The notes under the pieces are model-generated. The model was not told the origin of the DNA, did no database searches, and saw only the letters and a program-made list of their open reading frames with translations. Positions 1 to 64,000 of a stretch of 64,000 bases of DNA are shown piece after piece. The stretch covers positions 7,501-71,500 of the forward strand of contig NZ_JAEKEZ010000005.1 in NCBI RefSeq assembly GCF_016650815.1. Direction: 5' to 3'. Position 1 is the first letter of the stretch. Every line of letters starts with the position of its first letter. Origin of the DNA: Pseudomonas sp. TH31. GTDB lineage: Bacteria > Pseudomonadota > Gammaproteobacteria > Pseudomonadales > Pseudomonadaceae. A program made the translations under genes and the position numbers.

Positions 1-15
1 GAAATTTTGTTCACC

Positions 16-35
16 GGCGCCCATCGAGGGGCGCC
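16..35. terminator. GC-rich hairpin, possible terminator
   Basis: A 7-bp stem (GGCGCCC / GGGCGCC) with a 6-nt loop. On the + strand it is followed by TGTTTAAA, so it could end a gene lying left of the window; no long T-run is present, so termination is an inference. Confidence 0.4.
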
Positions 36-52
36 TGTTTAAAGAAGGCTTT

Positions 53-121
53 TGCAGGAGCAGAGCTTGCTCGCGATGGCAGCCCCAAGGACGCCATCGC
101 AGGCAAGCCTTGCTCCTACAG
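53..121. repeat. REP element pair downstream of bauA
   Basis: Two inverted arms, each with the Pseudomonas REP signature of a GCAGGAGC..GCTTGCTCGCGATGGC type arm and its imperfect reverse complement ending in TTGCTCCTAC, separated by about a dozen bases. Such intergenic palindromes are typical of the P. fluorescens group. It lies immediately 3' of bauA. Confidence 0.85.
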
Positions 122-132
122 GTCATGTCGAA

Positions 133-1482
133 TCAGTCGATCTTGTTCAGCACTTCGCCGACCGCATCGAACAGACGATCCAGGTCCTGCGGCTTGCTGT
201 TGAAGGTTGGGCCGAACTGCAGGGTGTCGCCGCCGAAGCGCACATAGAACCCGGCTTTCCACAACGCCATGCCCGCTTCGAATGGACGCACAATCGCATC
301 GCCGTCACGCCCGGCAATCTGGATCGCGCCAGCCAAGCCGTAGTTACGAATATCGATAACGTTCTTCGAGCCTTTCAGACCGTGCAACGCATTTTCGAAA
401 TGCGGTGCGATTTCGGCCACGCTCTGAACCAGGTTTTCCTTTTGCAGCAGGTCGAGTGCCGCCAGGCCGGCAGCACACGCCACTGGATGCGCGGAATAGG
501 TGTAGCCGTGCGGGAATTCCACCGAGTACTCCGGCGTCGCCTGGTTCATGAAGGTGTGATAGATCTCGGAGCTGGCAATCACCGCGCCCATCGGGATCGC
601 ACCGTTAGTGACTTGCTTGGCGATGCACATCAGGTCCGGGGTCACCCCGAAGCTGTCGGCACCGAACATCGAACCGGTACGGCCAAAACCGGTGATCACT
701 TCGTCGAACACCAGCAGGATGTTGTGCTGATCGCAAATGTCGCGCAGACGCTTGAGGTAACCCTCAGGCGGCACCAGCACACCAGCGGAACCGGCCATTG
801 GTTCGACAAATACCGCAGCGATGTTCGAGGCGTCGTGCAGTTCGATCAGTTTCAGCAGCTCATCGGCCAGGGCAATACCGCCCTCTTTCGGCATGCCACG
901 GGAGTAAGCATTGCTGGCCAGCAAGGTGTGCGGCAGGTGATCGACATCCATCATCGCCTGACCAAACATTTTGCGGTTGCCGTTTACGCCGCCGAGGCTG
1001 GTGCCGGCGATGTTCACGCCGTGGTAACCACGGGCACGGCCAATCATTTTGGTTTTGGTCGCCTGGCCTTTCAGACGCCAGTAAGCACGCACCATCTTCA
1101 CGGCCGTGTCCGCGCACTCTGAACCCGAGTCGGTGAAGAACACGTGATTCAGATTACCCGGCGTCAGGTCGGTGATTTTCTCGGCCAGTTGGAACGACAG
1201 CGGATGGCCGTACTGGAAACCTGGCGAGTAATCCAGGGTACCCAACTGTTTGGCCACCGCGTCCTGGATTTCCTTGCGAGTGTGCCCGGCGCCGCAGGTC
1301 CACAGACCCGAGAGCGAATCGTAGACCTTGCGGCCCTTATCGTCTGTCAGCCAACTGCCTTCGGCCGCAACGATCAGTCGCGGATCGCGCTGGAAATTGC
1401 GGTTCGCGGTGTAGGGCATCCAGTGCGCATCCAGTTTGAGCTGGCTGGCCAGGGAAGACGGGGCGTTTTCGGGCAAGTTCAT
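133..1482 (-). CDS. bauA: Beta-alanine:pyruvate (omega-amino acid) transaminase
   Basis: PLP-dependent class-III aminotransferase that moves the amino group of beta-alanine to pyruvate, giving malonate semialdehyde and L-alanine; this is the last nitrogen-releasing step of reductive pyrimidine breakdown. The protein (about 449 aa, normal family length) shows the substrate and cofactor motifs LSGLWTCGAGH, DSGSECADTAVKM, DEVITGFGRTG and the PLP-lysine segment CIAKQVTNGAIPMG. I chose the internal start at 1482 (MNLPEN) over the longer frame to 1503 because a GAGG ribosome-binding site lies about 8 nt before it. It closely matches P. aeruginosa PA0132 from memory and is divergent from a LysR gene, as BauA/BauR are. 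bauB/C/D would be expected left of the window. Confidence 0.9.
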   Translation of the reverse strand: MNLPENAPSSLASQLKLDAHWMPYTANRNFQRDPRLIVAAEGSWLTDDKGRKVYDSLSGLWTCGAGHTRKEIQDAVAKQLGTLDYSPGFQYGHPLSFQLAEKITDLTPGNLNHVFFTDSGSECADTAVKMVRAYWRLKGQATKTKMIGRARGYHGVNIAGTSLGGVNGNRKMFGQAMMDVDHLPHTLLASNAYSRGMPKEGGIALADELLKLIELHDASNIAAVFVEPMAGSAGVLVPPEGYLKRLRDICDQHNILLVFDEVITGFGRTGSMFGADSFGVTPDLMCIAKQVTNGAIPMGAVIASSEIYHTFMNQATPEYSVEFPHGYTYSAHPVACAAGLAALDLLQKENLVQSVAEIAPHFENALHGLKGSKNVIDIRNYGLAGAIQIAGRDGDAIVRPFEAGMALWKAGFYVRFGGDTLQFGPTFNSKPQDLDRLFDAVGEVLNKID

Positions 1483-1620
1483 GAGCAAAACCTCGCAGGG
1501 CAATAAGCGGCATAGAGATCAAAAGCGTTCTTGCAGCTAAATTGCCACGGGGATAAAGTCGGTGAAATCCAACTCTTCTAACGTTCAGTCTGCCATCCAC
1601 TAAACTTTGAGTACCCACGC

Positions 1621-2541
1621 ATGAGCACTCGCCGCCCCGATCCGCTGGCACAAGTCAGCGACTTTGATATTCGCCTGCTGCGGATTTTTCGCAGCGTGGT
1701 GGAATGCGGCGGGTTCTCTGCAGCGGAGTCAGTGCTGGGCATCGGCCGCTCGGCCATCAGCCAGCAGATGAGCGACCTGGAACAACGCCTTGGCCTGCGC
1801 CTGTGCCAACGCGGTCGTGCCGGGTTTTCCCTGACCGAAGAAGGTCGCGAGGTCTACCAGTCGGCGTTGCAGCTATTAAGTGCGCTGGAAAGTTTCCGCA
1901 CCGAGGTCAACGGCCTGCATCAACACTTGCGCGGCGAGTTGACCATCGGCCTGACCGACAACCTGGTCACCCTGCCCCACATGCGCATCACCCACGCGCT
2001 GGCGCAGTTGAAGGAGCGCGGGCCTGACGTACAAATCCAGATCCGCATGATCGCTCCCAATGAAGTCGAACAAGGGGTGCTCGACGGGCGCCTTCACGTT
2101 GGCGTGGTGCCGCAAGCCAGCGCTTTGTCGGGGCTGGAATATCAACCGCTCTACAGCGAACGCTCGCTGCTCTATTGCGCGGTTGGTCACCCATTGTTTT
2201 ATGTCGACGACAAGCAACTGGACGACGCGCGCCTCAACAGCCAGGACGCCATCGCGCCGACCTTCCGCCTGCCCGCCGACATCCAGGCGCATTACCAGGC
2301 GCTCAATTGCACTGCCAGCGCTTCGGACCGCGAAGGCATGGCGTTCCTGATTCTGACCGGGCGCTTCATCGGTTACCTGCCGGACCACTACGCCAGCCTC
2401 TGGGTGCAACAAGGTCGATTGCGCGCACTCAAACCCGCCGTGCGTTTTTATGACTTGAGCCTCGCATCGGTCACCCGCAAGGGCCGTCGCCCCCATTTGG
2501 TGCTGGAAAGCTTTCTGGAGAGCTTGGCAGCGACGCGCTAA
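1621..2541 (+). CDS. bauR: LysR-type activator of beta-alanine utilisation
   Basis: 306-aa LysR-family regulator. The N-terminal winged HTH spans about residues 12-75 (LLRIFRSVVECGGFSAAE, IGRSAISQQMSDLEQRLG), followed by the periplasmic-binding-like effector domain (GELTIGLTDNLVTLPH onward). It is transcribed divergently from bauA across a 138-bp gap, the usual geometry for a LysR protein controlling its neighbour, and it corresponds in position to BauR (PA0133) of P. aeruginosa, which activates the bau genes in response to beta-alanine. The family is clear; the BauR assignment rests on context and recall of the P. aeruginosa locus. No single T-N11-A operator stood out in the intergenic gap. 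Confidence 0.85.
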   Translation: MSTRRPDPLAQVSDFDIRLLRIFRSVVECGGFSAAESVLGIGRSAISQQMSDLEQRLGLRLCQRGRAGFSLTEEGREVYQSALQLLSALESFRTEVNGLHQHLRGELTIGLTDNLVTLPHMRITHALAQLKERGPDVQIQIRMIAPNEVEQGVLDGRLHVGVVPQASALSGLEYQPLYSERSLLYCAVGHPLFYVDDKQLDDARLNSQDAIAPTFRLPADIQAHYQALNCTASASDREGMAFLILTGRFIGYLPDHYASLWVQQGRLRALKPAVRFYDLSLASVTRKGRRPHLVLESFLESLAATR

Positions 2542-2662
2542 AAGCCATTAAAGCCAAGCCACGCTGGGCGGCGCAGTAAAAAACGATTAATAACCTGAGC
2601 ACCTGGACAGCTTTTTGCAGCGCATCAGCACCTTGATCCGTCAGCAATGAGTTCCTACGCCC

Positions 2663-4056
2663 ATGCAGCCAGAATCCTCAACCCCAAGCGATTTGATCTA
2701 CGGCCTCAACGATCGCCCAAAACCCCTCGCCGCGATCCTCGCCGCCCTGCAACACGTGCTCGCCAGTTTCGTCGGCATCATCACTCCGCCGCTGGTGATC
2801 GGTTCGGCGCTGGGGCTGACCGCTTATTTGCCGTACTTGATCAGCATGGCGCTGATGGTCTCCGGCGTCGGAACGTTCATTCAGGCACGTCGACCATTCG
2901 GCATCGGCGCCGGGATGATCTGCCTGCAAGGCACCAGTTTTGCGTTTTTGGGCGCGGTGTTGTCCGCCGGTTTTCTGGTCAAGCAACGGGGCGGCAGCCC
3001 GGAAGACATTCTGGCGATGATCTTCGGCGTGTGCTTTTTCGGCGCTGTGGTGCAGATCGTTTTGAGCCGCTTCATCGGCCAGCTGCGCCGGGTGATCACG
3101 CCGCTGGTGACCGGGATTGTCATTACCTTGATTGGCATCAGCCTGATCAAGGTCGGCATCACTGACCTCGGCGGTGGTTTCAACGCGGCGGATTTCGGCG
3201 CCCGGGAAATCTGGCGCTGGGCGTGTTCGTGCTGTTGACGATTGTCCTGCTCAATCGCTCGAACACGCCATGGATTCGCCTTTCGGCAATCATCATTGGC
3301 CTGGTGCTCGGCAGCCTCGCGGCATGGTTCAGCGGCAAACTGGTCCCGCAGCCATTGCCCGACTTGCCGCTGGTCAGCCTTCCGATCCCGTTCCGGTTCG
3401 GTTTCAGCTTCGTCTGGACGGCTTTCCTGCCCGTAGCGCTGATTTATCTGATCAGCACCCTCGAAACCGTCGGCGACCTCACCGCCAACTGCATGCTCGC
3501 CCGCCAGCCCATCAGCGGCCCTGCTTATATAAGCCGACTCAAGGGCGGCGTATTGGGCGACGGTTTCAGCTGCCTGATCGCCGCGACCTTCAGCGCGTTC
3601 CCCAACACCACGTTTGCGCAGAACAACGGCGTGATCCAGTTGACCGGCGTCGCCAGCCGTTATGTCGGCCTGTACATCGGCGCCGTGCTGTTTTGCCTCG
3701 GGTTGTTTCCGCTGATTGGCGCGGTGTTGCAGCAGATCCCCAAACCGGTGCTCGGCGGCGCAACCCTGGTGATGTTCGGCAGTGTCGCGGCGGCCGGCGT
3801 GCGTATCCTTGCCCAGGCACCACTGGATCGGCGCAGCATGTTGATCATCGCCACGTCGTTCGGCGTTGGTCTGGGCATCGCCGCGCAACCAGGCCTTTTG
3901 CACCTGCTGCCGCAACTGGTGCAAAACCTGTTCGACTCGGCGATCACCAGCGGCGGTATCACCGCGATTCTGATGTGCCTGTTATTACCCGAGTCGAAAA
4001 CCCAAATGCTTGACGCCAATCCCCCGTTAAAAAGCGACCCGATCGAGCAGCTATAG
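2663..4056 (+). pseudogene. NCS2 nucleobase (uracil/xanthine) permease, frameshifted
   Basis: Inner-membrane proton symporter for a nucleobase of the NCS2 family. The reading frame from 2663 gives the N-terminal half (LQHVLASFVGIITPPLVIG, GTSFAFLGAV) up to about residue 179, then breaks. The second half continues in the next frame to 4056 with the family signature in TLETVGDLTANCML and the NNGVIQLTGVASRY segment. Adding one C to the CCC run at 3201-3203 joins the halves into a normal 464-aa protein reading FGAPGNLALGVFV. This is either a sequencing undercall or a recent null mutation. It sits between bauR and a RutR-like regulator, consistent with uracil or purine uptake feeding the bau pathway. 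Confidence 0.85.
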
Positions 4057-4143
4057 GGGTTTTATTGCCTCAGGACTTGTCTGAAACCTGTGGGTGCGCT
4101 ATCAACGCACTGGTTGCACCCACAGACTATTTCGGAAGTGCCT

Positions 4144-4794
4144 ATGACCTTTGAAGTCCCCGCCCACGGCGGCAAACCTGCCAGCCGCATTCGTCAAAAG
4201 AACGAAGAGACGATCCTCAAAGCCGCCGAAGATGAATTCGCCCGCCACGGGTTCAAAGGCACCAGCATGAACACCATCGCCCAGAATGCCGGGTTGCCCA
4301 AAGCGAACCTGCATTACTACTTCACCAACAAGCTTGGGTTGTACGTGGCGGTGCTGAGCAACATCATCGAGTTGTGGGACAGCACGTTCAATACCCTGAC
4401 CGCCGAAGACGATCCGGCCGAGGCGCTGACCCGTTACATCCGCGCGAAGATGGAGTTTTCCCGACGCCAGCCACAGGCCTCGCGAATTTTCGCCATGGAA
4501 GTGATCAGTGGCGGCGAGTGCCTGACCGAGTATTTCAACCAGGACTATCGCGCCTGGTTCCAGGGCCGGGCCGCCGTGTTCCAGGCGTGGATCGACGCCG
4601 GCAAGATGGACCCGGTCGACCCGGTAAACCTGATCTTCCTGTTGTGGGGCAGCACTCAGCATTACGCCGACTTCGCCACCCAAATTTGCCGTGTCAGCGG
4701 GCGCGCCAAGCTGACCAAGCAAGACATGGAAGACGCCGGCACCAACCTGATCCGCATCATCCTCAAGGGCTGCGGCCTGACACCGGCTATCTAA
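4144..4794 (+). CDS. TetR-family regulator, RutR-like
   Basis: 216-aa TetR regulator. The HTH lies at residues 20-65 (ETILKAAEDEFARHGFKGTS, AGLPKANLHYYFTNKLGLY), followed by a ligand domain with EVISGGECLTEYF of the type seen in RutR, the pyrimidine-responsive repressor family (TetR_C_13-like). The start at 4144 has GGAAG 8 nt upstream; an upstream GTG at 4090 has none. In Pseudomonas such regulators accompany nucleobase permease and dihydropyrimidine-degradation genes, so control of the upstream permease by uracil or thymine is likely but inferred. Confidence 0.85.
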   Translation: MTFEVPAHGGKPASRIRQKNEETILKAAEDEFARHGFKGTSMNTIAQNAGLPKANLHYYFTNKLGLYVAVLSNIIELWDSTFNTLTAEDDPAEALTRYIRAKMEFSRRQPQASRIFAMEVISGGECLTEYFNQDYRAWFQGRAAVFQAWIDAGKMDPVDPVNLIFLLWGSTQHYADFATQICRVSGRAKLTKQDMEDAGTNLIRIILKGCGLTPAI

Positions 4795-4801
4795 GTCCTT
4801 T

Positions 4802-5383
4802 ATGCCTTTTACCCTCAGCGGCTTTAGCGAATACCGCGAAGAGATTCGCAAAAGCCGCTTCATCACGTTCGCCGGGCCGATCAGCAGCCCGGCGCAAGCC
4901 CAGGTGTTCATCGAACAACACAGTGACTTGAACGCCTCACACAATTGCTGGGCCTGGAAACTTGGCGACCAGTACCGCAGCAACGACGATGGCGAACCCG
5001 GCGGGACTGCTGGCCGGCCAATTCTGGCGGCGATTGAAGCGCAGGATTGCGATCAGGTCGCGGTGCTGGTGATTCGTTGGTATGGCGGCATTCAACTCGG
5101 CACCGGTGGGCTTGCCCGTGCTTATGGCGGCGGTGCGAACAAATGCCTGCAAGCAGCGCCGAAGGTTGAGCTGATCAGCCGGGTGCCGGTGAGTTGCGCG
5201 TGTGGGTTTGGTGAGTTGGCGTTGGTGAAATTGCGGGTCGCGGAGTTGGGTGGGTTGGTGGTGGAAGAATCCTTCACCGCTAATGGCGTGGAGCTGAAAT
5301 TGGCCATCGGAGAACAGCAAATCGATACGCTGCAATCGCACCTCGCAGATCTCAGTCGCGGGCGGATTTTGTTGCAGCGTTAA
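4802..5383 (+). CDS. yigZ: YigZ / IMPACT family protein
   Basis: 193-aa protein of the UPF0029/IMPACT family. It shows the hallmark central block ASHNCWAWKLG, DGEPGGTAGRPILAAI and VIRWYGGIQLGTGGLARAYG, followed by a C-terminal DUF1949-type ferredoxin-like domain. The biochemical role in bacteria is unsettled; the eukaryotic IMPACT relative binds the translation regulator Gcn1. It begins 7 nt after the TetR gene, so the two are probably co-transcribed, and ends just before a REP palindrome. Confidence 0.9.
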   Translation: MPFTLSGFSEYREEIRKSRFITFAGPISSPAQAQVFIEQHSDLNASHNCWAWKLGDQYRSNDDGEPGGTAGRPILAAIEAQDCDQVAVLVIRWYGGIQLGTGGLARAYGGGANKCLQAAPKVELISRVPVSCACGFGELALVKLRVAELGGLVVEESFTANGVELKLAIGEQQIDTLQSHLADLSRGRILLQR

Positions 5384-5385
5384 AA

Positions 5386-5471
5386 CAAGATCAAAAGATC
5401 GCAGCCTTCGGCAGCTCCTACCGTGGGACCGCGATCTCTTGTAGGAGCTGCCGAAGGCTGCGATCTTTTAG
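5386..5471. repeat. REP palindrome after yigZ
   Basis: Near-perfect inverted arms: AAAAGATCGCAGCCTTCGGC at 5393 onward and its complement ending at 5470, with GTAGGAGCTGCCGAAGG in the right arm. This is the second class of Pseudomonas REP sequence, which can fold into a long hairpin and probably also ends transcription of the tetR-yigZ unit. Confidence 0.85.
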
Positions 5472-5989
5472 GGCATCCACAATTTCCCGTGCACGCCACA
5501 CTTGCCCACATCTGCTGTGCACCCGGCTGTGGATAACCTGAGTACATTCTGCTGTAACCCTTCTGTCATGCGGCTTTGCGGGCTTTGTTCACTTTTCGTC
5601 CAAAGTCCTGTAAAAAACCCTAAATCAACGAAAAAACAAATAGTTAGCTCGGTTTATCACCTTTAGAAGATAGCCGCACAGTGCTTATGCCCGAGCGTTG
5701 AGCTTGCGCACAAATACTGTGGAGCAACCTGTGGATAACCCGTTCATGGCTGGCGCAGCCCCGTGTCCGGCATAGCTTGCAGCCGACTGCTCGTTTTTTG
5801 ATCAAATAGATCCGGGCGAAAGCGGAGCCTGATCAAAACCATTGCCCTCAAGTGGTGCCTGATTCATCAGCGAACAGTTCCAGACGCCCCCGCAAAGCCC
5901 TGACCAGCAAGGCTTTACGAAAATTCCTGACTCTATGGCCAGAAAATTGCTTTATCCACAGGCATAACTCCAAGCGAGCCGAGCCCGTC
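5472..5989. promoter_or_regulatory. Long leader region with three perfect DnaA-box 9-mers
   Basis: A 518-bp gap before the ABC ATPase gene. It contains the exact DnaA-box sequence TTATCCACA or its complement at 5528-5536 (-), 5730-5738 (-) and 5952-5960 (+). No riboswitch core or open gene could be recognised. The promoter of the transporter operon must lie here. Whether the DnaA boxes matter is unknown (see findings). Confidence 0.5.
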
Positions 5990-7554
5990 ATGCCCAACCC
6001 CGATCCTGTCCCCTATCAACTCCCACGCCTGCAACTGCGCAACATCAGCAAACGCTACCCCGGTTGCCTGGCCAACGATGCCATCGACCTGAGCATCGCT
6101 CCCGGCGAAATCCATGCCCTGCTCGGCGAAAACGGCGCGGGCAAAAGCACATTGATGAAGATCATCTACGGCGCCACCCACGCTGATTCCGGGGAAGTGA
6201 TCTGGCAAGGACAACGCATTGCCATGCGCAATCCCGCCCAGGCACGCGGGCTTGGGATCGGCATGGTGTTCCAGCACTTCTCGCTGTTCGAAACCCTCAG
6301 CGTGGCGCAGAACATTGCCCTGGCCATGGGCGCGGCGGCCGGTACGCCGAAACAGCTTGAGCCAAAAATTCGCGAGGTGTCCCAGCGCTACGGCATGGCA
6401 CTGGAGCCGGAGCGACTTGTCCACAGCCTGTCCATCGGCGAACGGCAACGGGTGGAAATCATTCGCTGCCTGATGCAGGACATTCGTCTGCTGATTCTCG
6501 ATGAGCCGACTTCGGTGCTGACGCCGCAGGAAGCCGCCGAATTATTCGTCACCTTGCGCCGGCTGGCTGCCGAGGGCTGCAGCATTCTGTTTATCAGCCA
6601 CAAGCTCGGCGAAGTCCGCGCCTTGTGCCACAGCGCCACGGTGCTGCGCGGCGGTCGAGTGGCCGGGCATTGCGTGCCGGCCGAGTGCTCGGATCAGCAA
6701 CTGGCGCGGTTGATGGTCGGTGAAGCCGCCGAACTGATCACCGATTACCCGAAGGTCATCGGCGGCAATACATTTTTAAACGTGAGCGGATTGTCCTGGC
6801 ATAACCCGGACCCGTTCGGTTGCTCGCTGAAGGATATTCATCTTGAAGTGCGCAGCGGTGAAATCGTTGGGGTCGCCGGGGTCGCGGGTAACGGTCAGGA
6901 TGAGTTGCTGGCGTTGCTCAGCGGTGAAGAACGACTGAACCGAAATGCCGGCACGACCCTCAGTTTCGCCGGACAAGCCGTCGCCCATTTGCGCCCTGAT
7001 GCCCGCCGTAAACTCGGCCTGGCGTTCGTGCCCGCCGAACGCCTGGGTCACGGCGCGGTACCTGAGTTGAGCCTGGCCGACAACGCCCTCCTCACGGCTT
7101 TTCAACAAGGGCTGGTAAGTAAAGGCCTGATCCAGCGCAGCAAAGTCGAGGCACTGGCCGAAGAGATTATCCGCCGTTTCGGGGTGAAGACTCCCGATAC
7201 CCGGACGCTGGCGCGCAGCCTGTCCGGCGGCAATTTGCAGAAATTCATCCTCGGCCGGGAAATCCTCCAGCAGCCAAAACTGCTGGTGGCCGCGCACCCG
7301 ACCTGGGGCGTGGACGTCGGCGCGGCCGCGACCATTCACCGGGCGCTGATTGCCTTGCGCGATGCCGGCGCGGCGATCCTGGTGATCTCCGAAGACCTCG
7401 ATGAACTGTTCCAGATTTGTGATCGCCTCGGCGCCTTGTGCAGTGGTCGCCTGTCGCCGCTCAAGGCCACCGTCGACACGCAACTGACCGACGTCGGCGG
7501 CTGGATGGCCGGCCAGTTCGACGCCCCCGCTCACCTGCCCCCACAACGCATTAA
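5990..7554 (+). CDS. Nucleoside-type ABC transporter, double ATPase subunit
   Basis: Sugar/BMP-type ABC ATPase with two nucleotide-binding halves. The first has Walker A GENGAGKST at about residue 45, signature LSIGERQ at ~147 and Walker B LLILDEPTS at ~167. The second has the degenerate loop VAGNGQDE, signature LSGGNLQK at ~410 and VAAHPTWGVDVGA in place of Walker B, a normal asymmetry in this family. Start 5990 gives MPNPDP. As written, the frame runs to 8002, overlapping the next gene by 437 nt with non-protein-like sequence. One added C in the C5 run at 7538-7542 (or 7524-7528) ends it at TAA 7552-7554, just before the permease RBS; I use that end. It energises the two permeases that follow. 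Confidence 0.8.
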
Positions 7555-7565
7555 CGGAGTTCCAT

Positions 7566-8672
7566 ATGCTGCTTTCTCTCGAACCCCGTGGCCAGCAATC
7601 GCGCCTGATGTTGTGGTGCTCGCCGTTACTGGCGGCGGTGCTGGCCCTGGGCTGCGGCTCATTGCTGTTTATCGCGTTGGGCCACGACCCGTTGCTGACC
7701 TTGCACACCTTGCTGATCGCGCCGATCAGCGACTTGTATGGCGTTTCCGAACTGCTGGTCAAAGCCCTGCCGATTCTGCTTTGCGCGCTGGGCCTGGCGG
7801 TGGCGTATCAGGCACGAATCTGGAACATCGGCGCCGAAGGCCAGTTGCTGCTTGGCGCCCTGGCTGGCAGTGCGTTGGCGGTGAACATCATCGGCATGCA
7901 AAGTCGCTGGGCGCTGGCGCTCATCCTGCTCACCGGCACGCTGGCTGGCGCGGCGTGGGCCGGGCTGACGGCGTGGTTGCGTACCCGCTTCAACGCCAAT
8001 GAAATTCTCACCAGCATCATGCTCAATTACATCGCTCTGAACCTGCTGCTGTTCTGCGTGCACGGGCCGTTGAAAGACCCGGCCGGGTTCAACTTTCCGG
8101 AGTCGGCCATGTTTGGTGATGCCAGCCGATTACCGTTGTTGATGGAGGACGGTCGGGTTCACGCCGGTGTTTATTTCGCCCTGCTCGCGCTGGTCGCGGT
8201 GTGGGTGCTGTTGCAGAAAAGTTTTGTCGGGTTCCAGATCAAAGTGCTCGGCCTGGACAAGCGCGCCGCCGGTTTTGTCGGCTTTCGCGAGAAGCGGCTG
8301 ATCTGGCTGGCGCTGTTGATCAGCGGTGGCTTGGCGGGGTTGGCCGGGGTCTGCGAAGTCACCGGGCCGATCGGCCAACTGGTGCCGCAAGTCTCGCCGG
8401 GGTACGGCTATGCGGCGATCACCGTGGCATTTCTCGGACGGTTGAATCCGATCGGCATTCTGTTTTCCAGCCTGTTGATGGCACTGCTGTACATCGGTGG
8501 CGAGAGCGCACAGATGAGCATGAACCTGCCGCAAGCGATCACCCAATTGTTCCAGGGGATGATGCTGTTTTTCCTGCTGGCCAGTGACGTGCTGATTCTT
8601 TACCGACCGCGTTTAAACCTGCGCTGGGCCCGCCGCGCCCCCGTCACCGCCGTAACCGCAGGAGCGCTGTGA
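7566..8672 (+). CDS. ABC transporter permease, BMP/nucleoside family (first)
   Basis: 368-aa integral membrane permease of the branched-chain/BMP type (YufP-like). It has multiple hydrophobic segments and the conserved ARIWNIGAEGQLLLGALAG and FNANEILTSIMLNYIALNL blocks near the coupling region. CGGAGT lies 8 nt before the ATG. Its stop overlaps the start of the second permease (TGATG), so the two are translationally coupled. It corresponds in position to PA0137 of P. aeruginosa. The substrate is probably a purine nucleoside or base, judged from the 8-oxoguanine deaminase downstream; no substrate-binding protein gene is in this window. Confidence 0.85.
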   Translation: MLLSLEPRGQQSRLMLWCSPLLAAVLALGCGSLLFIALGHDPLLTLHTLLIAPISDLYGVSELLVKALPILLCALGLAVAYQARIWNIGAEGQLLLGALAGSALAVNIIGMQSRWALALILLTGTLAGAAWAGLTAWLRTRFNANEILTSIMLNYIALNLLLFCVHGPLKDPAGFNFPESAMFGDASRLPLLMEDGRVHAGVYFALLALVAVWVLLQKSFVGFQIKVLGLDKRAAGFVGFREKRLIWLALLISGGLAGLAGVCEVTGPIGQLVPQVSPGYGYAAITVAFLGRLNPIGILFSSLLMALLYIGGESAQMSMNLPQAITQLFQGMMLFFLLASDVLILYRPRLNLRWARRAPVTAVTAGAL

Positions 8673-9598
8673 TGGATATCGATCTGCTGAGCAATATTTT
8701 CTACGCCATGGTCCGCTGCGGTACGCCGTTGCTGTTGGTGGCGCTGGGCGAACTGATCTGCGAGAAGAGCGGCGTCCTCAATCTGGGCCAGGAAGGCATG
8801 ATGCTGTTTGGCGCGGTGATCGGTTTTATCGCCGCGCTGAACAGCGGCAACCTGTGGCTCGGCGTGTTGCTGGCGATGTTCGCCGGGATGCTGCTGTCGT
8901 CGCTGTTTGCCTTGGTGGCGCTGGTGTTCAACGCCAACCAGGTGGCCACCGGATTGGCGTTGACGATCTTCGGCGTGGGTCTGTCGACGTTTGTCGGCGC
9001 GGCGTGGGTCGGTAAACCGCTGGCGGGTTTTGAGCCGGTGGTGATTCCTTATTTGAGTGAAATCCCGCTGATCGGGCGGATGCTGTTTGCCCAGGATCTG
9101 CTGGTGTACCTGTCGTTCGCGCTGTTTGCGCTGGTGGTCTGGGTCATTCTGAAAAGTCGTGTGGGCTTGATCATTCAGGCCGTCGGCGAAAACCCGGACG
9201 CGGCCAGCGCGATGGGGTTGCCGGTGCTGGGTGTCCGAACACTGGCGGTGTTGTTCGGCGGAGCCATGGCCGGATTGGCGGGGGCGTATCTGTCTTTGGC
9301 GTACACGCCGATGTGGGCCGAGAACATGAGCGCCGGTCGCGGCTGGATTGCCCTGGCGCTGGTGGTGTTTGCCAGTTGGCGGGTGTGGCGGTTGCTGCTC
9401 GGGGCGTACCTGTTCGGGCTCGCCAGCATCCTGCATCTGGTGGCGCAGGGGTTGGGGCTGGCGATTCCTTCGAGCTTGTTGGCGATGCTGCCGTATGTCG
9501 CGACCATTGTGGTGCTGGTGCTGTTATCACGGGATGCGGTGCGTACGCGGTTGTATGCGCCGGTTTCGTTGGGGCAGCCTTGGCAGGGTGGGCATTAG
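8672..9598 (+). CDS. ABC transporter permease, BMP/nucleoside family (second)
   Basis: 308-aa second permease (YufQ-like) that forms the membrane channel as a heterodimer with the preceding protein. It shows the family motif EKSGVLNLGQEGMMLFGAV near the N-terminus and FNANQVATGLALTIFGVG, then several further membrane spans. The ATG at 8672 overlaps the upstream stop codon; a GTG at 8669 is a less likely start. It ends at 9598, overlapping by 4 nt the convergent small membrane gene. Confidence 0.85.
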   Translation: MDIDLLSNIFYAMVRCGTPLLLVALGELICEKSGVLNLGQEGMMLFGAVIGFIAALNSGNLWLGVLLAMFAGMLLSSLFALVALVFNANQVATGLALTIFGVGLSTFVGAAWVGKPLAGFEPVVIPYLSEIPLIGRMLFAQDLLVYLSFALFALVVWVILKSRVGLIIQAVGENPDAASAMGLPVLGVRTLAVLFGGAMAGLAGAYLSLAYTPMWAENMSAGRGWIALALVVFASWRVWRLLLGAYLFGLASILHLVAQGLGLAIPSSLLAMLPYVATIVVLVLLSRDAVRTRLYAPVSLGQPWQGGH

Positions 9599-10017
9599 GC
9601 GTAAGCAGGTCTGGCCCGCGAAGGCGTCCGGACGGGCAACACCTGAACCACGCCCCACGCCAATTCAAAGAACAGGAAAATCACCAATAGCGAACTGGCG
9701 CCGTGGGCCAGGGCATAAGCCTGCCAAGCCGCAAACAGGAACCGCCCCACCGCGTCATACCGACCGTAAATCTGCTGCGGATCACGAATCCGCAACACCG
9801 CCCACACGCACACAATCGACCCCAACAAATTCGCCATCAGCATGTGCATCGGCGCAAACGCCGGCAGCTCTCCAGGCAGATTCAAGCTCTGGCTCACACT
9901 CACCAACGCCCCATGCAACGCCGCAAAACTCCAAGGCGTGACAAACACCGCCGTCACGATCAAGTCATACCAGGCACTGCCACGCACCAACCGGCGATAT
10001 TGCGTTGAAGTCCACAT
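9595..10017 (-). CDS. Small four-helix inner-membrane protein, MerR-controlled
   Basis: 140-aa protein of unknown function with about four hydrophobic segments (YDLIVTAVFVTPWSFAALH, MLMANLLGSIVCVWAVL, FLFAAWQAYALAHGAS, LLVIFLFFELAWGVVQVL). The start at 10017 (MWTSTQ) is preceded by AAGG at a good distance; the longer frame to 10146 runs through the promoter region. It faces a MerR-type promoter with a perfect dyad, so it is very likely induced by the divergent MerR regulator. I do not recognise a more specific family. Confidence 0.75.
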   Translation of the reverse strand: MWTSTQYRRLVRGSAWYDLIVTAVFVTPWSFAALHGALVSVSQSLNLPGELPAFAPMHMLMANLLGSIVCVWAVLRIRDPQQIYGRYDAVGRFLFAAWQAYALAHGASSLLVIFLFFELAWGVVQVLPVRTPSRARPAYA

Positions 10018-10049
10018 CAGCCTTGCTCCATAAATTCGGGGAGCAACAA

Positions 10050-10080
10050 GGCTAAAGCCTGGAGTATGCTCCAGGGTCAA
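10050..10080 (-). promoter_or_regulatory. MerR-type promoter/operator
   Basis: On the minus strand a -35 TTGACC (10080-10075) is followed by a perfect dyad CCTGGAGCATACTCCAGG (10075-10058) and a -10-like TTTAGC/TTAGCC at 10056-10050. The 18-19 bp spacer filled by a palindrome is the hallmark of MerR-family operators. It drives the small membrane gene; the divergent regulator starts at about 10100. Confidence 0.75.
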
Positions 10081-10099
10081 GCCTTCTCGAGACGTCATG

Positions 10100-10465
10100 A
10101 TGCGCATCGGTGAATTAGCCCGGGCCAGCGCCGTCAGCCGCGACACACTGCGCTTCTACGAGCAACGCGGGTTGATCGCCGCGCAACGCAGCACCAACGG
10201 TTACCGCGATTACCCGGCGGACATGGTGCAACTGGTGCTGTACATCAAGACCGCTCAACGTCTGGGCTTTACCCTCGGTGAGATTGGCAACAGCGTCGCC
10301 GCGTTGTGGCAGTCGCCCGACCCGGACAGCGCCGTCACGCAATTACTGCACGACAAGCTCAAGCTGATCGAAACCCGCATGGCCGAACTCGGCGCTCTGC
10401 GCAATGAGTTGCAGCAACGGCTCGGTCAGCATTGTCCTTTGAGTCAGTATCCACTGAATCCGTAA
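10100..10465 (+). CDS. MerR-family transcriptional regulator
   Basis: 121-aa MerR regulator. It opens with the canonical MRIGELARASAVSRDTLRFY and EQRGLIAAQRSTNGYRDY (winged HTH, residues 1-70), then a coiled-coil dimerisation helix (LKLIETRMAELGALRNELQQ) and a short tail with one cysteine (QHCPLSQ). The lack of a metal-site CxxC pattern suggests a non-metal signal. It is divergent from a small membrane gene and 23 bp upstream of an SDR gene, which may be its second target. Confidence 0.85.
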   Translation: MRIGELARASAVSRDTLRFYEQRGLIAAQRSTNGYRDYPADMVQLVLYIKTAQRLGFTLGEIGNSVAALWQSPDPDSAVTQLLHDKLKLIETRMAELGALRNELQQRLGQHCPLSQYPLNP

Positions 10466-10488
10466 TCCACTTATCAAGGAAGCCACTC

Positions 10489-11177
10489 ATGTCCACGGCA
10501 AAAACCGCACTCATCATCGGCGCCTCCCGGGGCCTGGGCCTCGGGCTGGTGAAAACCCTGCTGGCCGACGGCTGGCAAGTCACCGCTACCGTGCGCAACC
10601 CGCAGAACGCCGAGGCGCTGCAAGCGCTGGGTAAGGTGCGGATCGAAAAGCTCGACATGGATGATCAGCAAGCCGTCATCGCCCTGAGCCAACAGCTCAA
10701 GGGTGAAGTGTTTGACCTGCTATTCGTGAATGCCGGCATCAAGGGCCCGGAAGTTCAGACGCCGGGGGTGGCGCGACGCTGGCCGAAGTCGGGCAACTGT
10801 TTTTCACCAACACCGTGGCGCCGATCAATCTGGCCCAGCGTTTCATCGGGCAGATCCGTGACGGCAGCGGCGTGTTGGCGTTCATGAGTTCCGGGCTGGG
10901 TAGCGTAACCGCGCCGGATGCACCGGAACTGGCGCTGTACAAGGCCAGCAAAGCGGCGCTGAACTCCATGACCAACACCTTCGTGACGCAATTGGGCGAG
11001 CAGAAACTCACTGTGTTGTCACTGCATCCGGGCTGGGTGAAGACTGAGATGGGCGGTGAAGGTGCAGACATCGATGTGGAAACCAGCATCCGCGGGGTGG
11101 TCGATCAGGTGAATGCGTATACCGGCAAGGGCGGGCATTATTTTGTGAACTACAAGGGTGAAACCATTCCCTGGTAA
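10489..11177 (+). pseudogene. Short-chain dehydrogenase (SDR), frameshifted
   Basis: NAD(P)-dependent SDR of about 230 aa. It has the nucleotide-binding motif LIIGASRGLGLGL at residues 7-19, LFVNAGIKGPE at ~78-88, and after the break the catalytic Tyr-Lys in ALYKASKAALNSM and HPGWVKTEMGG. The first frame (10489 onward) loses homology after QTPG; adding one G to the G5 run at 10764-10768 restores ATLAEVGQLFFTNTVAPINL and a full-length enzyme. The start has AAGGA upstream. It may belong to the MerR unit. The defect is probably a homopolymer undercall. Confidence 0.8.
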
Positions 11178-11189
11178 CAACGCCCTCCC

Positions 11190-11475
11190 CCTGTAGAAGC
11201 TGCCGTAGGCTCGGGCCGCGTTCGGACGATCTTTTGATCTTGATTTTCAGCAATCCAGAAAAAGTCCAAGATCAAAAGATCGTCCGAACGCGGCCTGAGC
11301 CTACGGCAGCTCCTACGCGGATCGGCGTTGAGCCTGATATTGCGACCCTGCACAAAACCTGTAGGAGCTGGCGAAGCCTGCGATCTGTTGATCTTGCTTT
11401 TGTCGTCCGGAAAGATCGCAGTTTGCAAGATCAAAAGATCGTCCGAACGCGGCCCGAGCCTACGGGGGAGTTGTG
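11190..11475. repeat. Long palindrome and extra REP half
   Basis: Two arms of about 48 bp (11190-11241 and 11269-11317) containing GATCGTCCGAACGCGGCC and GAGCCTACGGCAGCTCCTAC in inverted order, separated by ~27 bp. A third, + oriented partial copy lies at 11427-11470 and a short TGTAGGAGCTGGCGAAGCC unit at 11361. This is a REP-type cluster with a potential very long hairpin; no gene is seen between the SDR stop and 11616. Confidence 0.8.
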
Positions 11476-11615
11476 TTGTCCTGTCGGACGAAGCTTGCCC
11501 GCGACGCCGTTTTGTTTGAAACTTCGCACCTCGCCCCGCGGCGACCCTGGATCAGCAGACAGGGTAATCACTGAGCTGGCTAACCTGAACCCCACTTTCA
11601 GAGGAGCCGGCCAAC

Positions 11616-12974
11616 ATGCCTGCGACCCGTACCTGGTTAAAAAATCCCCTCGCGATCTTCACTGCCAATGGCCTCGATGCCCGTGGCGGCCTGGTCCTGC
11701 AAGCCGGTTTGATCGTTGAAGTGCTCGCCACTGGCCAGCAACCGTCCGCGCCCTGTGGACAAGTCTTCGATGCCCGCGAGCATGTGATCCTGCCGGGCCT
11801 GATCAACACCCATCACCATTTTTATCAAACCCTGACCCGTGCCTGGGCGCCGGTGGTCAATCAGCCGTTGTTCCCGTGGCTGAAAACCCTGTACCCGGTC
11901 TGGGCCCGCCTCACCCCTGAAAAACTCGCCCTGGCCAGCAAAGTTGCGTTGGCCGAGTTGCTGCTGTCTGGCTGCACCACCGCGGCTGATCACCATTACC
12001 TGTTCCCGCAAGGCCTGGAAAACGCGATCGACGTGCAGGTCGAAAGCGTTCGCGAACTCGGCATGCGCGCCATGCTCACACGCGGATCCATGAGCCTCGG
12101 TGAAAAGGACGGTGGCCTGCCACCGCAGCAAACCGTGCAGGAAGGCGAAGTGATTCTCGCCGACAGCCAGCGCTTGATTGGCGAGTACCACGAGCGTGGC
12201 GACGGTGCACAAATCCAGATCGCCCTCGCACCCTGCTCGCCGTTTTCGGTGACCCCGCAAATCATGTCCGCCAGCGCTGAACTGGCGAACAAACTCGACG
12301 TGCGCCTGCACACTCACCTGGCCGAAACCCTCGACGAAGAAGACTTCTGCCTGCAACGCTTCGGCTTGCGCACCGTCGATTACCTGGACAGCGTCGGCTG
12401 GCTCGGTCCACGCACCTGGCTGGCTCACGGCATCCATTTCAACCCGGACGAAATCACCCGCCTCGGCGCGGCCGGCACCGGTATCTGCCATTGCCCGAGT
12501 TCGAACATGCGCCTGGCGTCCGGCATCTGCCCGACGCTGGACCTGACCGCTGCGGGCGCGTTACTGGGCCTGGGGGTGGATGGCTCGGCGTCCAACGATG
12601 CGTCGAACATGATGCTCGAAACCCGTCAGGCGCTGTACCTCCAGCGGCTGCGTTACGGCGCCGAGAAGATCACTCCGCAATTGGTCCTGGGCTGGGCGAC
12701 CAAGGGTTCGGCGAGTTTGCTGGGGCGTACCGATATCGGTGAGCTGGCGGTGGGCAAGCAGGCCGATCTGGCGCTGTTCAAACTCGATGAGCTGCGCTTC
12801 TCCGGCAGCCATGATCCGGTGTCGGCGTTGCTGCTGTGCGGTGCGGACCGGGCGGACAGGGTGATGGTTGGCGGCAAGTGGCGAGTGATTGATGGGCAGG
12901 TTGAAGGGCTGGATCTGAAGGGGTTGATTGCCGATCACAGCCAGGCGGCTCGGCAGTTGATTGCGGGCACCTAA
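11616..12974 (+). CDS. 8-oxoguanine deaminase
   Basis: 452-aa amidohydrolase (cog0402 type) that hydrolytically removes the amino group of 8-oxoguanine to give urate, feeding purine catabolism. Metal ligands are visible: NTHHHFYQ at ~63-70, LHTHLAETLDEEDF, HGIHFNPDE and GLGVDGSASNDASNM. The segment CHCPSSNMRLASGICPT is typical of this enzyme family. AGAGGAG lies upstream of the ATG. It matches P. aeruginosa PA0142 in type and neighbourhood; guanine, cytosine or chlorohydrolase activity is a less likely alternative. The nucleoside ABC transporter 2 kb upstream probably supplies substrate. Confidence 0.85.
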   Translation: MPATRTWLKNPLAIFTANGLDARGGLVLQAGLIVEVLATGQQPSAPCGQVFDAREHVILPGLINTHHHFYQTLTRAWAPVVNQPLFPWLKTLYPVWARLTPEKLALASKVALAELLLSGCTTAADHHYLFPQGLENAIDVQVESVRELGMRAMLTRGSMSLGEKDGGLPPQQTVQEGEVILADSQRLIGEYHERGDGAQIQIALAPCSPFSVTPQIMSASAELANKLDVRLHTHLAETLDEEDFCLQRFGLRTVDYLDSVGWLGPRTWLAHGIHFNPDEITRLGAAGTGICHCPSSNMRLASGICPTLDLTAAGALLGLGVDGSASNDASNMMLETRQALYLQRLRYGAEKITPQLVLGWATKGSASLLGRTDIGELAVGKQADLALFKLDELRFSGSHDPVSALLLCGADRADRVMVGGKWRVIDGQVEGLDLKGLIADHSQAARQLIAGT

Positions 12975-12989
12975 GTCGATCGCGATCTA

Positions 12990-13083
12990 ATGTGGGAGCG
13001 GGCTTGCTCGCGAAGACGGAGTGTCAGTCGATAAAGATGTTGGCTGATACACCGCTTTCGCGAGCAAGCCCGCTCCCACATTG
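12990..13083. repeat. REP pair (REPIN-like)
   Basis: Inverted arms TGTGGGAGCGGGCTTGCTCG (12991 on) and CGCGAGCAAGCCCGCTCCCA (ending about 13080) separated by ~42 bp. This is the commonest REP doublet of fluorescent pseudomonads, lying between two convergent genes. Confidence 0.9.
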
Positions 13084-13097
13084 GTTTTGTGGTGTAT

Positions 13098-13865
13098 TCA
13101 GAGGCCAAGCAGCGACAACATGATGAATGTTGCAAACAATACAAAGTGCGTCATGCCTTCAATGGCATTGGTTTCGCCATCGTTGAGGTTGATCGCACTG
13201 ACGAGCAACGTCAGGAAGACCATCACCGTCTGCACCGGGGTCATCGCCATATGAAATGGCTGGCCGGTGTAGAGCGCCATCGCTTCCATCACCGGCACCG
13301 TCAGGATCACCGTCGACAGCGAAGCGCCCATGGCGATGTTGACCACTGACTGCATGCGGTTGGCCAGTGCCGCGCGCAATGCGGTCAAAATCTCCGGCGC
13401 GGCGGAAATCGCCGCCACCAGAATCGCCGTGATCACCGGCGGTGCGCCCGTGCCTTCCAGCCCCAGGTCGAGGGTCTTGGACATCACTTCGGCCAAGGCA
13501 CCAATCACCACCACGCCAAACACCAGCATACCGACGCTTAGCGCCACGTTGACCGGCTCAGGCTCGTCTTCCGGGACTTTCTTGCGGCGTTTTTCCGGGT
13601 AGCTGTAGCTGAAGAAATAACTGTGCGGCCCGACCTGCATGCGCAAGAACAAGGTGTAGAGCACGATCATCGCGCCGATGGTGAACGCCGAATACACCTT
13701 CCAGTTGGCCTCGGGGATGAACTCCGGCACCACCATGGAGACGCCCATCGCAGTGAGGATCATCACGCTGTAGCTGCGCGCCGAGTCGTCGTTGTAGGAC
13801 TGTTCGCCATGCTTGATCCCGCCCATCAGCGCGGCGAGGCCGAGGATGCCGTTGATGTCGAGCAT
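13098..13865 (-). pseudogene. chaA: Ca2+/H+ (cation/proton) antiporter, 5'-truncated
   Basis: C-terminal 255 residues of a ChaA-type cation/proton exchanger, an inner-membrane protein of ~360 aa. Visible parts are MLDINGILGLAALMGGIKHG, VPEFIPEANWKVYSAF, a long charged loop, and the second exchanger repeat with AAISAAPEILTALRAALANR and ASLSTVILTVPVMEAMAL. In the family an internal Met stands where this frame now begins, after ~105 residues that include the first exchanger motif (with VEVVILAIM-type sequence, from memory). Immediately upstream on the minus strand there is an in-frame TAG and AT-rich foreign DNA. The gene is therefore cut by the mobile element to its right, and the 5' part is not in this window. 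A functional product is unlikely. Confidence 0.8.
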
Positions 13866-13882
13866 AAGTGTTTTCTAGACAC

Positions 13883-13915
13883 ATTAATGGGTATACCAAA
13901 TCTATACTCATTAAT
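13883..13915. repeat. Inverted repeat at element boundary, candidate attachment site
   Basis: ATTAATGGGTATA (13883-13895) and TATACTCATTAAT (13903-13915) are 13-bp inverted arms with one mismatch and a 7-bp spacer. They start 17 bp from the point where chaA is broken. Two inverted 13-mers around a 7-bp spacer is the architecture of a tyrosine-recombinase core site. The three recombinase genes begin about 100 bp to the right. No second copy was found in the window. Confidence 0.55.
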
Positions 13916-14010
13916 ATCAATGGGTTACGAGCCTTTTTTGACACTGAAAATTTGACACCGTCAAACGAGCGGCTAGATTTTAAGGAGACCTTCGCCAATG
14001 GCCAAATCCC

Positions 14011-16107
14011 ATGCTCAGTTACGAAATCACCGATGACACCCTGTATTTCAGTTGGTCAGACGACGAGACGATCCACGGGTTTCGCTGTTCTACCTTGGCT
14101 GTTCCCTCTTGTTTTGACAGAGCCGCGCTCATTCAAATGGCTGAGGGAATCAAAAGCTTGTGCCTGAGTAATGCTAAGACCAGCTATAGAGGCCACTTTA
14201 GGTCTGCAAGAAACATTTTCAGCCAGGTTAAAAGGGATTCCCAACCGTTTCCGCCAGAACCGGAAAACTGGGACAACTTTGTCTTATCGCATTACGGTAA
14301 TTTCCTTACAGATTCCCGGCGGAAATACAAAACGAGAATTGACCATTGGTCAGGGATTGCTTTTCTCTACAAGAAGCTGCAATGCAGCGGATTTATTCCG
14401 TCAGATGTATATATCCCTAATGAAAAGCTTTCCTCTAATGCGACATCAGATAGTAACAATGGCAACCCCCTTGGCCATCAACGTGAAAAGCCCTCCATAC
14501 CAAAGGACATCAAATGTTTGCTACCAAAAAAATATCTAATCGAAGATGGCTTAAGCCTAAATGATGACGCGTATCTTCTGAATCTCAAAAAGACCCTAGA
14601 CCTTCGAGCAGGCACAGTTATTGATTGCTGCGTCGACTACTGGGAAAAAATGCTTCGGTGCCATGAGAAAGGTAGAGTTATTATTGAGAGCATTTCAATT
14701 GAAGAAATTGAAGATGTGTTGTCGTCAGGCTGCTTCCGCAAAAATGGCAAACATATTGCAGATCCTTCTACGGAAGACGGAATGCGCTGGTTTCTCGCTG
14801 CAGCACACTATTACTTAAATTTTACCGACGAGCTTCCAACCTTAACCTACAAAGAGCTTGAAAAAATACCATTTTTTTACGGCGTTATACAAAACTCACA
14901 CACCAGACCGAAAATAACTTCTGGTATATGGAGGGTCGCCCAAGATGATGGAATTGAAAACAACCAGGTAAATGAAACATTTAATCGCCTACTGGGAAAC
15001 CTCTCACCTAGAGATTGCGCGGTTGCTTGCGCAATCATCATCACTGAAAACCCAACGTTCAATCCAACTGCTCTGGGCAATGTCAAGCTTTACACACAAA
15101 ATGGAAAGTTTTATCTCCGAGGAAATTCTGATACAAAACGCATTACACTAAGCGTGAGCAAGCCGCGCGGTAGAGAGCGTAAAGTTTCGGTTCTTCCATC
15201 CCTCAGTAAACGAATTGTCCAAGATGTGATTCGGTGTACAAGAAATGTCAGGAAGCGACTTCTTGATAAAAAGAAAAGCGGCTGCCGGAAACTCTTCCTA
15301 ATTTCAACTCGCAACCAAGTAGGGTCTAACCCCGACTTTACTAAATCGCTCTCTACCAATCCAGGACTTTCTCTGTACGACATTTACACATCGCAGCTAA
15401 AAAATGTCGGCATAACTCCACCCATGGTTAACCTGTATCGACTTAGATGCACCCAAGGAATACTAGAATTTTTGCGAACAGGAAGTCTTCAGGCAGTAGC
15501 AGATCTACTAGGAAATTCCGTTCAAGTTGTTGAGGCCAAATACATTCCTAAATGGATGGTTCACCGCTGGAATACTAGACTGTTAAGAGTCCTACATCAA
15601 AAATTAATTCTAGTTTCCACAGAGGGCAGCCCATGGCAACAGGACGCTTCTGATTTTGAAACAAGAGAAGATCTCGAGAACTTTATTCGAAAAGTACTCC
15701 AGGGCCTAAACAGGGGTGACGCTTTGAGCGAGGCCATCCGCTCTCGACTGGGGCATTACGCTGCTGATCCAAGCTCGCTTATTCAGATGTTCGTAGAAAG
15801 TGAAATATTGTTTCAGTTATGTCCAAAAAGCCTCGCAGCGATTTATGCGTATGCAGACGTGATTGAAAAAATGCCACGCGAGGAAACAATGAAAATTGAT
15901 CCCGGAACAGATCTCCCGCTCTGGGTCTATGTAATCCTAAAAAAACTTTTTACCCAAACCGCTAATCTGGACTTCAATACCGCCTCGAACGCAGAAATCG
16001 CAATCGCGGACAGGATTGGAGGCGATTCATTGAGTTTATTAAAGAAAGCACACGCTGAAGCACAAAACCTAGCCAAGAAATTCCAGCCATTAATTGAGGC
16101 TTTATAA
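14011..16107 (+). CDS. Tyrosine-recombinase-like protein, first of operon
   Basis: 698-aa protein with a C-terminal integrase-like fold at about residues 330-520. The segment LYRLRCTQGILEFL, then LQAVADLLGNS and EAKYIPKW, follows the HxLRHT..LGHS..Y layout, keeping the second Arg and the Tyr. The HxxR histidine and the LGHS histidine are replaced (Asn in LGNS), and no clear box-I GLR motif is visible near ACAIIITENPT, so catalysis may be lost. An AAGGAG sits ~24 nt before the ATG and better fits a 12-codon frame at 13998, suggesting leader coupling. The gene is AT-rich relative to the flanking core. It is the first gene of a tight recombinase operon next to the broken chaA. Confidence 0.65.
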   Translation: MLSYEITDDTLYFSWSDDETIHGFRCSTLAVPSCFDRAALIQMAEGIKSLCLSNAKTSYRGHFRSARNIFSQVKRDSQPFPPEPENWDNFVLSHYGNFLTDSRRKYKTRIDHWSGIAFLYKKLQCSGFIPSDVYIPNEKLSSNATSDSNNGNPLGHQREKPSIPKDIKCLLPKKYLIEDGLSLNDDAYLLNLKKTLDLRAGTVIDCCVDYWEKMLRCHEKGRVIIESISIEEIEDVLSSGCFRKNGKHIADPSTEDGMRWFLAAAHYYLNFTDELPTLTYKELEKIPFFYGVIQNSHTRPKITSGIWRVAQDDGIENNQVNETFNRLLGNLSPRDCAVACAIIITENPTFNPTALGNVKLYTQNGKFYLRGNSDTKRITLSVSKPRGRERKVSVLPSLSKRIVQDVIRCTRNVRKRLLDKKKSGCRKLFLISTRNQVGSNPDFTKSLSTNPGLSLYDIYTSQLKNVGITPPMVNLYRLRCTQGILEFLRTGSLQAVADLLGNSVQVVEAKYIPKWMVHRWNTRLLRVLHQKLILVSTEGSPWQQDASDFETREDLENFIRKVLQGLNRGDALSEAIRSRLGHYAADPSSLIQMFVESEILFQLCPKSLAAIYAYADVIEKMPREETMKIDPGTDLPLWVYVILKKLFTQTANLDFNTASNAEIAIADRIGGDSLSLLKKAHAEAQNLAKKFQPLIEAL

Positions 16108-16132
16108 TGAACCCACTGATGGTAACTTCTGC

Positions 16133-18313
16133 ATGAATGATCTCCAAGCAGATTTAAACGAAGCACGCATCCGAGCCATGATCAATCAGGCCGAATCAAA
16201 AAGTAGATTGAACAAACGTGATTTTACGTATAAGGCTGACTGGTTGGTGTCGGGTGAAATAGGCAGTGATAAATGGGCAGTCCGCTTTCCAAATATTAAT
16301 GAACCTACCTTTATTGACTTTAATCGTCTAATGCCGGACGGGAGCAACTTAACCGACGAAAGTAATCAGCGGCTTTTGACGACACTACAAAAGTGGCTCT
16401 ACCACTGTCGAATGGGTACTCTGACCGGCAAACTCATCACTCCAGGTCGCTGGATGAATTACCTCCAATTCTCGTTCAACCTGGCATCTTGGATAAAGCT
16501 ACACCGATTCATTTATAAGCCTGAAGCAAATGGATTTATGCTGCTTGATACTGATGCTTGTGAAGCGATAGCTGATGAGCTGAGTACAGGTGGCTGGAAT
16601 TCGGCACTGCTACTCAAAGAAAGATTCATTACACATCTTTTTCAAGTGATTGAGACGCAGTATACCCTTGAAGCAATCCTAGACAATTTAGACGAACTTG
16701 ATGAGCAATTCAAGTCATCAGCTATTCGCTACTTTCAGGATAATAATTTGTACGTAGGTATCGCACAAGACAGTAATTACACGAAAGGAATGCTTTCTCG
16801 AGAATATATTGCAGAAGTCTTGGGAAAAGCACCTACAGCACTTCACGCGCCGAGCTTCAGATTATTTATTAGGCAGTTCGAGCCAAAACTCACAAACGCA
16901 GATGTTTTGCAGGTCGGCACGCGCAAAAACCTTCATTACACCCAAAATACCAAATCGATAGAGGAAGCAGCCGATACCAGCTTGAGCGTTAAACACTTCA
17001 AAGATCAGCTTTACTTTATGAAGTTGTTTTTTAACGGGCATAGCAAATTGCCTGATCACATCCCAAAAATAGATATCGATATTGAATCTTTGGTCAAAGA
17101 ATATGCGACCAACCTCAAAAGTCCGGGACACACTAATTTAATCCCGCTCACCATTGGACTGGACACGCTAAATGAAGCAGCGAAGTGGGTAACGGTATAC
17201 GGCGAGGCAGTTGTAAACTCCTTGATTTTTTACATCGAGAAATTCAGAGAAATCGACGAAAACTATTCACTTTCCAAACAATCCGTGAAGAAGCAAGAGC
17301 TTTTTGAAGAAACTAAACATCTATGGATGACTAAAGATATAGAGGGATTGCCGGCCAAGCGCTTAGATGAAGCGTTAAACATTACCAAACTGCAAACCAA
17401 AAAGAAAAAAAATTTCCCAACTGGCGAAACGCACTATAAAGTTGTTATGGAAAGTTTTTTTGGCGCCTGCGCACTAGTCATCGGTATGCTTAAGCCAATT
17501 CGCAACAAGGAAATAAGCCATCTCGATCGGGCGTGCCTATGGCTTGATAATCCTGGCGGCGGAGCATTCTTGGAACATGAGGTCGGGAAAGCGGGCCAGA
17601 TAGGAATTAACCCAGATATCATACGCCCGATACCATCACTGACTGCCCGAGCCATTCAACTCCTTCAAGTTCTTGGTGTTGGACTCTCTAAAATTTACAA
17701 TGATGAACGGCCTCACGCCGAGAAATTGTTTTATATACCCGGCCGGGGTTTCAAGCTCCCGCCACCGAAATGCAATATGTGGAAAGTAAACTTATGCTTG
17801 AATAGCTTTTGCGAGATTATTAACACGCCAATAGACAAAAAAGGTCGCCGTTGGTATATCCGCGTGCACGAAATGCGAAAGTTCTTTCTCCTGATAACTC
17901 ACCGCCACTACGGGGACGGGTCTAAAGAGTTGCTTAGATATTTAGCAGGGCACGCTGACCGGAGGAACATTGATGACTATACTGCTTATGACATATCCGA
18001 TGCCGAAGCGATACGGTACGAATCCGAGTGTATCGACGACAAGCTTATTGCTTTAGAACTGGGAATATTAGCAAAAGAAGATAATGATGGGCTAGTCGCT
18101 CTCCACGCCGAGGCACTTAAGCACTTCGATGCAACGAGCATATCAACCATAAGCAAAAGCGAATTCATGAAATATCTAGACAAAGTGGGATATCGCTCCG
18201 ACTTTGATATGAAAACTTATTCAATCAGGCTGGAAAATTACGACGCTGATGTCTATGCCATCGATTTTGCTATTAAACTAGGCGAAAGAAAAGATGAGAA
18301 ATACGACAAATGA
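16133..18313 (+). CDS. Tyrosine recombinase, second of operon
   Basis: 726-aa site-specific recombinase. The catalytic set appears complete: box-I Arg in PIRNKEISHLDRA (~455), HEMRKFF giving His-x-x-Arg (~579), LAGHADRRN His (~606) and Tyr in DDYTAYD (~617). A large N-terminal region (1-430) probably binds DNA. I take ATG 16133; the open frame reaches back to a TTG at 16094, overlapping the upstream gene. It is AT-rich and begins 25 nt after the first recombinase. It is likely the main strand-cleaving enzyme, or acts in a complex with the other two, as in Tn554-like and recombinase-in-trio elements. Confidence 0.75.
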   Translation: MNDLQADLNEARIRAMINQAESKSRLNKRDFTYKADWLVSGEIGSDKWAVRFPNINEPTFIDFNRLMPDGSNLTDESNQRLLTTLQKWLYHCRMGTLTGKLITPGRWMNYLQFSFNLASWIKLHRFIYKPEANGFMLLDTDACEAIADELSTGGWNSALLLKERFITHLFQVIETQYTLEAILDNLDELDEQFKSSAIRYFQDNNLYVGIAQDSNYTKGMLSREYIAEVLGKAPTALHAPSFRLFIRQFEPKLTNADVLQVGTRKNLHYTQNTKSIEEAADTSLSVKHFKDQLYFMKLFFNGHSKLPDHIPKIDIDIESLVKEYATNLKSPGHTNLIPLTIGLDTLNEAAKWVTVYGEAVVNSLIFYIEKFREIDENYSLSKQSVKKQELFEETKHLWMTKDIEGLPAKRLDEALNITKLQTKKKKNFPTGETHYKVVMESFFGACALVIGMLKPIRNKEISHLDRACLWLDNPGGGAFLEHEVGKAGQIGINPDIIRPIPSLTARAIQLLQVLGVGLSKIYNDERPHAEKLFYIPGRGFKLPPPKCNMWKVNLCLNSFCEIINTPIDKKGRRWYIRVHEMRKFFLLITHRHYGDGSKELLRYLAGHADRRNIDDYTAYDISDAEAIRYESECIDDKLIALELGILAKEDNDGLVALHAEALKHFDATSISTISKSEFMKYLDKVGYRSDFDMKTYSIRLENYDADVYAIDFAIKLGERKDEKYDK

Positions 18314-18842
18314 TAATTTTAGACTTCGTCTAAAGTGGTTAGCAGAGATCACCGAGAGAAAAATTAATCCATCTAAACTGGAAATAAATGCGCTAAGTAC
18401 AATGCGTCTTTTTTGTGGCCTGAGGGTATCAAAATGGTTCGATAAAATTTCGTTAAACTCATTAAAGAGCGCTGCTTTAGAACTTAGCGAGCAGCAACGT
18501 GGACTGGATCTCTGGATTGATCTCAAGTCCATGAGGGCAGCAGCTTTCGCTTTGCATGTTCCCAACGCCGCTACACCGCCAACCGCCCCTATGCCTTCCG
18601 CTGAAGACCAGGCAAAAAGCGCCTTACTAGATGCGCACATAAGCTCTATGGCTTATTTTGAACTTTACAAATTTATGTCGCTTCTCGTCCAGCAAAACTC
18701 AAATAATGCAAGCGAAATATTGGCAAGTATTGATATAAAAATTCAGACCTCAAAGGCAAAACATTATTCTTTTCTAATACACCACAACAACTTTACCGCA
18801 TCCAGCCTTACTGTGATCAAAGGAGGAAAAGACGGTGGGTAA
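18294..18842 (+). CDS. Unknown protein within recombinase operon
   Basis: 182-aa protein with no recognisable domain. It has a basic N-terminus (NFRLRLKWLAEITERKINPS), a Pro/Ala-rich middle (AATPPTAPMPSAEDQ) and a mostly helical remainder. Its start overlaps the second recombinase by 20 nt and its end overlaps the third by 8 nt, so it is translated as part of the set. In position it recalls small accessory proteins of multi-recombinase elements (TnpC of Tn554, GmtX of gamma-mobile-trio islands), but no sequence similarity can be claimed. Confidence 0.65.
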   Translation: MRNTTNDNFRLRLKWLAEITERKINPSKLEINALSTMRLFCGLRVSKWFDKISLNSLKSAALELSEQQRGLDLWIDLKSMRAAAFALHVPNAATPPTAPMPSAEDQAKSALLDAHISSMAYFELYKFMSLLVQQNSNNASEILASIDIKIQTSKAKHYSFLIHHNNFTASSLTVIKGGKDGG

Positions 18843-20298
18843 GCAATTATATACCATTTATGAGAAAGCTAGGCTGCCCGGAAAGGCAATACCAATATAC
18901 AAAAAAAACAAAGATAATTTCATAGGAAAAACCAGAGTAATTAATAACTTGGTGCTAGTTCAATGGCCTAATGGACGCCCGTGTCATTTAATAAACATGT
19001 GGCTTACTCATATATGCTCTACTACCAATGCAACAGAAACCGCCAAAACATATGCTGCTCAAATTTCATCATTCGTTCGATACTGCTACAGGAACCAAGT
19101 TTCAATAACAGAGTTCACCGAACACAATTTCGTAGCCATGAAGGAATTTTTAGTTCAAGAAACGATTGTGACGCGAACCGGTGTACGGCTGGCTCGTAAC
19201 AATAACCAAACAATACAGATTCAAAAACGCACATTAGAATTCCTGCACTGGATAACTGATAATTACCCGGAAGCATCAATATTTAAACTCGTCGGAGTCA
19301 AGGATACTGGAGCGAACATCACAGTAGAGGTAAAATTTAGCAAGTGGAATGGAAGAAGCTATCTATATCACCCAGAAATAGTTTCGCCAGTCCCTTACAA
19401 CGATGACAAAGTTCCAATCGACGAAGAAACCATCCAAAAACTCCAAAGTGAAATCATCCGAAAACACGACGTGGAGCATTTGCCAGCTCGCTCAAAACTC
19501 AAAGCGATAAAAGATATCGACCTATTTACAGCTACCAACATATATTTATACGAGAGGCGAATGTGTCTTATTAGGACGATGAAACTTATGGGGCTTCGCC
19601 CAGAAGAGCTGCATGAACTCCCTTTGGAGCTAAATTACAACATCACGAAGACAAAGCAAATTACAGCACCAACAAGGAAACGAGGCGACCCAAACCTTGT
19701 TCGCAGATTTAAAATCGACTTACCGTCCGCCCGACGTTTCAATCAATATCTAGAGGCTCGTCAAGACTACATAGATTTTTTACAATCAAAAGGCATTTAT
19801 TGCTTACAACCAAATAATTTTTTTATAGGTGAAAACGGCAAAGCGCTAAAGAAATCGTCAATTACCAAGGAGTTTGATCGATTGTGCGAAGGTGCAGGCC
19901 TCACGAGTTCACGCGTATGCCTCTCAATGTTTAGGCATCGCTTTGTTACTCGCGAAATCAACATTAGGCTTGAAGCACGGTTCGCTAAAAATCCGCACAT
20001 AAAAAATGGATGGACGCCTGAACTTAGGGATAGCGTATGCCTGGAGGTGGCTGAACTTACAGGCCACGCGGATCCCGAGTCACTGTATAATTATTTTTAC
20101 GCAGAATATAAGGCCATCACTTCGACCTCTAGCTATAGTGAAAAGCTGCGGATTCGTGATGAACTTGAATCGGCTAAAGAAGAATTAGTCGATCTAGAGC
20201 ATCAATCGCGGCTACGGAGAATCGATTTGACGTCAGAACTCCAGTTGATAAGAACTCGCATAAACGAAATGCATTCAAAGCTGTTCGGATTTGAGTGA
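18835..20298 (+). CDS. Tyrosine recombinase, third of operon
   Basis: 487-aa phage-integrase-type recombinase. It has box-I Arg in MKLMGLRPEELHELP (~253), the box-II segment LSMFRHRFVTRE (~365; the usual first His is Ser) and AELTGHADPESLYNYF with His ~408 and Tyr ~418. A C-terminal coiled coil (RIRDELESAKEELVDLEHQS) follows. The GTG start at 18835 has a strong AGGAGG 9 nt upstream inside the preceding gene. It ends the operon; the following 150 bp shows no further gene. Confidence 0.8.
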   Translation: MGKQLYTIYEKARLPGKAIPIYKKNKDNFIGKTRVINNLVLVQWPNGRPCHLINMWLTHICSTTNATETAKTYAAQISSFVRYCYRNQVSITEFTEHNFVAMKEFLVQETIVTRTGVRLARNNNQTIQIQKRTLEFLHWITDNYPEASIFKLVGVKDTGANITVEVKFSKWNGRSYLYHPEIVSPVPYNDDKVPIDEETIQKLQSEIIRKHDVEHLPARSKLKAIKDIDLFTATNIYLYERRMCLIRTMKLMGLRPEELHELPLELNYNITKTKQITAPTRKRGDPNLVRRFKIDLPSARRFNQYLEARQDYIDFLQSKGIYCLQPNNFFIGENGKALKKSSITKEFDRLCEGAGLTSSRVCLSMFRHRFVTREINIRLEARFAKNPHIKNGWTPELRDSVCLEVAELTGHADPESLYNYFYAEYKAITSTSSYSEKLRIRDELESAKEELVDLEHQSRLRRIDLTSELQLIRTRINEMHSKLFGFE

Positions 20299-20453
20299 GC
20301 TTTTCATGTTGATCCGGAAGGCGGGAATTCGGATTAAATAATCACGGGGTGTGTGCTGGTGGGATAAAAAGCTAACAATCCAAGTGATGTTCATCAGCCC
20401 TCCTTACACGCTACGTGTCAAAATCGTCTTCCCACATGCCTCTTGAGAGCACC

Positions 20454-20741
20454 ATGGCCCGCACACAACAGAATCTAGATTGCCTACGTGCTCGGTTAAG
20501 CGTCGTCATGGGCGATCAGAAGCAGTGGTTGACTGGTATCACTCTTTCTCAAATGCTTGAAGATATTGGGTTAGAGGACTGTCCAACGGCCACGAGCAAG
20601 GGAGATCGTCTTCGGGGCGCAGTTGAAGCTTCCAGCGACGAGCAGATCGTAGAGGCTTCTCAAAAAGTCCTGAATGCTTTGCAACTGACCTACTGTGAGC
20701 GTCACAACCAGAGAAACTGCGCCACCGTCCGTGGTTCGTGA
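20454..20741 (+). CDS. Small hypothetical protein, possibly truncated
   Basis: 95 aa from ATG 20454 (an upstream ATG at 20415 is in frame). The N-terminal part (LDCLRARLSVVMGDQKQWLT, LEDIGLEDCPTATSKGDRLR, VEASSDEQIVEASQKVL) reads like a genuine folded domain. The tail after ALQL is basic and unlike it, and the 3' end overlaps the next gene by 47 nt. It may be the 5' remnant of a longer gene. Function unknown. Confidence 0.45.
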   Translation: MARTQQNLDCLRARLSVVMGDQKQWLTGITLSQMLEDIGLEDCPTATSKGDRLRGAVEASSDEQIVEASQKVLNALQLTYCERHNQRNCATVRGS

Positions 20742-21060
20742 CGTCGACGCAAACACCCCGCTCTCAGCGAGAGAGGTATGCCAAATATTGCGAGAGGTCA
20801 CCTTCGAGCGACGGACGATGACCAAGGTGAGCCTGGCGTCTTGGGATGAGATTTATGCGGGCCATTTCGTGGTAAGCGTCGAGGGTTGGCATATATCGAT
20901 CTACAACGACTCTGACACGCTCGACTACTGCGAAGAATGCGTGAGTCCGGAGGGGCGGCGATGGTCGTTTGACGGAGGGGATCGATTTGGAACGGATCCC
21001 ATTGCGTTGCTCAGCACATGGGAACATCAGACGCTTGAGCGTCTCCTGAAAGCGCTCTAG
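20695..21060 (+). CDS. Small Pseudomonas-type protein, DUF7693-like
   Basis: 121 aa from GTG 20695. It contains LSAREVCQILREVTFERRTM, a Trp-rich middle (WDEIYAGHFVVSVEGWHISI), DTLDYCEECVSPEGR and a C-terminal DPIALLSTWEHQTLERLL. This pattern resembles a family of short Pseudomonas proteins that I recall as DUF7693; its function is not known. Internal starts (ATG 20818) would remove the first third. Confidence 0.55.
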   Translation: MSVTTRETAPPSVVRDVDANTPLSAREVCQILREVTFERRTMTKVSLASWDEIYAGHFVVSVEGWHISIYNDSDTLDYCEECVSPEGRRWSFDGGDRFGTDPIALLSTWEHQTLERLLKAL

Positions 21061-21249
21061 GGAGCCAAGGTCGAGTGGGCCTCTAAGAGGACGGCTGTCA
21101 TGAACCAAGCCTCGCCGTTGCCGAGTCTTGGCCCTGTGGGCTTCCATCCTCCCGCCTGCGCGCTCCGCTTGCTTTGATCATCCCCGAGTGGATAACACCT
21201 CGCTTTTTGCCCCTGCTGCTCTGTAGTTATCTAACATGTAGAAAATGAA

Positions 21250-21459
21250 ATGAAGGGTGAGTATTCGCTATCAGACGTTCTGGAAAGGATGTTCGAGAAC
21301 CAACTCGCCCTCGAGGCTGCCCTGATGGAATTTACCCTTCATGTGGAAGCCCACGGACATGCGGATGTGGGGGACAACGTTCGAGGAGCTCAAGCGACAA
21401 TCGGCGAGAACGCTGGACACATCAAGCAAGGGCTAGCACGGCTCAACCATCGCCCATGA
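21250..21459 (+). CDS. Small hypothetical protein (69 aa)
   Basis: Acidic, mostly helical protein with YSLSDVLERMFENQLALEAA, HGHADVGDNVRGAQATIGEN and a C-terminal GHIKQGLARL. Short proteins with this layout recur in Pseudomonas accessory regions, but no function is known to me. The start is ATG 21250; a second ATG 5 nt upstream is out of frame. Confidence 0.55.
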   Translation: MKGEYSLSDVLERMFENQLALEAALMEFTLHVEAHGHADVGDNVRGAQATIGENAGHIKQGLARLNHRP

Positions 21460-21728
21460 TCCAGCCGCTGTTCGACTTTGATCTCAAACGCGCGTCGTGC
21501 GAGCACTACATCACAGGGAAAGCCACCATCAACTTTCCGCATCAGGGAAGCACCACAGGTGGATGGCATTTCCTGTCTCACTTCGCCTGAGAATCCGGCG
21601 TGGCCAAGGTGTATCTCGTGGGTATTCACTATCCTGTCATGCGTGCATAACCATCAGCAGCGTGGCGCGTATTCACTAGAATACACATGTTTTCTGTCCG
21701 AACTGAAAACACTCTGAGTTCGCTACAC

Positions 21729-22765
21729 CTAGTGTGGCAATTGCTGCAGCACTTCATTAGTAAAGAACGGTTCGTCCTCTACCCAGAATATATAATCCAG
21801 TCCGAGGTGGCTGCGTGAAAATTCTATAATATCGGCAACCGTGTTTTTCTTTCCTGTCTTGGGGTTGATTTGGCGCAGGTTTCCATCCTGGACAGCCATT
21901 CCTTTCACTAAATCATCTGGGTACATTTTGAAGAAACCGTAGGTTTGTGCCATATGACTTTTACGATAGGGCATCAAATCAGGGCCCCCTACTGCCATTT
22001 TAAGTTTCTTCGCTTCGGCAAATAAGCTACGCATATAGCCCTTGTCCTGCAGTGGTAGCCACTCGTCCGGTAGAAAATTCAGGTAAACCATTGGGGTCGA
22101 CTTCCTGAACGCGCCACTCAGTGCTTGCATATTTGAGTTGATCGCATCCACATATAACCTTGGATCAAAATCTTTTGGAAAGATGGTCGTACCGTCTGGC
22201 TGTTCAACGCCTATTTCTATAGAGCTCTCGCTAAAATTTATCCCTTCGACTTGTCCATCCAGCTCCTTCCCCAATGCAGCAATCAGCTTTTGGAAGCGAT
22301 CACGCACCGGTTTGTCCCACATCTTTGCTGACCACCCGTACTCATCATCAGCCTCTGGTTTGTTAGGATCGCGCTCCGGAGCCGAGAGCATGCTCTGCTT
22401 CAATACTCCCCCCTTGTAGATGGGATCGAGCAGCAGATAGTCCGGTACGTTTTTTTATTGGGCTGGAAGGATTTTTCCTGTAGTTGTATCCAAAGTTTCT
22501 TATCGATAGACCTCAAATAGGCAATGTCCTGCTTGATCGCGGAAAAATCGTACTGGTCTTTGACCGGCTCTAGGCTGCGCCAGGTGTAGACAATTTGCGC
22601 CCCGCTAAAGCGAGGGTCGGACAACGCCTTGTCCTTCCTGATATTTGATCCGCCTGCTTCGCGGTTAGGGAAGTAAATGTAGTTCTTGGCGGGCTGGCCT
22701 GCTGCAACAGCCGTGCTGGTTATGAGTATAGTCAGCGTAAAAATGAATATTTTTATTTGGTTCAT
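21729..22765 (-). pseudogene. Secreted glycoside-hydrolase-like protein, frameshifted
   Basis: Predicted exported protein of about 345 aa. The signal peptide is IKIFIFTLTILITSTAVAAG. The remainder looks like a TIM-barrel glycoside hydrolase: RFSGAQIVYTWRSLEPVKDQ, YLRSIDKKLWIQLQ, VEGINFSESSIEIG and a late acidic motif YIFWVEDEPFF. The N-terminal frame (22765 down) breaks at a T7 run (22450-22456). One more base gives PNKKNVPDYLLLDPIYKGG and joins the frames. Substrate unknown. It stands alone, with no neighbour suggesting a pathway. Confidence 0.65.
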
Positions 22766-22889
22766 CTGGTGACTTCCAGTTTGGATATATCTCGATTGGG
22801 CGTCAGACGACTCACTCGCGCAAAGTCGCAGCAGGGCTACTTCCTGTATTTCTTCGCCTGGCGGGCATCAACTTTTGTGTAGATAAAAC

Positions 22890-22910
22890 ACCCGATGCAC
22901 TGCATCGGGT
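22890..22910 (-). terminator. Hairpin downstream of HTH gene
   Basis: ACCCGATGCA / TGCATCGGGT form a near-perfect stem, followed on the minus strand by GTTTTATC. The likely terminator of the DUF2975-HTH operon, 49 bp after its last gene. Confidence 0.65.
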
Positions 22911-22958
22911 ATCGGGATTAAACAACTTAAAACTCCCTTATGAACCAACCATTACGAG

Positions 22959-23186
22959 CTAGTCTTCAATGCTTGTCTCCGGTGTTGCGACATGCAACAT
23001 AAGATCGCCTGGCTGACAATTCAAATAGCGGCAAATCGCATCCAACGTCGCTAGCCGAACCCCCTTCACTTTACCTTGCTTAAGCAATGATAAATTTTGC
23101 TCTGTAATTCCAATGGCAGCGGCCAAGTCTTTAGATTTGACTTTGCGTTGAGCCAACACCACATCGAGCTTTATTTCAATCGTCAT
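22959..23186 (-). CDS. XRE/Cro-type HTH regulator paired with DUF2975 protein
   Basis: 75-aa regulator consisting almost entirely of one HTH domain (VVLAQRKVKSKDLAAAIGI, TEQNLSLLKQGKVKGVRLAT, DAICRYLNCQPGDLM). Such mini-HTH proteins (YozG-like) are habitually encoded beside DUF2975 membrane proteins, as here with a 9-bp gap. It probably autoregulates the pair; the signal is unknown. Confidence 0.85.
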   Translation of the reverse strand: MTIEIKLDVVLAQRKVKSKDLAAAIGITEQNLSLLKQGKVKGVRLATLDAICRYLNCQPGDLMLHVATPETSIED

Positions 23187-23195
23187 GATATGGCC

Positions 23196-23753
23196 TTAGA
23201 TAAATTGCTGATTTTCTCTAGCCAATACACTTCCTTTTTGATGAATGCGGGCAACAACCATTACCGAAGCAGCAAGGAAGAGACTGACCAAGTCCGATGA
23301 GTCAAACGCTATCGTCAGCAGGCCCTGACCCGGAGGCTGAAGCATGGTGACCCAGACGCTGATTGCCGGCGTCAGCACGAAGCTCAAAAGCACCCACATG
23401 ATCACACCGAAACCTACCTTACCGAGCAGGACTGATGATTTCTCCGAGAAGTAGTGCCCCTCACTGTACAACTGAAACAAGCGGCGTAAGGCAATTAAGC
23501 CGTTAGCCAAAATCAGTAAAGGAATACTGGAAAGGATCACGCCACCAGCAACTTGCCACCAGGGCATAGTACCGACATCAACATTCAGATTCCCTGTCAC
23601 TCCTATAGCTGTCAGATTAAAACCCAAGCCGTACTGTCTCGCGGCATCGGGTAAAAACCAGCAAGCAGCGTTCAATACAAGCATACCGATTATCAGGGCT
23701 TGAGTGAGAGTCGCCATTAAACGGCTGTGGCGGGCCAAATGATCAGTTGTCAT
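23196..23753 (-). CDS. DUF2975 membrane protein
   Basis: 185-aa inner-membrane protein with four hydrophobic segments (LTQALIIGMLVLNAACWFL, GGVILSSIPLLILANGL, VGFGVIMWVLLSFVLTPAI, LVSLFLAASVMVVARI) and LRRLFQLYSEGHYFSEKS between helices 2 and 3, typical of DUF2975. AAGGACG precedes the ATG. Forms an operon with the following HTH gene. Function of the family is unknown. Confidence 0.8.
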   Translation of the reverse strand: MTTDHLARHSRLMATLTQALIIGMLVLNAACWFLPDAARQYGLGFNLTAIGVTGNLNVDVGTMPWWQVAGGVILSSIPLLILANGLIALRRLFQLYSEGHYFSEKSSVLLGKVGFGVIMWVLLSFVLTPAISVWVTMLQPPGQGLLTIAFDSSDLVSLFLAASVMVVARIHQKGSVLARENQQFI

Positions 23754-24517
23754 CAGAAACGTCCTTTACGGTTCAGTTTTCCCCTTGATCCATCTTGTGC
23801 CCACCGTATAGATGAAGCACAACACCTCAAGAGATTTAATAGCTGTAAAACAGCTATAAATTAATGTATTACGATAATTTAACCGTGTCAAAATTTTTTA
23901 CTTTACGCCTGAAAGCCCCTTCGTAAGCCGCCTGAACTCGCGGTGCATAGCGGTTCAACGCCCCTCCTGACGCCGCCACATTCTTTCCGGCATCCCGAGC
24001 GAGGTGGATGTTTTCCCGAAACGTTGGTGCCGATCCTCGAGACTCTGCGCAAAGACCAGACTTCAAGCAGTAGGCGAGGAGCACCTACCAGGCATAGGCG
24101 AAAGTACCTAACGAGAAGCTCGGCGCAGCCAAAAAAACGGTTGACTATTATTTATTATCGCTGCACAGTAATTTATGCATGATCTACAGACATTCCAAGC
24201 TTGAAAAATCTGATCAGTTGCTGGGCGCACGCAGATGGTAGGGCTAGATCGGCGTTCTCTTCGAAACAGCTAGCCTGCACTAGGATTCCTGAGTGTACTT
24301 ACCGTGAAACCCATGACAGGAAGCATGGCTTGGAAACCAATAATTCATTAAAAATAGTCAGAAGCCGCTTATCTACCTAGCTTGGCCCTATTTGTTTATT
24401 CCTATCTAAGGAAAAGACTTTTAATCGAATTGACACATAAATTTTAGAATTTGGTATTTTGAGTTAAAAAATAGTGTGTGAAAGCTCTGTAGGCACGTAA
24501 CTCCAATTAGCAAAATT
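23754..24517. other. Gene-poor stretch
   Basis: A 764-bp region without a convincing gene. A 71-codon minus-strand frame (23869-24084; ends AYEGAFRRKVKNFDTVKLS) has protein-like sequence in its last half and may be the remnant of a gene. The region is AT-rich from 24100 onward. Confidence 0.4.
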
Positions 24518-24531
24518 TGAGACAGATCTTA
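24518..24531 (+). promoter_or_regulatory. Palindrome site 1 (TGAGACAGATCTTA)
   Basis: One of seven copies of TGAGA-N4-TCTYA. It starts 76 nt before the ATG of the pseudo-receiver gene, the same distance as site 5 to its gene. Confidence 0.6.
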
Positions 24532-24593
24532 GATCGCCCTCACAACAGTCAGTGTATTTTTGTAGGCACTACAAATTATTGAGCACCGCCATC

Positions 24594-25112
24594 ATGACGC
24601 ACTCAAATTTCACTACTAGCCCAATGAGATTATTAATCGCCGACCAGGATTCTAGACGACGTGTCTCTGTCGAAAAAACACTAGCCATATTAGGCTACTT
24701 CAGGGTTTGTCCTACAAAATCCTTCGATGAGCTAACCGCCCTCACACATTTCAGCCCAGGCTTATATGATCGCTTCGACCTATTAATTATTAACGCTGAC
24801 TTAATTTCAGCGGCAGGGCTAGACACTTTGGACTTTTGTGTCAATAACTCGCGTCTACGGCACGTACTCATCTATGACTCGACAGCGGCGCCTGATACTC
24901 CTAAAACTTTATCTAAACGCCCTAACCATCAGGTGCGACTGATTGAGACCATTAGCTACGACGCATTGGTGGACTTTCTAAAATTAATAGATAAAAACCA
25001 CAAACTTGAAAAACCAAATGTAACTCCCATCGCATTACTTAAAGCAAATACTAGCTTAAGGCCCGCACGCGAGAAAACTGCAACACCACTTATCCACTCA
25101 AATAACATTTGA
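24594..25112 (+). CDS. Receiver-like protein with degenerate phosphoacceptor
   Basis: 172-aa protein. Residues ~10-125 follow a CheY-like fold (MRLLIADQDSRRRVSVEKTL, then FDLLIINADLISAAG). At the phosphoacceptor position the usual Asp appears to be Asn (LIINADL). No output domain follows; the tail (KANTSLRPAREKTATPL) is disordered. It starts the roc-like cluster directly after palindrome site 1 and precedes a BvgA/RocA-type regulator by 23 nt. It may act as a phosphorylation-independent adaptor or be the remnant of a RocR-like protein without its EAL domain. Confidence 0.6.
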   Translation: MTHSNFTTSPMRLLIADQDSRRRVSVEKTLAILGYFRVCPTKSFDELTALTHFSPGLYDRFDLLIINADLISAAGLDTLDFCVNNSRLRHVLIYDSTAAPDTPKTLSKRPNHQVRLIETISYDALVDFLKLIDKNHKLEKPNVTPIALLKANTSLRPAREKTATPLIHSNNI

Positions 25113-25135
25113 CGACGCCGAATGGAATACAAAAA

Positions 25136-25762
25136 ATGAACAATCGGATTCTTATTGTGGACGACCATCCCGTCATTCGCATGGCCATTCAATTAACTCT
25201 GGCCAGCGAGGGGTATGACGTAATAGGGGAAGCGGACAATGGAGCTGACGCGCTTGAATTGATTGAGAAGTTTTGCCCTTCAACACTGATTCTAGATATT
25301 GGGATTCCCGTCATCGACGGACTAACGGTTATCAGAACAATCGCGCAGAAAAAACTACCCGTAAAAGTTGTCGTATTAACCGGTATGCCATCAAGGCATT
25401 TAGCATGGCGGTGCCGAAAAATGGGGGCTCATGCTTTCCTCAGCAAACAAACTCAGCACTCTGAATTGGCTGACGCTGTCCGAACTGTCCAGAACAACAA
25501 AAAATATTACCCTGACATCCCTTGCCCTGAGGAACGTCTAGATTGCGCCACGCATGAGCATGAACAACTACAGCGCTTATCAGCCTGCGAATTTCGAGTC
25601 ATGCAGCAACTACTGCAAGGCATGAAAAACAAGGATATTGCGAGCGCAATGCTATTGAGCCCTAAGACCACCAGCACTTACAAAACTAGAATATATCAAA
25701 AGCTTCAAATCAATAACTTAATAGACTTGCACTCAATAGCGAAACGAAACGATTTAATCTGA
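25136..25762 (+). CDS. BvgA/RocA-type response regulator (REC + LuxR HTH)
   Basis: 208-aa response regulator. The receiver domain has acidic pocket VDDHP (~7-10), phosphoacceptor Asp in LILDIGIPVIDG (~54), Thr in VVLTGMPS and Lys in AFLSKQ. The C-terminal LuxR-type HTH (RLSACEFRVMQQLLQGMKN, SPKTTSTYKTRIYQKL) binds DNA. It resembles RocA/BvgA/EvgA, the partners of VFT-type hybrid sensors. Start ATG 25136 is preferred to the overlapping TTG at 25109. Probable regulator of the fimbrial operon further on. Confidence 0.85.
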   Translation: MNNRILIVDDHPVIRMAIQLTLASEGYDVIGEADNGADALELIEKFCPSTLILDIGIPVIDGLTVIRTIAQKKLPVKVVVLTGMPSRHLAWRCRKMGAHAFLSKQTQHSELADAVRTVQNNKKYYPDIPCPEERLDCATHEHEQLQRLSACEFRVMQQLLQGMKNKDIASAMLLSPKTTSTYKTRIYQKLQINNLIDLHSIAKRNDLI

Positions 25763-25775
25763 CTCACCCCAAAAG

Positions 25776-26459
25776 CTACAAACCTTTCAAATGAGACTGC
25801 ATCTTAAAAAGCTCCGTATCACTACGAATTCCTAACTTTCTGAACGCCGCTTGCTTTTGCCCACTGATCGTTTTGTTGCTACGTGAAAATTTTATAGCTA
25901 CCTGGGAAACCGACAAACCGTCCAGGCAGCAACGCAACACCTCGCGCTCCCTGGGAGACAGCTCGGAACATCGCGCCAGGGCCTCATCCCCGTTAAAGAT
26001 GGTGTCTTCCTCCGCCAATTGCGGCGGCCTATGCAGCGCCTCAACCATTGCCGGCGCCAAGTACATTCGGTCAGAAGCGACCACACGAATGGCCTTCAAG
26101 AGCTCTTCGGTTTCTTGTGATTTGCCCACAAAGCCATTTGCCCCCGCTCGAATGCAGATGTTGACCGTGGCAGCCCTTTCCGTCGACGAGAAAATTACAA
26201 TTCGCAAATCGGGATGCTGGGTACGGAGCGTTTGTATCAAACGAAGGCCATCGATCTCCCCGTCACTCAATTGATAATCGAGTACCAGCAAATCTGCCGA
26301 TTGGGCGCGCAAACCTTCAAATAAATCCCGGCTGGTGGTGTAAACGCCAGCTACCTTAAAGTCTGCCTCCAGCGACAAGCGAACCTTCAGCGCCTCACGA
26401 ATCAGTGCATGATCATCTAGGAGGGCGACTCGCAACGGTGACATTACAGACCACTTCAT
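25776..26459 (-). CDS. Second response regulator (REC + LuxR HTH)
   Basis: 227-aa regulator convergent with the first (14-bp gap). Receiver: LLDDHALIREALK, Asp in LLVLDYQLSDGEIDG, VIFSSTERA and FVGKSQE. LuxR-type HTH: ELSPREREVLRCCLDGLSV, RSNKTISGQKQAAFRKLG. ATG 26459 has GGAG 8 nt upstream. Its transcript starts in the same intergenic region as the sensor kinase gene, divergently. Two response regulators around one sensor suggest a branched phosphorelay, as described for Roc systems. Confidence 0.85.
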   Translation of the reverse strand: MKWSVMSPLRVALLDDHALIREALKVRLSLEADFKVAGVYTTSRDLFEGLRAQSADLLVLDYQLSDGEIDGLRLIQTLRTQHPDLRIVIFSSTERAATVNICIRAGANGFVGKSQETEELLKAIRVVASDRMYLAPAMVEALHRPPQLAEEDTIFNGDEALARCSELSPREREVLRCCLDGLSVSQVAIKFSRSNKTISGQKQAAFRKLGIRSDTELFKMQSHLKGL

Positions 26460-26627
26460 GATCGAACTCCTATTTGCAGCAGGGTGGGAAATATCCCGCA
26501 TCACAAAAAAACAGCTCCACGTTACCCGAACTCTTTCCCCAAGGAAATCCCCGATTCATGGCCTTCTGCTGACTATAATCCGCCTCGCCCTACCAATGCT
26601 TGCGCATCAAGTAAGCGATCCGTTTTT

Positions 26628-26641
26628 TGAGACATATCTCA
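26628..26641. promoter_or_regulatory. Palindrome site 2 (TGAGACATATCTCA)
   Basis: Perfect TGAGA-N4-TCTCA palindrome between the divergent response regulator (start 26459) and sensor kinase (start 26964). Confidence 0.6.
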
Positions 26642-26767
26642 TTGTCATGCGCTGGCGTTGGTCATAATTGCCATATAGCCTTCGGACTCATGCATCGATC
26701 AAAAGAACGACTGGATTTCTTAACAATCTCCAGAACGGATCACTCTTTGTCATTGACGGCGCCTGAC

Positions 26768-26826
26768 ATCGGCTAAGCCGATAGAATTAGTGCTACGACC
26801 GCTGCGTCCGGGCAGCGCGCTGCCCG
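26768..26826. promoter_or_regulatory. Two further dyads upstream of the sensor kinase
   Basis: ATCGGCT-A-AGCCGAT (26768-26782) and CGGGCAGCG/CGCTGCCCG (26809-26826) are perfect inverted repeats 26 bp apart, 138-196 bp before the kinase ATG. Either may be an operator; the second could also be a hairpin attenuator. Confidence 0.4.
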
Positions 26827-26963
26827 CACTCTATTTTCGGTGACTACGGCTTAGAACTCATTCTCCCGTCAGCGCTTACCCGATATAAACTGATCGGTGA
26901 TGCTTGCCCCCGTGCGGATTGCTCAGGGCTACACCTCCAGCGCTCTCAAAGAACTAGAAGATC

Positions 26964-29900
26964 ATGAAAATACTACGTACACGTCGCTGGCCTATCGCCC
27001 TGTTCCTGCTTTGGTTGTGTGTCGCCCCCTCGCTCACCTTTGCTGCCTCCGAAGTAAAACTCTTGGTGCGCACACCGATTACCGCTCCCAACATCTCCTT
27101 TGACGCAAAAACGAAAGCATGGCTCGATAGCAAGCCGCAGATCCGCGTCGCATTTTGGGGTGGCGCTCAACCTCCTTTACATATTGGATTCGAGCCCAAC
27201 ACCTTCGAAGGGGTCACGGCCGACGTTCTGGCACTACTGCAGCAGATGTTGGGAGTCCCCATACAAATGCAACGGTTTGCCAACAGAGCAGATGCGCAGC
27301 AGGCAATGGCAAGAGGCCAGATTGACGTATTGGCGCTGAACGACGTTACGGCGCCTGAAAGCCCGTTCTTCAAGCCCAGCGTGCCCTACCTGCTGAATCA
27401 CAAAGTGACTATTCGTCGCATTAACGCTCCCGGAAAACCTGGTGATACTCTCCATGAAAAGCGCCTAGCTTATATCGCCACCACTGACGCGCACGTTAAG
27501 CGTATTCAAGACCAATTTCCCCACAGCAAACTCGTGCGGTATGTCAATCATGTGAATGCGCTCACCGGCCTTGCTTATGATCAAGTCGATGCATTTCGCA
27601 CCAACGCAGTCACCGCAGAGTTTTTATTGTCAAGCTTCGCATCCAGTAATCTCTACCTCACAGATGACAAAGACCCTCCCCGCGTTGCAGACATGAACTT
27701 TGCTGTCAGTGCGCAGCAACCGCGTTTGTTAGACGGAATCAATCAGTCACTGATGGCAATCCCAGTCGCAGATATGCTACGTATCACATCAAATTGGGGG
27801 CTTAGTAATAACTTCATCATTGCTCGTAAATCACTGGTTTTGACCGATGAGCAAAAAGCGTGGATAGCCGAGAATCCAAAACTTAAGGTTGTAGTAGCAG
27901 GTTCCTACGCGCCACTGACGTTTTTTGATGACAAGAATCGCTTCAATGGACTCGGCGCTGATATGCTGAAGTTAATTACACGATTAACAGGCTTGGAGTT
28001 CGAGGTAGTTCGTAGCGATAGCATCAGTGACATGGTCGTTAAACTACAAGATCGCAAAGTAGATTTAATCGCTTCGCTTAGCATCAGTGACTTTCGGCTT
28101 GAGCGCAATCAGTACACCCGGCCTTACCTGATCACTCCTTTTGTGGTGGTTACCCGGCGCGCCCAAGCAGACATAAAAAGTTTAAGCGAGCTGAATGGAC
28201 TGCGTCTGGCCGTACCTTGGGGGAACCCACTGAGTCAAATGATTCAGGACGAACTCTCTGAAATCACCGCAGTGAAAGTACATAACGCCACCGAAGGCCT
28301 TGAAATGCTGGTCGCCGGGAAGGTAGATGGTACTGTTCATACCTTGTTTGGCGCCGAATACTTTATCAATCACCATTTTCAATCTGACCTGCATATTGCT
28401 TCAGTCATTGGGGCTCGACCAGCCAAAGTAGCCATGGCTGTGGGGCCAGAAAAGCAAATTCTGAAGGACATCATTAATACTGCTCTACTTGAAATTACCC
28501 CCGAAGAATATCGGGTAATGGTTGATCGCTGGGATGGTAAAAAGCTTCCGGCAGTGGCCAGCTCCTGGAACAATTATAAAGATGTCGTTTATATTGTCAT
28601 TGCAGGTTCAATGTTATTTGGCTTGGCGTTCCTGATTTGGAACCATTACTTAAGAATTAACATACAGAAACGCCAAAAAGCTGAACGAGAACTTGAAGAC
28701 CAGTTGCAATTTACCCGTACACTGGTGGATGGGGCGCCGGTAGCACTCTATGTTCGAGATAGCCTAGGGCGCCTTCTTCAGTGCAATCAGGCTTATTTGG
28801 ATTTTTTTGATAGGTCTCGTGAGCAAATTATCGGTACAACCCTGATAGAAAGTCAGACATTTAGCGCAGACTTTAATGTGCGCTACCATCAACTCTATCT
28901 TGAAACATTGAAAAGTGGCCAACCGGTGTTTACTGACATTGATGTTGAGGTCAATGGAAAAAGGCACCGTGTTTATCACTGGACGTTACCCTTCCACAAT
29001 TCCAACAGCCAATACATTGGCATTATTGGTGGCTGGCTCGACATTACAGAACGTGAGCATTTGATCGAGAAATTAAACCTTGCAACGGATGCAGCGATAA
29101 GCGCAAACCGTTCAAAATCAGCATTCCTGGCAAGTATGAGTCATGAAATCCGCACGCCGGTCAGTGCATTGGTTGGTTTGATAGAACTGATGCGGTTAGA
29201 GGGGGCTAGCGCCAACCAAATAGAAGAGAACATGGAAGTCGCGCATCAGTCCGCGCAGTCTTTGCTTTCATTGATCGGAGATATCCTAGACCTGTCAAAA
29301 ATTGAGGCCGGTGAAATGGCACCCTCACCACAACCGACAGATCTGAATGAGGTGGGTCAATCGACATTTCGCCTATTCGAAACCAATGCGCGCAATAAAA
29401 ATCTCGACTATCGACTGGTCATGGAGGTTCAGAACCACGGCATTATGATTGATGGCCTAATGCTTAATCAGGTAGTGGCTAATCTCTTGAGCAACGCAAT
29501 CAAATTCACGGAGCAAGGGAGTGTCCAACTATTATTACGTGAGCTGCCGAGCGACTTAGCACCGGGCCGTGCAAGGTTTGCCATTCAGGTAAGTGATACC
29601 GGTAAAGGCTTGAGTGAATCCCAGCGACAGGAAATTTTTGAGCCCTTCGTACAAGCTGAACCGCAGGCGCATCGAGCAACAGGCACAGGCTTGGGGCTGA
29701 GTATCTGTGCCAGCCTGGCAAAACTCTTGGATGCGCAACTAACCGTCGACAGCCAGGTGGGGCTAGGCTCGCGATTTACGCTGATGTTCGAAGCCGATCT
29801 GGTTGAACTCACCGAGCCCCCTGCCGCCCCTGAAGTCGAATCTCAATCGACCCATAAATTGAGAATTCTAGTGGTGGAAGACCATGCGGCGAACCGACTT

Positions 29901-30230
29901 CTACTCTGTAGGCAGCTGGAGTACCTGGGACATGAAGCTTTACCATGTGAAGATGGTGAAACAGCTCTTGCCCAGTGGATGAACGCAGAACCACCCTTCG
30001 ATTTAACGATCACCGATTGCAACATGCTTCGTATGGATGGTTATGAGCTGAGCAGATCGATCCGTGACGTAGAACAACAGCGGGCGTTGAGTCCGCATCC
30101 TATTTTTGGCCTGACTGCAAACGCCCAGGCAGAAATCATCGACCGATGCCTAGAGGCAGGCATGACCCGATGCCTGTTCAAGCCAGTCAGTATAGAAACA
30201 CTGACGGTTTTGATTGCTGAAGTGGAGTAA
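26964..30230 (+). CDS. RocS/BvgS-type hybrid sensor histidine kinase
   Basis: 1088-aa inner-membrane sensor. Signal peptide (LFLLWLCVAPSLTFAAS), two tandem periplasmic Venus-flytrap (SBP_bac_3) domains (~60-275 and ~295-530), one membrane helix (VVYIVIAGSMLFGLAFLIW, ~545), a PAS domain (~580-700), histidine kinase core with His in SHEIRTPVSALVG (~727), N-box NLLSNAIKFTEQG, G-boxes DTGKGLS and GTGLGLSICAS, and a receiver with Asp in TITDCNMLRMDG (~1018). The order matches RocS, BvgS and EvgS, which normally end in an Hpt domain. Here TAA at 30228-30230 cuts the protein before it, and the Hpt follows in the same frame. It likely senses a small periplasmic ligand and controls fimbriae through the adjacent regulators. 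Confidence 0.9.
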   Translation: MKILRTRRWPIALFLLWLCVAPSLTFAASEVKLLVRTPITAPNISFDAKTKAWLDSKPQIRVAFWGGAQPPLHIGFEPNTFEGVTADVLALLQQMLGVPIQMQRFANRADAQQAMARGQIDVLALNDVTAPESPFFKPSVPYLLNHKVTIRRINAPGKPGDTLHEKRLAYIATTDAHVKRIQDQFPHSKLVRYVNHVNALTGLAYDQVDAFRTNAVTAEFLLSSFASSNLYLTDDKDPPRVADMNFAVSAQQPRLLDGINQSLMAIPVADMLRITSNWGLSNNFIIARKSLVLTDEQKAWIAENPKLKVVVAGSYAPLTFFDDKNRFNGLGADMLKLITRLTGLEFEVVRSDSISDMVVKLQDRKVDLIASLSISDFRLERNQYTRPYLITPFVVVTRRAQADIKSLSELNGLRLAVPWGNPLSQMIQDELSEITAVKVHNATEGLEMLVAGKVDGTVHTLFGAEYFINHHFQSDLHIASVIGARPAKVAMAVGPEKQILKDIINTALLEITPEEYRVMVDRWDGKKLPAVASSWNNYKDVVYIVIAGSMLFGLAFLIWNHYLRINIQKRQKAERELEDQLQFTRTLVDGAPVALYVRDSLGRLLQCNQAYLDFFDRSREQIIGTTLIESQTFSADFNVRYHQLYLETLKSGQPVFTDIDVEVNGKRHRVYHWTLPFHNSNSQYIGIIGGWLDITEREHLIEKLNLATDAAISANRSKSAFLASMSHEIRTPVSALVGLIELMRLEGASANQIEENMEVAHQSAQSLLSLIGDILDLSKIEAGEMAPSPQPTDLNEVGQSTFRLFETNARNKNLDYRLVMEVQNHGIMIDGLMLNQVVANLLSNAIKFTEQGSVQLLLRELPSDLAPGRARFAIQVSDTGKGLSESQRQEIFEPFVQAEPQAHRATGTGLGLSICASLAKLLDAQLTVDSQVGLGSRFTLMFEADLVELTEPPAAPEVESQSTHKLRILVVEDHAANRLLLCRQLEYLGHEALPCEDGETALAQWMNAEPPFDLTITDCNMLRMDGYELSRSIRDVEQQRALSPHPIFGLTANAQAEIIDRCLEAGMTRCLFKPVSIETLTVLIAEVE

Positions 30231-30293
30231 AGCACCAAGCGGCGCGCGCAGGCCGCGACCAAAAGCGGGAGCGAGCTTGATAAAATCCGGCTT

Positions 30294-30608
30294 TTGAGCC
30301 CTGAGTCGTACGGCCCGCTGGTTAATGAGTTGGTGCGCACTCATCGCCAAGAGGGGCAAGAGCTGGAGCGTTTAGCTAGCCTCGACGATAGAGTTGGATT
30401 GGTCAGAGTCGCTCATAAAATTCGTGGCGGAGCACAATTAGCAGGCGATGATGCGTTAGCGGAGGCGTGTCGTGTTATTGAGCAGATTGCCTGTGAGGTA
30501 GATTCATCGGAGTACGGCTGCCACGTCGAACAGGTATTGGTTTGCCTTCAGGCTCTTGAAGCGCGATTGCTTCAAGATCTTGGCAGCAACGAACTGTTGG
30601 CGCGTTGA
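30294..30608 (+). CDS. Hpt phosphotransfer domain, severed from the sensor
   Basis: 104-codon frame from a TTG at 30294 with the Hpt signature VAHKIRGGAQLAGDDAL (phospho-His in HKIRGG) and helical flanks. It is in the same frame as the upstream sensor kinase, and the 63 nt between TAA 30230 and 30294 have no stop, so one codon separates them. In RocS/BvgS proteins this domain is the covalent C-terminus. No ATG or good Shine-Dalgarno precedes it, so independent translation is doubtful unless re-initiation or readthrough occurs. Confidence 0.7.
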   Translation: MSPESYGPLVNELVRTHRQEGQELERLASLDDRVGLVRVAHKIRGGAQLAGDDALAEACRVIEQIACEVDSSEYGCHVEQVLVCLQALEARLLQDLGSNELLAR

Positions 30609-30860
30609 CGCTCCCAGTCAAAGTATAGGCTGGAGACGTCTAAGATACCGAGGCCGATCTAGCCACATACCTTGTATGTGTAGGGTAGAATAACGGCCGT
30701 CCTACAATGGGACGGTATTTACTATCATGCCTGTGCTACCCCCCTTCGCGAACAAACCCGCTCTCATAAGCGGTTGTAGCTGGAGGCGAAACTTTCAATA
30801 ACCTACGCAAAAAGGGCCTGAAATCGGCCCTGAAAAAAGTAAAGAGGATGGTGACTAACT

Positions 30861-31885
30861 TTATCTGTAACTCATCGTGAATGTTGCAGTGCTATTGGCC
30901 TGACCTTCGGTGATGGGATCGGCCGTTTGATAATAACGTGCCGTCAAAGGAATGGAATAAGCACCGTCGATAACCGCAGTTCCTGCCGCAATAGGCGTAC
31001 GGAAAGTCACCGGTGCGCCATTATGGAGCAATTGCACCCCCACGCCGGACGCTACTGTTTGGGTAGGCGAAGGGTTCAGCGCCAATACACCGGCAGCTCC
31101 TGAGGAATGCGGAGTGCCATCCAGCGTAATATTCACCCTGGTATTGGCGTCGCAGTCTAGTGGGATTATAACGCTCCTTTCCCGGGCCGTGCTGCTAACT
31201 CCTGAAAATTCGCTTATCTTAGCCCTCCCCATGTCAATAGGAATAGAAGTATTGGTGACGGAACACGCGACAATCTGCATGTTTCGAGCACTTGCTGTAT
31301 TACTGTAAAGTCTGCCCCTGTCAACATTGTTCTGACCTCTATATGCATAGTCCAACACCCAGCTCGGCGATACCGCTGAGGTTATATCGCCTAGCTTAAT
31401 CAATTCAAAAGTATCTGTAAAAACGCTAGTGCCTATACCACGTATCCCTCGAGGCGCACTACCATCATTAAGACTTTTTTGTGTCCAGATAGCGGTAGTT
31501 CCAGTAACATCGCTATGATTGCTCCAGCGAATACCTATACCAGGAATATTGGTACGCCGTACGTCAGTTATTGTTGAGGAGCCTTGATCCATATTTGTAG
31601 GTGCTGGAAAAACGTTCCATGCGGCGCCGACAGGATTATTGCCGGCGGTAGTACAGGTTATCGTTGTTGCTACATTCGCGGTAGCCAGGACAGCTCCCAC
31701 GGGAGTATCACGTTGAACGATGATTGGGTTGGGAAAATTTAAAGTATTGGAATTCGCAGTGCATAATGCCCAAGACTCATCCGCGTTGAAAATGCTGATC
31801 GCAAAAGCCAGCGTTGACAGTGTACGGAAACCAATTTTTTTCCTGGCTTGGACATTGTAGTTTTGCTGCTAAAAGTTAAATTCAT
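30861..31885 (-). pseudogene. Fimbrial tip adhesin/minor subunit, frameshifted
   Basis: About 341-aa FimH-like pilin, last gene of the chaperone-usher operon. The C-terminal pilin domain shows CDANTRVNITLDGTPHSS and the donor-strand tail QANSTATFTMSYR; the N-terminal part is a probable receptor-binding domain. The long frame starts only at 31700, without a leader. Upstream, ATG 31885 (AGGA RBS) leads to a T7 run at 31835-31841 on the + strand. One more base there joins it to the signal peptide GFRTLSTLAFAISIFNADES, so an undercall is likely. A tip adhesin at the operon end fits FimH-type organisation. Confidence 0.75.
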
Positions 31886-32019
31886 TTTTCCTTTCCCTAG
31901 CGCAGATGTCTAATGGAAACAAATTGAATGCAAGGCTCGAGTCGCCTTTGCATGTGTAATAATTTTTTCCGCGAAGTGATTTTATATAGGCAGTGACTTT
32001 GACTAGCTAAATATTGTCT

Positions 32020-34596
32020 TTATGTGCAAGTAGCTTCCAAAGTTCGGATTGCCGAGGCAGCGTCTGTTGGTATGGCTGGTAAGTTGAAGTCTACCTTGCA
32101 TTGTTGGATAGTTCCGTCGCCCCACTGCACTTGCAGCTTGCCTTTCTCCGGCACTCCGCTCAAATACAATTCACCATCAAGACCTACAATGCCGGTATTG
32201 GGCGAAGCTGTGGTGTCTTCTACCACCGTTGCACTGGCGCCGAATGGCACCGGTTTGCCAAGATGATTGAGGGTGATCAACACTCGACTGCCTACCCGAG
32301 TCTGGAAATCAGCCAGTACGATTGCACCCTTGGTCGGAACGACTGTTCTTGAATTGGTTTCCATGTCCACATCGTCAGGTAGCGTTTGACTGTTCAGAGC
32401 AATCCGGTTCTTGCGATAAGTGCTGACATATGGCACTACCGCATAACCGCGCCAGTCGGTATTCACGCCGGTGTTGTTCTGAACTTTTACATTTGAGGCG
32501 CCCGGTGCACGCACAAGGGCCATGGTCTCACCTTGTTGTTGAGAGAACGTGACGCCATAAGGATGTGCCACGACCCCGCCTTGTACCCCATAGTTCACTT
32601 GTTGCGAGTTACGGTCGTAGTTGAAACCGGCCTTAGCTTCGCCGTAAGTACCTTTGTAGTTGGCGTCGGCACTGCCGCTTGCGCCAACGCCTCGCGTGGC
32701 ATAACCCTGCTGAATATTGTAGTTCAGGTTGTTATCCGGCAGCGCGGTACCGCTCAAGCCAACATCCTGGGTGGTATTGCCCTGTTTACTGGTATTGAGG
32801 TTGTAACGAGCCCAGCTGTTGGGTAGCACGTCGTCCAACGGCACCTGAACATAAAAGGACAGTTGTTGATCCTTACTGTCACGGCCTTCATAGACCGGTG
32901 CCTGGGTGTAGGTGTAATCCAGGCCATAGGTGACACCTTTATAACTGGTATTATAACCCGCGCTCAAGCTGCGTTCGTAACCCTTTTGGCGCCAGAAGTC
33001 CTGCTGATAGCCATTGACATAAAAGTTACCATAGCCGCCTAGGGACTGGTTTACGTTAACCTGAGCCTTGCTGCGCTTGTTATAAGTTCCGCGCCAGTTG
33101 TTAAAATTTTCAGGATCGATTTCATTAGCTTCCTGGAAGTCGTAGTAACCGCTGGTAGAATAGCGATAACCCGCTAGAGTAAAGCTAGTGCCGGTGGCCG
33201 CAATATCCTTGGCATATTGAAACCGATAGGACTGGCCGCTATCACGCGAGCCGTCACGCAACTCGGTTTTAGCCTGAGTCACATCGACAGAGATCGACCC
33301 CCAGTCACCAAAACCATAGCCGACGCCTAAGCTAGTGGCAGCATAGTCTACTGACCCCAACAGGCCACCATACAGCGTAATATCGTAGGGCATGCCGTAA
33401 ATCAGCGTGCCCTGAGCAAACGTCGGCTTACTGCTTTCGTGGGCTGTCGAACGGTATTCTCCCAGTGTCGCTGAATACTTCAGCCGCCCCTCACGCAACA
33501 TGACCGGTACTGCGGAGAAAGGCTGAACAGAACGGCGTTCAGTACCGTCGGCCTCTCGGATGGTGACTTCCATATCACCACTGGATGAAGTGGGGTACAA
33601 GTCGGTAATGGTGAACGCACCGGGAGCCACATATGTCTGGTAGATGATATAACCGTTCTGTCGTACGGTAACTTGTGCATTGCTTTGTGCAATACCACGT
33701 ACGACCGGCGCAAAGCCTTTCAAGCTATCGGGAAACATGTTGTCATCCGACGCCAGCTGCGCCCCTCGATACTGCACACTATTAAATACATCGCTAGGAG
33801 TGGAGCTATCGCCCAAGGTGAGTTGACCCTTCAACAGTTGAACGTCCCTCTGCGCATAGGTGCTGACGTTTTCCCAGTTACTGCTGCCGTTACTCTCGTT
33901 GTAGGCGGAATAATTGCGTAAACGCCAGTCTCCGAAGTTCACACCACTTCTCAGGTTTAAGTAGTAACTGTCGTCTGTGCCCGAGCGGTTGTCGCGAGAG
34001 GTATTGGCGCCGCTGAAGTTGTAATTCAACAGCCCGGCCGTAAGCCCCTGGTTCCACGAACTGGGGTCTACGTAACCACGAGCTTCGCTGGTCAGTGCTG
34101 CCTGAGGAATACTGATGTCGACGCGCTGTTGGGCAAAATTGAATCGACTGCTGGCATCTGGAATGTAGTCTTTCAGACGGCTGATCGTCTGCGAGGTTGG
34201 AAGTTTTCGCAAGCTCGGAAATGCATCCAGCTTCACACCCATTTCCTGTAATTGCTGAGGCGTCATTTCGGGCTGTAATGAGCCTTCGACATCGACAAAA
34301 TTCACATCCCGCTGTGTGATACGACTGTCGTTAAGATAAATATCAACGCGATAAGTACCGGGCAACTGCCCACCACGGCTAGAAAAGCGTTTAAGGTCAA
34401 TGACATTTTGACCAGACACGTCCATTTCCAGGGCATGAGGGTTAAAATATTCCTGCGCCAGTGCCGAGGCAGGTTGCAAGCCCAGTCCAAGGATGAAGGG
34501 TGTCACCATCGAAATTGCCAAACGAGTAGGCATGAAAGTACGGAAATTGGCACTTTCATTTTGCTTCAGTGCCAGATTCTGATGATGCGTTTTCAT
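32020..34596 (-). CDS. Outer-membrane fimbrial usher (FimD/PapC family)
   Basis: 858-aa usher that forms the outer-membrane pore for pilus assembly. It has a signal sequence to ~46 (PFILGLGLQPASALAQEY), an N-terminal periplasmic domain (NPHALEMDVSGQNVIDLKRF), a large beta-barrel with plug (GFAPVVRGIAQSNAQVTVRQ, TYVAPGAFTITDLYPTS) and C-terminal domains with GLDGELYLSGVPEKGKLQV. ATG 34596 has GGAG 9 nt upstream; the longer frame to 34659 has no RBS. Length is normal. It lies between chaperone and adhesin genes. Confidence 0.95.
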   Translation of the reverse strand: MKTHHQNLALKQNESANFRTFMPTRLAISMVTPFILGLGLQPASALAQEYFNPHALEMDVSGQNVIDLKRFSSRGGQLPGTYRVDIYLNDSRITQRDVNFVDVEGSLQPEMTPQQLQEMGVKLDAFPSLRKLPTSQTISRLKDYIPDASSRFNFAQQRVDISIPQAALTSEARGYVDPSSWNQGLTAGLLNYNFSGANTSRDNRSGTDDSYYLNLRSGVNFGDWRLRNYSAYNESNGSSNWENVSTYAQRDVQLLKGQLTLGDSSTPSDVFNSVQYRGAQLASDDNMFPDSLKGFAPVVRGIAQSNAQVTVRQNGYIIYQTYVAPGAFTITDLYPTSSSGDMEVTIREADGTERRSVQPFSAVPVMLREGRLKYSATLGEYRSTAHESSKPTFAQGTLIYGMPYDITLYGGLLGSVDYAATSLGVGYGFGDWGSISVDVTQAKTELRDGSRDSGQSYRFQYAKDIAATGTSFTLAGYRYSTSGYYDFQEANEIDPENFNNWRGTYNKRSKAQVNVNQSLGGYGNFYVNGYQQDFWRQKGYERSLSAGYNTSYKGVTYGLDYTYTQAPVYEGRDSKDQQLSFYVQVPLDDVLPNSWARYNLNTSKQGNTTQDVGLSGTALPDNNLNYNIQQGYATRGVGASGSADANYKGTYGEAKAGFNYDRNSQQVNYGVQGGVVAHPYGVTFSQQQGETMALVRAPGASNVKVQNNTGVNTDWRGYAVVPYVSTYRKNRIALNSQTLPDDVDMETNSRTVVPTKGAIVLADFQTRVGSRVLITLNHLGKPVPFGASATVVEDTTASPNTGIVGLDGELYLSGVPEKGKLQVQWGDGTIQQCKVDFNLPAIPTDAASAIRTLEATCT

Positions 34597-34714
34597 ATAA
34601 TTAAACTCCACCCAACTCTTTAAAACACGAGGCTCTCCACTGACTGCTGGGCAGTTCATACAGCGGATTAATATTTAAATTAAACTACAGGGCGGGCGAA
34701 TGACTTTTATCTGT

Positions 34715-35395
34715 TCAAAGAGGTGCAGTGGCAGTTGGAGAAATGCCACCAAAGTCATTGATCGACTGCCAACTTGCAGCACCGATGGCGCCCGACGGCA
34801 ACGTGAGGCTCAGTGAACTTTGCGGGGCTATCATGCCGGGATCTTCAACTTCTTTACCCCCCACGTTCACCTTATAAAATGAAATATGGTAGGGAGTTGG
34901 GTTGTTAACCAGTAATTGATTGCCGCTGCGAGTAAATTTTAACGCCTTATAGGCGTCAGTGGCATTGCCTGACAAACCCACTGGCCGAAAAAACAGTTTG
35001 ATGCGCGTCTTCACAGCAATTTGCAATTGATTGGTATCAGTCTTTTCCGAGGAAGGAATTGACTTAATATTGACCCAGAACACCGACTCCTTGTTTTCAG
35101 GGAAATGGCCACCCGTGCGGATGATACGCAGCACATTTTCCTGCCCCGCATCCAGACGAAAAAGCGGCGGCGTCATGATGAACGGTGCCTTGCGGGTACC
35201 GGTGGGGGTAACCTCTTCCACCCAAGATTGAATAAGGTAAGGCTTGGTTGCTTCCGGGTTATTAACAGAAATAGACGCTTCTTTTTTCGAACCATCATAT
35301 ACAACACGTGTTCCGCCCACTACTACGCCTGCCCACGAAGTTTGCGAAACAACCACGAGGCAGCTGGCGGCACACACAGACTTTAGCCAATGCAT
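34715..35395 (-). CDS. Periplasmic pilus-assembly chaperone (PapD family)
   Basis: 226-aa chaperone with a signal peptide (LVVVSQTSWAG) and two Ig-like domains. The conserved motifs include GTRVVYDGSKKEASISVNN, PPLFRLDAGQENVLRIIRTG, SVFWVNIKSIP (family consensus lFwlnv..iP), and KTRIKLFFRP. It binds pilin subunits in the periplasm and delivers them to the usher encoded downstream. Confidence 0.95.
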   Translation of the reverse strand: MHWLKSVCAASCLVVVSQTSWAGVVVGGTRVVYDGSKKEASISVNNPEATKPYLIQSWVEEVTPTGTRKAPFIMTPPLFRLDAGQENVLRIIRTGGHFPENKESVFWVNIKSIPSSEKTDTNQLQIAVKTRIKLFFRPVGLSGNATDAYKALKFTRSGNQLLVNNPTPYHISFYKVNVGGKEVEDPGMIAPQSSLSLTLPSGAIGAASWQSINDFGGISPTATAPL

Positions 35396-35467
35396 TAATG
35401 AGGTCTCCTTGATGGTTTAATTACCCACGAGGGAAGTGGGATAAATTGATCAAGCGGCCATGCAGGA

Positions 35468-35485
35468 CATTAAGTTTCCTTAATG
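35468..35485 (-). terminator. Hairpin between major pilin and chaperone genes
   Basis: CATTAAG / CTTAATG stem of 7 bp with a 4-nt loop, 16 bp after the fimA stop on the minus strand. Such intercistronic hairpins commonly reduce readthrough so that the major pilin is made in excess over chaperone and usher. Confidence 0.5.
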
Positions 35486-35500
35486 CCCCGTTTTTTTGAC

Positions 35501-36016
35501 TTAGTTGTAATCAACAGTGAATTGGGCGAGCGCGTTTGCGGCACCATCAACTACTGTGCCGGTGGCAACGTACTTGGCGACAAAATTGAATTCGGTATCT
35601 GCGCCAGTCGCAATCGGTTTACTCAACGAACTGCTTCCCAACGGGAGTTTGGTGGTGCCATCTTCTTCATACAACCCGATGGCTACACCAGTTGCTCCGC
35701 CGCTTGCCAAACCTAGCAGGGTAGGGTCGTCTTTGTCGGACTGGCCGTCGAATTTTACGGCAGCGGTGGTAGCCCCGGCTGAGCATGCACTGAGCACGAT
35801 TTTGAAGTCCCCGCGCGAAGCTGAGTCACCTACAGAAGCAAGGGCGCTGCTGCTGATGTTGCCCATATCGATTGGTGCGCTACCGCTGCCCACGTTAACA
35901 GTGCAGGCATCTGGAGATATTGAACCCGTGAAGTTGATGGTACCGTCGATAGCATTGGCCACACCAACAAATGCCGAACTTGACAGAAATGCTACAGCAA
36001 TCAAACTTTTTTTCAT
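35501..36016 (-). CDS. Major fimbrial subunit (FimA-type pilin)
   Basis: 171-aa type-1-like pilin. Signal peptide KKSLIAVAFLSSSAFVGVANA; mature part begins IDGTINFTGSISPDACTVN, with the Cys pair (ACTVN..LSACSAG) and the C-terminal donor-strand motif ALAQFTVDYN. First gene of the operon fimA-chaperone-usher-adhesin. Palindrome site 3 lies 246 bp upstream of its ATG and an IS5 copy is inserted just beyond that site. Confidence 0.95.
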   Translation of the reverse strand: MKKSLIAVAFLSSSAFVGVANAIDGTINFTGSISPDACTVNVGSGSAPIDMGNISSSALASVGDSASRGDFKIVLSACSAGATTAAVKFDGQSDKDDPTLLGLASGGATGVAIGLYEEDGTTKLPLGSSSLSKPIATGADTEFNFVAKYVATGTVVDGAANALAQFTVDYN

Positions 36017-36261
36017 TACGATACTCCCTTGAATTAATAGTTTCTTACGCAGTCTAGGGATGAACCACCGATTTTTTGTCGAAGTTTTTCTGGTACTAAG
36101 TGTACTGTTGCAAGCAGAACACCCCTGCCATTAGTTCATGACTTCTGTTTGATCGTCCGTTTCAGGATGATCATGGCGAACACAAAAGTCCGCCCCTTAT
36201 CAAGAAAGCACGACATGAATAAATGGACTTGCAGCGTAAACTGGCAGGATCGCTTCGAATA

Positions 36262-36275
36262 TAAGATCTGTCTCA
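36262..36275 (-). promoter_or_regulatory. Palindrome site 3 upstream of fimA
   Basis: Reads TGAGACAGATCTTA on the minus strand and is followed by a TATATT -10-like element, pointing at the fimbrial operon. Confidence 0.6.
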
Positions 36276-36295
36276 AAGTCAGATCGAGCCTCTAA

Positions 36296-37487
36296 GGGAA
36301 ATTCTGAAAAAGACTTCCTGATTTGGCAGAATCCCCGGACACAAATCGCCGAGCTTTTCGATGATGAAGCAAATGACATTCGCCGACGCCGAATACGCCG
36401 GTAAGCGCAAGCAGACCCGGAAGGAACTGTTCCTGATCGAGATGGATCGGGTCGTACCCTGGAAGGGTTTGATTGCCCTGATCGAACCCCATTACCCGAA
36501 GGGCGAAGGTGGTCGTCCGGCCTATCCGTTGATGGCGATGCTGCGGGTTCATCTCATGCAGAACTGGTTTGGTTACAGTGATCCGGCGATGGAAGAGGCG
36601 CTGTACGAGACGACGATCTTGCGCCAGTTTTCCGGCCTGAGCTTGGAGCGAATCCCAGACGAAACTACCGTTCTCAACTTCCGTCGCCTGCTGGAAAAAC
36701 ATGAGTTGGCCACTGGCATTCTCGGCGTGATCAATGGCTATCTGGGCGAACGTGGCTTGTCACTGCGACAAGGCACCATCGTCGATGCCACGCTGATTCA
36801 TGCGCCCACCTCGACCAAGAACAAGGACAGTAAACGCGACCCGGAAATGCACCAAACGAAGAAGGGCAACCAGTATTACTTCGGTGCCAAAGCGCACATT
36901 GGTGTCGACGATGACTCGGGGCTGGTGCACAGCGTGGTGGTCACTGCGGCCAACGTGGCGGACGTGACCCAAATCGACAAACTGCTACACGGTGCTGAGA
37001 ACGTGGTCTGCGCCGATGCAGGCTATACCGGTGTCGAGAAGCGCAAAGAGCATGCTGGACGCCACGCCATCTGGCAGGTTGCAGCCCGGCGCAGCACCTA
37101 CAAGAAGCACGGAAAACGCAGCGTGTTGTACAAAGCGATACGCAAGATCGAGAGAGCCAAGGCTCAGGTTCGCTCCAAGGTTGAGCATCCATTTCGGGTG
37201 ATCAAGCGTCAGTTTGGTTATACGAAAGTGCGCTTCCGAGGCTTGGTGAAAAACACTTCTCAGATGGTGACGTTGTTCGCCCTGTCGAACCTGTGGATGG
37301 CACGTCGACATTTGCTCTCCGGCGCGGGAGAGGTGCGTCCGTAATGAGGGAAATAGCTGCTGCAAGGCGCTTGCTGCGGAAAAAATGGATGAAATAAGCG
37401 GCAGACTTGATCGATTTTGAACGGCTTCCGTTTTTTGAAACCGCTATGGCTCAGCAGTCGAAAAATAGCTGCCTACTTCAGACCATC
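36296..37487 (+). mobile_element. IS5-family insertion sequence
   Basis: A 1192-bp element (IS5 is about 1.2 kb) flanked by the 4-bp duplication CTAA at 36292-36295 and 37488-37491, matching the YTAR target of IS5-group elements. Ends show imperfect inverted similarity around TTCTGAA/TCTGAAG. Encodes one transposase. It is inserted 17 bp beyond palindrome site 3 of fimA, so it may have separated upstream control sequence. Boundaries are inferred from the duplication. Confidence 0.7.
36361..37344 (+). CDS. IS5 transposase
   Basis: 327-aa DDE transposase. N-terminal DUF772-type part (GRPAYPLMAMLRVHLMQNWF, RIPDETTVLNFRRLLEK) and DDE domain with Asp in GTIVDATLIHAPTS, Asp in VVCADAGYTGVEKR and Glu in RSKVEHPFRVIKRQFGY, which is the IS5 YREK-like region. 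Apparently intact. Confidence 0.9.
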   Translation: MMKQMTFADAEYAGKRKQTRKELFLIEMDRVVPWKGLIALIEPHYPKGEGGRPAYPLMAMLRVHLMQNWFGYSDPAMEEALYETTILRQFSGLSLERIPDETTVLNFRRLLEKHELATGILGVINGYLGERGLSLRQGTIVDATLIHAPTSTKNKDSKRDPEMHQTKKGNQYYFGAKAHIGVDDDSGLVHSVVVTAANVADVTQIDKLLHGAENVVCADAGYTGVEKRKEHAGRHAIWQVAARRSTYKKHGKRSVLYKAIRKIERAKAQVRSKVEHPFRVIKRQFGYTKVRFRGLVKNTSQMVTLFALSNLWMARRHLLSGAGEVRP

Positions 37488-37639
37488 CTAAGGTGTATTG
37501 AATATTTTTGCGCTGAGTTTCGAATTCGAAGTCAAGGCCATCGAGCAGCACCCGAGATTGATTTGAGACTCGTCCTATATCGACGGTAATCGTTCCTAAT
37601 CAAAGATCTCCGCAAATTCACACGTACTGGTGGGAGTCG

Positions 37640-37942
37640 ATGAAAAGCGCGCGGCTTACATTCGTCCTGGGCGGCTCTCGCGGACTTGGTACGGCGATTG
37701 TCCAATACCTTGCTGACGAAGGCGCAGACGATGAGCCCGCTCAGGTGTTTCACCGACGGGAACGCGTCATGATCAGTGGCTTGCTTCAGTTGGCGGAACG
37801 CCCTATTCGCGGAGTCATGACCCCTCGCGCAGAGACTGATCATATCGACCTGGCGGACTCACTAGAGGCCGTTCTCACCGCACTGATGCGCTCGCCAATC
37901 AGAGCGGGGTATGTCGATGAGCCACTTTTTTGGTCGAACTGA
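37640..37942 (+). pseudogene. Mosaic pseudogene: SDR start joined to a CBS-protein fragment
   Basis: The 100-codon frame starts like a short-chain dehydrogenase (SARLTFVLGGSRGLGTAIVQ) and after about residue 28 switches to [18 protein letters not shown] and [18 protein letters not shown]. The second part is a diverged copy of the CBS-domain gene at 40894-41110 (roughly 85-90 % identical by eye), with an internal 18-bp deletion. It ends in a premature stop. A product of recombination between unrelated genes; no function expected. Confidence 0.7.
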
Positions 37943-38560
37943 GCGCAGTTGAACTTCAGGGGCTCGAACGCAGAATTGCCTTGCGCATAGACAATGACCA
38001 TGTAGACCAGTTGATCGTTGCGCTATATCCACAAAAGCGCATTAGGATCGTCCACGACCACTGAACTCTGGGAGTTGATCGTCGATAGTCGCGCCGCTAC
38101 CACTTGGTTCCCCGTTGTCATACACATTGAAGGACGTGGAAGGCTCCCCTCGATTATTGAAAGTCGGCCGGGCATCGTCGGTGATGTCACCGTTCAGATG
38201 ACACACACACTGGAGATATAATCGATAACGGACTCAATCAAAGACCTGGCTGAATCTGTGCCCCCTATGATCAGTGTGAACGGTTCCGAGTTGACGCCGT
38301 TACCTCTACGATGAACACGTGCTTGCCCTTCACCATCCGCACGCTTGCGCTTTTTGACGTATCAAGCGCACTAGGGCTTTTTGGGGGTATTCATAAAATA
38401 TTATCACCAGCCAATGAGCGGAGATTTATCGTCTACAGCGTCCCCAAAAGAAAACACCATTAATCCCGAAACAATACTCTTGAGAATGTAAGAGCAGTCT
38501 TGAAATACCAAAAAACCAGCGGCATTTTGATATTGCGGTATTGCTGGAATGTTTCCTGCA
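37943..38560. other. Decayed gene fragments
   Basis: No intact gene. The frame at 38018-38221 contains TTELWELIVDSRAATTWFP and a later GIVGDVTVQMTHTLEI, resembling the first half of an SRPBCC/START-like protein with frame damage. A preceding piece (VELQGLERRIALRIDNDHVD) is also protein-like. The whole stretch looks like eroded coding DNA. Confidence 0.4.
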
Positions 38561-38564
38561 TTTC

Positions 38565-39206
38565 TCAGGTTGAAGTGAAAGCTACACCCCTAACGCCTAA
38601 TGTGGTCAAGCATTTGCGGGTGTGTTCGAGAGATACGTGGTGAATGCCTTGCCAGCCAAGAGCGATGGCCGCTTCGACATTGCCAAGAACGTCATCGATA
38701 AATACCACCTGATCCGGCTTTATATCTGGCAGGTGCATACGTATCTGGCCAAAGCTGGTGTTGTAGATCGCCGCGTCCGGCTTGATCTGACTCACCTCGC
38801 CGGACACCACGATATCGCGAAAACAGCTCAGGAAGGGAAAATGCTTGCGGGCATAGGGAAAGGTCTCAGCCGACCAGTTGGACAAGCCGAAGAGCGGCAT
38901 ACGCGCTGCGTGTAGCGCCAGCAAAATTTCCACGCCCCCTGATAACGGCCCCTGCAACATTTCATGCCAGCGATCATAATAAGCCCGGATCAAGGTCTCA
39001 AACTCTGGATGCTGCGCGATGAGACAGCGAGTCGCCTCGGCCAGGGTTCGACCAGCATCCTGCTCAGTGTTCCAGGCCTGAGTACAGATGTTATTCAGGA
39101 ACCACTCACGCTCCAGGTCATCTGCAATCAGTTTGCGGTATAGATGATGAGGGTTCCAATCGAAAAGAACCACGCCAAAATCAAACACTACTGCACGAAT
39201 AGCCAT
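38565..39206 (-). CDS. HAD-superfamily hydrolase (subfamily IA, YihX-like)
   Basis: 213-aa cytoplasmic phosphatase-like enzyme. Motif I is VFDFGVVLFDW with the nucleophilic Asp ~9 (the usual second acidic residue is Gly in this subtype), motif II in LFGLSNWSAETF, Lys in SGEVSQIKPDAAIY and motif III VVFIDDVLGNVEAA. Start ATG 39206 (MAIRAVVF) rather than 39245, which is a non-conserved extension. Substrate unknown. It is flanked by gene remnants and is probably an isolated survivor in this remodelled region. Confidence 0.85.
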   Translation of the reverse strand: MAIRAVVFDFGVVLFDWNPHHLYRKLIADDLEREWFLNNICTQAWNTEQDAGRTLAEATRCLIAQHPEFETLIRAYYDRWHEMLQGPLSGGVEILLALHAARMPLFGLSNWSAETFPYARKHFPFLSCFRDIVVSGEVSQIKPDAAIYNTSFGQIRMHLPDIKPDQVVFIDDVLGNVEAAIALGWQGIHHVSLEHTRKCLTTLGVRGVAFTST

Positions 39207-39399
39207 GGAGAATCCAAATTCAGTGTGTAGAGGATAGATCCACACCCAATTACCTTAACCTGGAATAGGATGTGACGTGACTATGCTTCAGGCTTTGCTA
39301 ATTAAACCACTGGACATACTTAACGCACACATCGCAATACTATTTTTCTGAAACCGCTCAACCCCTTCAAACTCTTAATTAATGACGTTTAGAGAAAAC

Positions 39400-39582
39400 C
39401 TAATTATAACTAATGGTGAATATTGCTGTACTATTTGTAGCTCCCAATGACATCATTCCTTGTCTGCACGTAACGCGCGACCAGCGGAAGGGAGTACGGC
39501 CCGTCGTTAGGCTCCGCGCCTACTAAAATAGACGAGCCGAGGTTTACAGAATTACTTTTTATAAAGAAGAGGCAAACCTCAA
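39400..39582 (-). pseudogene. Remnant of a fimbrial subunit gene (3' end)
   Basis: Minus-strand translation gives KSNSVNLGSSILVGAEPNDG, then SLPLVARYVQTRNDVIG, and after a frame change GATNSTAIFTISYN followed by TAG. These are the last ~60 residues of a FimH/pilin-type domain, ending in the same donor-strand motif as the intact adhesin at 30861. The 5' part is missing. Palindrome site 4 lies upstream on the same strand, suggesting this was a second fimbrial gene under the same control. Confidence 0.65.
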
Positions 39583-39701
39583 AAATGAACACGATTTAAA
39601 TCACAAGTTCATTGCCTTACCCACTGCAAGTAGATTAGTCAATGAAACGGCCTCCATCAAATTCATGGTTAAATTATGCGGCGGAAGAAGCACCGAAAAT
39701 A

Positions 39702-39715
39702 TGAGATTTGTCTCA
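39702..39715 (-). promoter_or_regulatory. Palindrome site 4 (TGAGACAAATCTCA on minus strand)
   Basis: Perfect TGAGA-N4-TCTCA palindrome, about 120 bp upstream of the fimbrial remnant on the minus strand and followed by ATATTTT. Confidence 0.6.
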
Positions 39716-40064
39716 ATTCACTCAAACGTGACTAACTTTGTAAAAAGCACACCTGAGTGAGGTCGGTGCCTTGTCGGCGAAAAGCCAAGCACCTGTAGAT
39801 ACCAATTACATGACATCAGTCGTTGGACAATGCGTTTGTAGCCGTTTCACTGGAATTTTCGGCGATTCCGGCTAGCCTCAACGCATGTAGAGCGTCAGCA
39901 CACTTCCGCCAGCAGCGCCTGCAGCAATCGAACTTCAAGAGCCTGAAGATAAGCCAGCACCGTCTAGACCTGCTGGCGATTTGCGCAGCAAATATGTTCC
40001 ACCGAGCAGTAGTTTGTGATGCAATCCACTCCGTCACTAACCCAATAAGAAACTGAATACCCCT

Positions 40065-40850
40065 ATGGAATGGATTGCTGATCCCACGGCATGGCTTGGC
40101 CTGCTGACCCTGATTGTGCTCGAGTTGGTACTGGGTATTGATAACCTTGTGTTCATTGCAATTCTGGCTGACAAGCTACCGCCAGAGCAGCGAGACCGTG
40201 CTCGCCTGATTGGTCTATCCCTCGCGTTGTTAATGCGTCTTGGCTTACTGGCCAGCGTTTCCTGGATGGTCACGCTTACCGAACCGTTGTTCGAGGTCTT
40301 CGACAAGACCTTCTCCGGCAGAGACTTGATCATGCTGTTTGGTGGCGTGTTCCTGCTGTTCAAGGCAACGATGGAGTTGCATGAGCGACTTGAAGGGCAT
40401 GTAGCAGCACGCACGGGGAACGTGGCCTATGCGATGTTCTGGCCTATCGTTGTGCAAATTGTAGTGTTGGACGCCGTCTTTTCTTTGGATGCTGTGATCA
40501 CTGCCGTGGGCATGGTGGAACACCTGTCGGTAATGGTGATCGCCGTGATTTTCTCCGTCGGCTTAATGATCATTGCAAGTAAGCCACTGACTAAGTTTGT
40601 CAACGAGCGCCCTACCGTCATCATGCTCTGCCTGGGTTTTCTGATGATGATCGGCTTTAGCCTCACGGCGGAGGGACTGGGCTTCCACATCCCTAAAGGC
40701 TATCTCTACGCAGCGATTGGCTTCTCGATTCTGATAGAGCTCTTCAACCAAGTGGCGCGCGCTCGTCGCAAGAAGAGCTTGCAAGGTGACAGCCCACTAC
40801 GTGAGCGTACTGCGCACGCCGTCTTGCGCTTGCTGGGCGGCAAAAAATGA
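40065..40850 (+). CDS. TerC-domain membrane protein (N-terminal half of YegH-like protein)
   Basis: 261-aa inner-membrane protein of the TerC family with seven or so helices and the intramembrane acidic motifs [13 protein letters not shown] and [17 protein letters not shown] that bind metal in TerC proteins, which are implicated in Mn2+ or general metal export. In relatives it is fused to CBS and CorC/HlyC domains. Here the frame ends at TGA 40848-40850 after GGKK in an A6 run; the second half begins at the overlapping ATG 40847. Confidence 0.85.
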
Positions 40851-41611
40851 ACGCCGATGTGGTCGGTGAAGAAATTGCAGACATGCTGTCGGACGACGAG
40901 CCCGCGCAGGTGTTTGACCGACGCGAACGCGTCATGATCAGCGGCGTGCTTCAGTTGGCGGAACGCCCTATTCGTGGAGTCATGACCCCTCGCACAGAGA
41001 TTGATCATATTGACCTGGCGGAATCACCGGAAGCTATTAGCACTGCACTGATGCACTCACCCTATTCCAGGCTGCCATTGATCAGAGCCGGGCACGTTGA
41101 TGAGCCACTGGGGTTCGTTCATAAGAAGGAACTCCTCAAAGAGCTGTTGGCAGGCAATCAACCAAACCTCGAAGCCATGGCCCGCACGGCGCTCAATTTG
41201 CTGGACAATTTCTCGATTCTCAATGCTTTGGAACAGATGCGAAAAGAGTCGACGCACATCGCTTTCGTGGTGAATGAGTTCGGTGACTTCGTCGGGCTTC
41301 TCACCATGACCGACATCCTGGAATCCATCGCAGGCGAGCTTCCGGATGCCAGTGAAATTGAAGGCCCAAATATCGTCGCCACTGATGAAGGCTTTCTCGT
41401 GAGTGGTGCGTTAAATCTCAGCCAGATTCGCGAGTACATCGGTTTCCAGGCTAAAGCCACTAATGACTATCAGACACTCGCCGGACTGGTCATGAGCTTG
41501 CTGGATCGTTTACCCGTCATTGGGGACAAATTGAATTGGCAGGAATGGACAATGACTATTGTCGAGGTGGAAGAGAGACGTGTGACCAGGGTGCTGGTGA
41601 GTAAGGAATGA
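40847..41611 (+). CDS. CBS-pair / CorC_HlyC protein (C-terminal half of YegH-like protein)
   Basis: 254 aa. Leader [20 protein letters not shown], two CBS domains ([36 protein letters not shown]) and a C-terminal transporter-associated CorC/HlyC domain ([37 protein letters not shown]). It normally forms the cytoplasmic part of TerC-CBS fusion proteins and senses adenine nucleotides. One extra A in the run 40842-40847 would fuse it to the TerC part ([13 protein letters not shown]). Otherwise the ATGA overlap couples translation. Followed by a strong terminator. Confidence 0.85.
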
Positions 41612-41621
41612 TCTGAGCATA

Positions 41622-41653
41622 GGAAACAAGGCCGCATTGCGGCCTTGTTTTCC
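41622..41653 (+). terminator. Rho-independent terminator after terC/CBS genes
   Basis: GGAAACAAGGCCGC / GCGGCCTTGTTTTCC: a ~13-bp stem with ATT loop, the 3' side ending in TTTTCC. Located 11 bp after the stop codon. Confidence 0.85.
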
Positions 41654-42023
41654 TTCAGGGAAGCCCGAGTGCACAAATCCTGATACGAGGCTATGTTCCC
41701 GTCTCTAGAGCACCTGCGCAGCTAGTCGATGCCATGCTGGTAGCGGCAGCGGAGTCGGCGGTAAGAGCCGAAATAAAAAACGCATGCCTACGCTCATTTC
41801 AGATCTGCTGATTAACTACACGCCTTCAGACTTTACGTAGCATCGCAGCCTTCAAAACGGCGTACGCGTTTTCACACCGCCTAGGACGTTCTCTGCCGGT
41901 CGTCACTACCGCACGTTCTTTTCAGGTCGGATCGAAACGACTGGTTAGCAGCAATGCATCTGGATGGTCAGCCCCTGCAATTACGTACCATTTTAGGTGT
42001 TACCGCTGGACGGATGTGCTGTT
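41654..42023. other. Gene-free stretch
   Basis: 370 bp with no convincing coding frame, RNA or repeat; probably eroded sequence. Confidence 0.5.
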
Positions 42024-42037
42024 TGAGACATTTCTCA
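42024..42037 (+). promoter_or_regulatory. Palindrome site 5 (TGAGACATTTCTCA)
   Basis: Perfect TGAGA-N4-TCTCA palindrome followed by a TATAAA-like element; begins 75 nt before the ATG of the secreted protein gene. Confidence 0.65.
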
Positions 42038-42098
42038 TATAAAAGTATTTGAGTGACTGGTAAATAAGCTTCCTCAGTTTTTTATAGCGAGACTCTCA

Positions 42099-42611
42099 AT
42101 GAGCAAAATTATTGTTCGGAGCTTCTTTTTATCGAATTTAATTTTACTTCCGTGCATGGCCGACAGCACCGACTCTTTAAACTCTGTAAAAAAACCATTG
42201 GCAGATGCTAACAGCATCGAATCTTGCCCATCCCCATTAGACATTGAAAACAAAAAAGGAATATTTACTGCTCCAGCGAAGGAGCATCCTGCAGGATGGA
42301 TAGGCGCACTAATTGATAGTGAATATGACTATGCAGTAAAGTTTGAAAAGGCTTATTTTTTTGTATTGAGAAGAAAGATTGAAAAGCACCTAGGCTTTCT
42401 AGACAAATGTACATATACAACTTTCTCCGGAAAAAGCCTGGAGTTGCGGCTTGCCCATGGCAGGTTAGATAATAAATTCATGAGCGTCGAAGGCACCTCA
42501 TGGAAACCTTCACGAGACATTTCCTCCTCTCTAGCCCTTGAGTGTACTGATCAGTTTCGAGATGCATGCAAATTCTCACTGAAGCCTAACTATTCAATTT
42601 CTAATCTATAA
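42099..42611 (+). CDS. Small secreted protein, DUF3757-like
   Basis: 170-aa exported protein: signal peptide IIVRSFFLSNLILLPCMA, then SIESCPSPLDIENKKGIFTA, GWIGALIDSEYDYAVKFEKA and a C-terminal CTYTTFSGKSLELRL. The CPS..I....G..TA opening and the CTY segment recall DUF3757, a Pseudomonas family of small secreted proteins of unknown role. AT-rich codon use differs from the core. Its spacing to palindrome site 5 matches site 1, suggesting co-regulation with the Roc-like genes. Confidence 0.65.
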   Translation: MSKIIVRSFFLSNLILLPCMADSTDSLNSVKKPLADANSIESCPSPLDIENKKGIFTAPAKEHPAGWIGALIDSEYDYAVKFEKAYFFVLRRKIEKHLGFLDKCTYTTFSGKSLELRLAHGRLDNKFMSVEGTSWKPSRDISSSLALECTDQFRDACKFSLKPNYSISNL

Positions 42612-42855
42612 ACTTCGCGACAAAAAAATTAGCATAAAGATAGTCCATAGATCTATTTTTAGGCCGCCTGAAGATTGGGATATGTTAGCCGATGGTGTGC
42701 GTGTATGTAAGCGCGAAACTGTAAAATCAAACGTACAAGATTCGACTGCGAGCTTCGCTAAACTTTTCCGCCATTATGCTTGATGCGAGCAAGGGCCACC
42801 GCTGTTGTGTGGATTGGGATGACTCAAGTAGGTCGACTCGATTTTCAGTGGCTTT

Positions 42856-42869
42856 TGAGACAGATCTTA
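42856..42869 (+). promoter_or_regulatory. Palindrome site 6 (TGAGACAGATCTTA)
   Basis: Identical to site 1. It lies 23 bp before an IS630 insertion. With the IS removed it would begin 80 nt before the autotransporter ATG. Confidence 0.65.
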
Positions 42870-42894
42870 TAGCTACTGCGATTTATCACCACTA

Positions 42895-44083
42895 GTGGAC
42901 TGAGCGGTTAATTCATTTATTTATTTATTTATTGGTAACGATATACTGTGCGTCCAATGTCATGGATTGGTTATGCGCATGGCCCGACCGACTTCCCCCT
43001 TCGCTTTAACGCCTTCTGATCTCATCGCCCTGCAAAGTTGGTTGCGTATGAGTACGCTGGAACAGAGCCTCGCCCAGCGAGCGCGCATCCTACTTCTACT
43101 GGCTGATGGATTGACGCCCAAGGCCATCAGCGAGCAGTTGCAGGTCACGCCGCCGACAGTATTCAAGTGGCGAAAACGTTATCTGGAGGCGGGAATCGAA
43201 GGGTTGAGCGATCTGCCGCGCAGCGGCCAGCCACTCAAACTTGGGCCCGAAAAAATCAACGAAATCCTGACACTGACTACCCGGCGTGTCCCCCAGGAAG
43301 CCACTCACTGGAGCGTTCGTTTGATGGCCAAGTATGCGCGGGTCACCACGTGGCAGGTTCGGCAAGTCTGGGCCGCTTCCGACCTCAAACCCCATCGTCT
43401 GAAGACCTTCAAAATCAGCAACGATCCTCATTTCGCCGACAAGGTAGTCGACGTAGTCGGGCTCTATCTGAACCCACCGGATAACGCCCTGGTGTTGTCG
43501 GTTGACGAGAAAACCCAGATCCAGGCGCTGGATCGCACCCAACCGATGCTGCCGCTACGCCCAGGCCAAGTTGAGCGTCGGACGCATGATTACAAGCGCC
43601 ATGGCACGGCGAGTCTGTACGCGGCTTTCGACATCATGACCGGCCAAGTAATCGGACGGATTACCCAGCGCCATCGAGCCAAGGAGTTTCTGGCTTTTCT
43701 GCAACAGATTGAACGCAGCACGCCAGCCGGACTGGATCTGCATGTGATTCTAGATAACAGTTCGACCCACAAAACGGCTGCAATCAAGCAGTGGCTGGAA
43801 AAGCATCCGCGTTTCAAATTGCACTTCACACCGACCAGCGCGTCTTGGCTGAACGCCGTGGAAGGCTGGTTTGCACAGCTGGAAAGACGAGCGTTGTACC
43901 GAGCCGCCTTCACCAGCGTCGCCGACCTGAAGGCGGCTATCCGCCAATTTATCGAGGCTCACAATGAGCATTCAGCCAAGCCGTTCAAGTGGAATAAAAC
44001 GGCTGAGGCCATCATTAGCTCGGTACATAAGGCGAAGCTGAGCGTGATAAAAAATAAATTAATGGATTAACCGCTCAGGCCAC
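42895..44083 (+). mobile_element. IS630-family insertion sequence
   Basis: 1189-bp element between TA dinucleotides (42893-42894 and 44084-44085), the IS630/Tc1 target duplication. Inverted ends: GTGGACTGAGCGGTTAAT at the left and ATTAACCGCTCAGGCCAC at the right. It has landed between a palindrome site and the autotransporter gene. Confidence 0.85.
42973..44070 (+). CDS. IS630-family transposase
   Basis: 365-aa transposase: N-terminal HTH region (AISEQLQVTPPTVFKWRKRY, GIEGLSDLPRSGQP) and DDE domain with Asp in LVLSVDEKTQIQALDR, Asp in LHVILDNSSTHKT and Glu in SWLNAVEGWFAQLERR. Apparently intact. ATG 42973 is used; the frame opens at a TTG 6 nt earlier. Confidence 0.9.
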   Translation: MRMARPTSPFALTPSDLIALQSWLRMSTLEQSLAQRARILLLLADGLTPKAISEQLQVTPPTVFKWRKRYLEAGIEGLSDLPRSGQPLKLGPEKINEILTLTTRRVPQEATHWSVRLMAKYARVTTWQVRQVWAASDLKPHRLKTFKISNDPHFADKVVDVVGLYLNPPDNALVLSVDEKTQIQALDRTQPMLPLRPGQVERRTHDYKRHGTASLYAAFDIMTGQVIGRITQRHRAKEFLAFLQQIERSTPAGLDLHVILDNSSTHKTAAIKQWLEKHPRFKLHFTPTSASWLNAVEGWFAQLERRALYRAAFTSVADLKAAIRQFIEAHNEHSAKPFKWNKTAEAIISSVHKAKLSVIKNKLMD

Positions 44084-44126
44084 TAGATTTCGGTCTTCAA
44101 ATCTACCACCTAGTGGAAACTTATAA

Positions 44127-46379
44127 ATGCGGTACTTTATTAAACCTAGTATTTTCGCATTAACAACTATCGGTGCCAGTTTGGCATTCTCTAGTAACGT
44201 CCAAGCGAATGTTGAGCATCTACCCTGCCCGATGGGCTCCACAGGCCCCACCTCCAGTGGCATCTGTAATTTAGGCGTGCTCCCCGACAGCATTTCAGCG
44301 TATTACAGCAGCGCTGCACAAGCTGTCTCGGCAGATGGCACTACCGTTGTGGGGGATGCTATGAATGATGGCAACACCCGTGCGTTTCGCTGGAGGAATG
44401 ACGGTGCAGGTCTACTCGACCTTGGAACGTTAAAAGCAGATAACTCAGGCGAAAGCTTCGCCACTGAAGTATCTGCAGATGGCAGCACCATCATTGGGCG
44501 AGCCCAAGCCGACGATAACAATTTTCGAGCGTATCGCTGGGTTGATGACGGCTCCGGTATGCTTGATCTTGGCTCCCTAAGAACGGATAACAGAGGCAGC
44601 AGCGAGGCAGTCGATGTATCCGCAGATGGCAGCATCATCGTGGGGTCTGCTAAAAACGACGATGATAGGGATCGTGCTTTCCGGTGGATCAATGATGGTA
44701 AAGGAATGCTCGACCTCGGAACACTCAAGGCAAACAACACCGGCAATAGCATTGCTAACGCAGTATCTTCAGATGGCAGCACTATCGTAGGACGTGCCCA
44801 AGTGGACGTCGGATCCCATGCGTTCCGCTGGAGGGACGATGGCAAGGGTATGCTCGACCTCGGGACGTTAAAAGCAGATGGTTCAGGAAGCAGCGACGCC
44901 AAAGATGTCTCTGCAAACGGCGGAGTCATCGTAGGACACTCTGACTCTGACATGGGAGAAGAGCGCGCGTTTCGCTGGACGGACGACGGCAAGGGCATGC
45001 TCGATCTTGGGACATTAAGGGCAGATGGTTCGGGAGCAAGCTGGGCTACAGGCGTATCTGCAGATGGCAGCACTATTATCGGCCGAGCTGACACCAGTAT
45101 AAAAGCTGTAAGGCGAGCGTTCCGGTGGACTGATGACGGAGTCGGCATGATTGACCTCGGTTCCTTTAGAACAGACAACTTGGGATCGAGTTTGGCCAAT
45201 GCTATTTCTGCAGATGGTGGCACTATTGTAGGGCAAGCTCAAAACAACTTTAACGAAAACCGTGCCTTCCGTTGGATTGACGATGGTAATGGCATGCTCG
45301 ATCTCGGAACTCTAAGAACGGATAACTCAGGCTACAGTAATGCAACCGGCGTTTCAGCTGATGGCAGCGTAATAGTTGGGAATGCTGTCAATGACCGTGG
45401 AGAGTATCGTGCCTTCATCTGGCGTACGAAAATGCAGGACTTCGGTAACCTTCTTGTTTCCTTTCCCTCTCTTACCAATGACAGTGAGATCGCCGTATCC
45501 CAGCAGCAATCTGTTGCAGACCAGTTGATGGGGTCTAGCTGCTCAGCAGAAGAAGGGCAAAAGTGCTTGAGTATTGACGGGGTCGTCACGAATGCTGGCG
45601 CAACCGCTGAAGACATCGGGTCGCGTAACAGCACCGGCGGCCAAGTTACACTCGGCTACGGGGTTGATGGCAAGACGACCGTCGGCGGGACACTGAATAT
45701 CAGTGCAACAAGCCTGAGCAACAGCGGCTTTGACCTGGGCGCAAACACTGCTGCCAGCGTGTGGGCTGAATACAGCGCAACAGGTCTGGCAGGGACTGGC
45801 TTACAGGCCGATGCCGCGTTTGGTAAAGGGCGGGCCAGTGGTAAAGTTACACGAGGCCGTGATTTGGAAAACGTCATGCTGGCCGCAGGGAATGCTTCTT
45901 TGGAAACATTCTTTGCACAAGTCAGCCTGGGTTATGGCGTTCAAATCAAAGATTGGCTTATCACGCCAGTTGGTACTCTCGCCTACTACGATACAAGCCG
46001 TAGTGCTTATACAGAGACGGGCTCGGACTTCAATGCCGAATACGACAGGCTTTCGATGAAGCGCACAACGGCCACTCTGGAATTCATCGGCGAGCGCCGT
46101 GTTTCAGAACGAGGCACTCTTTTCCTGGGGGCAGGCGTTGAGCATGACCTGAAGGCTGATCGCGTGGCGCTTCGCGGTACGTCCGATCTTCCCGGCGTCG
46201 AGACTTTTGATATCGAGAGCGCGTTGAACCGCCACCAGACGCGAGGATTCGCCACTGTTGGATACTCCCATGAGCTGGGAGACAATCAGACGCTTTCAGG
46301 GTCACTGCGCACTGGCCAAAATACGTTTGGCAATAGCGCTCAAACTAGCGTGAATCTAAGTTACGGCATACGTTTCTAA
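44127..46379 (+). CDS. HAF-repeat autotransporter
   Basis: 750-aa outer-membrane protein. Signal peptide (IFALTTIGASLAFSSNVQA), then a passenger of about eight ~45-50-residue repeats (residues ~60-435) of the HAF type, each with AFRW..DG.GMLDLGTL, an S..A..VSADGSTIVG turn, and Asn/Asp-rich joins. The C-terminal ~270 residues form an autotransporter beta-barrel (GGQVTLGYGVDGKTTVGG onward), ending in the typical aromatic VNLSYGIRF. Probably surface-displayed; passenger function unknown, adhesion is plausible from the fimbrial context. Its original promoter has been separated by an IS630. Confidence 0.85.
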   Translation: MRYFIKPSIFALTTIGASLAFSSNVQANVEHLPCPMGSTGPTSSGICNLGVLPDSISAYYSSAAQAVSADGTTVVGDAMNDGNTRAFRWRNDGAGLLDLGTLKADNSGESFATEVSADGSTIIGRAQADDNNFRAYRWVDDGSGMLDLGSLRTDNRGSSEAVDVSADGSIIVGSAKNDDDRDRAFRWINDGKGMLDLGTLKANNTGNSIANAVSSDGSTIVGRAQVDVGSHAFRWRDDGKGMLDLGTLKADGSGSSDAKDVSANGGVIVGHSDSDMGEERAFRWTDDGKGMLDLGTLRADGSGASWATGVSADGSTIIGRADTSIKAVRRAFRWTDDGVGMIDLGSFRTDNLGSSLANAISADGGTIVGQAQNNFNENRAFRWIDDGNGMLDLGTLRTDNSGYSNATGVSADGSVIVGNAVNDRGEYRAFIWRTKMQDFGNLLVSFPSLTNDSEIAVSQQQSVADQLMGSSCSAEEGQKCLSIDGVVTNAGATAEDIGSRNSTGGQVTLGYGVDGKTTVGGTLNISATSLSNSGFDLGANTAASVWAEYSATGLAGTGLQADAAFGKGRASGKVTRGRDLENVMLAAGNASLETFFAQVSLGYGVQIKDWLITPVGTLAYYDTSRSAYTETGSDFNAEYDRLSMKRTTATLEFIGERRVSERGTLFLGAGVEHDLKADRVALRGTSDLPGVETFDIESALNRHQTRGFATVGYSHELGDNQTLSGSLRTGQNTFGNSAQTSVNLSYGIRF

Positions 46380-46675
46380 ACTACACCCTCAGAGAGCGGA
46401 AGCATCTCCCCTCAATCGCTGGTAATACCCAGATCAGTTGCCAGCGATCCCTTAGCAGTATGCCGAGCACTAGCAAGCGCTCGGCATTCAATGGATGTGG
46501 TTAATCCAGTGTCTAAACCGGTAAAAACGTGCTGATAGCCATCGCTGGCTAGAATTTCTAGCTAACTATAGGTGAAAAAAGCCGCATTGCAGCCTTGCAC
46601 TCCCTGAAAGTTCCCTGATGCAGACATAACCCTATCCAAGCCTAAAATTTTTAATAATCAAGAGAGCGGTGATTT
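46380..46675. other. Intergenic, no gene seen
   Basis: 296 bp. AAGCCGCATTGCAGCCTTGC at about 46578 resembles the terC terminator stem but is imperfect; it could weakly terminate the autotransporter transcript. Confidence 0.4.
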
Positions 46676-46689
46676 TGAGACATATCTTA
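46676..46689 (+). promoter_or_regulatory. Palindrome site 7 (TGAGACATATCTTA)
   Basis: Seventh copy of the TGAGA-N4-TCTYA site, with TTTT before it as at sites 2 and 6. No intact gene follows at the expected 75-80 nt; the downstream DNA is eroded. Confidence 0.55.
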
Positions 46690-47743
46690 TTTCTTCCGCG
46701 ATGTATCAGATGGCAAGTATGCGTCCGGGCATCCCGTCTTGCACCCTGGGAGAGCAGGAAAACAGAGGTAACACATGGGTCAGTTCGTATAATTACATTA
46801 GACGGTGTTTTAACTGATTTCTGTCCCCCAAATTTGGCACTGATTCGAGAGTGTTTTCAGCCACCCTCCATCGGTTTGCCGGAATTCAATTGGCCATGTT
46901 TTAGCTTTGGCTTGGCCCCCCTTGCGTGACCAGGCAACCGGAGCCCCATGCTGGTTTGACCAGTGCAGGCGTGAATGAACCTGAATTGGGTCCATGTGCG
47001 CCACGACAATATCGCCCTCGGTGCGATATGAGTGCTGATCTGGGTTGTGTCGGGGCGTTAGGGGTGGCGTCCGGGTTGAGATGGTGTGGCGTAGGTGCGT
47101 CTACGGTGCTTTCAGTTGAAAGTCGTCGAGAAATAGACGGTGTTTTTTAGGTGCGGATTAGGGCTCGCTGAGTGCTCAGTGGGTGCTTATAAGGGTTGGG
47201 TGAGTGTGGTGCGGGGCGTTCCTGGGTTTATATGGATCGGTGATGGTGCCGGTCGGGGCAGAGCGCGCACCCAAAGCACCCAAACTGCCAAGAAGGATGT
47301 TGACGGAGGGAAGCCTGCTCGGTTCCCTCCGAAAATAGCTGAGTTGTCCGAGAATTTTGCGGAACAGTTTCGTGTGTCGATCATCACGAGAGGCGACACG
47401 TTGCTGCACCTGATTGACCACTACATACGGCGAACCTTCGACAACGGGCGGAGGATGCCGCCTCAAGTTTGCAAAAGGCTATCGACCTCTTCCCCGTTGT
47501 TAGCGAAGGGCTTCGCTACCCCGTCAAGGTCACCAGGAGCGCCGGGAAATCTCTACCTTGCGCTCAGAAGCAAAGGTGGTGGCACAGACTCGTTGGCCTG
47601 GCTGATGGAAATCGAAACGGGGCAGCTATCCGCATATTGATTCCATTGATTGGCCAGGCGGGTGCAGAACAGATGCTCGATGCGCTGAATAAAGTGCAGG
47701 AGGTTTCGGATGAAAGTGCGGCCGGGCATACCGTCTTGCGCAA
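46690..47743. pseudogene. Eroded coding region between autotransporter and IS66
   Basis: Several protein-like fragments in shifting frames: a minus-strand piece at 46810-47004 (PVAWSRKGGQAKAKTWPIEF) and + strand pieces between 47300 and 47747 (ENFAEQFRVSIITRGDTLLH, AGAEQMLDALNKVQEVSDES). None forms a complete gene. The 13-mer TAGACGGTGTTTT occurs at 46799 and 47134. I could not identify the original genes. Confidence 0.4.
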
Positions 47744-49291
47744 CTAAACCGGTTGCCATCTATGCGGCAGCAGTTCGGCAATCGCACTCGCCCGCTGCGT
47801 CGGCAGGCGCGTGAGGACGTCCTTCAAATAAGCATACGGATCATGTCCGTTGAGCCGTGCCGATTGGATCAAGCTCATGATCGCGGCTGCACGTTTGCCA
47901 CTGCGCAGTGACCCAGCGAACAGCCAATTTTTGCGACCTAACGCCCATGGCCGAATCTGGTTCTCGGCCCAATTATTGTCAATGGGTACGGCACCGTCAT
48001 CGAGATAGCGCGACAGCGCCGTCCAACGTTTGAGGCTGTAATCCAGAGCCTTGCTAATAGCCGAGCCGTCGTGCACGAGCTGGCGCTGGGCGATCATCCA
48101 GGCATGCAAAGCGTCCATCACCGGTACGGCTTTTTCTTGCCGTATTCGGCGGCGTAAATCCGGTTCCAGGTCGCGGACTTCATGCTCTATTTCGTACAGC
48201 CGCTGGATGTACCTCAAGGCCTGCTCGGCAAGCTGGCTCTTGTTGGTGGCGTGCAGCTCGAAGAACTTGCGCCGCGCATGAGCCATGCAGCCGATCTCGG
48301 TCACGCCGAGTTCAAAGCTGGCCTTGTAGCCGCCAAAATCATCGCAGACCAGCTTGCCCTTCCAGTCTTGCAGGAAGTTGCGGGCGTGTTCTCCGGCGCG
48401 GCTAGGGCTGAAGTCGTAAACCACCGCCGCCAATTCCGAGAACTGGCTGGTGGCGTAGGCCCAGACATAGGCTCGATGGGTTTTCTTCGCACCCGGCGTG
48501 AGCATCTGCACCGGCGTTTCATCGGCGTGGATTACGCCATGTTCGAGGACAGTATTACGCAGGGCATCGACCAGCGGCTGTAACTGCACGCCACAGTTGC
48601 CGACCCATTGCGCCAGGGTCGAACGCGCGATAGCCAAACCGGCTCGACCAAAAATCGATTCCTGGCGATAGAGCGGTAGATGGTCGGCGAACTTCGCGAT
48701 CATGACGTGGGCCAGCAGCCCCGCGGTCGGGATGCCTTTGTCGATGACCTGCGCCGGAACCGGTGCCTGGATCAGGGTTTCGCACTGATCGCAGACCCAC
48801 TTGCCACGGATGTGCCGCTCAACGGTGAACACGCCCGGCGTGTAGTCGAGTTTCTCGCTGACATCCTCGCCGATACGCTTGAGAGCGCAGCCGCACTGGC
48901 AATGGCTGTTGTCGGGTTCGTGGTGGATCAGAGTGCGCGGAAACTGCGGCGGCAAGGCGGTGCGTTTAGGTTTTTGCCGAACCTCGGTCGAAGCGGGAGC
49001 AAGTTTCAGCGCTTCAAGTTCAGCCTCGATGGCCGCAATGTCGGTGTCGATCAGGTCATCGAGCAGGCTGGCTTGATCCGGGCTCAGTTGCTCGCTGCGC
49101 TTGGCAAACTTGAAGCGCTTGAGTTGCGCAATCTCGTGGGTCAGCTTTTCGATAACCGTTTGGTCGCGGTGGATCTTCTTACCCATTGTCTCGATTTTCT
49201 GATCGAGACTCTCGACACGCTGCATCAACTGCGCCGCCAGAGCACGCAGTTGTTCAGGGTTTAGTTGGTCGAGATTGGGCAGTGAAGTCAT
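47744..49291 (-). CDS. tnpC: IS66 transposase TnpC
   Basis: 515-aa transposase. N-terminal leucine-zipper-like helix (LMQRVESLDQKIETMGKKIH), zinc-finger (CQCGC..KWVCDQC), catalytic Asp-rich region (VIHADETPVQMLTPG, LVCDDFGGYKASFE), CHAARK-type GCMAHARRKFFEL and the IS66-specific C-terminus with NNWAENQIRPWALGRKNWLF. Start ATG 49291 (MTSLPN) chosen over 49336. Intact. Confidence 0.95.
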   Translation of the reverse strand: MTSLPNLDQLNPEQLRALAAQLMQRVESLDQKIETMGKKIHRDQTVIEKLTHEIAQLKRFKFAKRSEQLSPDQASLLDDLIDTDIAAIEAELEALKLAPASTEVRQKPKRTALPPQFPRTLIHHEPDNSHCQCGCALKRIGEDVSEKLDYTPGVFTVERHIRGKWVCDQCETLIQAPVPAQVIDKGIPTAGLLAHVMIAKFADHLPLYRQESIFGRAGLAIARSTLAQWVGNCGVQLQPLVDALRNTVLEHGVIHADETPVQMLTPGAKKTHRAYVWAYATSQFSELAAVVYDFSPSRAGEHARNFLQDWKGKLVCDDFGGYKASFELGVTEIGCMAHARRKFFELHATNKSQLAEQALRYIQRLYEIEHEVRDLEPDLRRRIRQEKAVPVMDALHAWMIAQRQLVHDGSAISKALDYSLKRWTALSRYLDDGAVPIDNNWAENQIRPWALGRKNWLFAGSLRSGKRAAAIMSLIQSARLNGHDPYAYLKDVLTRLPTQRASAIAELLPHRWQPV

Positions 49292-49372
49292 GCCGCCGAT
49301 TTTGCCAGAGCAGGCTAAAACCGACGATAGGCTCATCGGACAATTGCACGGCCTGGGTGGCCATGGCAGGTG

Positions 49373-49708
49373 TTATACGATGGAAATCGCGCTGCCAGGC
49401 CCGACTCTTTGCCAAGGCAAACCCAGCACCAGGGCATGTAGCTGTTCGGCACCCAATTCTATCTGAGAGCCGTGTCGAGAACCCGGCCAGAAGAACTTGC
49501 CTTGATGCAGGCGGCGCGCTACCAGCCAGATACCCAACCCGTCGTGCACCAGCACCTTGATGCGCGTGGCGCGGCGATTGGCAAACAGATAAGCACAGTG
49601 CGGCTGCGCCGCACCGAACACTGCAACCACCCGCGCCAGCGCGGTTTCGGTGCCGGCGCGCATGTCCATCGGCTCGGTGGCGAGCCAGATGGAGTCGATG
49701 CGGATCAT
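49373..49708 (-). CDS. tnpB: IS66 accessory protein TnpB
   Basis: 111-aa IS66 Orf2. Recognisable from MIRIDSIWLATEPMDMRAGT, HCAYLFANRRATRIKVLVHD and GIWLVARRLHQGKFFWPG. Start ATG 49708 overlaps the tnpA stop by 4 nt, the usual coupling in IS66. Required together with TnpA for transposition. Confidence 0.95.
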   Translation of the reverse strand: MIRIDSIWLATEPMDMRAGTETALARVVAVFGAAQPHCAYLFANRRATRIKVLVHDGLGIWLVARRLHQGKFFWPGSRHGSQIELGAEQLHALVLGLPWQRVGPGSAISIV

Positions 49709-50037
49709 CGCAACAGGTCTCGCAGAAAGGTGGCGCAGGCAGCGGCGCTTTCGGTCGGCCAGTTCACTTTCACGGTGCCGCGCGGGTGTGGGATTTCGAG
49801 GCAGATAGTCGATGACGCGGCTTGCGAATTTGCTCCGGCTAACTGCAAGGGCAGCGGAATGAAAGCAGGTTGCAGCGCCATGGCTTTCTGCGTTTGCACT
49901 CGAATCCATTTATGGACGAGGTTCGCGTTGAGGCTGTGGCTCAGCGCAACGCTGGCAATCGAGGCCCCGGGCTGGGAGCACTCTTGAATGACCTGGGCCT
50001 TGAAGGATTTGGAGTAGGAACGGCGTTGTGGCTGCAT
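49705..50037 (-). CDS. tnpA: IS66 accessory protein TnpA
   Basis: 110-aa IS66 Orf1 with an HTH (SYSKSFKAQVIQECSQPGAS, SLNANLVHKWIRVQ). Start ATG 50037 (MQPQRR). First gene of the element. Confidence 0.9.
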   Translation of the reverse strand: MQPQRRSYSKSFKAQVIQECSQPGASIASVALSHSLNANLVHKWIRVQTQKAMALQPAFIPLPLQLAGANSQAASSTICLEIPHPRGTVKVNWPTESAAACATFLRDLLR

Positions 50038-50246
50038 GAAAGACCCGCTTAAAAGGCTAGAAATGGTGTCCACTTAAATCAGGTGGACACCATCGCCTTT
50101 GGCGTCGGGGTCAGGAAGGTGTGTTGGCCGGACGCATACGATGGCAATATGCTTTCAGTCAATTGAAATAAACGCCTCATGACACTTGGAACATGGGCCT
50201 TGGCCTTTCTGGTGACATACGCTGCAATTCATAGGAGTCAAGGACA

Positions 50247-50345
50247 ATGAGCATCAGAAATGTCGTCGACTTCAGCGCCGCTCGCACTCGCGCCCAGCCC
50301 TATCAGTTAGGCGTGAAATGCTCAGTGGAGAGCGCCCTATAAAAA
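50247..50345 (+). CDS. Possible 32-aa peptide
   Basis: ATG preceded by AAGGA at 4-5 nt. Encodes MSIRNVVDFSAARTRAQPYQ followed by LGVKCSVESAL. It lies just upstream of the transglycosylase gene. May be the 5' remnant of a longer gene cut at this point; short, so uncertain. Confidence 0.3.
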
Positions 50346-50359
50346 ATCGTAAGGTACCT

Positions 50360-51667
50360 ATGAAAAAGCTGGCCGTAATAACGGGTGTTGCTGCCTCAAG
50401 CTTCATTCTGCTTGTCGCCTGCGTGGGAGAACCAACCGTCGCCGACGCCCAGCTACTTCAGATAGACCCTGTCACAACCACCCCGGCCATTATTGCGCCT
50501 GTGGTACCGACCGGTGACAACCTCAACATAAATTCGACCCAGACCTTCGAGCAATGGCAGGCAGGTTTCCGTAAGGAGGCCGTTGCAGCCGGCATCAATC
50601 CGAGCCTGTTCGACCGCGCCTTTGCCGACGTCACGCCGGACATAAGCGTGGTTCGCGCCGACCGCAGCCAGCCGGAGTTCTCCCGCCCAGTGTGGGAATA
50701 CCTCGACGGCGCACTGTCTGCACTACGCGTTCGCAGGGGCCAGATGCTGCTCAACCAATACGCCGACACCCTGACCGCCATCGAACAGCGTTATGGTGTC
50801 GACCGGCTGGCACTCGTAGCGTTCTGGGGCATGGAAAGCAACTTTGGCAGCTTCCAGGGCAAAAAGTCGGTGATCCGCTCACTGGCAACATTGGCCTATG
50901 AAGGTCGACGCCAGGACTTTGCGCACGCGCAATTGCTGGCGGCGCTACAAATCCTGCAGCAGGGCGATATCACACCCGAGAAGATGGTCGGTTCCTGGGC
51001 CGGCGCCATGGGCCAAACCCAATTCATCCCTACCATCTACAATACCGTTGCAGTGGACTTTGATGGCGACGGTCGCCGTGACATCTGGGGCAGTCCGGCC
51101 GATGCGTTGGCGTCAATCGCACACTACCTGCAAATTTCTGGCTGGAAAAAAGGTCAGCCGTGGGGCTTTGAAGTCGAGCTACCGAACACCTTCAACTACT
51201 CCCTGGCCGACGGCGCGATTCGTAAAAGCGTCGCCGAATGGATACAGCTGGGGGTTAAACTGCCCAATGGTGCGAACGTGCCGTCAGGTTCCGAGCAACT
51301 TTCAGCCGCGCTGCTGTTGCCGGCTGGTTATCGCGGCCCTGGCTTTCTGATCCTCGACAACTTCCGGGCAGCCGTTAAGTACAACAATTCGTCGTCCTAC
51401 GCATTGGCTGCGAATCTGCTGTCGGAGCGTTTTGCGGGCAAAGGCCTGATCAGCGGCGAATGGCCCGAGGATGACGTGCCGCTTAACCGTTCCGAGCGCA
51501 TGGAATTACAGACCCTGTTGAGTCGCCACAACTACGACGTGGGCAATGCCGACGGCATCATCGGCACCAACACCCGCAATGCGATCCGCGCGGCTCAGCA
51601 GTCGTTAGGCTGGCCAGCAGACGGCTACCCGACACCCAAGTTGCTGGAAGGTTTGCGTAACCGTTAA
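50360..51667 (+). CDS. Lytic murein transglycosylase, MltB-like lipoprotein
   Basis: 435-aa outer-membrane-anchored enzyme that cleaves peptidoglycan to 1,6-anhydro-muropeptides. Lipobox LLVACVG (Cys ~21). The SLT_2/MltB domain (~60-350) has the catalytic Glu in VAFWGMESNFGSFQGKKS and AGAMGQTQFIPTIYN; the C-terminal peptidoglycan-binding module (~375-433) shows NADGIIGTNTRNAIRAAQQS. ATG 50360 has AAGG upstream; the frame opens earlier at 50318 without RBS. Likely a housekeeping or locus-associated cell-wall enzyme; no partner gene adjoins it. Confidence 0.9.
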   Translation: MKKLAVITGVAASSFILLVACVGEPTVADAQLLQIDPVTTTPAIIAPVVPTGDNLNINSTQTFEQWQAGFRKEAVAAGINPSLFDRAFADVTPDISVVRADRSQPEFSRPVWEYLDGALSALRVRRGQMLLNQYADTLTAIEQRYGVDRLALVAFWGMESNFGSFQGKKSVIRSLATLAYEGRRQDFAHAQLLAALQILQQGDITPEKMVGSWAGAMGQTQFIPTIYNTVAVDFDGDGRRDIWGSPADALASIAHYLQISGWKKGQPWGFEVELPNTFNYSLADGAIRKSVAEWIQLGVKLPNGANVPSGSEQLSAALLLPAGYRGPGFLILDNFRAAVKYNNSSSYALAANLLSERFAGKGLISGEWPEDDVPLNRSERMELQTLLSRHNYDVGNADGIIGTNTRNAIRAAQQSLGWPADGYPTPKLLEGLRNR

Positions 51668-51671
51668 AAGC

Positions 51672-51691
51672 ATCGCGGGCTTGCCCGCGAT
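51672..51691 (+). terminator. Hairpin terminator after transglycosylase gene
   Basis: Perfect 9-bp stem ATCGCGGGC / GCCCGCGAT with TT loop, 4 bp after the stop codon, followed by TACTGG; may be a REP half used as terminator. Confidence 0.65.
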
Positions 51692-51878
51692 TACTGGCTA
51701 TCAGTCATGATGTTTTATGGCCTGAAAACCACTTCCCGTTCCAGCACCACCGTCATGCCGACTGCATCCAGCGTTACTAATGCACTCATGGACAGTGTTC
51801 GGGTGGCCTACCCGACTCCAGCAAGGGTATAAGTTAAGCAAGGGCCCAGAAAACACTTCATCGTGGTTGGACGAATTC

Positions 51879-52673
51879 ATGCTCACCGCTTTTTTGCAGT
51901 ACCCCGTTTCATTTGGCGATCCAGCAGCAAATTTTAGGCAAATTCGCGATCTTGTGGACTTAGCGCGATTTGATCTCCTTGTCATGCCCGAGCTTTGCAC
52001 CATCGGATATTTTCACGACTCGCGTGCGGCATTGTTTCTTCATGCTGAATCAGCGCTCGATGGGCCTACAGCGCGGTTCTTACTGCAACTATCGGCAGAC
52101 AAGAATGCAACGCTAATTGCGGGTATCGCTGAGCGTGACGGCGATCACATCTACAACACAGCGATTATCGTATCGCGAGGGCGCTGGCTGGGGAAACAGC
52201 GCAAGTGCCACCTGTCACGCATAGAGAAAGCCTTCTTTACGCAGGGTGATTCATTAGCTTGTTTCGATGATGGAATCTGCCGTTTTGGCGTTCTTACCTG
52301 TTTTGACCTTTGGATGCCAGAAGCCGCTCGCCTGTTGGTGCGCCAAGGTGCACAGTTACTGTGCTGCCCAGCCAACTATGGTGGGCCTTGGACAACCCAG
52401 CTCGCGCGCGTTCGCGCAATGGAAAACGCCACTCCGCTTATCTGTGCCAATCGCACAGGCGTGGAATTGTATGCAGGTGCAGAGGCGACATTCAGAGGTG
52501 AAAGCCAGATTGTCGGGCCTATGGGAGAAGTTTGGGCATCCGCCACAGAAGAGACGTCGCTTGGGTTGTCGATAATCGACCCAGCCGCGCACGTTCTCAA
52601 GGCGAATCCAATGTGCGATGACTTGATGGAAGAGGCAAGTCGCTATGCTTTATCAGGCCCATACCCAAAATGA
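51879..52673 (+). CDS. Carbon-nitrogen hydrolase (nitrilase superfamily)
   Basis: 264-aa amidase-type enzyme with the Glu-Lys-Cys triad: Glu38 in LLVMPELCTIGYF, Lys109 in GKQRKCHLSRIEKAFF and Cys141 in FGVLTCFDLWMPEAAR. These hydrolyse amides, carbamoyl groups or nitriles; the true substrate cannot be read here. ATG 51879 gives the conserved start MLTAFLQYPVSFGD; the frame upstream to 51780 is non-conserved. Stands alone between the transglycosylase and a small-gene cluster. Confidence 0.85.
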   Translation: MLTAFLQYPVSFGDPAANFRQIRDLVDLARFDLLVMPELCTIGYFHDSRAALFLHAESALDGPTARFLLQLSADKNATLIAGIAERDGDHIYNTAIIVSRGRWLGKQRKCHLSRIEKAFFTQGDSLACFDDGICRFGVLTCFDLWMPEAARLLVRQGAQLLCCPANYGGPWTTQLARVRAMENATPLICANRTGVELYAGAEATFRGESQIVGPMGEVWASATEETSLGLSIIDPAAHVLKANPMCDDLMEEASRYALSGPYPK

Positions 52674-52722
52674 ACAAGCTACGTTTGGCGGCAAAGACCC
52701 GGCAACCTGAAAGACTAGAAAC

Positions 52723-52995
52723 TCAGGCCGCTACGGCGAGCTCGGCGAACACGACTCGACCATCACTGCCACGCTGGGGGGTAAAATGTGGATGCCTCCG
52801 GGAAAGACGCAGAAACTCGCGCAAGCTCGCACGCCCAATGCTCCGCTGAAACGTCGCCAGCACGTACCGGGAGTTCACAGTGGCCGTCACCGAAAATATC
52901 CCCTCGCGCTCGACCTTTAAGGAGTCAGAAGTCCTGATCAGTTGGCCATCGCCAAACCGACCGTATTGATCGTTACGCTTGTGGCCAAAAACCAC
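52723..52995 (-). pseudogene. 5'-truncated paralogue of the 54678 gene
   Basis: The 90-codon frame (FGHKRNDQYGRFGDGQLIRT, FSVTATVNSRYVLATFQRSI, GRASLREFLRLSRR) aligns by eye with residues ~50-118 of the protein at 54678-55034 (SFDHSERDDTHHRADGSILR, VIASFRRDLGRASFLKLLD). Its N-terminal half is missing; upstream DNA runs into stops at ~53015. Function unknown. Confidence 0.5.
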
Positions 52996-53061
52996 ACCGA
53001 TGCCTGCGCGAGCCAGTATCTAGACAGAAGATTTTGAAAAGAAAAATTATGGCTGGGCAAT

Positions 53062-53082
53062 AATTATGGCTGAGCCATAATT
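53062..53082. promoter_or_regulatory. Orphan 21-bp palindrome
   Basis: AATTATGGCT-G-AGCCATAATT, perfect 10-bp arms, preceded at 53045 by a half copy AATTATGGCTGGGCAAT. The form and AT-rich ends resemble operators of HTH antitoxins, but no such gene adjoins it. Confidence 0.45.
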
Positions 53083-53182
53083 CGAGATAATTCAGTTCTG
53101 CCCCCCACCGATGGTGAAACTCGAATCACCTGCAGTACACCGTCCAAAGCTGATCGGCCTACGTCGTGATGCGCCTCTATGG

Positions 53183-53674
53183 TTACAAAGCAAGCCGGGA
53201 GGCCAAGATCTTGAAAAGCTCTGCAAGCATTTGCGCATCAAGCAATGCATGGTGTGGCGGATCAGACAGCTCTAACCCTTCAAGAGCTTCCTCATTCACC
53301 TGATTGAAAAGGCTTGTAAGGTCGGTCGGTTGATTCACAACCTGGACTGGCCAGGGTTGATAATCTGTACAAACGAGATCACAGAAAAACCTCCAATCCC
53401 AATGTGGCGCGTCTGAACAGACCTCAAGTTCCTCGACGAAGCTCTCTAGAAACCTTCGAAGATAGGCCTGGGCTTCGCTTAGTGACTGACCACATCGCGC
53501 ATGATCAAGCTGTGGCAAAACGTTCTGGATGACGAAGTCACTGCAGTCCTCAACTGCATAGGTATCCGTCAATTCAACGTAAAACTCTTCGCCTGACGCC
53601 GTTACCAGCGCTAGTGATATGAGCTTCGAGTCCTGATTGAGCTGTGTAAATTCGCAATCTAGGAATATCTTCAA
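53183..53674 (-). CDS. DEDDh 3'-5' exoribonuclease-like protein
   Basis: 163-aa RNase T/Rv2179c-type exonuclease. Asp6 and Glu8 in IFLDCEFTQL, a middle Asp segment (PHWDWRFFCDLVCTDY), and the HHALLDAQMLAELF His-x4-Asp motif near the end complete the DEDDh site. Expected to trim RNA or DNA from the 3' end using two metal ions. It belongs to a cluster of small minus-strand genes; physiological target unknown. Confidence 0.75.
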   Translation of the reverse strand: MKIFLDCEFTQLNQDSKLISLALVTASGEEFYVELTDTYAVEDCSDFVIQNVLPQLDHARCGQSLSEAQAYLRRFLESFVEELEVCSDAPHWDWRFFCDLVCTDYQPWPVQVVNQPTDLTSLFNQVNEEALEGLELSDPPHHALLDAQMLAELFKILASRLAL

Positions 53675-53826
53675 CTCCCTGTCCTTTTCAACGATTGTTA
53701 GCGTGGCGTCTCATTGGAGCCCGCGTTCGTCCAACGATTTACAGTGCGATGGATTTTCGAGGAGCGTAACTACCAGGTCGGCCGAGTAAGATGAGGCGCT
53801 GCATTTTTGATTGGACGTGGGGTATT

Positions 53827-54126
53827 TCAGTCGTCTCCCCAAGGATCGAATTTGTCCCCATACCTAGCGCTTAAGGCACGATTGCGCGCGATCCGCCTGA
53901 TCCACGGATCGTAGTCCTCGGGCAATGCGGCGAGCTTAGCGCTGATGATCATTTGCACCGCTTCGTCGCGCAGTAACCTGCTGGTCAGCTCGCGGTATTC
54001 GCCACGCGTAACCACACCATAAATGGCGTGATTGTCTTTTACATAGAGGTCGGTCATTCCCACGCGCATATGGCCATATTTTTCTACGTCATCGGCGTAG
54101 ATGTCCTCTAGGCTGAGGTATCCCAT
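53827..54126 (-). CDS. Small hypothetical protein
   Basis: 99 aa from ATG 54126 (MGYLSLEDIYADDVEKYGHM), with LYVKDNHAIYGVVTRGEYRE and a Trp/Arg-rich C-terminus (YDPWIRRIARNRALSARYGD). The balanced composition suggests a real protein. No family recognised. Confidence 0.5.
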   Translation of the reverse strand: MGYLSLEDIYADDVEKYGHMRVGMTDLYVKDNHAIYGVVTRGEYRELTSRLLRDEAVQMIISAKLAALPEDYDPWIRRIARNRALSARYGDKFDPWGDD

Positions 54127-54321
54127 ATCGAACTCCAGGCTAAGAATGTACTCGCTGAATAGCACTGCATGTACGCTCCGCAATGTTCAAATCCACCGAT
54201 AGAGCGCACCATCATTGAAGTCGTCCCTTCGCGCCAGCGCCTACAAAAGCCAGCCAACAGCAGGCGGTTAAGCGTGCGCATGGTAGGTTAGACAGAGACG
54301 TAACTGTTGTGAGAATTCGCT

Positions 54322-54621
54322 TTGAACACACCAAACGCACATGCAGATTTCAATACCTTGATCAACGCACCGAAATTTTCCGACGACCCTTTTGGTCACC
54401 GCCAGAAACAGCGGTGGCAGCTCATCGCTGAAGACATCTACAAAAGCACATCCATCGATATATTGCTCGAAGCAAGAGGCAAAGCCGAAGGCTACATCCA
54501 CGGTCTTGTAGACGCTGGGCATTTGTCGACGAGAGACACCGACCGCGACTATCTCATTTTGAGCATCGTCCAACGACGGCGTGAGTTTTTGCAAAAACTG
54601 CTGAACGAGTACGGCTACTGA
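54322..54621 (+). CDS. Small hypothetical protein
   Basis: 99 aa on the + strand within a mainly minus-strand cluster. Helical, with RQKQRWQLIAEDIYKSTSID, LLEARGKAEGYIHGLVDAGH and QRRREFLQKLLNEYGY. No family recognised; amino-acid composition favours it over the antisense frame at 54268-54594. Confidence 0.55.
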   Translation: MNTPNAHADFNTLINAPKFSDDPFGHRQKQRWQLIAEDIYKSTSIDILLEARGKAEGYIHGLVDAGHLSTRDTDRDYLILSIVQRRREFLQKLLNEYGY

Positions 54622-54677
54622 ACCGAGGTTTATGCCGAACCGTACCTCTAGTAAAAAGGTATTTTCTCACCATCGTT

Positions 54678-55034
54678 TCAAAGGCGGTCGGCGGAATCGA
54701 GTAGCTTGAGAAAGCTTGCTCTGCCGAGGTCTCGCCTGAAGCTAGCGATGACGTAGTTACCGTCTTGGGTTTCGAGCATCCAAAACCGCCCTTCTTTCCT
54801 CGCTGACTGAATTTTACCTGTCCGGAGAATAGAACCATCCGCCCTATGGTGCGTATCGTCACGCTCAGAGTGGTCGAAGGAAACGCCCAGGCATGTGTCA
54901 TCCGCGATGAGAGCGTCGCTAATGAAAGCAGTGACTGGCACCGTGTATTTTCGAAGGCTTGCTCGCACCAAGCGACTCATCTGAAAGTCGCTTAAATCTT
55001 TACTGTGGAACTCCAACTCAGTTACTTCAGGCAT
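54678..55034 (-). CDS. Small Pseudomonas-type protein, paralogue of 52723 remnant
   Basis: 118 aa from ATG 55034 (GGAG upstream): VTELEFHSKDLSDFQMSRLV, then VTAFISDALIADDTCLGVSF, and a C-terminal DGNYVIASFRRDLGRASFLK. No known domain. A truncated second copy lies 1.7 kb away. Followed upstream on the same strand by a DUF6957-like gene, 49 bp apart; probably one transcript. Confidence 0.55.
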   Translation of the reverse strand: MPEVTELEFHSKDLSDFQMSRLVRASLRKYTVPVTAFISDALIADDTCLGVSFDHSERDDTHHRADGSILRTGKIQSARKEGRFWMLETQDGNYVIASFRRDLGRASFLKLLDSADRL

Positions 55035-55083
55035 CAAACCCAAGCTCCAAAACGATTCTGTCTAAAGTGTCTGCGAGCTTCGC

Positions 55084-55488
55084 TCACCCTGCTTTCATCG
55101 AAAAAGCAGTACCAATGCTGGCCTCTTTCCTCAGTCCTGGCCCGAGGAGGAGATAGACCGTACCTTTGGTTTCAAACATGCAGCCTTCAGCGAAGGATTT
55201 TCCGAAATTGCTGCGTACCCACATGCCGGGCTGAAATCGATTTCGACTATCAAAAACGACTTCATGCGCGAACAAAGTCGCGGGCAGTAGACCTAGCCCA
55301 ATGACCTTTTCTCTCTCAACGGGATTAACCGTTAGGTCGATATAAATCCACTGTTTTACTACACAGAACGCTTTGCCGGGGAAGGTCTCTGCTGCCAAAG
55401 AGATTAGGTCTTCTTGTGAGCCTTCCCAGCCGGCAACCTCTTCCCCGGAGCCGTAAAAAAGTTGCGAGACTTCATCTAACGTCACCAT
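55084..55488 (-). CDS. DUF6957-like protein
   Basis: 134 aa from ATG 55488, which has AAGGAGT about 8 nt upstream (the frame opens at 55524). VFDSRNRFQPGMWVRSNFGK and CMFETKGTVYLLLGPGLRKE match my recollection of the DUF6957 family in Pseudomonas accessory regions, often near toxin-immunity genes. Function unknown. Confidence 0.6.
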   Translation of the reverse strand: MVTLDEVSQLFYGSGEEVAGWEGSQEDLISLAAETFPGKAFCVVKQWIYIDLTVNPVEREKVIGLGLLPATLFAHEVVFDSRNRFQPGMWVRSNFGKSFAEGCMFETKGTVYLLLGPGLRKEASIGTAFSMKAG

Positions 55489-55555
55489 CGAAAATACTCC
55501 TTCTCGTTGAACGCGGGCAGTCAAGCGAGCGTGGCCACTGACCTATCACTAGCAA

Positions 55556-56284
55556 TCAAAGATCAATCAACAAATCAGGATCAAAGCCAGTGCTCTGCCC
55601 TGGATAACCTCTTGGGTTGGAGACCACGCGGCACCCACTTTGGGTAAATCTGGCTGCTATGTGGGTGTGCCCGTAGACCCACAGATCGGACTTGCCCACG
55701 AGCTCCGGCCAGTCATTGGCATAAGCAGAGATCAAGTGCGCGGGAAGATCATCACCGACGTGATCTAACATCGGCGCATGGTGCGTAACTACGACGGTTT
55801 TGCCATCGAACGGCTTGTCCAGCTCCTGTGTGAGCCAGGCATATGCTGCTTTGGATTTAGCGATCACGTCATCGGGACGGAGGCGCCGGTATCTCTCATC
55901 TGTTCTGATGACGGTGAAGTCGTTCATACAATCCCAGGCGACTCGTTTCGCGGCAGTAACGTCTCCAGTCGAGGAGTAATCTGTCCAGGCTGTAGTGACC
56001 AGAAACCTAGTTTGATTCAGGATCAAGACTTCGTTTTCGAGGACGTGAACATGTGCAGCTGCGGCATCCTTCATTTTTCGAAGCGTGTGCTCGATGTGGC
56101 CACCGTAGTACTCATGATTTCCGCAGACGTAGATCACCGGGCACTGGAAGACTTCGTTAGCCCACTTCACCCCGCGTGATTTGATATCAATGTCGCCGGC
56201 GAGGATGACTACGTCAGCGTCGCTTAGCGTGGGATCGAACCGAGCGAACTCGAGGTGTAGATCTGAATAGATTTGAAGCTTCAT
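55556..56284 (-). CDS. Calcineurin-like metallophosphoesterase
   Basis: 242-aa cytoplasmic phosphoesterase with the complete metal-binding set: IYSDLHLEF (Asp8, His10), VILAGDIDI, VCGNHEYYGG, VVTHHAPMLD and WVYGHTHIAARF. Substrate could be a nucleotide or phosphodiester and cannot be told. The gene overlaps the preceding one by 4 nt (ATGA at 56281-56284), so both are made from one transcript. Confidence 0.85.
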   Translation of the reverse strand: MKLQIYSDLHLEFARFDPTLSDADVVILAGDIDIKSRGVKWANEVFQCPVIYVCGNHEYYGGHIEHTLRKMKDAAAAHVHVLENEVLILNQTRFLVTTAWTDYSSTGDVTAAKRVAWDCMNDFTVIRTDERYRRLRPDDVIAKSKAAYAWLTQELDKPFDGKTVVVTHHAPMLDHVGDDLPAHLISAYANDWPELVGKSDLWVYGHTHIAARFTQSGCRVVSNPRGYPGQSTGFDPDLLIDL

Positions 56285-56790
56285 GGATTAACCTGCTGCC
56301 GTTGTAGTGGCAGGGCGATTCGGGTCTGATAGTTGGTGCAATGGAAATGCTTCCCGGCGGCAGTCATGGCGTCGTAGATCGTTCGAATATTTCTGAGCAA
56401 GCCTGCGTCGATCTCGCCGGGCGAGCTGCTGTAAATTGCTCCGCTATCGACTTTATGAAGCAGTATGCACTCACCGTTTCTGTCATAGCCGACGATCACA
56501 CTGATCAACTTTTCCATCCGCTCTAAAGAACTCCCGTTGATGCAAGCAGGAGTAACAACCTGAACCGCCTCAATCGTGTGATCTGGGCTCCGCTGAGAGA
56601 GTAGGTGGGCCAGCATAGAAGGGTCTGTTGGCATCAATTTTTTGAACCGAGCCCTTGCTCCTTCACAAATGCGAAAGCGAACGTGATACCAGGGATCCTC
56701 GGAGTCTCGCTCGATCATCCGCCAAGCCGTGCGGCCAGGCCCAGGGAAGCCCGGTAAGCCGACCATACAAGACTCATCTGAAATAAACAT
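56281..56790 (-). CDS. Hypothetical protein coupled to metallophosphoesterase
   Basis: 169 aa: MVGLPGFPGPGRTAWRMIER, ARFKKLMPTDPSMLAHLLSQ, VIVGYDRNGECILLHKVDSG, AMTAAGKHFHCTNYQTRIAL. I do not recognise a domain. The 4-nt overlap with the phosphoesterase gene indicates a functional pair, possibly regulator or substrate adaptor and enzyme. Confidence 0.6.
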   Translation of the reverse strand: MFISDESCMVGLPGFPGPGRTAWRMIERDSEDPWYHVRFRICEGARARFKKLMPTDPSMLAHLLSQRSPDHTIEAVQVVTPACINGSSLERMEKLISVIVGYDRNGECILLHKVDSGAIYSSSPGEIDAGLLRNIRTIYDAMTAAGKHFHCTNYQTRIALPLQRQQVNP

Positions 56791-57185
56791 GACGCGGATT
56801 TCCTCGTTGTGCGGTGCTGCTGTTCGAAATGCGGTGGGGCGATTAAAGAAGTATTCACACGAAAGCTCATGTGCCTTCTCCTACTTGTCGCTTCTCAGCC
56901 TAAGCAGCTTCAATTTCAGCCACCTATGCTCCCCCACGCGCTGACAATTTATGGCTATTGTTCAGTATGAAAATGCCACCTCATGTACCGACACTTCGGG
57001 GCGTACCCAAGTGGTTGCGCTCCGGCCTCGTGGCTACTGATGAGTCTCCGACGTGGCCTGAACTGACTGTATGAGGCTGATTAAATCGCAGGCCGTCCAG
57101 GTCAAATCCCATAAATATAAATATATAGATTTGAATGGGATTGCGCAAACGCGGCATACCGTCCTGCTTTGGGAGGGGAGTCAGG

Positions 57186-57644
57186 ATGTTGCTTCGCCAA
57201 GCGTATGCGGCAGTGCTACAAATGTTGAGAGCTCGACTGGGCCTCTCACAGCACGACATCGCGTTGAATGTCACACAATCGCATGTGAGCCAGCTCGAAG
57301 CTGTAAAAACGTCGGCTACTCTGGAAGTCAGCCAAGAGCTCGCACAAGCTCTACATCTGCATCCTGTATCTTTGCTAGCGCTTGTGTACGCAGCAAAAGA
57401 CCAACGACCAGCTCGTGAAATTCTGCGCTTAGCTCTAGAAGAGTTGGACGCTAATGATCTGCTGGATATCGCCCTCCCTATTCAGCCCGAAAAACTGTCT
57501 TATCCTCAGTCAGTGGCAGCGCAGAAAAAATGGGAAGCTGTCCAGAAGCTAAAAAAAGAAGGGCACAGTCAAGCTGAGGTTGTGCAGATCTTGGGGATGC
57601 CGAAATCAACAGTCGGACGTCTTTGGCACTTGAAAATCTCGTAG
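57186..57644 (+). CDS. Two-HTH DNA-binding protein
   Basis: 152 aa from ATG 57186 (CAGGATG; GGGGAG further up). The N-terminal XRE-like HTH is LRARLGLSQHDIALNVTQSH, followed by VSQLEAVKTSATLEVSQ; the C-terminal half carries a second, recombinase-type HTH (KKEGHSQAEVVQILGMPKST, VGRLWHLKIS). Likely a repressor of neighbouring accessory genes. The repeated 15-mer GGCATACCGTCCTGC lies just upstream (57153). Confidence 0.7.
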   Translation: MLLRQAYAAVLQMLRARLGLSQHDIALNVTQSHVSQLEAVKTSATLEVSQELAQALHLHPVSLLALVYAAKDQRPAREILRLALEELDANDLLDIALPIQPEKLSYPQSVAAQKKWEAVQKLKKEGHSQAEVVQILGMPKSTVGRLWHLKIS

Positions 57645-58025
57645 ACGCAAATGTCTTTCTGTGCTCAATGAAAGCTAGGGGGTAACATTCACATAGTCCC
57701 TTCGTTCTTTGGTCGCCTACGCACCGATTCGTAGTGCTTCATGCCTTTGGAGATCCCTCGCAAGCGAGGCAAGCTCCCGAAGTCGAGCATCTCAACCATT
57801 CAGACTTTGTCGAAGAAGTCCTGGGTGCTCTACGGGTCGCAAGATCTGCAATCCGGATGCTGGCACTGGCAATTTCTCAGCACGAAGAAATCCTGAGAAA
57901 GTAAACGGATGGCATTATCGGAACCCTGATCGTTCATGATCACCACTGGATTCGTGGTGAGGATGAGGAGTTCTGACTAAATATACTCGAGCAGAAGAGA
58001 GATTCAATTCGGGTCGTGTTGTTTA
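57645..58025. other. Intergenic, no gene seen
   Basis: About 380 bp; a 76-codon + frame at 57709 has no protein-like character. No repeats or hairpins noted. Confidence 0.4.
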
Positions 58026-58043
58026 TTGATATCCAGTAGAGGA

Positions 58044-59042
58044 GTGAATTCTATCCAGCAAAAAAAACGTCACCACTTTGTCCCCAAAGCATATCTAAAA
58101 GCGTTCGCGAATAAGGATGGCCAGGTTCTCGTTTACCGTAAGGACAACCCCGGACGTGCGCTCCCCGCCAACCCCGATACAACGCAGTTTGAGCGCTATT
58201 ACTATTCGCAACCGCTACCCGAGGGCGGTCAGGACAATAACACCCTAGAGGACATTTTTTGCGAAGTAGAGTCCGCATGGCCAGCTCTCGTTGAGAGGCT
58301 GGCTCGGAAAGAATCCATAAATGATGAAATTGATCACTTCATCCAATTTGTGGCGCTACAACGAGCCCGTGTGCCTGCGGCGAGAGATGCGTTTGAGGCC
58401 GCATTGGGGGCAACCGTTAAGGAAACTATGAAAGCGCTAGCGAGAAATGGAAAACTCCCTGCGCCGCCCCCAGGTTTTGAAGAAATCCTCGACAAGATCG
58501 ACGTGTCCATAGACCCTCATCAAAGTATTCACGCGATGCCTGGCCTCATCAACAAAATTGGCGAGCTTTTCGATACGGTTGGCCTAGCCATTATTCACAA
58601 CATGTCAGACATGCCGTTTCTGACAAGCGACAATCCAGTCGCTTGGTACGACCCGTCGATCCCAATCGAAAGTCAGAATCCCTATGCCATTTCCCCCGAT
58701 GGGCCGATAGCGATCCAGTTTCCTATAAGCCCCCAGATGATGTTGTTTGGAGCTAAGGAATACCGAGAGCGCTACTGCGCAGAAGGGCTCTTGCATGGCG
58801 AGATACCGGACGTTGAATGGGTACGTTCTGTAAACACCCAGACCTGTCGCTTCGGCTATGGCGCTGTAATTGCCCAACAACCAGGACAGGAAGAAATGAT
58901 CCTGGCGCATAGTGCGCTGTCGCCGGTGTTCGACCACTCATCACTGGAACTTGGCGCCAAGACACTCTCAATGGGTCGGTTCGTTTTCGGTGCGCGAGTA
59001 GCGAAGCTAAAGTGGATACCTCACAAAGATGGATCCGCCTGA
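58044..59042 (+). CDS. DUF4238 domain protein
   Basis: About 332 aa. Near the N-terminus KKRHHFVPKAYLKAFANKDG, and in the middle FLTSDNPVAWYD, are the two hallmarks of DUF4238, a family of unknown function found widely in accessory DNA. The frame has no ATG at its start; GTG 58044 sits directly after AGAGGA and TTG 58026 is the other candidate, so the true start is uncertain. Monocistronic. Confidence 0.75.
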   Translation: MNSIQQKKRHHFVPKAYLKAFANKDGQVLVYRKDNPGRALPANPDTTQFERYYYSQPLPEGGQDNNTLEDIFCEVESAWPALVERLARKESINDEIDHFIQFVALQRARVPAARDAFEAALGATVKETMKALARNGKLPAPPPGFEEILDKIDVSIDPHQSIHAMPGLINKIGELFDTVGLAIIHNMSDMPFLTSDNPVAWYDPSIPIESQNPYAISPDGPIAIQFPISPQMMLFGAKEYRERYCAEGLLHGEIPDVEWVRSVNTQTCRFGYGAVIAQQPGQEEMILAHSALSPVFDHSSLELGAKTLSMGRFVFGARVAKLKWIPHKDGSA

Positions 59043-59084
59043 ACTCGTGCCCTGTCCGTAACCAGTCGGAATTTCTGTCAATGT

Positions 59085-59278
59085 CTACCACCGCATTGTC
59101 ACCGAGATTTGGTCGCGGGCATTTGCCGGAGCCTGGTGCTGAACGTACATCAGCTGCGGGTGCAACTGAGGCTCGGCTCTCGGCAGGTTGCTCGGCTGCG
59201 GGAGCCACGTGACGATGTAACCACTCACAATCCCTACGGCCAGGTTCAGCAGCGTTTTTTTCAGATCTTTTTAGTCAT
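59085..59278 (-). pseudogene. Small single-helix membrane protein, apparent frameshift
   Basis: A very strong AAGGAGGT ribosome-binding site precedes ATG 59278 at 9 nt, but the frame stops after five codons. One extra A in the A5 run just after the start gives MTKKDLKKTLLNLAVGIVSG, then YIVTWLPQPSNLPRAEPQ and a TAG at 59087: a 64-aa protein with one membrane helix and a Pro/Gln-rich tail. Probably a real small gene hidden by an undercalled base. Function unknown. Confidence 0.5.
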
Positions 59279-59741
59279 CAGTTGCCCACCTCCTTTTTCG
59301 AGGGCAACAGTCGGTATAACGGCAGTTTTTTCCCCGACCAGGTTGTTCGCTATTTTTTTCGCTTCGTCATCGCGGCCTCGCTCGCAGTGTGATCTCTTGA
59401 TCGCGCAGTCACGACCAATTGCAGGCGCTATTTTCACCAGCGTTTAGCTGTGTCATCGGGAGGGTTTGCATGGTTTTCGCAAATCCTGAAAACCGAATCT
59501 GCCAAGTCAGGAAAACGTGAACCGCTAGAGCTAGATGTCCGCTAGGGGAGCTAGCATGGAGTCGGCGTTAACTGATCATGTGTTGGTCGGCAAGGTAAGA
59601 AACCGCCCACGACGCTCTAAGGGTGGTTAATGCGCTAATTACGGAACATTATAGCGAGCGCTTTTAAGGCTCAGCTGCGTCCACCCCTCGGATTTCTGAG
59701 GAAGGTGAGCAGGGAGGGAGCGCCTGCTCAGCTCCGGCAGA
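59279..59741. other. Intergenic, no gene seen
   Basis: About 460 bp. The + strand frame at 59109-59447 is the shadow of the small minus-strand gene. Nothing else recognised. Confidence 0.4.
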
Positions 59742-60662
59742 CTACGTTGAGGCTTTACCAGAGATGGTGGTGATGCCTTTGACGATAAGTACCGCAACCA
59801 TGCCTACGAACGCGCCTACTAGGCAGTGGATACCTAGAGTTGCGACGGTTTCCCACGCACCTACCTCTTCGACTAGTCTCTCAGCAAAATGCTGCATCGG
59901 CTCAATGCCTTCTGTGATAAACGCTCCACCGACCAAAAACATTGCGACAGTCCCTATCCAGGACAGTGCTTTCATAAGCTTCGGTGCAGCTGACAGCAGC
60001 CATCCTCCGACAGTTCTCACCACAGAACCCCATGTACCGGTAGCTTTAGATTTCTGGAGGATAAGGCCTGCATCATCCAGACGTACGATCCCCGCGACCA
60101 AGCCGTAAACGCCCACCGTCATGACCACAGCAATCAACGCTAACGTCAAAACCTGCTGGAGCATTGGTGCATCAGTAACGATATTCAGGGTGATGACGAT
60201 GATCTCGGCGCTCAGAATGAAGTCCGTTCTTACAGCACCAGCAATCTTCCGCTTTTCATAAGCTGCAAGCTCATCAGGTGTCTTAGGCTTCGTTTTCTTC
60301 GGTTGCCCTGTGCCGTCGTCTCGACTAGCCGTGAGCTTGTCCTTGATGGCCTCAAATCCCTCATAACAGAGATAAGCTCCCCCTATCATGAGCAGCCAGT
60401 GAACCGCCGCAGGCAGCAGTGCGTTCAACACCAACGCACAAGGCACCAGGATTGCTTTGTTTCTCAACGACCCCTTGAATACAGCCCATACCACCGGTAG
60501 CTCTCGGTCTGCTTTCATGCCAGTAACCTGCTCAGCATTCACAGCAAGGTCGTCGCTCAAGACACTAGCCGATTTCTTTGCAGCGACTTTGCTCATGAGC
60601 GAGATGTCGTCTAGCAGTGTGGCGATGTCGTCCAGAAGTGCGAAGAGGCTACTGCCTGCCAT
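59742..60662 (-). CDS. DUF808 inner-membrane protein (YedI-like)
   Basis: 306-aa membrane protein. The N-terminus SSLFALLDDIATLLDDISLM and KSASVLSDDLAVNAEQVTG are diagnostic for DUF808, followed by several membrane helices (VLNALLPAAVHWLLMIGGAY, LTLALIAVVMTVGVYGLVAG, FVGMVAVLIVKGIT). ATG 60662 is the conserved start; the frame extends to 60830 without support. Function of the family is unknown. Confidence 0.85.
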   Translation of the reverse strand: MAGSSLFALLDDIATLLDDISLMSKVAAKKSASVLSDDLAVNAEQVTGMKADRELPVVWAVFKGSLRNKAILVPCALVLNALLPAAVHWLLMIGGAYLCYEGFEAIKDKLTASRDDGTGQPKKTKPKTPDELAAYEKRKIAGAVRTDFILSAEIIVITLNIVTDAPMLQQVLTLALIAVVMTVGVYGLVAGIVRLDDAGLILQKSKATGTWGSVVRTVGGWLLSAAPKLMKALSWIGTVAMFLVGGAFITEGIEPMQHFAERLVEEVGAWETVATLGIHCLVGAFVGMVAVLIVKGITTISGKAST

Positions 60663-60989
60663 ATGAAAATCCTTGAATAAAACACGAGCTACCAACTGAA
60701 CAACCGCCCCCAGTAAGCTAGGTCGAGCTTGAAGGACGGCTGCAATCGAGGTGAGTGTGTAAATGAGCGCAAGTGGCCCAGATGGCACAGGTACTAGACC
60801 ATATGCTCGGATCACCGTTCCGCATGGCACTTGAGGCCATAGATGGCTTGGATCAGGAGGTACCGCGAAGTGCTGCTAACCTTTCAGAGACGAAGCAGGC
60901 TAACGATAAAACCCAAGCGTCCGTAACAAGGGTTCGCCCTTCTAGATGAGCTCTCACCCAGTACGCGAATGAGAGCCCAGCTAGGGCGA
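60663..60989. other. Intergenic, no gene seen
   Basis: 327 bp between the DUF808 gene and the helicase stop. No terminator with a clear T-run was found. Confidence 0.4.
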
Positions 60990-63620
60990 TTACTCTGTGA
61001 CGACCAAGGTGTCAGATATCGTGGCGCGAACCTTAGCTATCTCATCGATAATTACTTGGCTCAACGAAAACGGCGTGTGATCGAAATCGATTATCAGCTT
61101 CCGAGCCGAAGCCACGTCGAGGTCGCTATCAGGGACTAAGCGCTGAAGCTCAGCAGCCGCGATGCGGGATAGCCCAAGCTCAAGAAACGCTCGTCCTGTC
61201 ACGGTGCTGACACCCAACTCCAGCGCTAACGAGAAATCAAAAATCTCTGGCACTCTATGGCTCATACCATTCTCAACCATCACATAAGTCAGAATGTCGA
61301 TGTAGGCTTTACCCATCTGCACCAATTGAAAACGGATGACGTCTTCTATGATATCGAAAGTATCCTTAATAACCTTACTGGGATTAAGGTCAGCGACTTT
61401 TCTCACCTTGTAACCCTCAATTGTCCGGGCATACATACCTTCAATATCTCGCTTTTTCTGAATCTGACCCTGCTTAGAACTTATTTCATACTTTAAGATA
61501 ACTGGATAAGGCTTACCCTCCATCCATCGAACTGCAATTCTTGCTACATACCCGCCAAAGTTTCCCCCATAACCTTTTATGTATTTAAACATAACATTAA
61601 ATATATCGCGGTAATGCCCGATGGACTTCCGGGCGAGATCTGAAGGGTTTCGCGGGATCAACAGTTCCAGAGTTCCATCGTCCAGGCTCGCACGCAAGAA
61701 AACCTTCAGTCTATCGAGGGAAAAAAGGTCTAAAGTCCAGTTAGCTTTAAGAACGTTAAGCGGGAGATCCAAACTCTCTGATGCTTGTTGAGAGGCAATA
61801 CAAAGCAACCGTGAGTCGTTAACGTTCAATTCAGGGGCAACGCGTTCAAGGAAGCTCTGAACGTTACCTTGTCGTGCCTTGGTGATGAGCATGCCAGCAG
61901 ACGCGAAAGCATTTCTACTTGCTTCATCACGAGGTTTACCAGCAGGCGCCTCCCCTCCCAGCACCTTGAGAACTTCACTAGCGTGATGGGTGATAGCCTC
62001 ACCCAAAGCGGATTTAATGGTGAACTTCGTAAACTTATCCATGGGCTGCTGGCTCCACGAATCGTAGTCAACAAGAAACACATTCCCAACGATATCCTTA
62101 GTCATACGGCCTGCTCGGCCAGCAAAATTCCAAAGCAGAGCAGGATCTAGAAGCTGTTTATCACCCCTCCCACGGGCGGGAGTATCGATGAAGACATTTC
62201 TAGCTGGCAGATTGATGCCTTGGAACAGAGTAGTGGTGCAGACTAAGAATTTGATCGAGCCATTACGAAATGCGTTTTCGATAGCCTCTCGGAGCAACGA
62301 CGGCATTTGTCCGTAATGGAATGCCACCCCCTTCTCCACCATGTGTATCAGGTGATACTCCGGATGAATGTGTTCTTTGATGAATGCTACTAAGTCTTTA
62401 GTCTTACCAAGGGCACCTGGATCTGTAACCCCTATCGCTATCGAACCGGCGAGTTTTGCTGCTTCTGTAGGCGTCTTGGCATATACCAAAGAACCGCCAC
62501 TACTACCTAGTTCAAGCGCTACGGCTGCCAAACGGCTATCTGGCGACGACATACCAGTGCTACAGTTCATAGAACCAATGGGAGTCGTGCTGAGAGAGGA
62601 AAGTAGTTTGAAATCTAATTGACGCGGCCCAACGCCCTTAGTCACGACAATCCTATTCTGAAGAACAGGTGAGACGGTGGTGGTGATTTCCGAAATTTCC
62701 GGCAGACCCAGGCTTTCGAGAGCTTTTTTGAACCCTTCCGCACCAGGTGCAAGCATAACTACATGAGTACGCTCATCGCGCACCACGCACTGTTCAATGC
62801 AATCCTGGAGGATCATTCCCCGCGTACCGTCAGAAAGATTTTGAGCCTCATCTACGACCACTAGATCAATTTTAGCGGCGGTTGTAGAAAGAAGTACCTG
62901 GAAACGCTCCTGCGTCAGGACAAAGACCTGCCGAGGTACCTGTTCAAATGTCGGGATATCCGTAACACGAATTTCTATATCACTTGCGAGCCGAGCCTTT
63001 ATCCTCATATGAACTTCAGAAAGCAGGGCTCGAGTAGGTGCTATGTATACAAATGTAAAACTACTGGAGGAAACCGCACGACGGCATAGGTGCTCAATCA
63101 CCAAGAAAGATTTCCCTGCTGAGGTAGGAGCAGATATCGCAAGTGATGACCCACCCTCCAGAGAGTCCCATACTTCTTTTTGATAATCCGTTAGAGCTAT
63201 TTGTTCTCCATGAACACGGATAGTGTTGAGATGCTCGACCACGCGCCTTTGAATCAAGCCAACCAAGCTATTCAGTTTTGATTTGAAGTTCAGTTCGGCA
63301 TATCGGAGGCCGGGAAAATTTCCGAGCTCTGTCAACACTGCTGAACACCGATCCAAAATACTTTGTTCCTGATTAACTAGCATTGCATTGAATGCGATGG
63401 CTTGAGCCATTCCTACATGAGCCTCGATATTCGACTGAGCGAAAACAGATGCGCAGTAAAGTAACTTACCGAGAGCTTCGACATCAGGATCAGCCTCAGA
63501 TCGCTCGATGCCCTTTGGCAAAGTATTCGCTGCACCTGCAGACTGGAGAGTTCCTAGAGTCTTCCTGAATTCGGCGTTTTCGATGATGCGCGCCGACAAC
63601 TCAGACGCAAAGCTACTCAT
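60990..63620 (-). CDS. SF2 (Ski2-like) helicase, Hachiman HamB-like
   Basis: 876-aa helicase. A helical N-terminal region (1-145), Q-motif area ALTDYQKEVWD, Walker A ISAPTSAGKSFLVIEH (~163), Ia FVYIAPTRALLSEV, DEAQ-type Walker B LVVVDEAQNLSDG, VMLAPGAEG, motif V TTTLFQGINLPARNVFID and motif VI WNFAGRAGRMTKD, with a long C-terminal region. ATG 63620 (MSSFAS) has GGGGA about 9 nt upstream and overlaps the preceding gene by 8 nt. Helicases of this kind paired with a small nuclease gene form the Hachiman anti-phage system; this assignment rests on the layout and on recall of HamB, not on a search. Confidence 0.7.
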   Translation of the reverse strand: MSSFASELSARIIENAEFRKTLGTLQSAGAANTLPKGIERSEADPDVEALGKLLYCASVFAQSNIEAHVGMAQAIAFNAMLVNQEQSILDRCSAVLTELGNFPGLRYAELNFKSKLNSLVGLIQRRVVEHLNTIRVHGEQIALTDYQKEVWDSLEGGSSLAISAPTSAGKSFLVIEHLCRRAVSSSSFTFVYIAPTRALLSEVHMRIKARLASDIEIRVTDIPTFEQVPRQVFVLTQERFQVLLSTTAAKIDLVVVDEAQNLSDGTRGMILQDCIEQCVVRDERTHVVMLAPGAEGFKKALESLGLPEISEITTTVSPVLQNRIVVTKGVGPRQLDFKLLSSLSTTPIGSMNCSTGMSSPDSRLAAVALELGSSGGSLVYAKTPTEAAKLAGSIAIGVTDPGALGKTKDLVAFIKEHIHPEYHLIHMVEKGVAFHYGQMPSLLREAIENAFRNGSIKFLVCTTTLFQGINLPARNVFIDTPARGRGDKQLLDPALLWNFAGRAGRMTKDIVGNVFLVDYDSWSQQPMDKFTKFTIKSALGEAITHHASEVLKVLGGEAPAGKPRDEASRNAFASAGMLITKARQGNVQSFLERVAPELNVNDSRLLCIASQQASESLDLPLNVLKANWTLDLFSLDRLKVFLRASLDDGTLELLIPRNPSDLARKSIGHYRDIFNVMFKYIKGYGGNFGGYVARIAVRWMEGKPYPVILKYEISSKQGQIQKKRDIEGMYARTIEGYKVRKVADLNPSKVIKDTFDIIEDVIRFQLVQMGKAYIDILTYVMVENGMSHRVPEIFDFSLALELGVSTVTGRAFLELGLSRIAAAELQRLVPDSDLDVASARKLIIDFDHTPFSLSQVIIDEIAKVRATISDTLVVTE

Positions 63621-64000
63621 TTTGATCATCCCCATCGGTCAATGGAGCTGTTAATGCCGTGTCAGATAGTGCTGGTGCAATCCCCAATGACTCGTAAAAC
63701 TGCTCCCTCAACTCATCGACATCAGGTACCGCCACCAGATACAACATACATTTGTTGGGATCAACTCCGTGCCTTGCCAGTTGGTTACTCACATTTTCAT
63801 GATGACGACTATGGTCTTTGACGTACAATTCACCGAAGTGAGTCTCGTGCTTATCGAGTACGGTATCATCAACTGAAACTTTGTTGCCAAAATGCTTAGT
63901 TTCCGAATAACAAATCACACCAACAGATCGCTCTCTCCTTGGTGAGTTAGGCTTATTAAAAACATCAAGGTAATCCATCAGCAGTTCTTTTTCTGCTGGG
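63613..64000 (-). CDS. C-terminal part of DUF1837/HamA-like protein (runs off the window)
   Basis: At least 128 residues, open to the right edge of the window, so the N-terminus is missing. Visible: SVGVICYSETKHFGNKVSVD, HFGELYVKDHSRHHENVSNQ and a C-terminal CMLYLVAVPDVDELREQFYE. The final hydrophobic strand followed by P..DELR..FY is reminiscent of the C-terminus of DUF1837 (HamA), the effector nuclease of Hachiman. It overlaps the helicase start, as hamA and hamB do. The catalytic region would lie outside the window, so identity is tentative. Confidence 0.45.
   Translation of the reverse strand, partial: PAEKELLMDYLDVFNKPNSPRRERSVGVICYSETKHFGNKVSVDDTVLDKHETHFGELYVKDHSRHHENVSNQLARHGVDPNKCMLYLVAVPDVDELREQFYESLGIAPALSDTALTAPLTDGDDQNE

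What the first reader, a model, noticed from the sequence alone, without database searches (positions are those of the whole stretch)
13860..20298. Three-recombinase element inserted in chaA with an inverted-repeat core site at the break
chaA stops abruptly at 13865/13866. Seventeen bp further lie 13-bp inverted arms around a 7-bp spacer, and then four overlapping or tightly spaced genes: recombinases of 698, 726 and 487 aa plus a 182-aa unknown. The arrangement resembles Tn554 (tnpABC), recombinase-in-trio and gamma-mobile-trio islands but the sizes and gene order do not clearly match any I know. Everything to the right could be its cargo (fimbriae, autotransporter, Hachiman-like genes).
Basis: partly seen in the sequence, partly recalled or inferred. 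Interest (0 to 1): 0.65.

Follow-up and report, generated by a model that had tools for sequence, protein, structure and literature searches.

The report
Four-gene recombinase defence island in chaA
A 51-kb mobile DNA island in a Pseudomonas-type genome sits at an exact spot inside the chaA gene and carries its own four-gene set of recombinases; comparison with relatives shows the joining site and a one-sided rule in how it joins, with a gene order that differs from the published relatives it was compared with.

Summary
The missing 5' part of chaA begins just under 1 kb past the window edge, so chaA carries a 51,098-bp island (window-equivalent 13871-64968). The 13-bp inverted repeat is not the core site: only the nearest relative keeps it. 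The site is the 11-bp end TTTTCTAGACA (13871-13881), mirrored at the far end, with a 6-bp spacer. The operon is A (698 aa, recombinase fold, first catalytic Arg missing), B (726 aa, RHRHY), C (182 aa, helical), D (487 aa recombinase); the order was complete in 22 of 25 family loci and never contradicted. By profile D matches IntA and B matches IntB of strand-biased elements (SEs), whose order is intA-tfp-intB-srap. At 13 insertions in three target genes, the 6 bp at the far end reads as the native gene; at 12 of them the 6 bp at the operon end does not (one is ambiguous). This is the reverse of the published SE rule and implies strand-biased integration. Cargo includes anti-phage systems (Hachiman here; Gabija and Avs2 in a relative). 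Verdict: a new variant of the GInt/SE/Tn554 kind. A named relative, Tn6571, could not be compared.

The parts
13098..13865 (-). 3' part of chaA (cation/proton antiporter), cut off by the island; last native base before the spacer is 13864
13865..13870 (.). attL spacer TAAGTG, foreign by comparison (the usual chaA hexamer TCACCG sits at the other end)
13871..13881 (.). left end / core arm, TTTTCTAGACA; mirrored as TGTCTAGAAAA at window-equivalent 64958-64968 (C5:72458-72468, outside the window)
   Evidence: exact in 13 of the 16 left ends aligned
13883..13915 (.).
13938..13957 (+). two direct TTGACA copies 14 bp apart; 11 of 16 left ends have two and 5 have one, 65-92 bp from the end; one copy lies 19 bp from the right end in 9 of 9 chaA islands; accessory site and/or -35 of the operon promoter
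   Evidence: site; function inferred
14011..16107 (+). gene A, 698 aa, degenerate tyrosine recombinase (no Arg at the first catalytic position, assigned by eye; Arg479, Asn502, Tyr511); recombinase fold by model
16133..18313 (+). gene B, 726 aa, large tyrosine recombinase with R457, H579, R582, H607, Y616; profile match to SE IntB
18294..18842 (+). gene C, 182 aa, all-helical small protein; likeness to Srap/GinD/TnpC is only in size and helical make-up
   Evidence: no sequence match
18835..20298 (+). gene D, 487 aa, ordinary-size tyrosine recombinase (R255, K282, S364 in place of His, R367, H411, Y420); profile match to SE IntA
20299..64000 (.). variable cargo (continues to window-equivalent 64957): hybrid sensor kinase, chaperone-usher pair, autotransporter, three transposase genes (IS66 by model; IS5- and IS630-like by my reading of the domains), lytic transglycosylase and others; blastn identity to the G128 island stops at 20300
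59742..60830 (-). DUF808 gene, recurrent passenger near the right end (7 of 8 chaA islands with 7 kb or more of the right end read)
60990..64000 (-). Hachiman defence genes: HamB 60990-63635; HamA lies mostly beyond the window edge (L004:125-1162, minus)

Best explanation
The region is a site-specific genomic island mobilised by a four-gene tyrosine-recombinase module (A-B-C-D). Shown from sequence: it occupies an exact site in chaA, is bounded by 11-bp mirrored ends beside a 6-bp spacer, the ends and operon are kept while the cargo is replaced, and after insertion the native 6 bp lies at the cargo end and a foreign 6 bp at the operon end. Inferred: the island circularises by joining its two ends around a 6-bp spacer; B and D are the catalytic recombinases; A is a catalytically weakened recombinase that binds or bridges the ends; C is an accessory architectural factor; the product of one strand only is recovered at integration (strand-biased, as published for SEs), so each insertion leaves the incoming 6 bp at one fixed end. 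Transfer between cells is probably by hitch-hiking or uptake (guess): I did not search with models for conjugation genes; Pfam scans of 19 window ORFs, 18 of them inside the island, named none.
For: Both halves of chaA flank the island on one contig. Same site, same 11-bp ends in 9 genomes, among them G146 whose A-D proteins are only 30-40% identical to ours. Empty site in 75 of 149 genus genomes within 3 mismatches, and in none of the four sampled genomes found with chaA insertions (G000, G058, G128, G146). Polarity: with the attR 6 bp put between the host flanks all 13 insertions read as the ordinary gene (chaA S-A-V-M-L 9 of 9; response regulator D-L-[VI]-I-L-D-I 3 of 3; transporter G-L-I-A-F 1 of 1), with the attL 6 bp 12 of 13 do not; G146 reads S-A-V-M-L either way. 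Operon order kept. Pairwise identities of A-D correlate at r 0.96-0.98 over 18 elements (no control for shared descent). Identity between G000 and G128 ends at 20300, two bases past the stop of D, and resumes about 180 bp before the right end. D-IntA 97.9%, B-IntB 95.3% by profile comparison; one SE (L127) is also hit directly, D 2.9e-10 on its first gene, B 5.2e-6 on its third. A aligns with XerH (Z 11.5, 4.2 A, 280 residues) and Tn1549 integrase (Z 11.2, 4.6 A, 285).
Against: No circle, excision or transfer was observed; no reads were available. The 13 insertions are not all independent: G000 and G128 share a spacer, L132/L133 and L129/L130 have near-identical ends, three are in homologous response regulators. 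In 3 of 9 chaA cases the two ends are on different contigs; for L136, L138, L140 and L141 I did not check that both ends are on one contig. Ends and polarity were tested only in the near group; the distant members (L023-L027, L106-L117, L036) were not examined for ends. Near-group members that could not be read at both ends: L135, L137/L021 (no right end by the pattern), L142 (no left motif), L143 (left motif not sought). A and C have no significant profile match to Tfp or Srap. Three other SEs (L078, L126, L128) get no direct HMM hit. D has Ser instead of the usual His in HxxR. For mostly helical models Z values of this size can also arise by common arrangement (note).
Confidence: 0.85

Rival explanations
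1. It is a plain GInt (ginABCD, Tn6571/Tn6488 subfamily) and the different gene order belongs to an already known subfamily or is a matter of annotation.
For: GInts are islands with three integrase-type genes and one small gene at one end, variable cargo, a short AT-rich other end and imperfect direct flanking repeats of 10-17 nt (text of PMC5385486); here TGTCGAGCA / TGTCTAGAA flank as imperfect direct repeats (sequence). Defence cargo in GInts is published for E. coli (passages of PMC10121019). Tn6571 is listed as ginABCD in a Tn554 family (passages of PMC8865565), and elements of the present order occur on large plasmids of P. aeruginosa, P. koreensis (broken) and Pseudomonas sp. FeN3W.
Against: By the papers ginD, the small gene, is last and GinC, the third, lacks the first Arg; here the small gene is third and the protein lacking the first Arg is first, in all complete loci and all 18 rows of A.
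Confidence: 0.3
2. Integration is ordinary two-strand recombination and the fixed polarity comes from mismatch repair or from selection on one junction, not from strand bias.
For: GInt work reports heteroduplex resolution in either direction. Native 6 bp could be favoured where the gene fragment is still used.
Against: Two-strand exchange with random resolution predicts both polarities; 12 of 13 show one and the 13th is compatible with it. Sign test, by the formula: 4.9e-4 for 12 independent events, 0.016 for a cautious 7. The target genes are already broken, so selection on one end only is not obvious.
Confidence: 0.15
3. The island arrived by homologous recombination of flanking chaA sequence from a strain that already had it, and the recombinase operon is a relic.
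For: G000 and G128 share operon and spacer TAAGTG with 92% identity from 11475 to 20300.
Against: The operon genes are open and keep catalytic residues; the same end motif and spacer rule occur in three unrelated target genes.
Confidence: 0.1

Closest known systems
[quoted passage not shown] SE-6945 (PMC10214605, parts 1-5 of 10 read; PMC9345347, two passages)
   Same: Four-gene core with two active tyrosine recombinases, one degenerate and one small protein; inverted terminal motifs; 6-bp spacer carried from site to site; few target sites; D-IntA and B-IntB kinship by profile
   Different: Order A-B-C-D (degenerate, IntB-like, small, IntA-like) instead of intA-tfp-intB-srap; the foreign 6 bp lies at the operon end, not at the far end; A and C have no significant match to Tfp and Srap; islands of 51, 28 and 33 kb in the three measured against an SE median of 15.7 kb and maximum of 58.5 kb
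GInts / ginABCD islands, Tn6571 and Tn6488 (PMC5385486, parts 1-3 of 6 read; PMC8865565, two passages; PMC10121019, five passages)
   Same: Three integrase-type genes and a small gene at one end, variable cargo up to tens of kb, high site specificity, interrupted target genes, defence or resistance cargo
   Different: Small gene is third, not last; degenerate recombinase is first, not third; targets here are chaA, a response-regulator gene and a transporter gene, whereas the parts read name an ABC transporter gene, ssb and a ribonucleotide reductase gene. No certified GInt sequence was available for comparison
Tn554 (tnpABC)
   Different: Four genes here; no direct sequence comparison made
Gamma-mobile-trio (GMT) systems
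   Same: Recombinase trio with defence genes (recalled); a GMT is present elsewhere in this same genome
   Different: No GMT model among NCBIfam hits of A-D at E up to 1 (A only TrkA at 0.23, D generic Xer models, B and C none); A-D find nothing in the GMT locus
RIT (recombinase in trio)
   Same: Three adjacent recombinase genes
   Different: RIT proteins are 315-410 aa, three genes, 34-bp terminal inverted repeats (as told in PMC10214605); here 698/726/487 aa plus a fourth gene and 11-bp ends

Membership tests
SE (strand-biased circularizing integrative element) | Core order intA-tfp-intB-srap | tested here: not met
   Order A-B(IntB-like)-C(small)-D(IntA-like): 22 of 25 family loci complete, 3 of 25 partial but consistent, 0 otherwise; 21 of 21 loci (six shared; three pairs are the same genome). 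SE yardsticks L078, L126, L127, L128 show YR, large, large, small by position
SE (strand-biased circularizing integrative element) | IntA and IntB homologues | tested here: met
   D vs SE IntA 97.9%, 3.9e-13; B vs SE IntB 95.3%, 2.2e-8; the cross pairs D-IntB 1.6%, B-IntA 5%. B and D also match each other (87-91%)
SE (strand-biased circularizing integrative element) | Tfp and Srap homologues | tested here: inconclusive
   A vs Tfp 1.7%, C vs Srap 0.1%; A has a recombinase fold by model, C is helical
SE (strand-biased circularizing integrative element) | Host 6 bp at attL (operon, intA end), donor 6 bp at attR | tested here: not met
   Opposite in 12 of 13 insertions, the 13th ambiguous
SE (strand-biased circularizing integrative element) | attL x attR recombination without an empty site in the donor | not testable with these tools
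   Needs PCR or reads
GInt | Operon of three tyrosine recombinase-type genes followed by a small last gene (ginD) | tested here: not met
   Small gene is third, recombinase D is last
GInt | Third recombinase (GinC) lacks the first Arg | tested here: not met
   First gene A lacks it in 18 of 18 rows; B and D have it in 19 of 19
GInt | Sequence homology to ginABCD | tested here: inconclusive
   No certified GInt sequence held; SE-ordered elements from Paraburkholderia (L125) and Pseudomonas pSTY (L124) match D and B by profile at positions 1 and 3 but could not be named GInt
GInt | Circular intermediate and site-specific reintegration needing all four genes | not testable with these tools
   Bench test
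Tn6571 subfamily (ginABCD) | Homology and gene order of Tn6571 | not testable with these tools
   Two papers found with the name; no sequence available by that name
GMT | GMT recombinase and associated-protein models | tested here: not met
   No GMT model among hits at E up to 1, although NF040693 recomb_GmtY is in the release and finds a GMT in this genome
Tn554 | Three genes tnpABC | tested here: not met
   Four genes; no Tn554 sequence was compared
[quoted passage not shown]
   Sizes 698, 726, 487 aa and 11-bp ends; definition as told in PMC10214605

The most novel reading that the evidence does not exclude
A separate class of multi-recombinase island, frequent in Pseudomonas, whose core is a cyclic permutation of the SE core (tfp-intB-srap-intA instead of intA-tfp-intB-srap) and whose integration has the mirror-image strand polarity, as if the element had once been re-opened from its circular form at a different place. 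In the near group the same conserved ends insert at three unrelated genes and leave the donor's 6 bp at the operon end.
Probability: 0.35. Interest if true: 0.7.

Novelty: new variant of a known kind. Interest (0 to 1): 0.52.

Why it matters
Multi-recombinase islands carry anti-phage defence and resistance genes, but how their three recombinases and small factor share the work is open. Here a set of relatives gives exact ends, spacer and polarity without any experiment: the natural insertions that could be read obey one rule, opposite to that published for SEs, together with a different gene order. That makes it testable whether gene order, the end-proximal recombinase and the strand that is exchanged are linked. 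It also gives a marker (TTTTCTAGACA / TGTCTAGAAAA with TTGACA inside both ends) for finding and delimiting near-group islands, some of which bear defence systems, in Pseudomonas.

Tried and rejected
Core site = 13-bp inverted repeat: rejected, not conserved. GMT membership: rejected. Plain SE: rejected on order and polarity. Origin of the foreign spacer: I supposed that TAAGTG came from another chaA (it would read S-A-L-M-L in frame); a pattern for such a chaA had no exact match in 398 genomes and two one-mismatch hits, one of them with TAAGCG. The other attL spacers read as S-G-I-L-L, S-D-S-M-L, S-V-M-M-L, S-V-I-M-L, S-D-L-M-L, which I have not seen in chaA, so their origin stays open. First scan of genome contigs with protein D alone: 61 stretches matched, none a relative, though relatives exist, so that scan was insensitive. 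Viral contigs with the D alignment: none. Phage records: no match. SE Tfp as query found nothing in 149 genus genomes, which says nothing without a positive control. Fold search with C gave no match at E 0.001, and with A none at E 0.001; the second look with A did. Two hits of the right-end pattern, L159 and L162, are not ends of the islands studied (one search shows their surroundings; L162 was not followed further). Distribution: 22 of 149 genomes of the genus draw (E 0.001) against 1 of 369 of the class draw, that one being this genome itself (E 1e-10); thresholds differ. The family also occurs in Providencia plasmids, a Solemya symbiont and Pseudoalteromonas, so it is centred on, not confined to, Pseudomonas. 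Cyclic permutation as an event is weak: A and C are not shown to be Tfp and Srap, and cargo would have to be absent when it happened. Whether the order is in print: paper searches; no passage that I read describes it, but most listed papers were seen only as titles and abstract starts, and Tn6571 papers outside the library were not seen.
Full report
What was checked. The window is stretch 7501-71500 of contig C5 of a 7.2-Mb genome in 38 contigs. chaA similarity ends at 13865; its missing 5' part is in the same contig (C5:72461-72781; 72467-72790). The only other hit to the exchanger model in this genome is a partial, weak match in a frame of 397 aa on another contig, so no second intact chaA was seen.

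The island. Left end: GATGTCGAGCA[TAAGTG]TTTTCTAGACA at 13854-13881. Right end: TGTCTAGAAAA[TCACCG]CCGAGTAG from window-equivalent 64958. The island runs from 13871 to 64968, 51,098 bp; the G128 and G146 islands at the same site measure 28,212 and 33,017 bp from the positions printed. Reading the 5' fragment of chaA into the island, the sequence gives V-I-F and then TAG, a stop supplied by the end motif itself (read by eye). Between G000 and G128, identity of 92% runs up to 20300, two bases after the stop of gene D, and resumes at 64787, about 180 bp before the right end; between them blastn at E 1e-10 finds only the DUF808 stretch in common. Cargo is thus exchanged while operon and ends stay.

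The site. Seventeen loci were scanned for the left motif with a pattern loosened to fit the variants seen; 16 have it, L142 has none, and L143 was not scanned. Of the 16, 13 have TTTTCTAGACA exactly, one TTTTCCAGACA and two TTTTGTGGACA. The loose pattern occurs once on the + strand of the 64-kb window. All nine right ends of chaA islands have TGTCTAGAAAA and a TTGACA 19 bp inside, within a dyad GTCAAAGCC-GGCTTTGAC, after a tandem hexamer such as GAGCAG. Left ends have two (11 of 16) or one (5 of 16) TTGACA copies 65-92 bp from the end. This may be an accessory binding site or a -35 element; which one is not shown.

Empty sites. Within 3 mismatches the uninterrupted chaA site is in 75 of 149 genus genomes, and in none of the four of the sample found with chaA insertions, G000, G058, G128, G146. 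The other 70 genomes without a match were not examined; the pattern is strict, so absence there means nothing. Among the 75, the central 6 bp is TCACCG in 55 and one of six other forms in 20; this count leans to TCACCG because the pattern held it, and spacers far from it could not appear in the list.

Polarity. Nine genomes with chaA insertions could be read at both ends. attR has TCACCG in 8 and TCACGG in 1; attL has TAAGTG twice and TGACCG, TGGAGT, TCATGA, TTATGA, TTAGGT, AAATAC, AAATTC once each. Put between the host flanks, the attR 6 bp gives S-A-V-M-L in 9 of 9, the attL 6 bp something else in 8 of 9; in G146 both give S-A-V-M-L, and both hexamers occur among the 75 empty sites, so that case is ambiguous. 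One empty site (G036) has the G146 attR hexamer followed by the same ten bases, which favours the same polarity there. Six of nine have both ends on one contig by contig number or length (G000, G128, G146, G398, G401, G402); three are split between contigs. Four further insertions, three in a response regulator and one in an AI-2E-type transporter (names from the translated flanks and my own knowledge), were read at both ends. In each, the attR 6 bp gives the ordinary reading (P-D-L-V-I-L-D-I-S-I-P twice, P-D-L-I-I-L-D-I-S-I-P once, G-G-L-I-A-F-G-F-I) and the attL 6 bp does not. So 12 of 13 are clear and the 13th is compatible. By the sign formula this is 4.9e-4 for 12 independent events and 0.016 for a cautious 7. 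Published SE work says that the host 6 bp goes to attL, the intA side, and the donor 6 bp to attR; here it is the other way round with respect to the operon. Ordinary two-strand exchange with heteroduplex at both ends would give both outcomes, so I infer that one strand's product is recovered, as proposed for SEs. Ends and polarity were not studied in the distant members of the family.

The proteins. B keeps R-H-R-H-Y in 18 of 19 rows (L021 has Gln for the second His); D keeps R255, K282, R367 and Y420 in 19 of 19, has His at 411 in 17 and Gln in 2, and has Ser in place of the first His of HxxR in all six near rows but His in the 13 distant ones; A lacks Arg at the first position (assigned by eye), has Asn (7) or His (11) at 502 and keeps R479 and Y511 in 18 of 18. 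An AlphaFold2 model of A (mean pLDDT 80, pTM 0.61) aligns over residues 36-532 with XerA (Z 11.7, rmsd 15.8, 266 residues), XerH (11.5, 4.2, 280), Tn1549 integrase (11.2, 4.6, 285), lambda integrase (11.1, 4.4, 259) and Cre (10.8, 5.1, 278); the first 43 of 50 rows are tyrosine recombinases, type IB topoisomerases or protelomerases. Foldseek alone had no match at E 0.001. C is modelled as seven helices (mean pLDDT 80, pTM 0.48) and has no PDB match at E 0.001.

Kinship. Profile comparison gives D-IntA 97.9% and B-IntB 95.3%, with cross pairs of 1.6% and 5%; A and C have no significant partner among the SE proteins (A 20% with the second gene of the Paraburkholderia/pSTY pair). Four elements served as SE set: pAQU1 (named in the paper), SE-6945 on pSEA2 (recognised by WP_176703888.1), and two found by similarity to the pAQU1 IntB, their genes assigned by position. 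SE and the Paraburkholderia/pSTY elements match one to one in the same order; the nearly identical Cupriavidus copy was left out of the profiles. Relative to them, the IntA homologue of the present family has gone from first to last, which makes the order a cyclic permutation if A and C are taken as counterparts of Tfp and Srap; that last step is by type only. By plain HMM, A-D find nothing in the GMT locus of this genome or in the SEs L078, L126, L128, and find L127, L124 with D and B and L123, L125 with B only.

Distribution. Protein B finds 12 of 149 genus genomes at E 1e-10, six of them at 1e-80 or better; the profile finds 22 of 149 at E 0.001. In a draw of 369 genomes of the class only this genome itself answered at E 1e-10. 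Plasmids of Providencia, P. aeruginosa, P. koreensis and Pseudomonas sp. FeN3W carry the wider family in the same order, two of them with split genes. Of 27 loci given, two were controls (GMT, SE); of the 25 others, 22 have A, B, C, D in that order, L035 and L116 are broken but in order, L110 shows only B and D. Four of the 25 also show a further weak D-type hit outside the operon (L021, L025, L108, L115), taken as other integrases. In one search, 21 of 21 loci have the order; L139 has B in two pieces.

Cargo. This island has Hachiman (HamB 1070 bits, HamA 444 bits) next to a DUF808 gene at the right end. In G128 the same slot holds Gabija (GajA, GajB), and Avs2 and a PtuA-type ATPase lie nearby (9 proteins of two islands were scanned, L018:16876-18381 and L074:4034-5392 had no hit). 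Two ORFs of the Gabija sizes, 639 and 558 aa, sit in the same slot in L152, L154 and L155 (size only). DUF808 was found in 7 of 8 chaA islands of which at least 7 kb of the right end was read; L153 (7.4 kb) has none, and L157 (0.4 kb) is too short to tell.

Judgement. A mobile, site-specific four-gene recombinase island in chaA: near certain from comparison. Strand-biased integration with the donor 6 bp at the operon end: likely. A class of its own: open, because GInt and Tn6571 sequences could not be compared, and PMC8865565 lists Tn6571 and Tn6488 as ginABCD members of a Tn554 family.

Noticed in passing
G000:C33:582216-590299 (L030): A gamma-mobile-trio recombinase (GmtY over the NCBIfam cut-off) lies elsewhere in the same genome; NF040692 (recomb_assoc; its being the GMT small protein is recalled) matches in two pieces 3.4 kb apart with a 530-aa ORF between them, the length of the IS66 transposase in the window, so it looks interrupted by an insertion sequence.
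   Followed up: partly
G000:C15:163465-165525 (L116): A second, distant member of the same four-gene family is in this genome, with gene A in two ORFs, no C hit and a TGA inside the B match.
   Followed up: no
window 59742-60830 and L073, L074, L152, L154, L155, L156: A DUF808 gene rides near the right end of 7 of 8 chaA islands read; whether it helps the island or replaces something lost with chaA is unknown.
   Followed up: partly
L036 (Providencia plasmid pPROV073-3): A distant family member lies between a class A beta-lactamase gene and umuD; its D gene is identical in seven Providencia plasmid records.
   Followed up: no
L121, L122: Family members on large Pseudomonas plasmids start beside TerB/TerC/TerD-type genes.
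   Followed up: no
right ends, e.g. L077 about 1380-1430: Tandem hexamers GAGCAG/GAGCAA run just inside the right end of the nine chaA islands (G146 has GGGCAA).
   Followed up: no
L140 and L161: If its two ends are on one contig, the response-regulator island of P. putida 700447 would span roughly 155 kb; not verified.
   Followed up: no
L162 (G405:C3:82549-82578): A TTGACA-N13-TGTCTGGAAAA stretch, the form of a right end with the motif variant of L141, in a genome whose studied island ends elsewhere; could be a second element.
   Followed up: no
window 26964-30230 and 32020-35395: Cargo holds a hybrid sensor kinase with solute-binding domains and a chaperone-usher pair.
   Followed up: no
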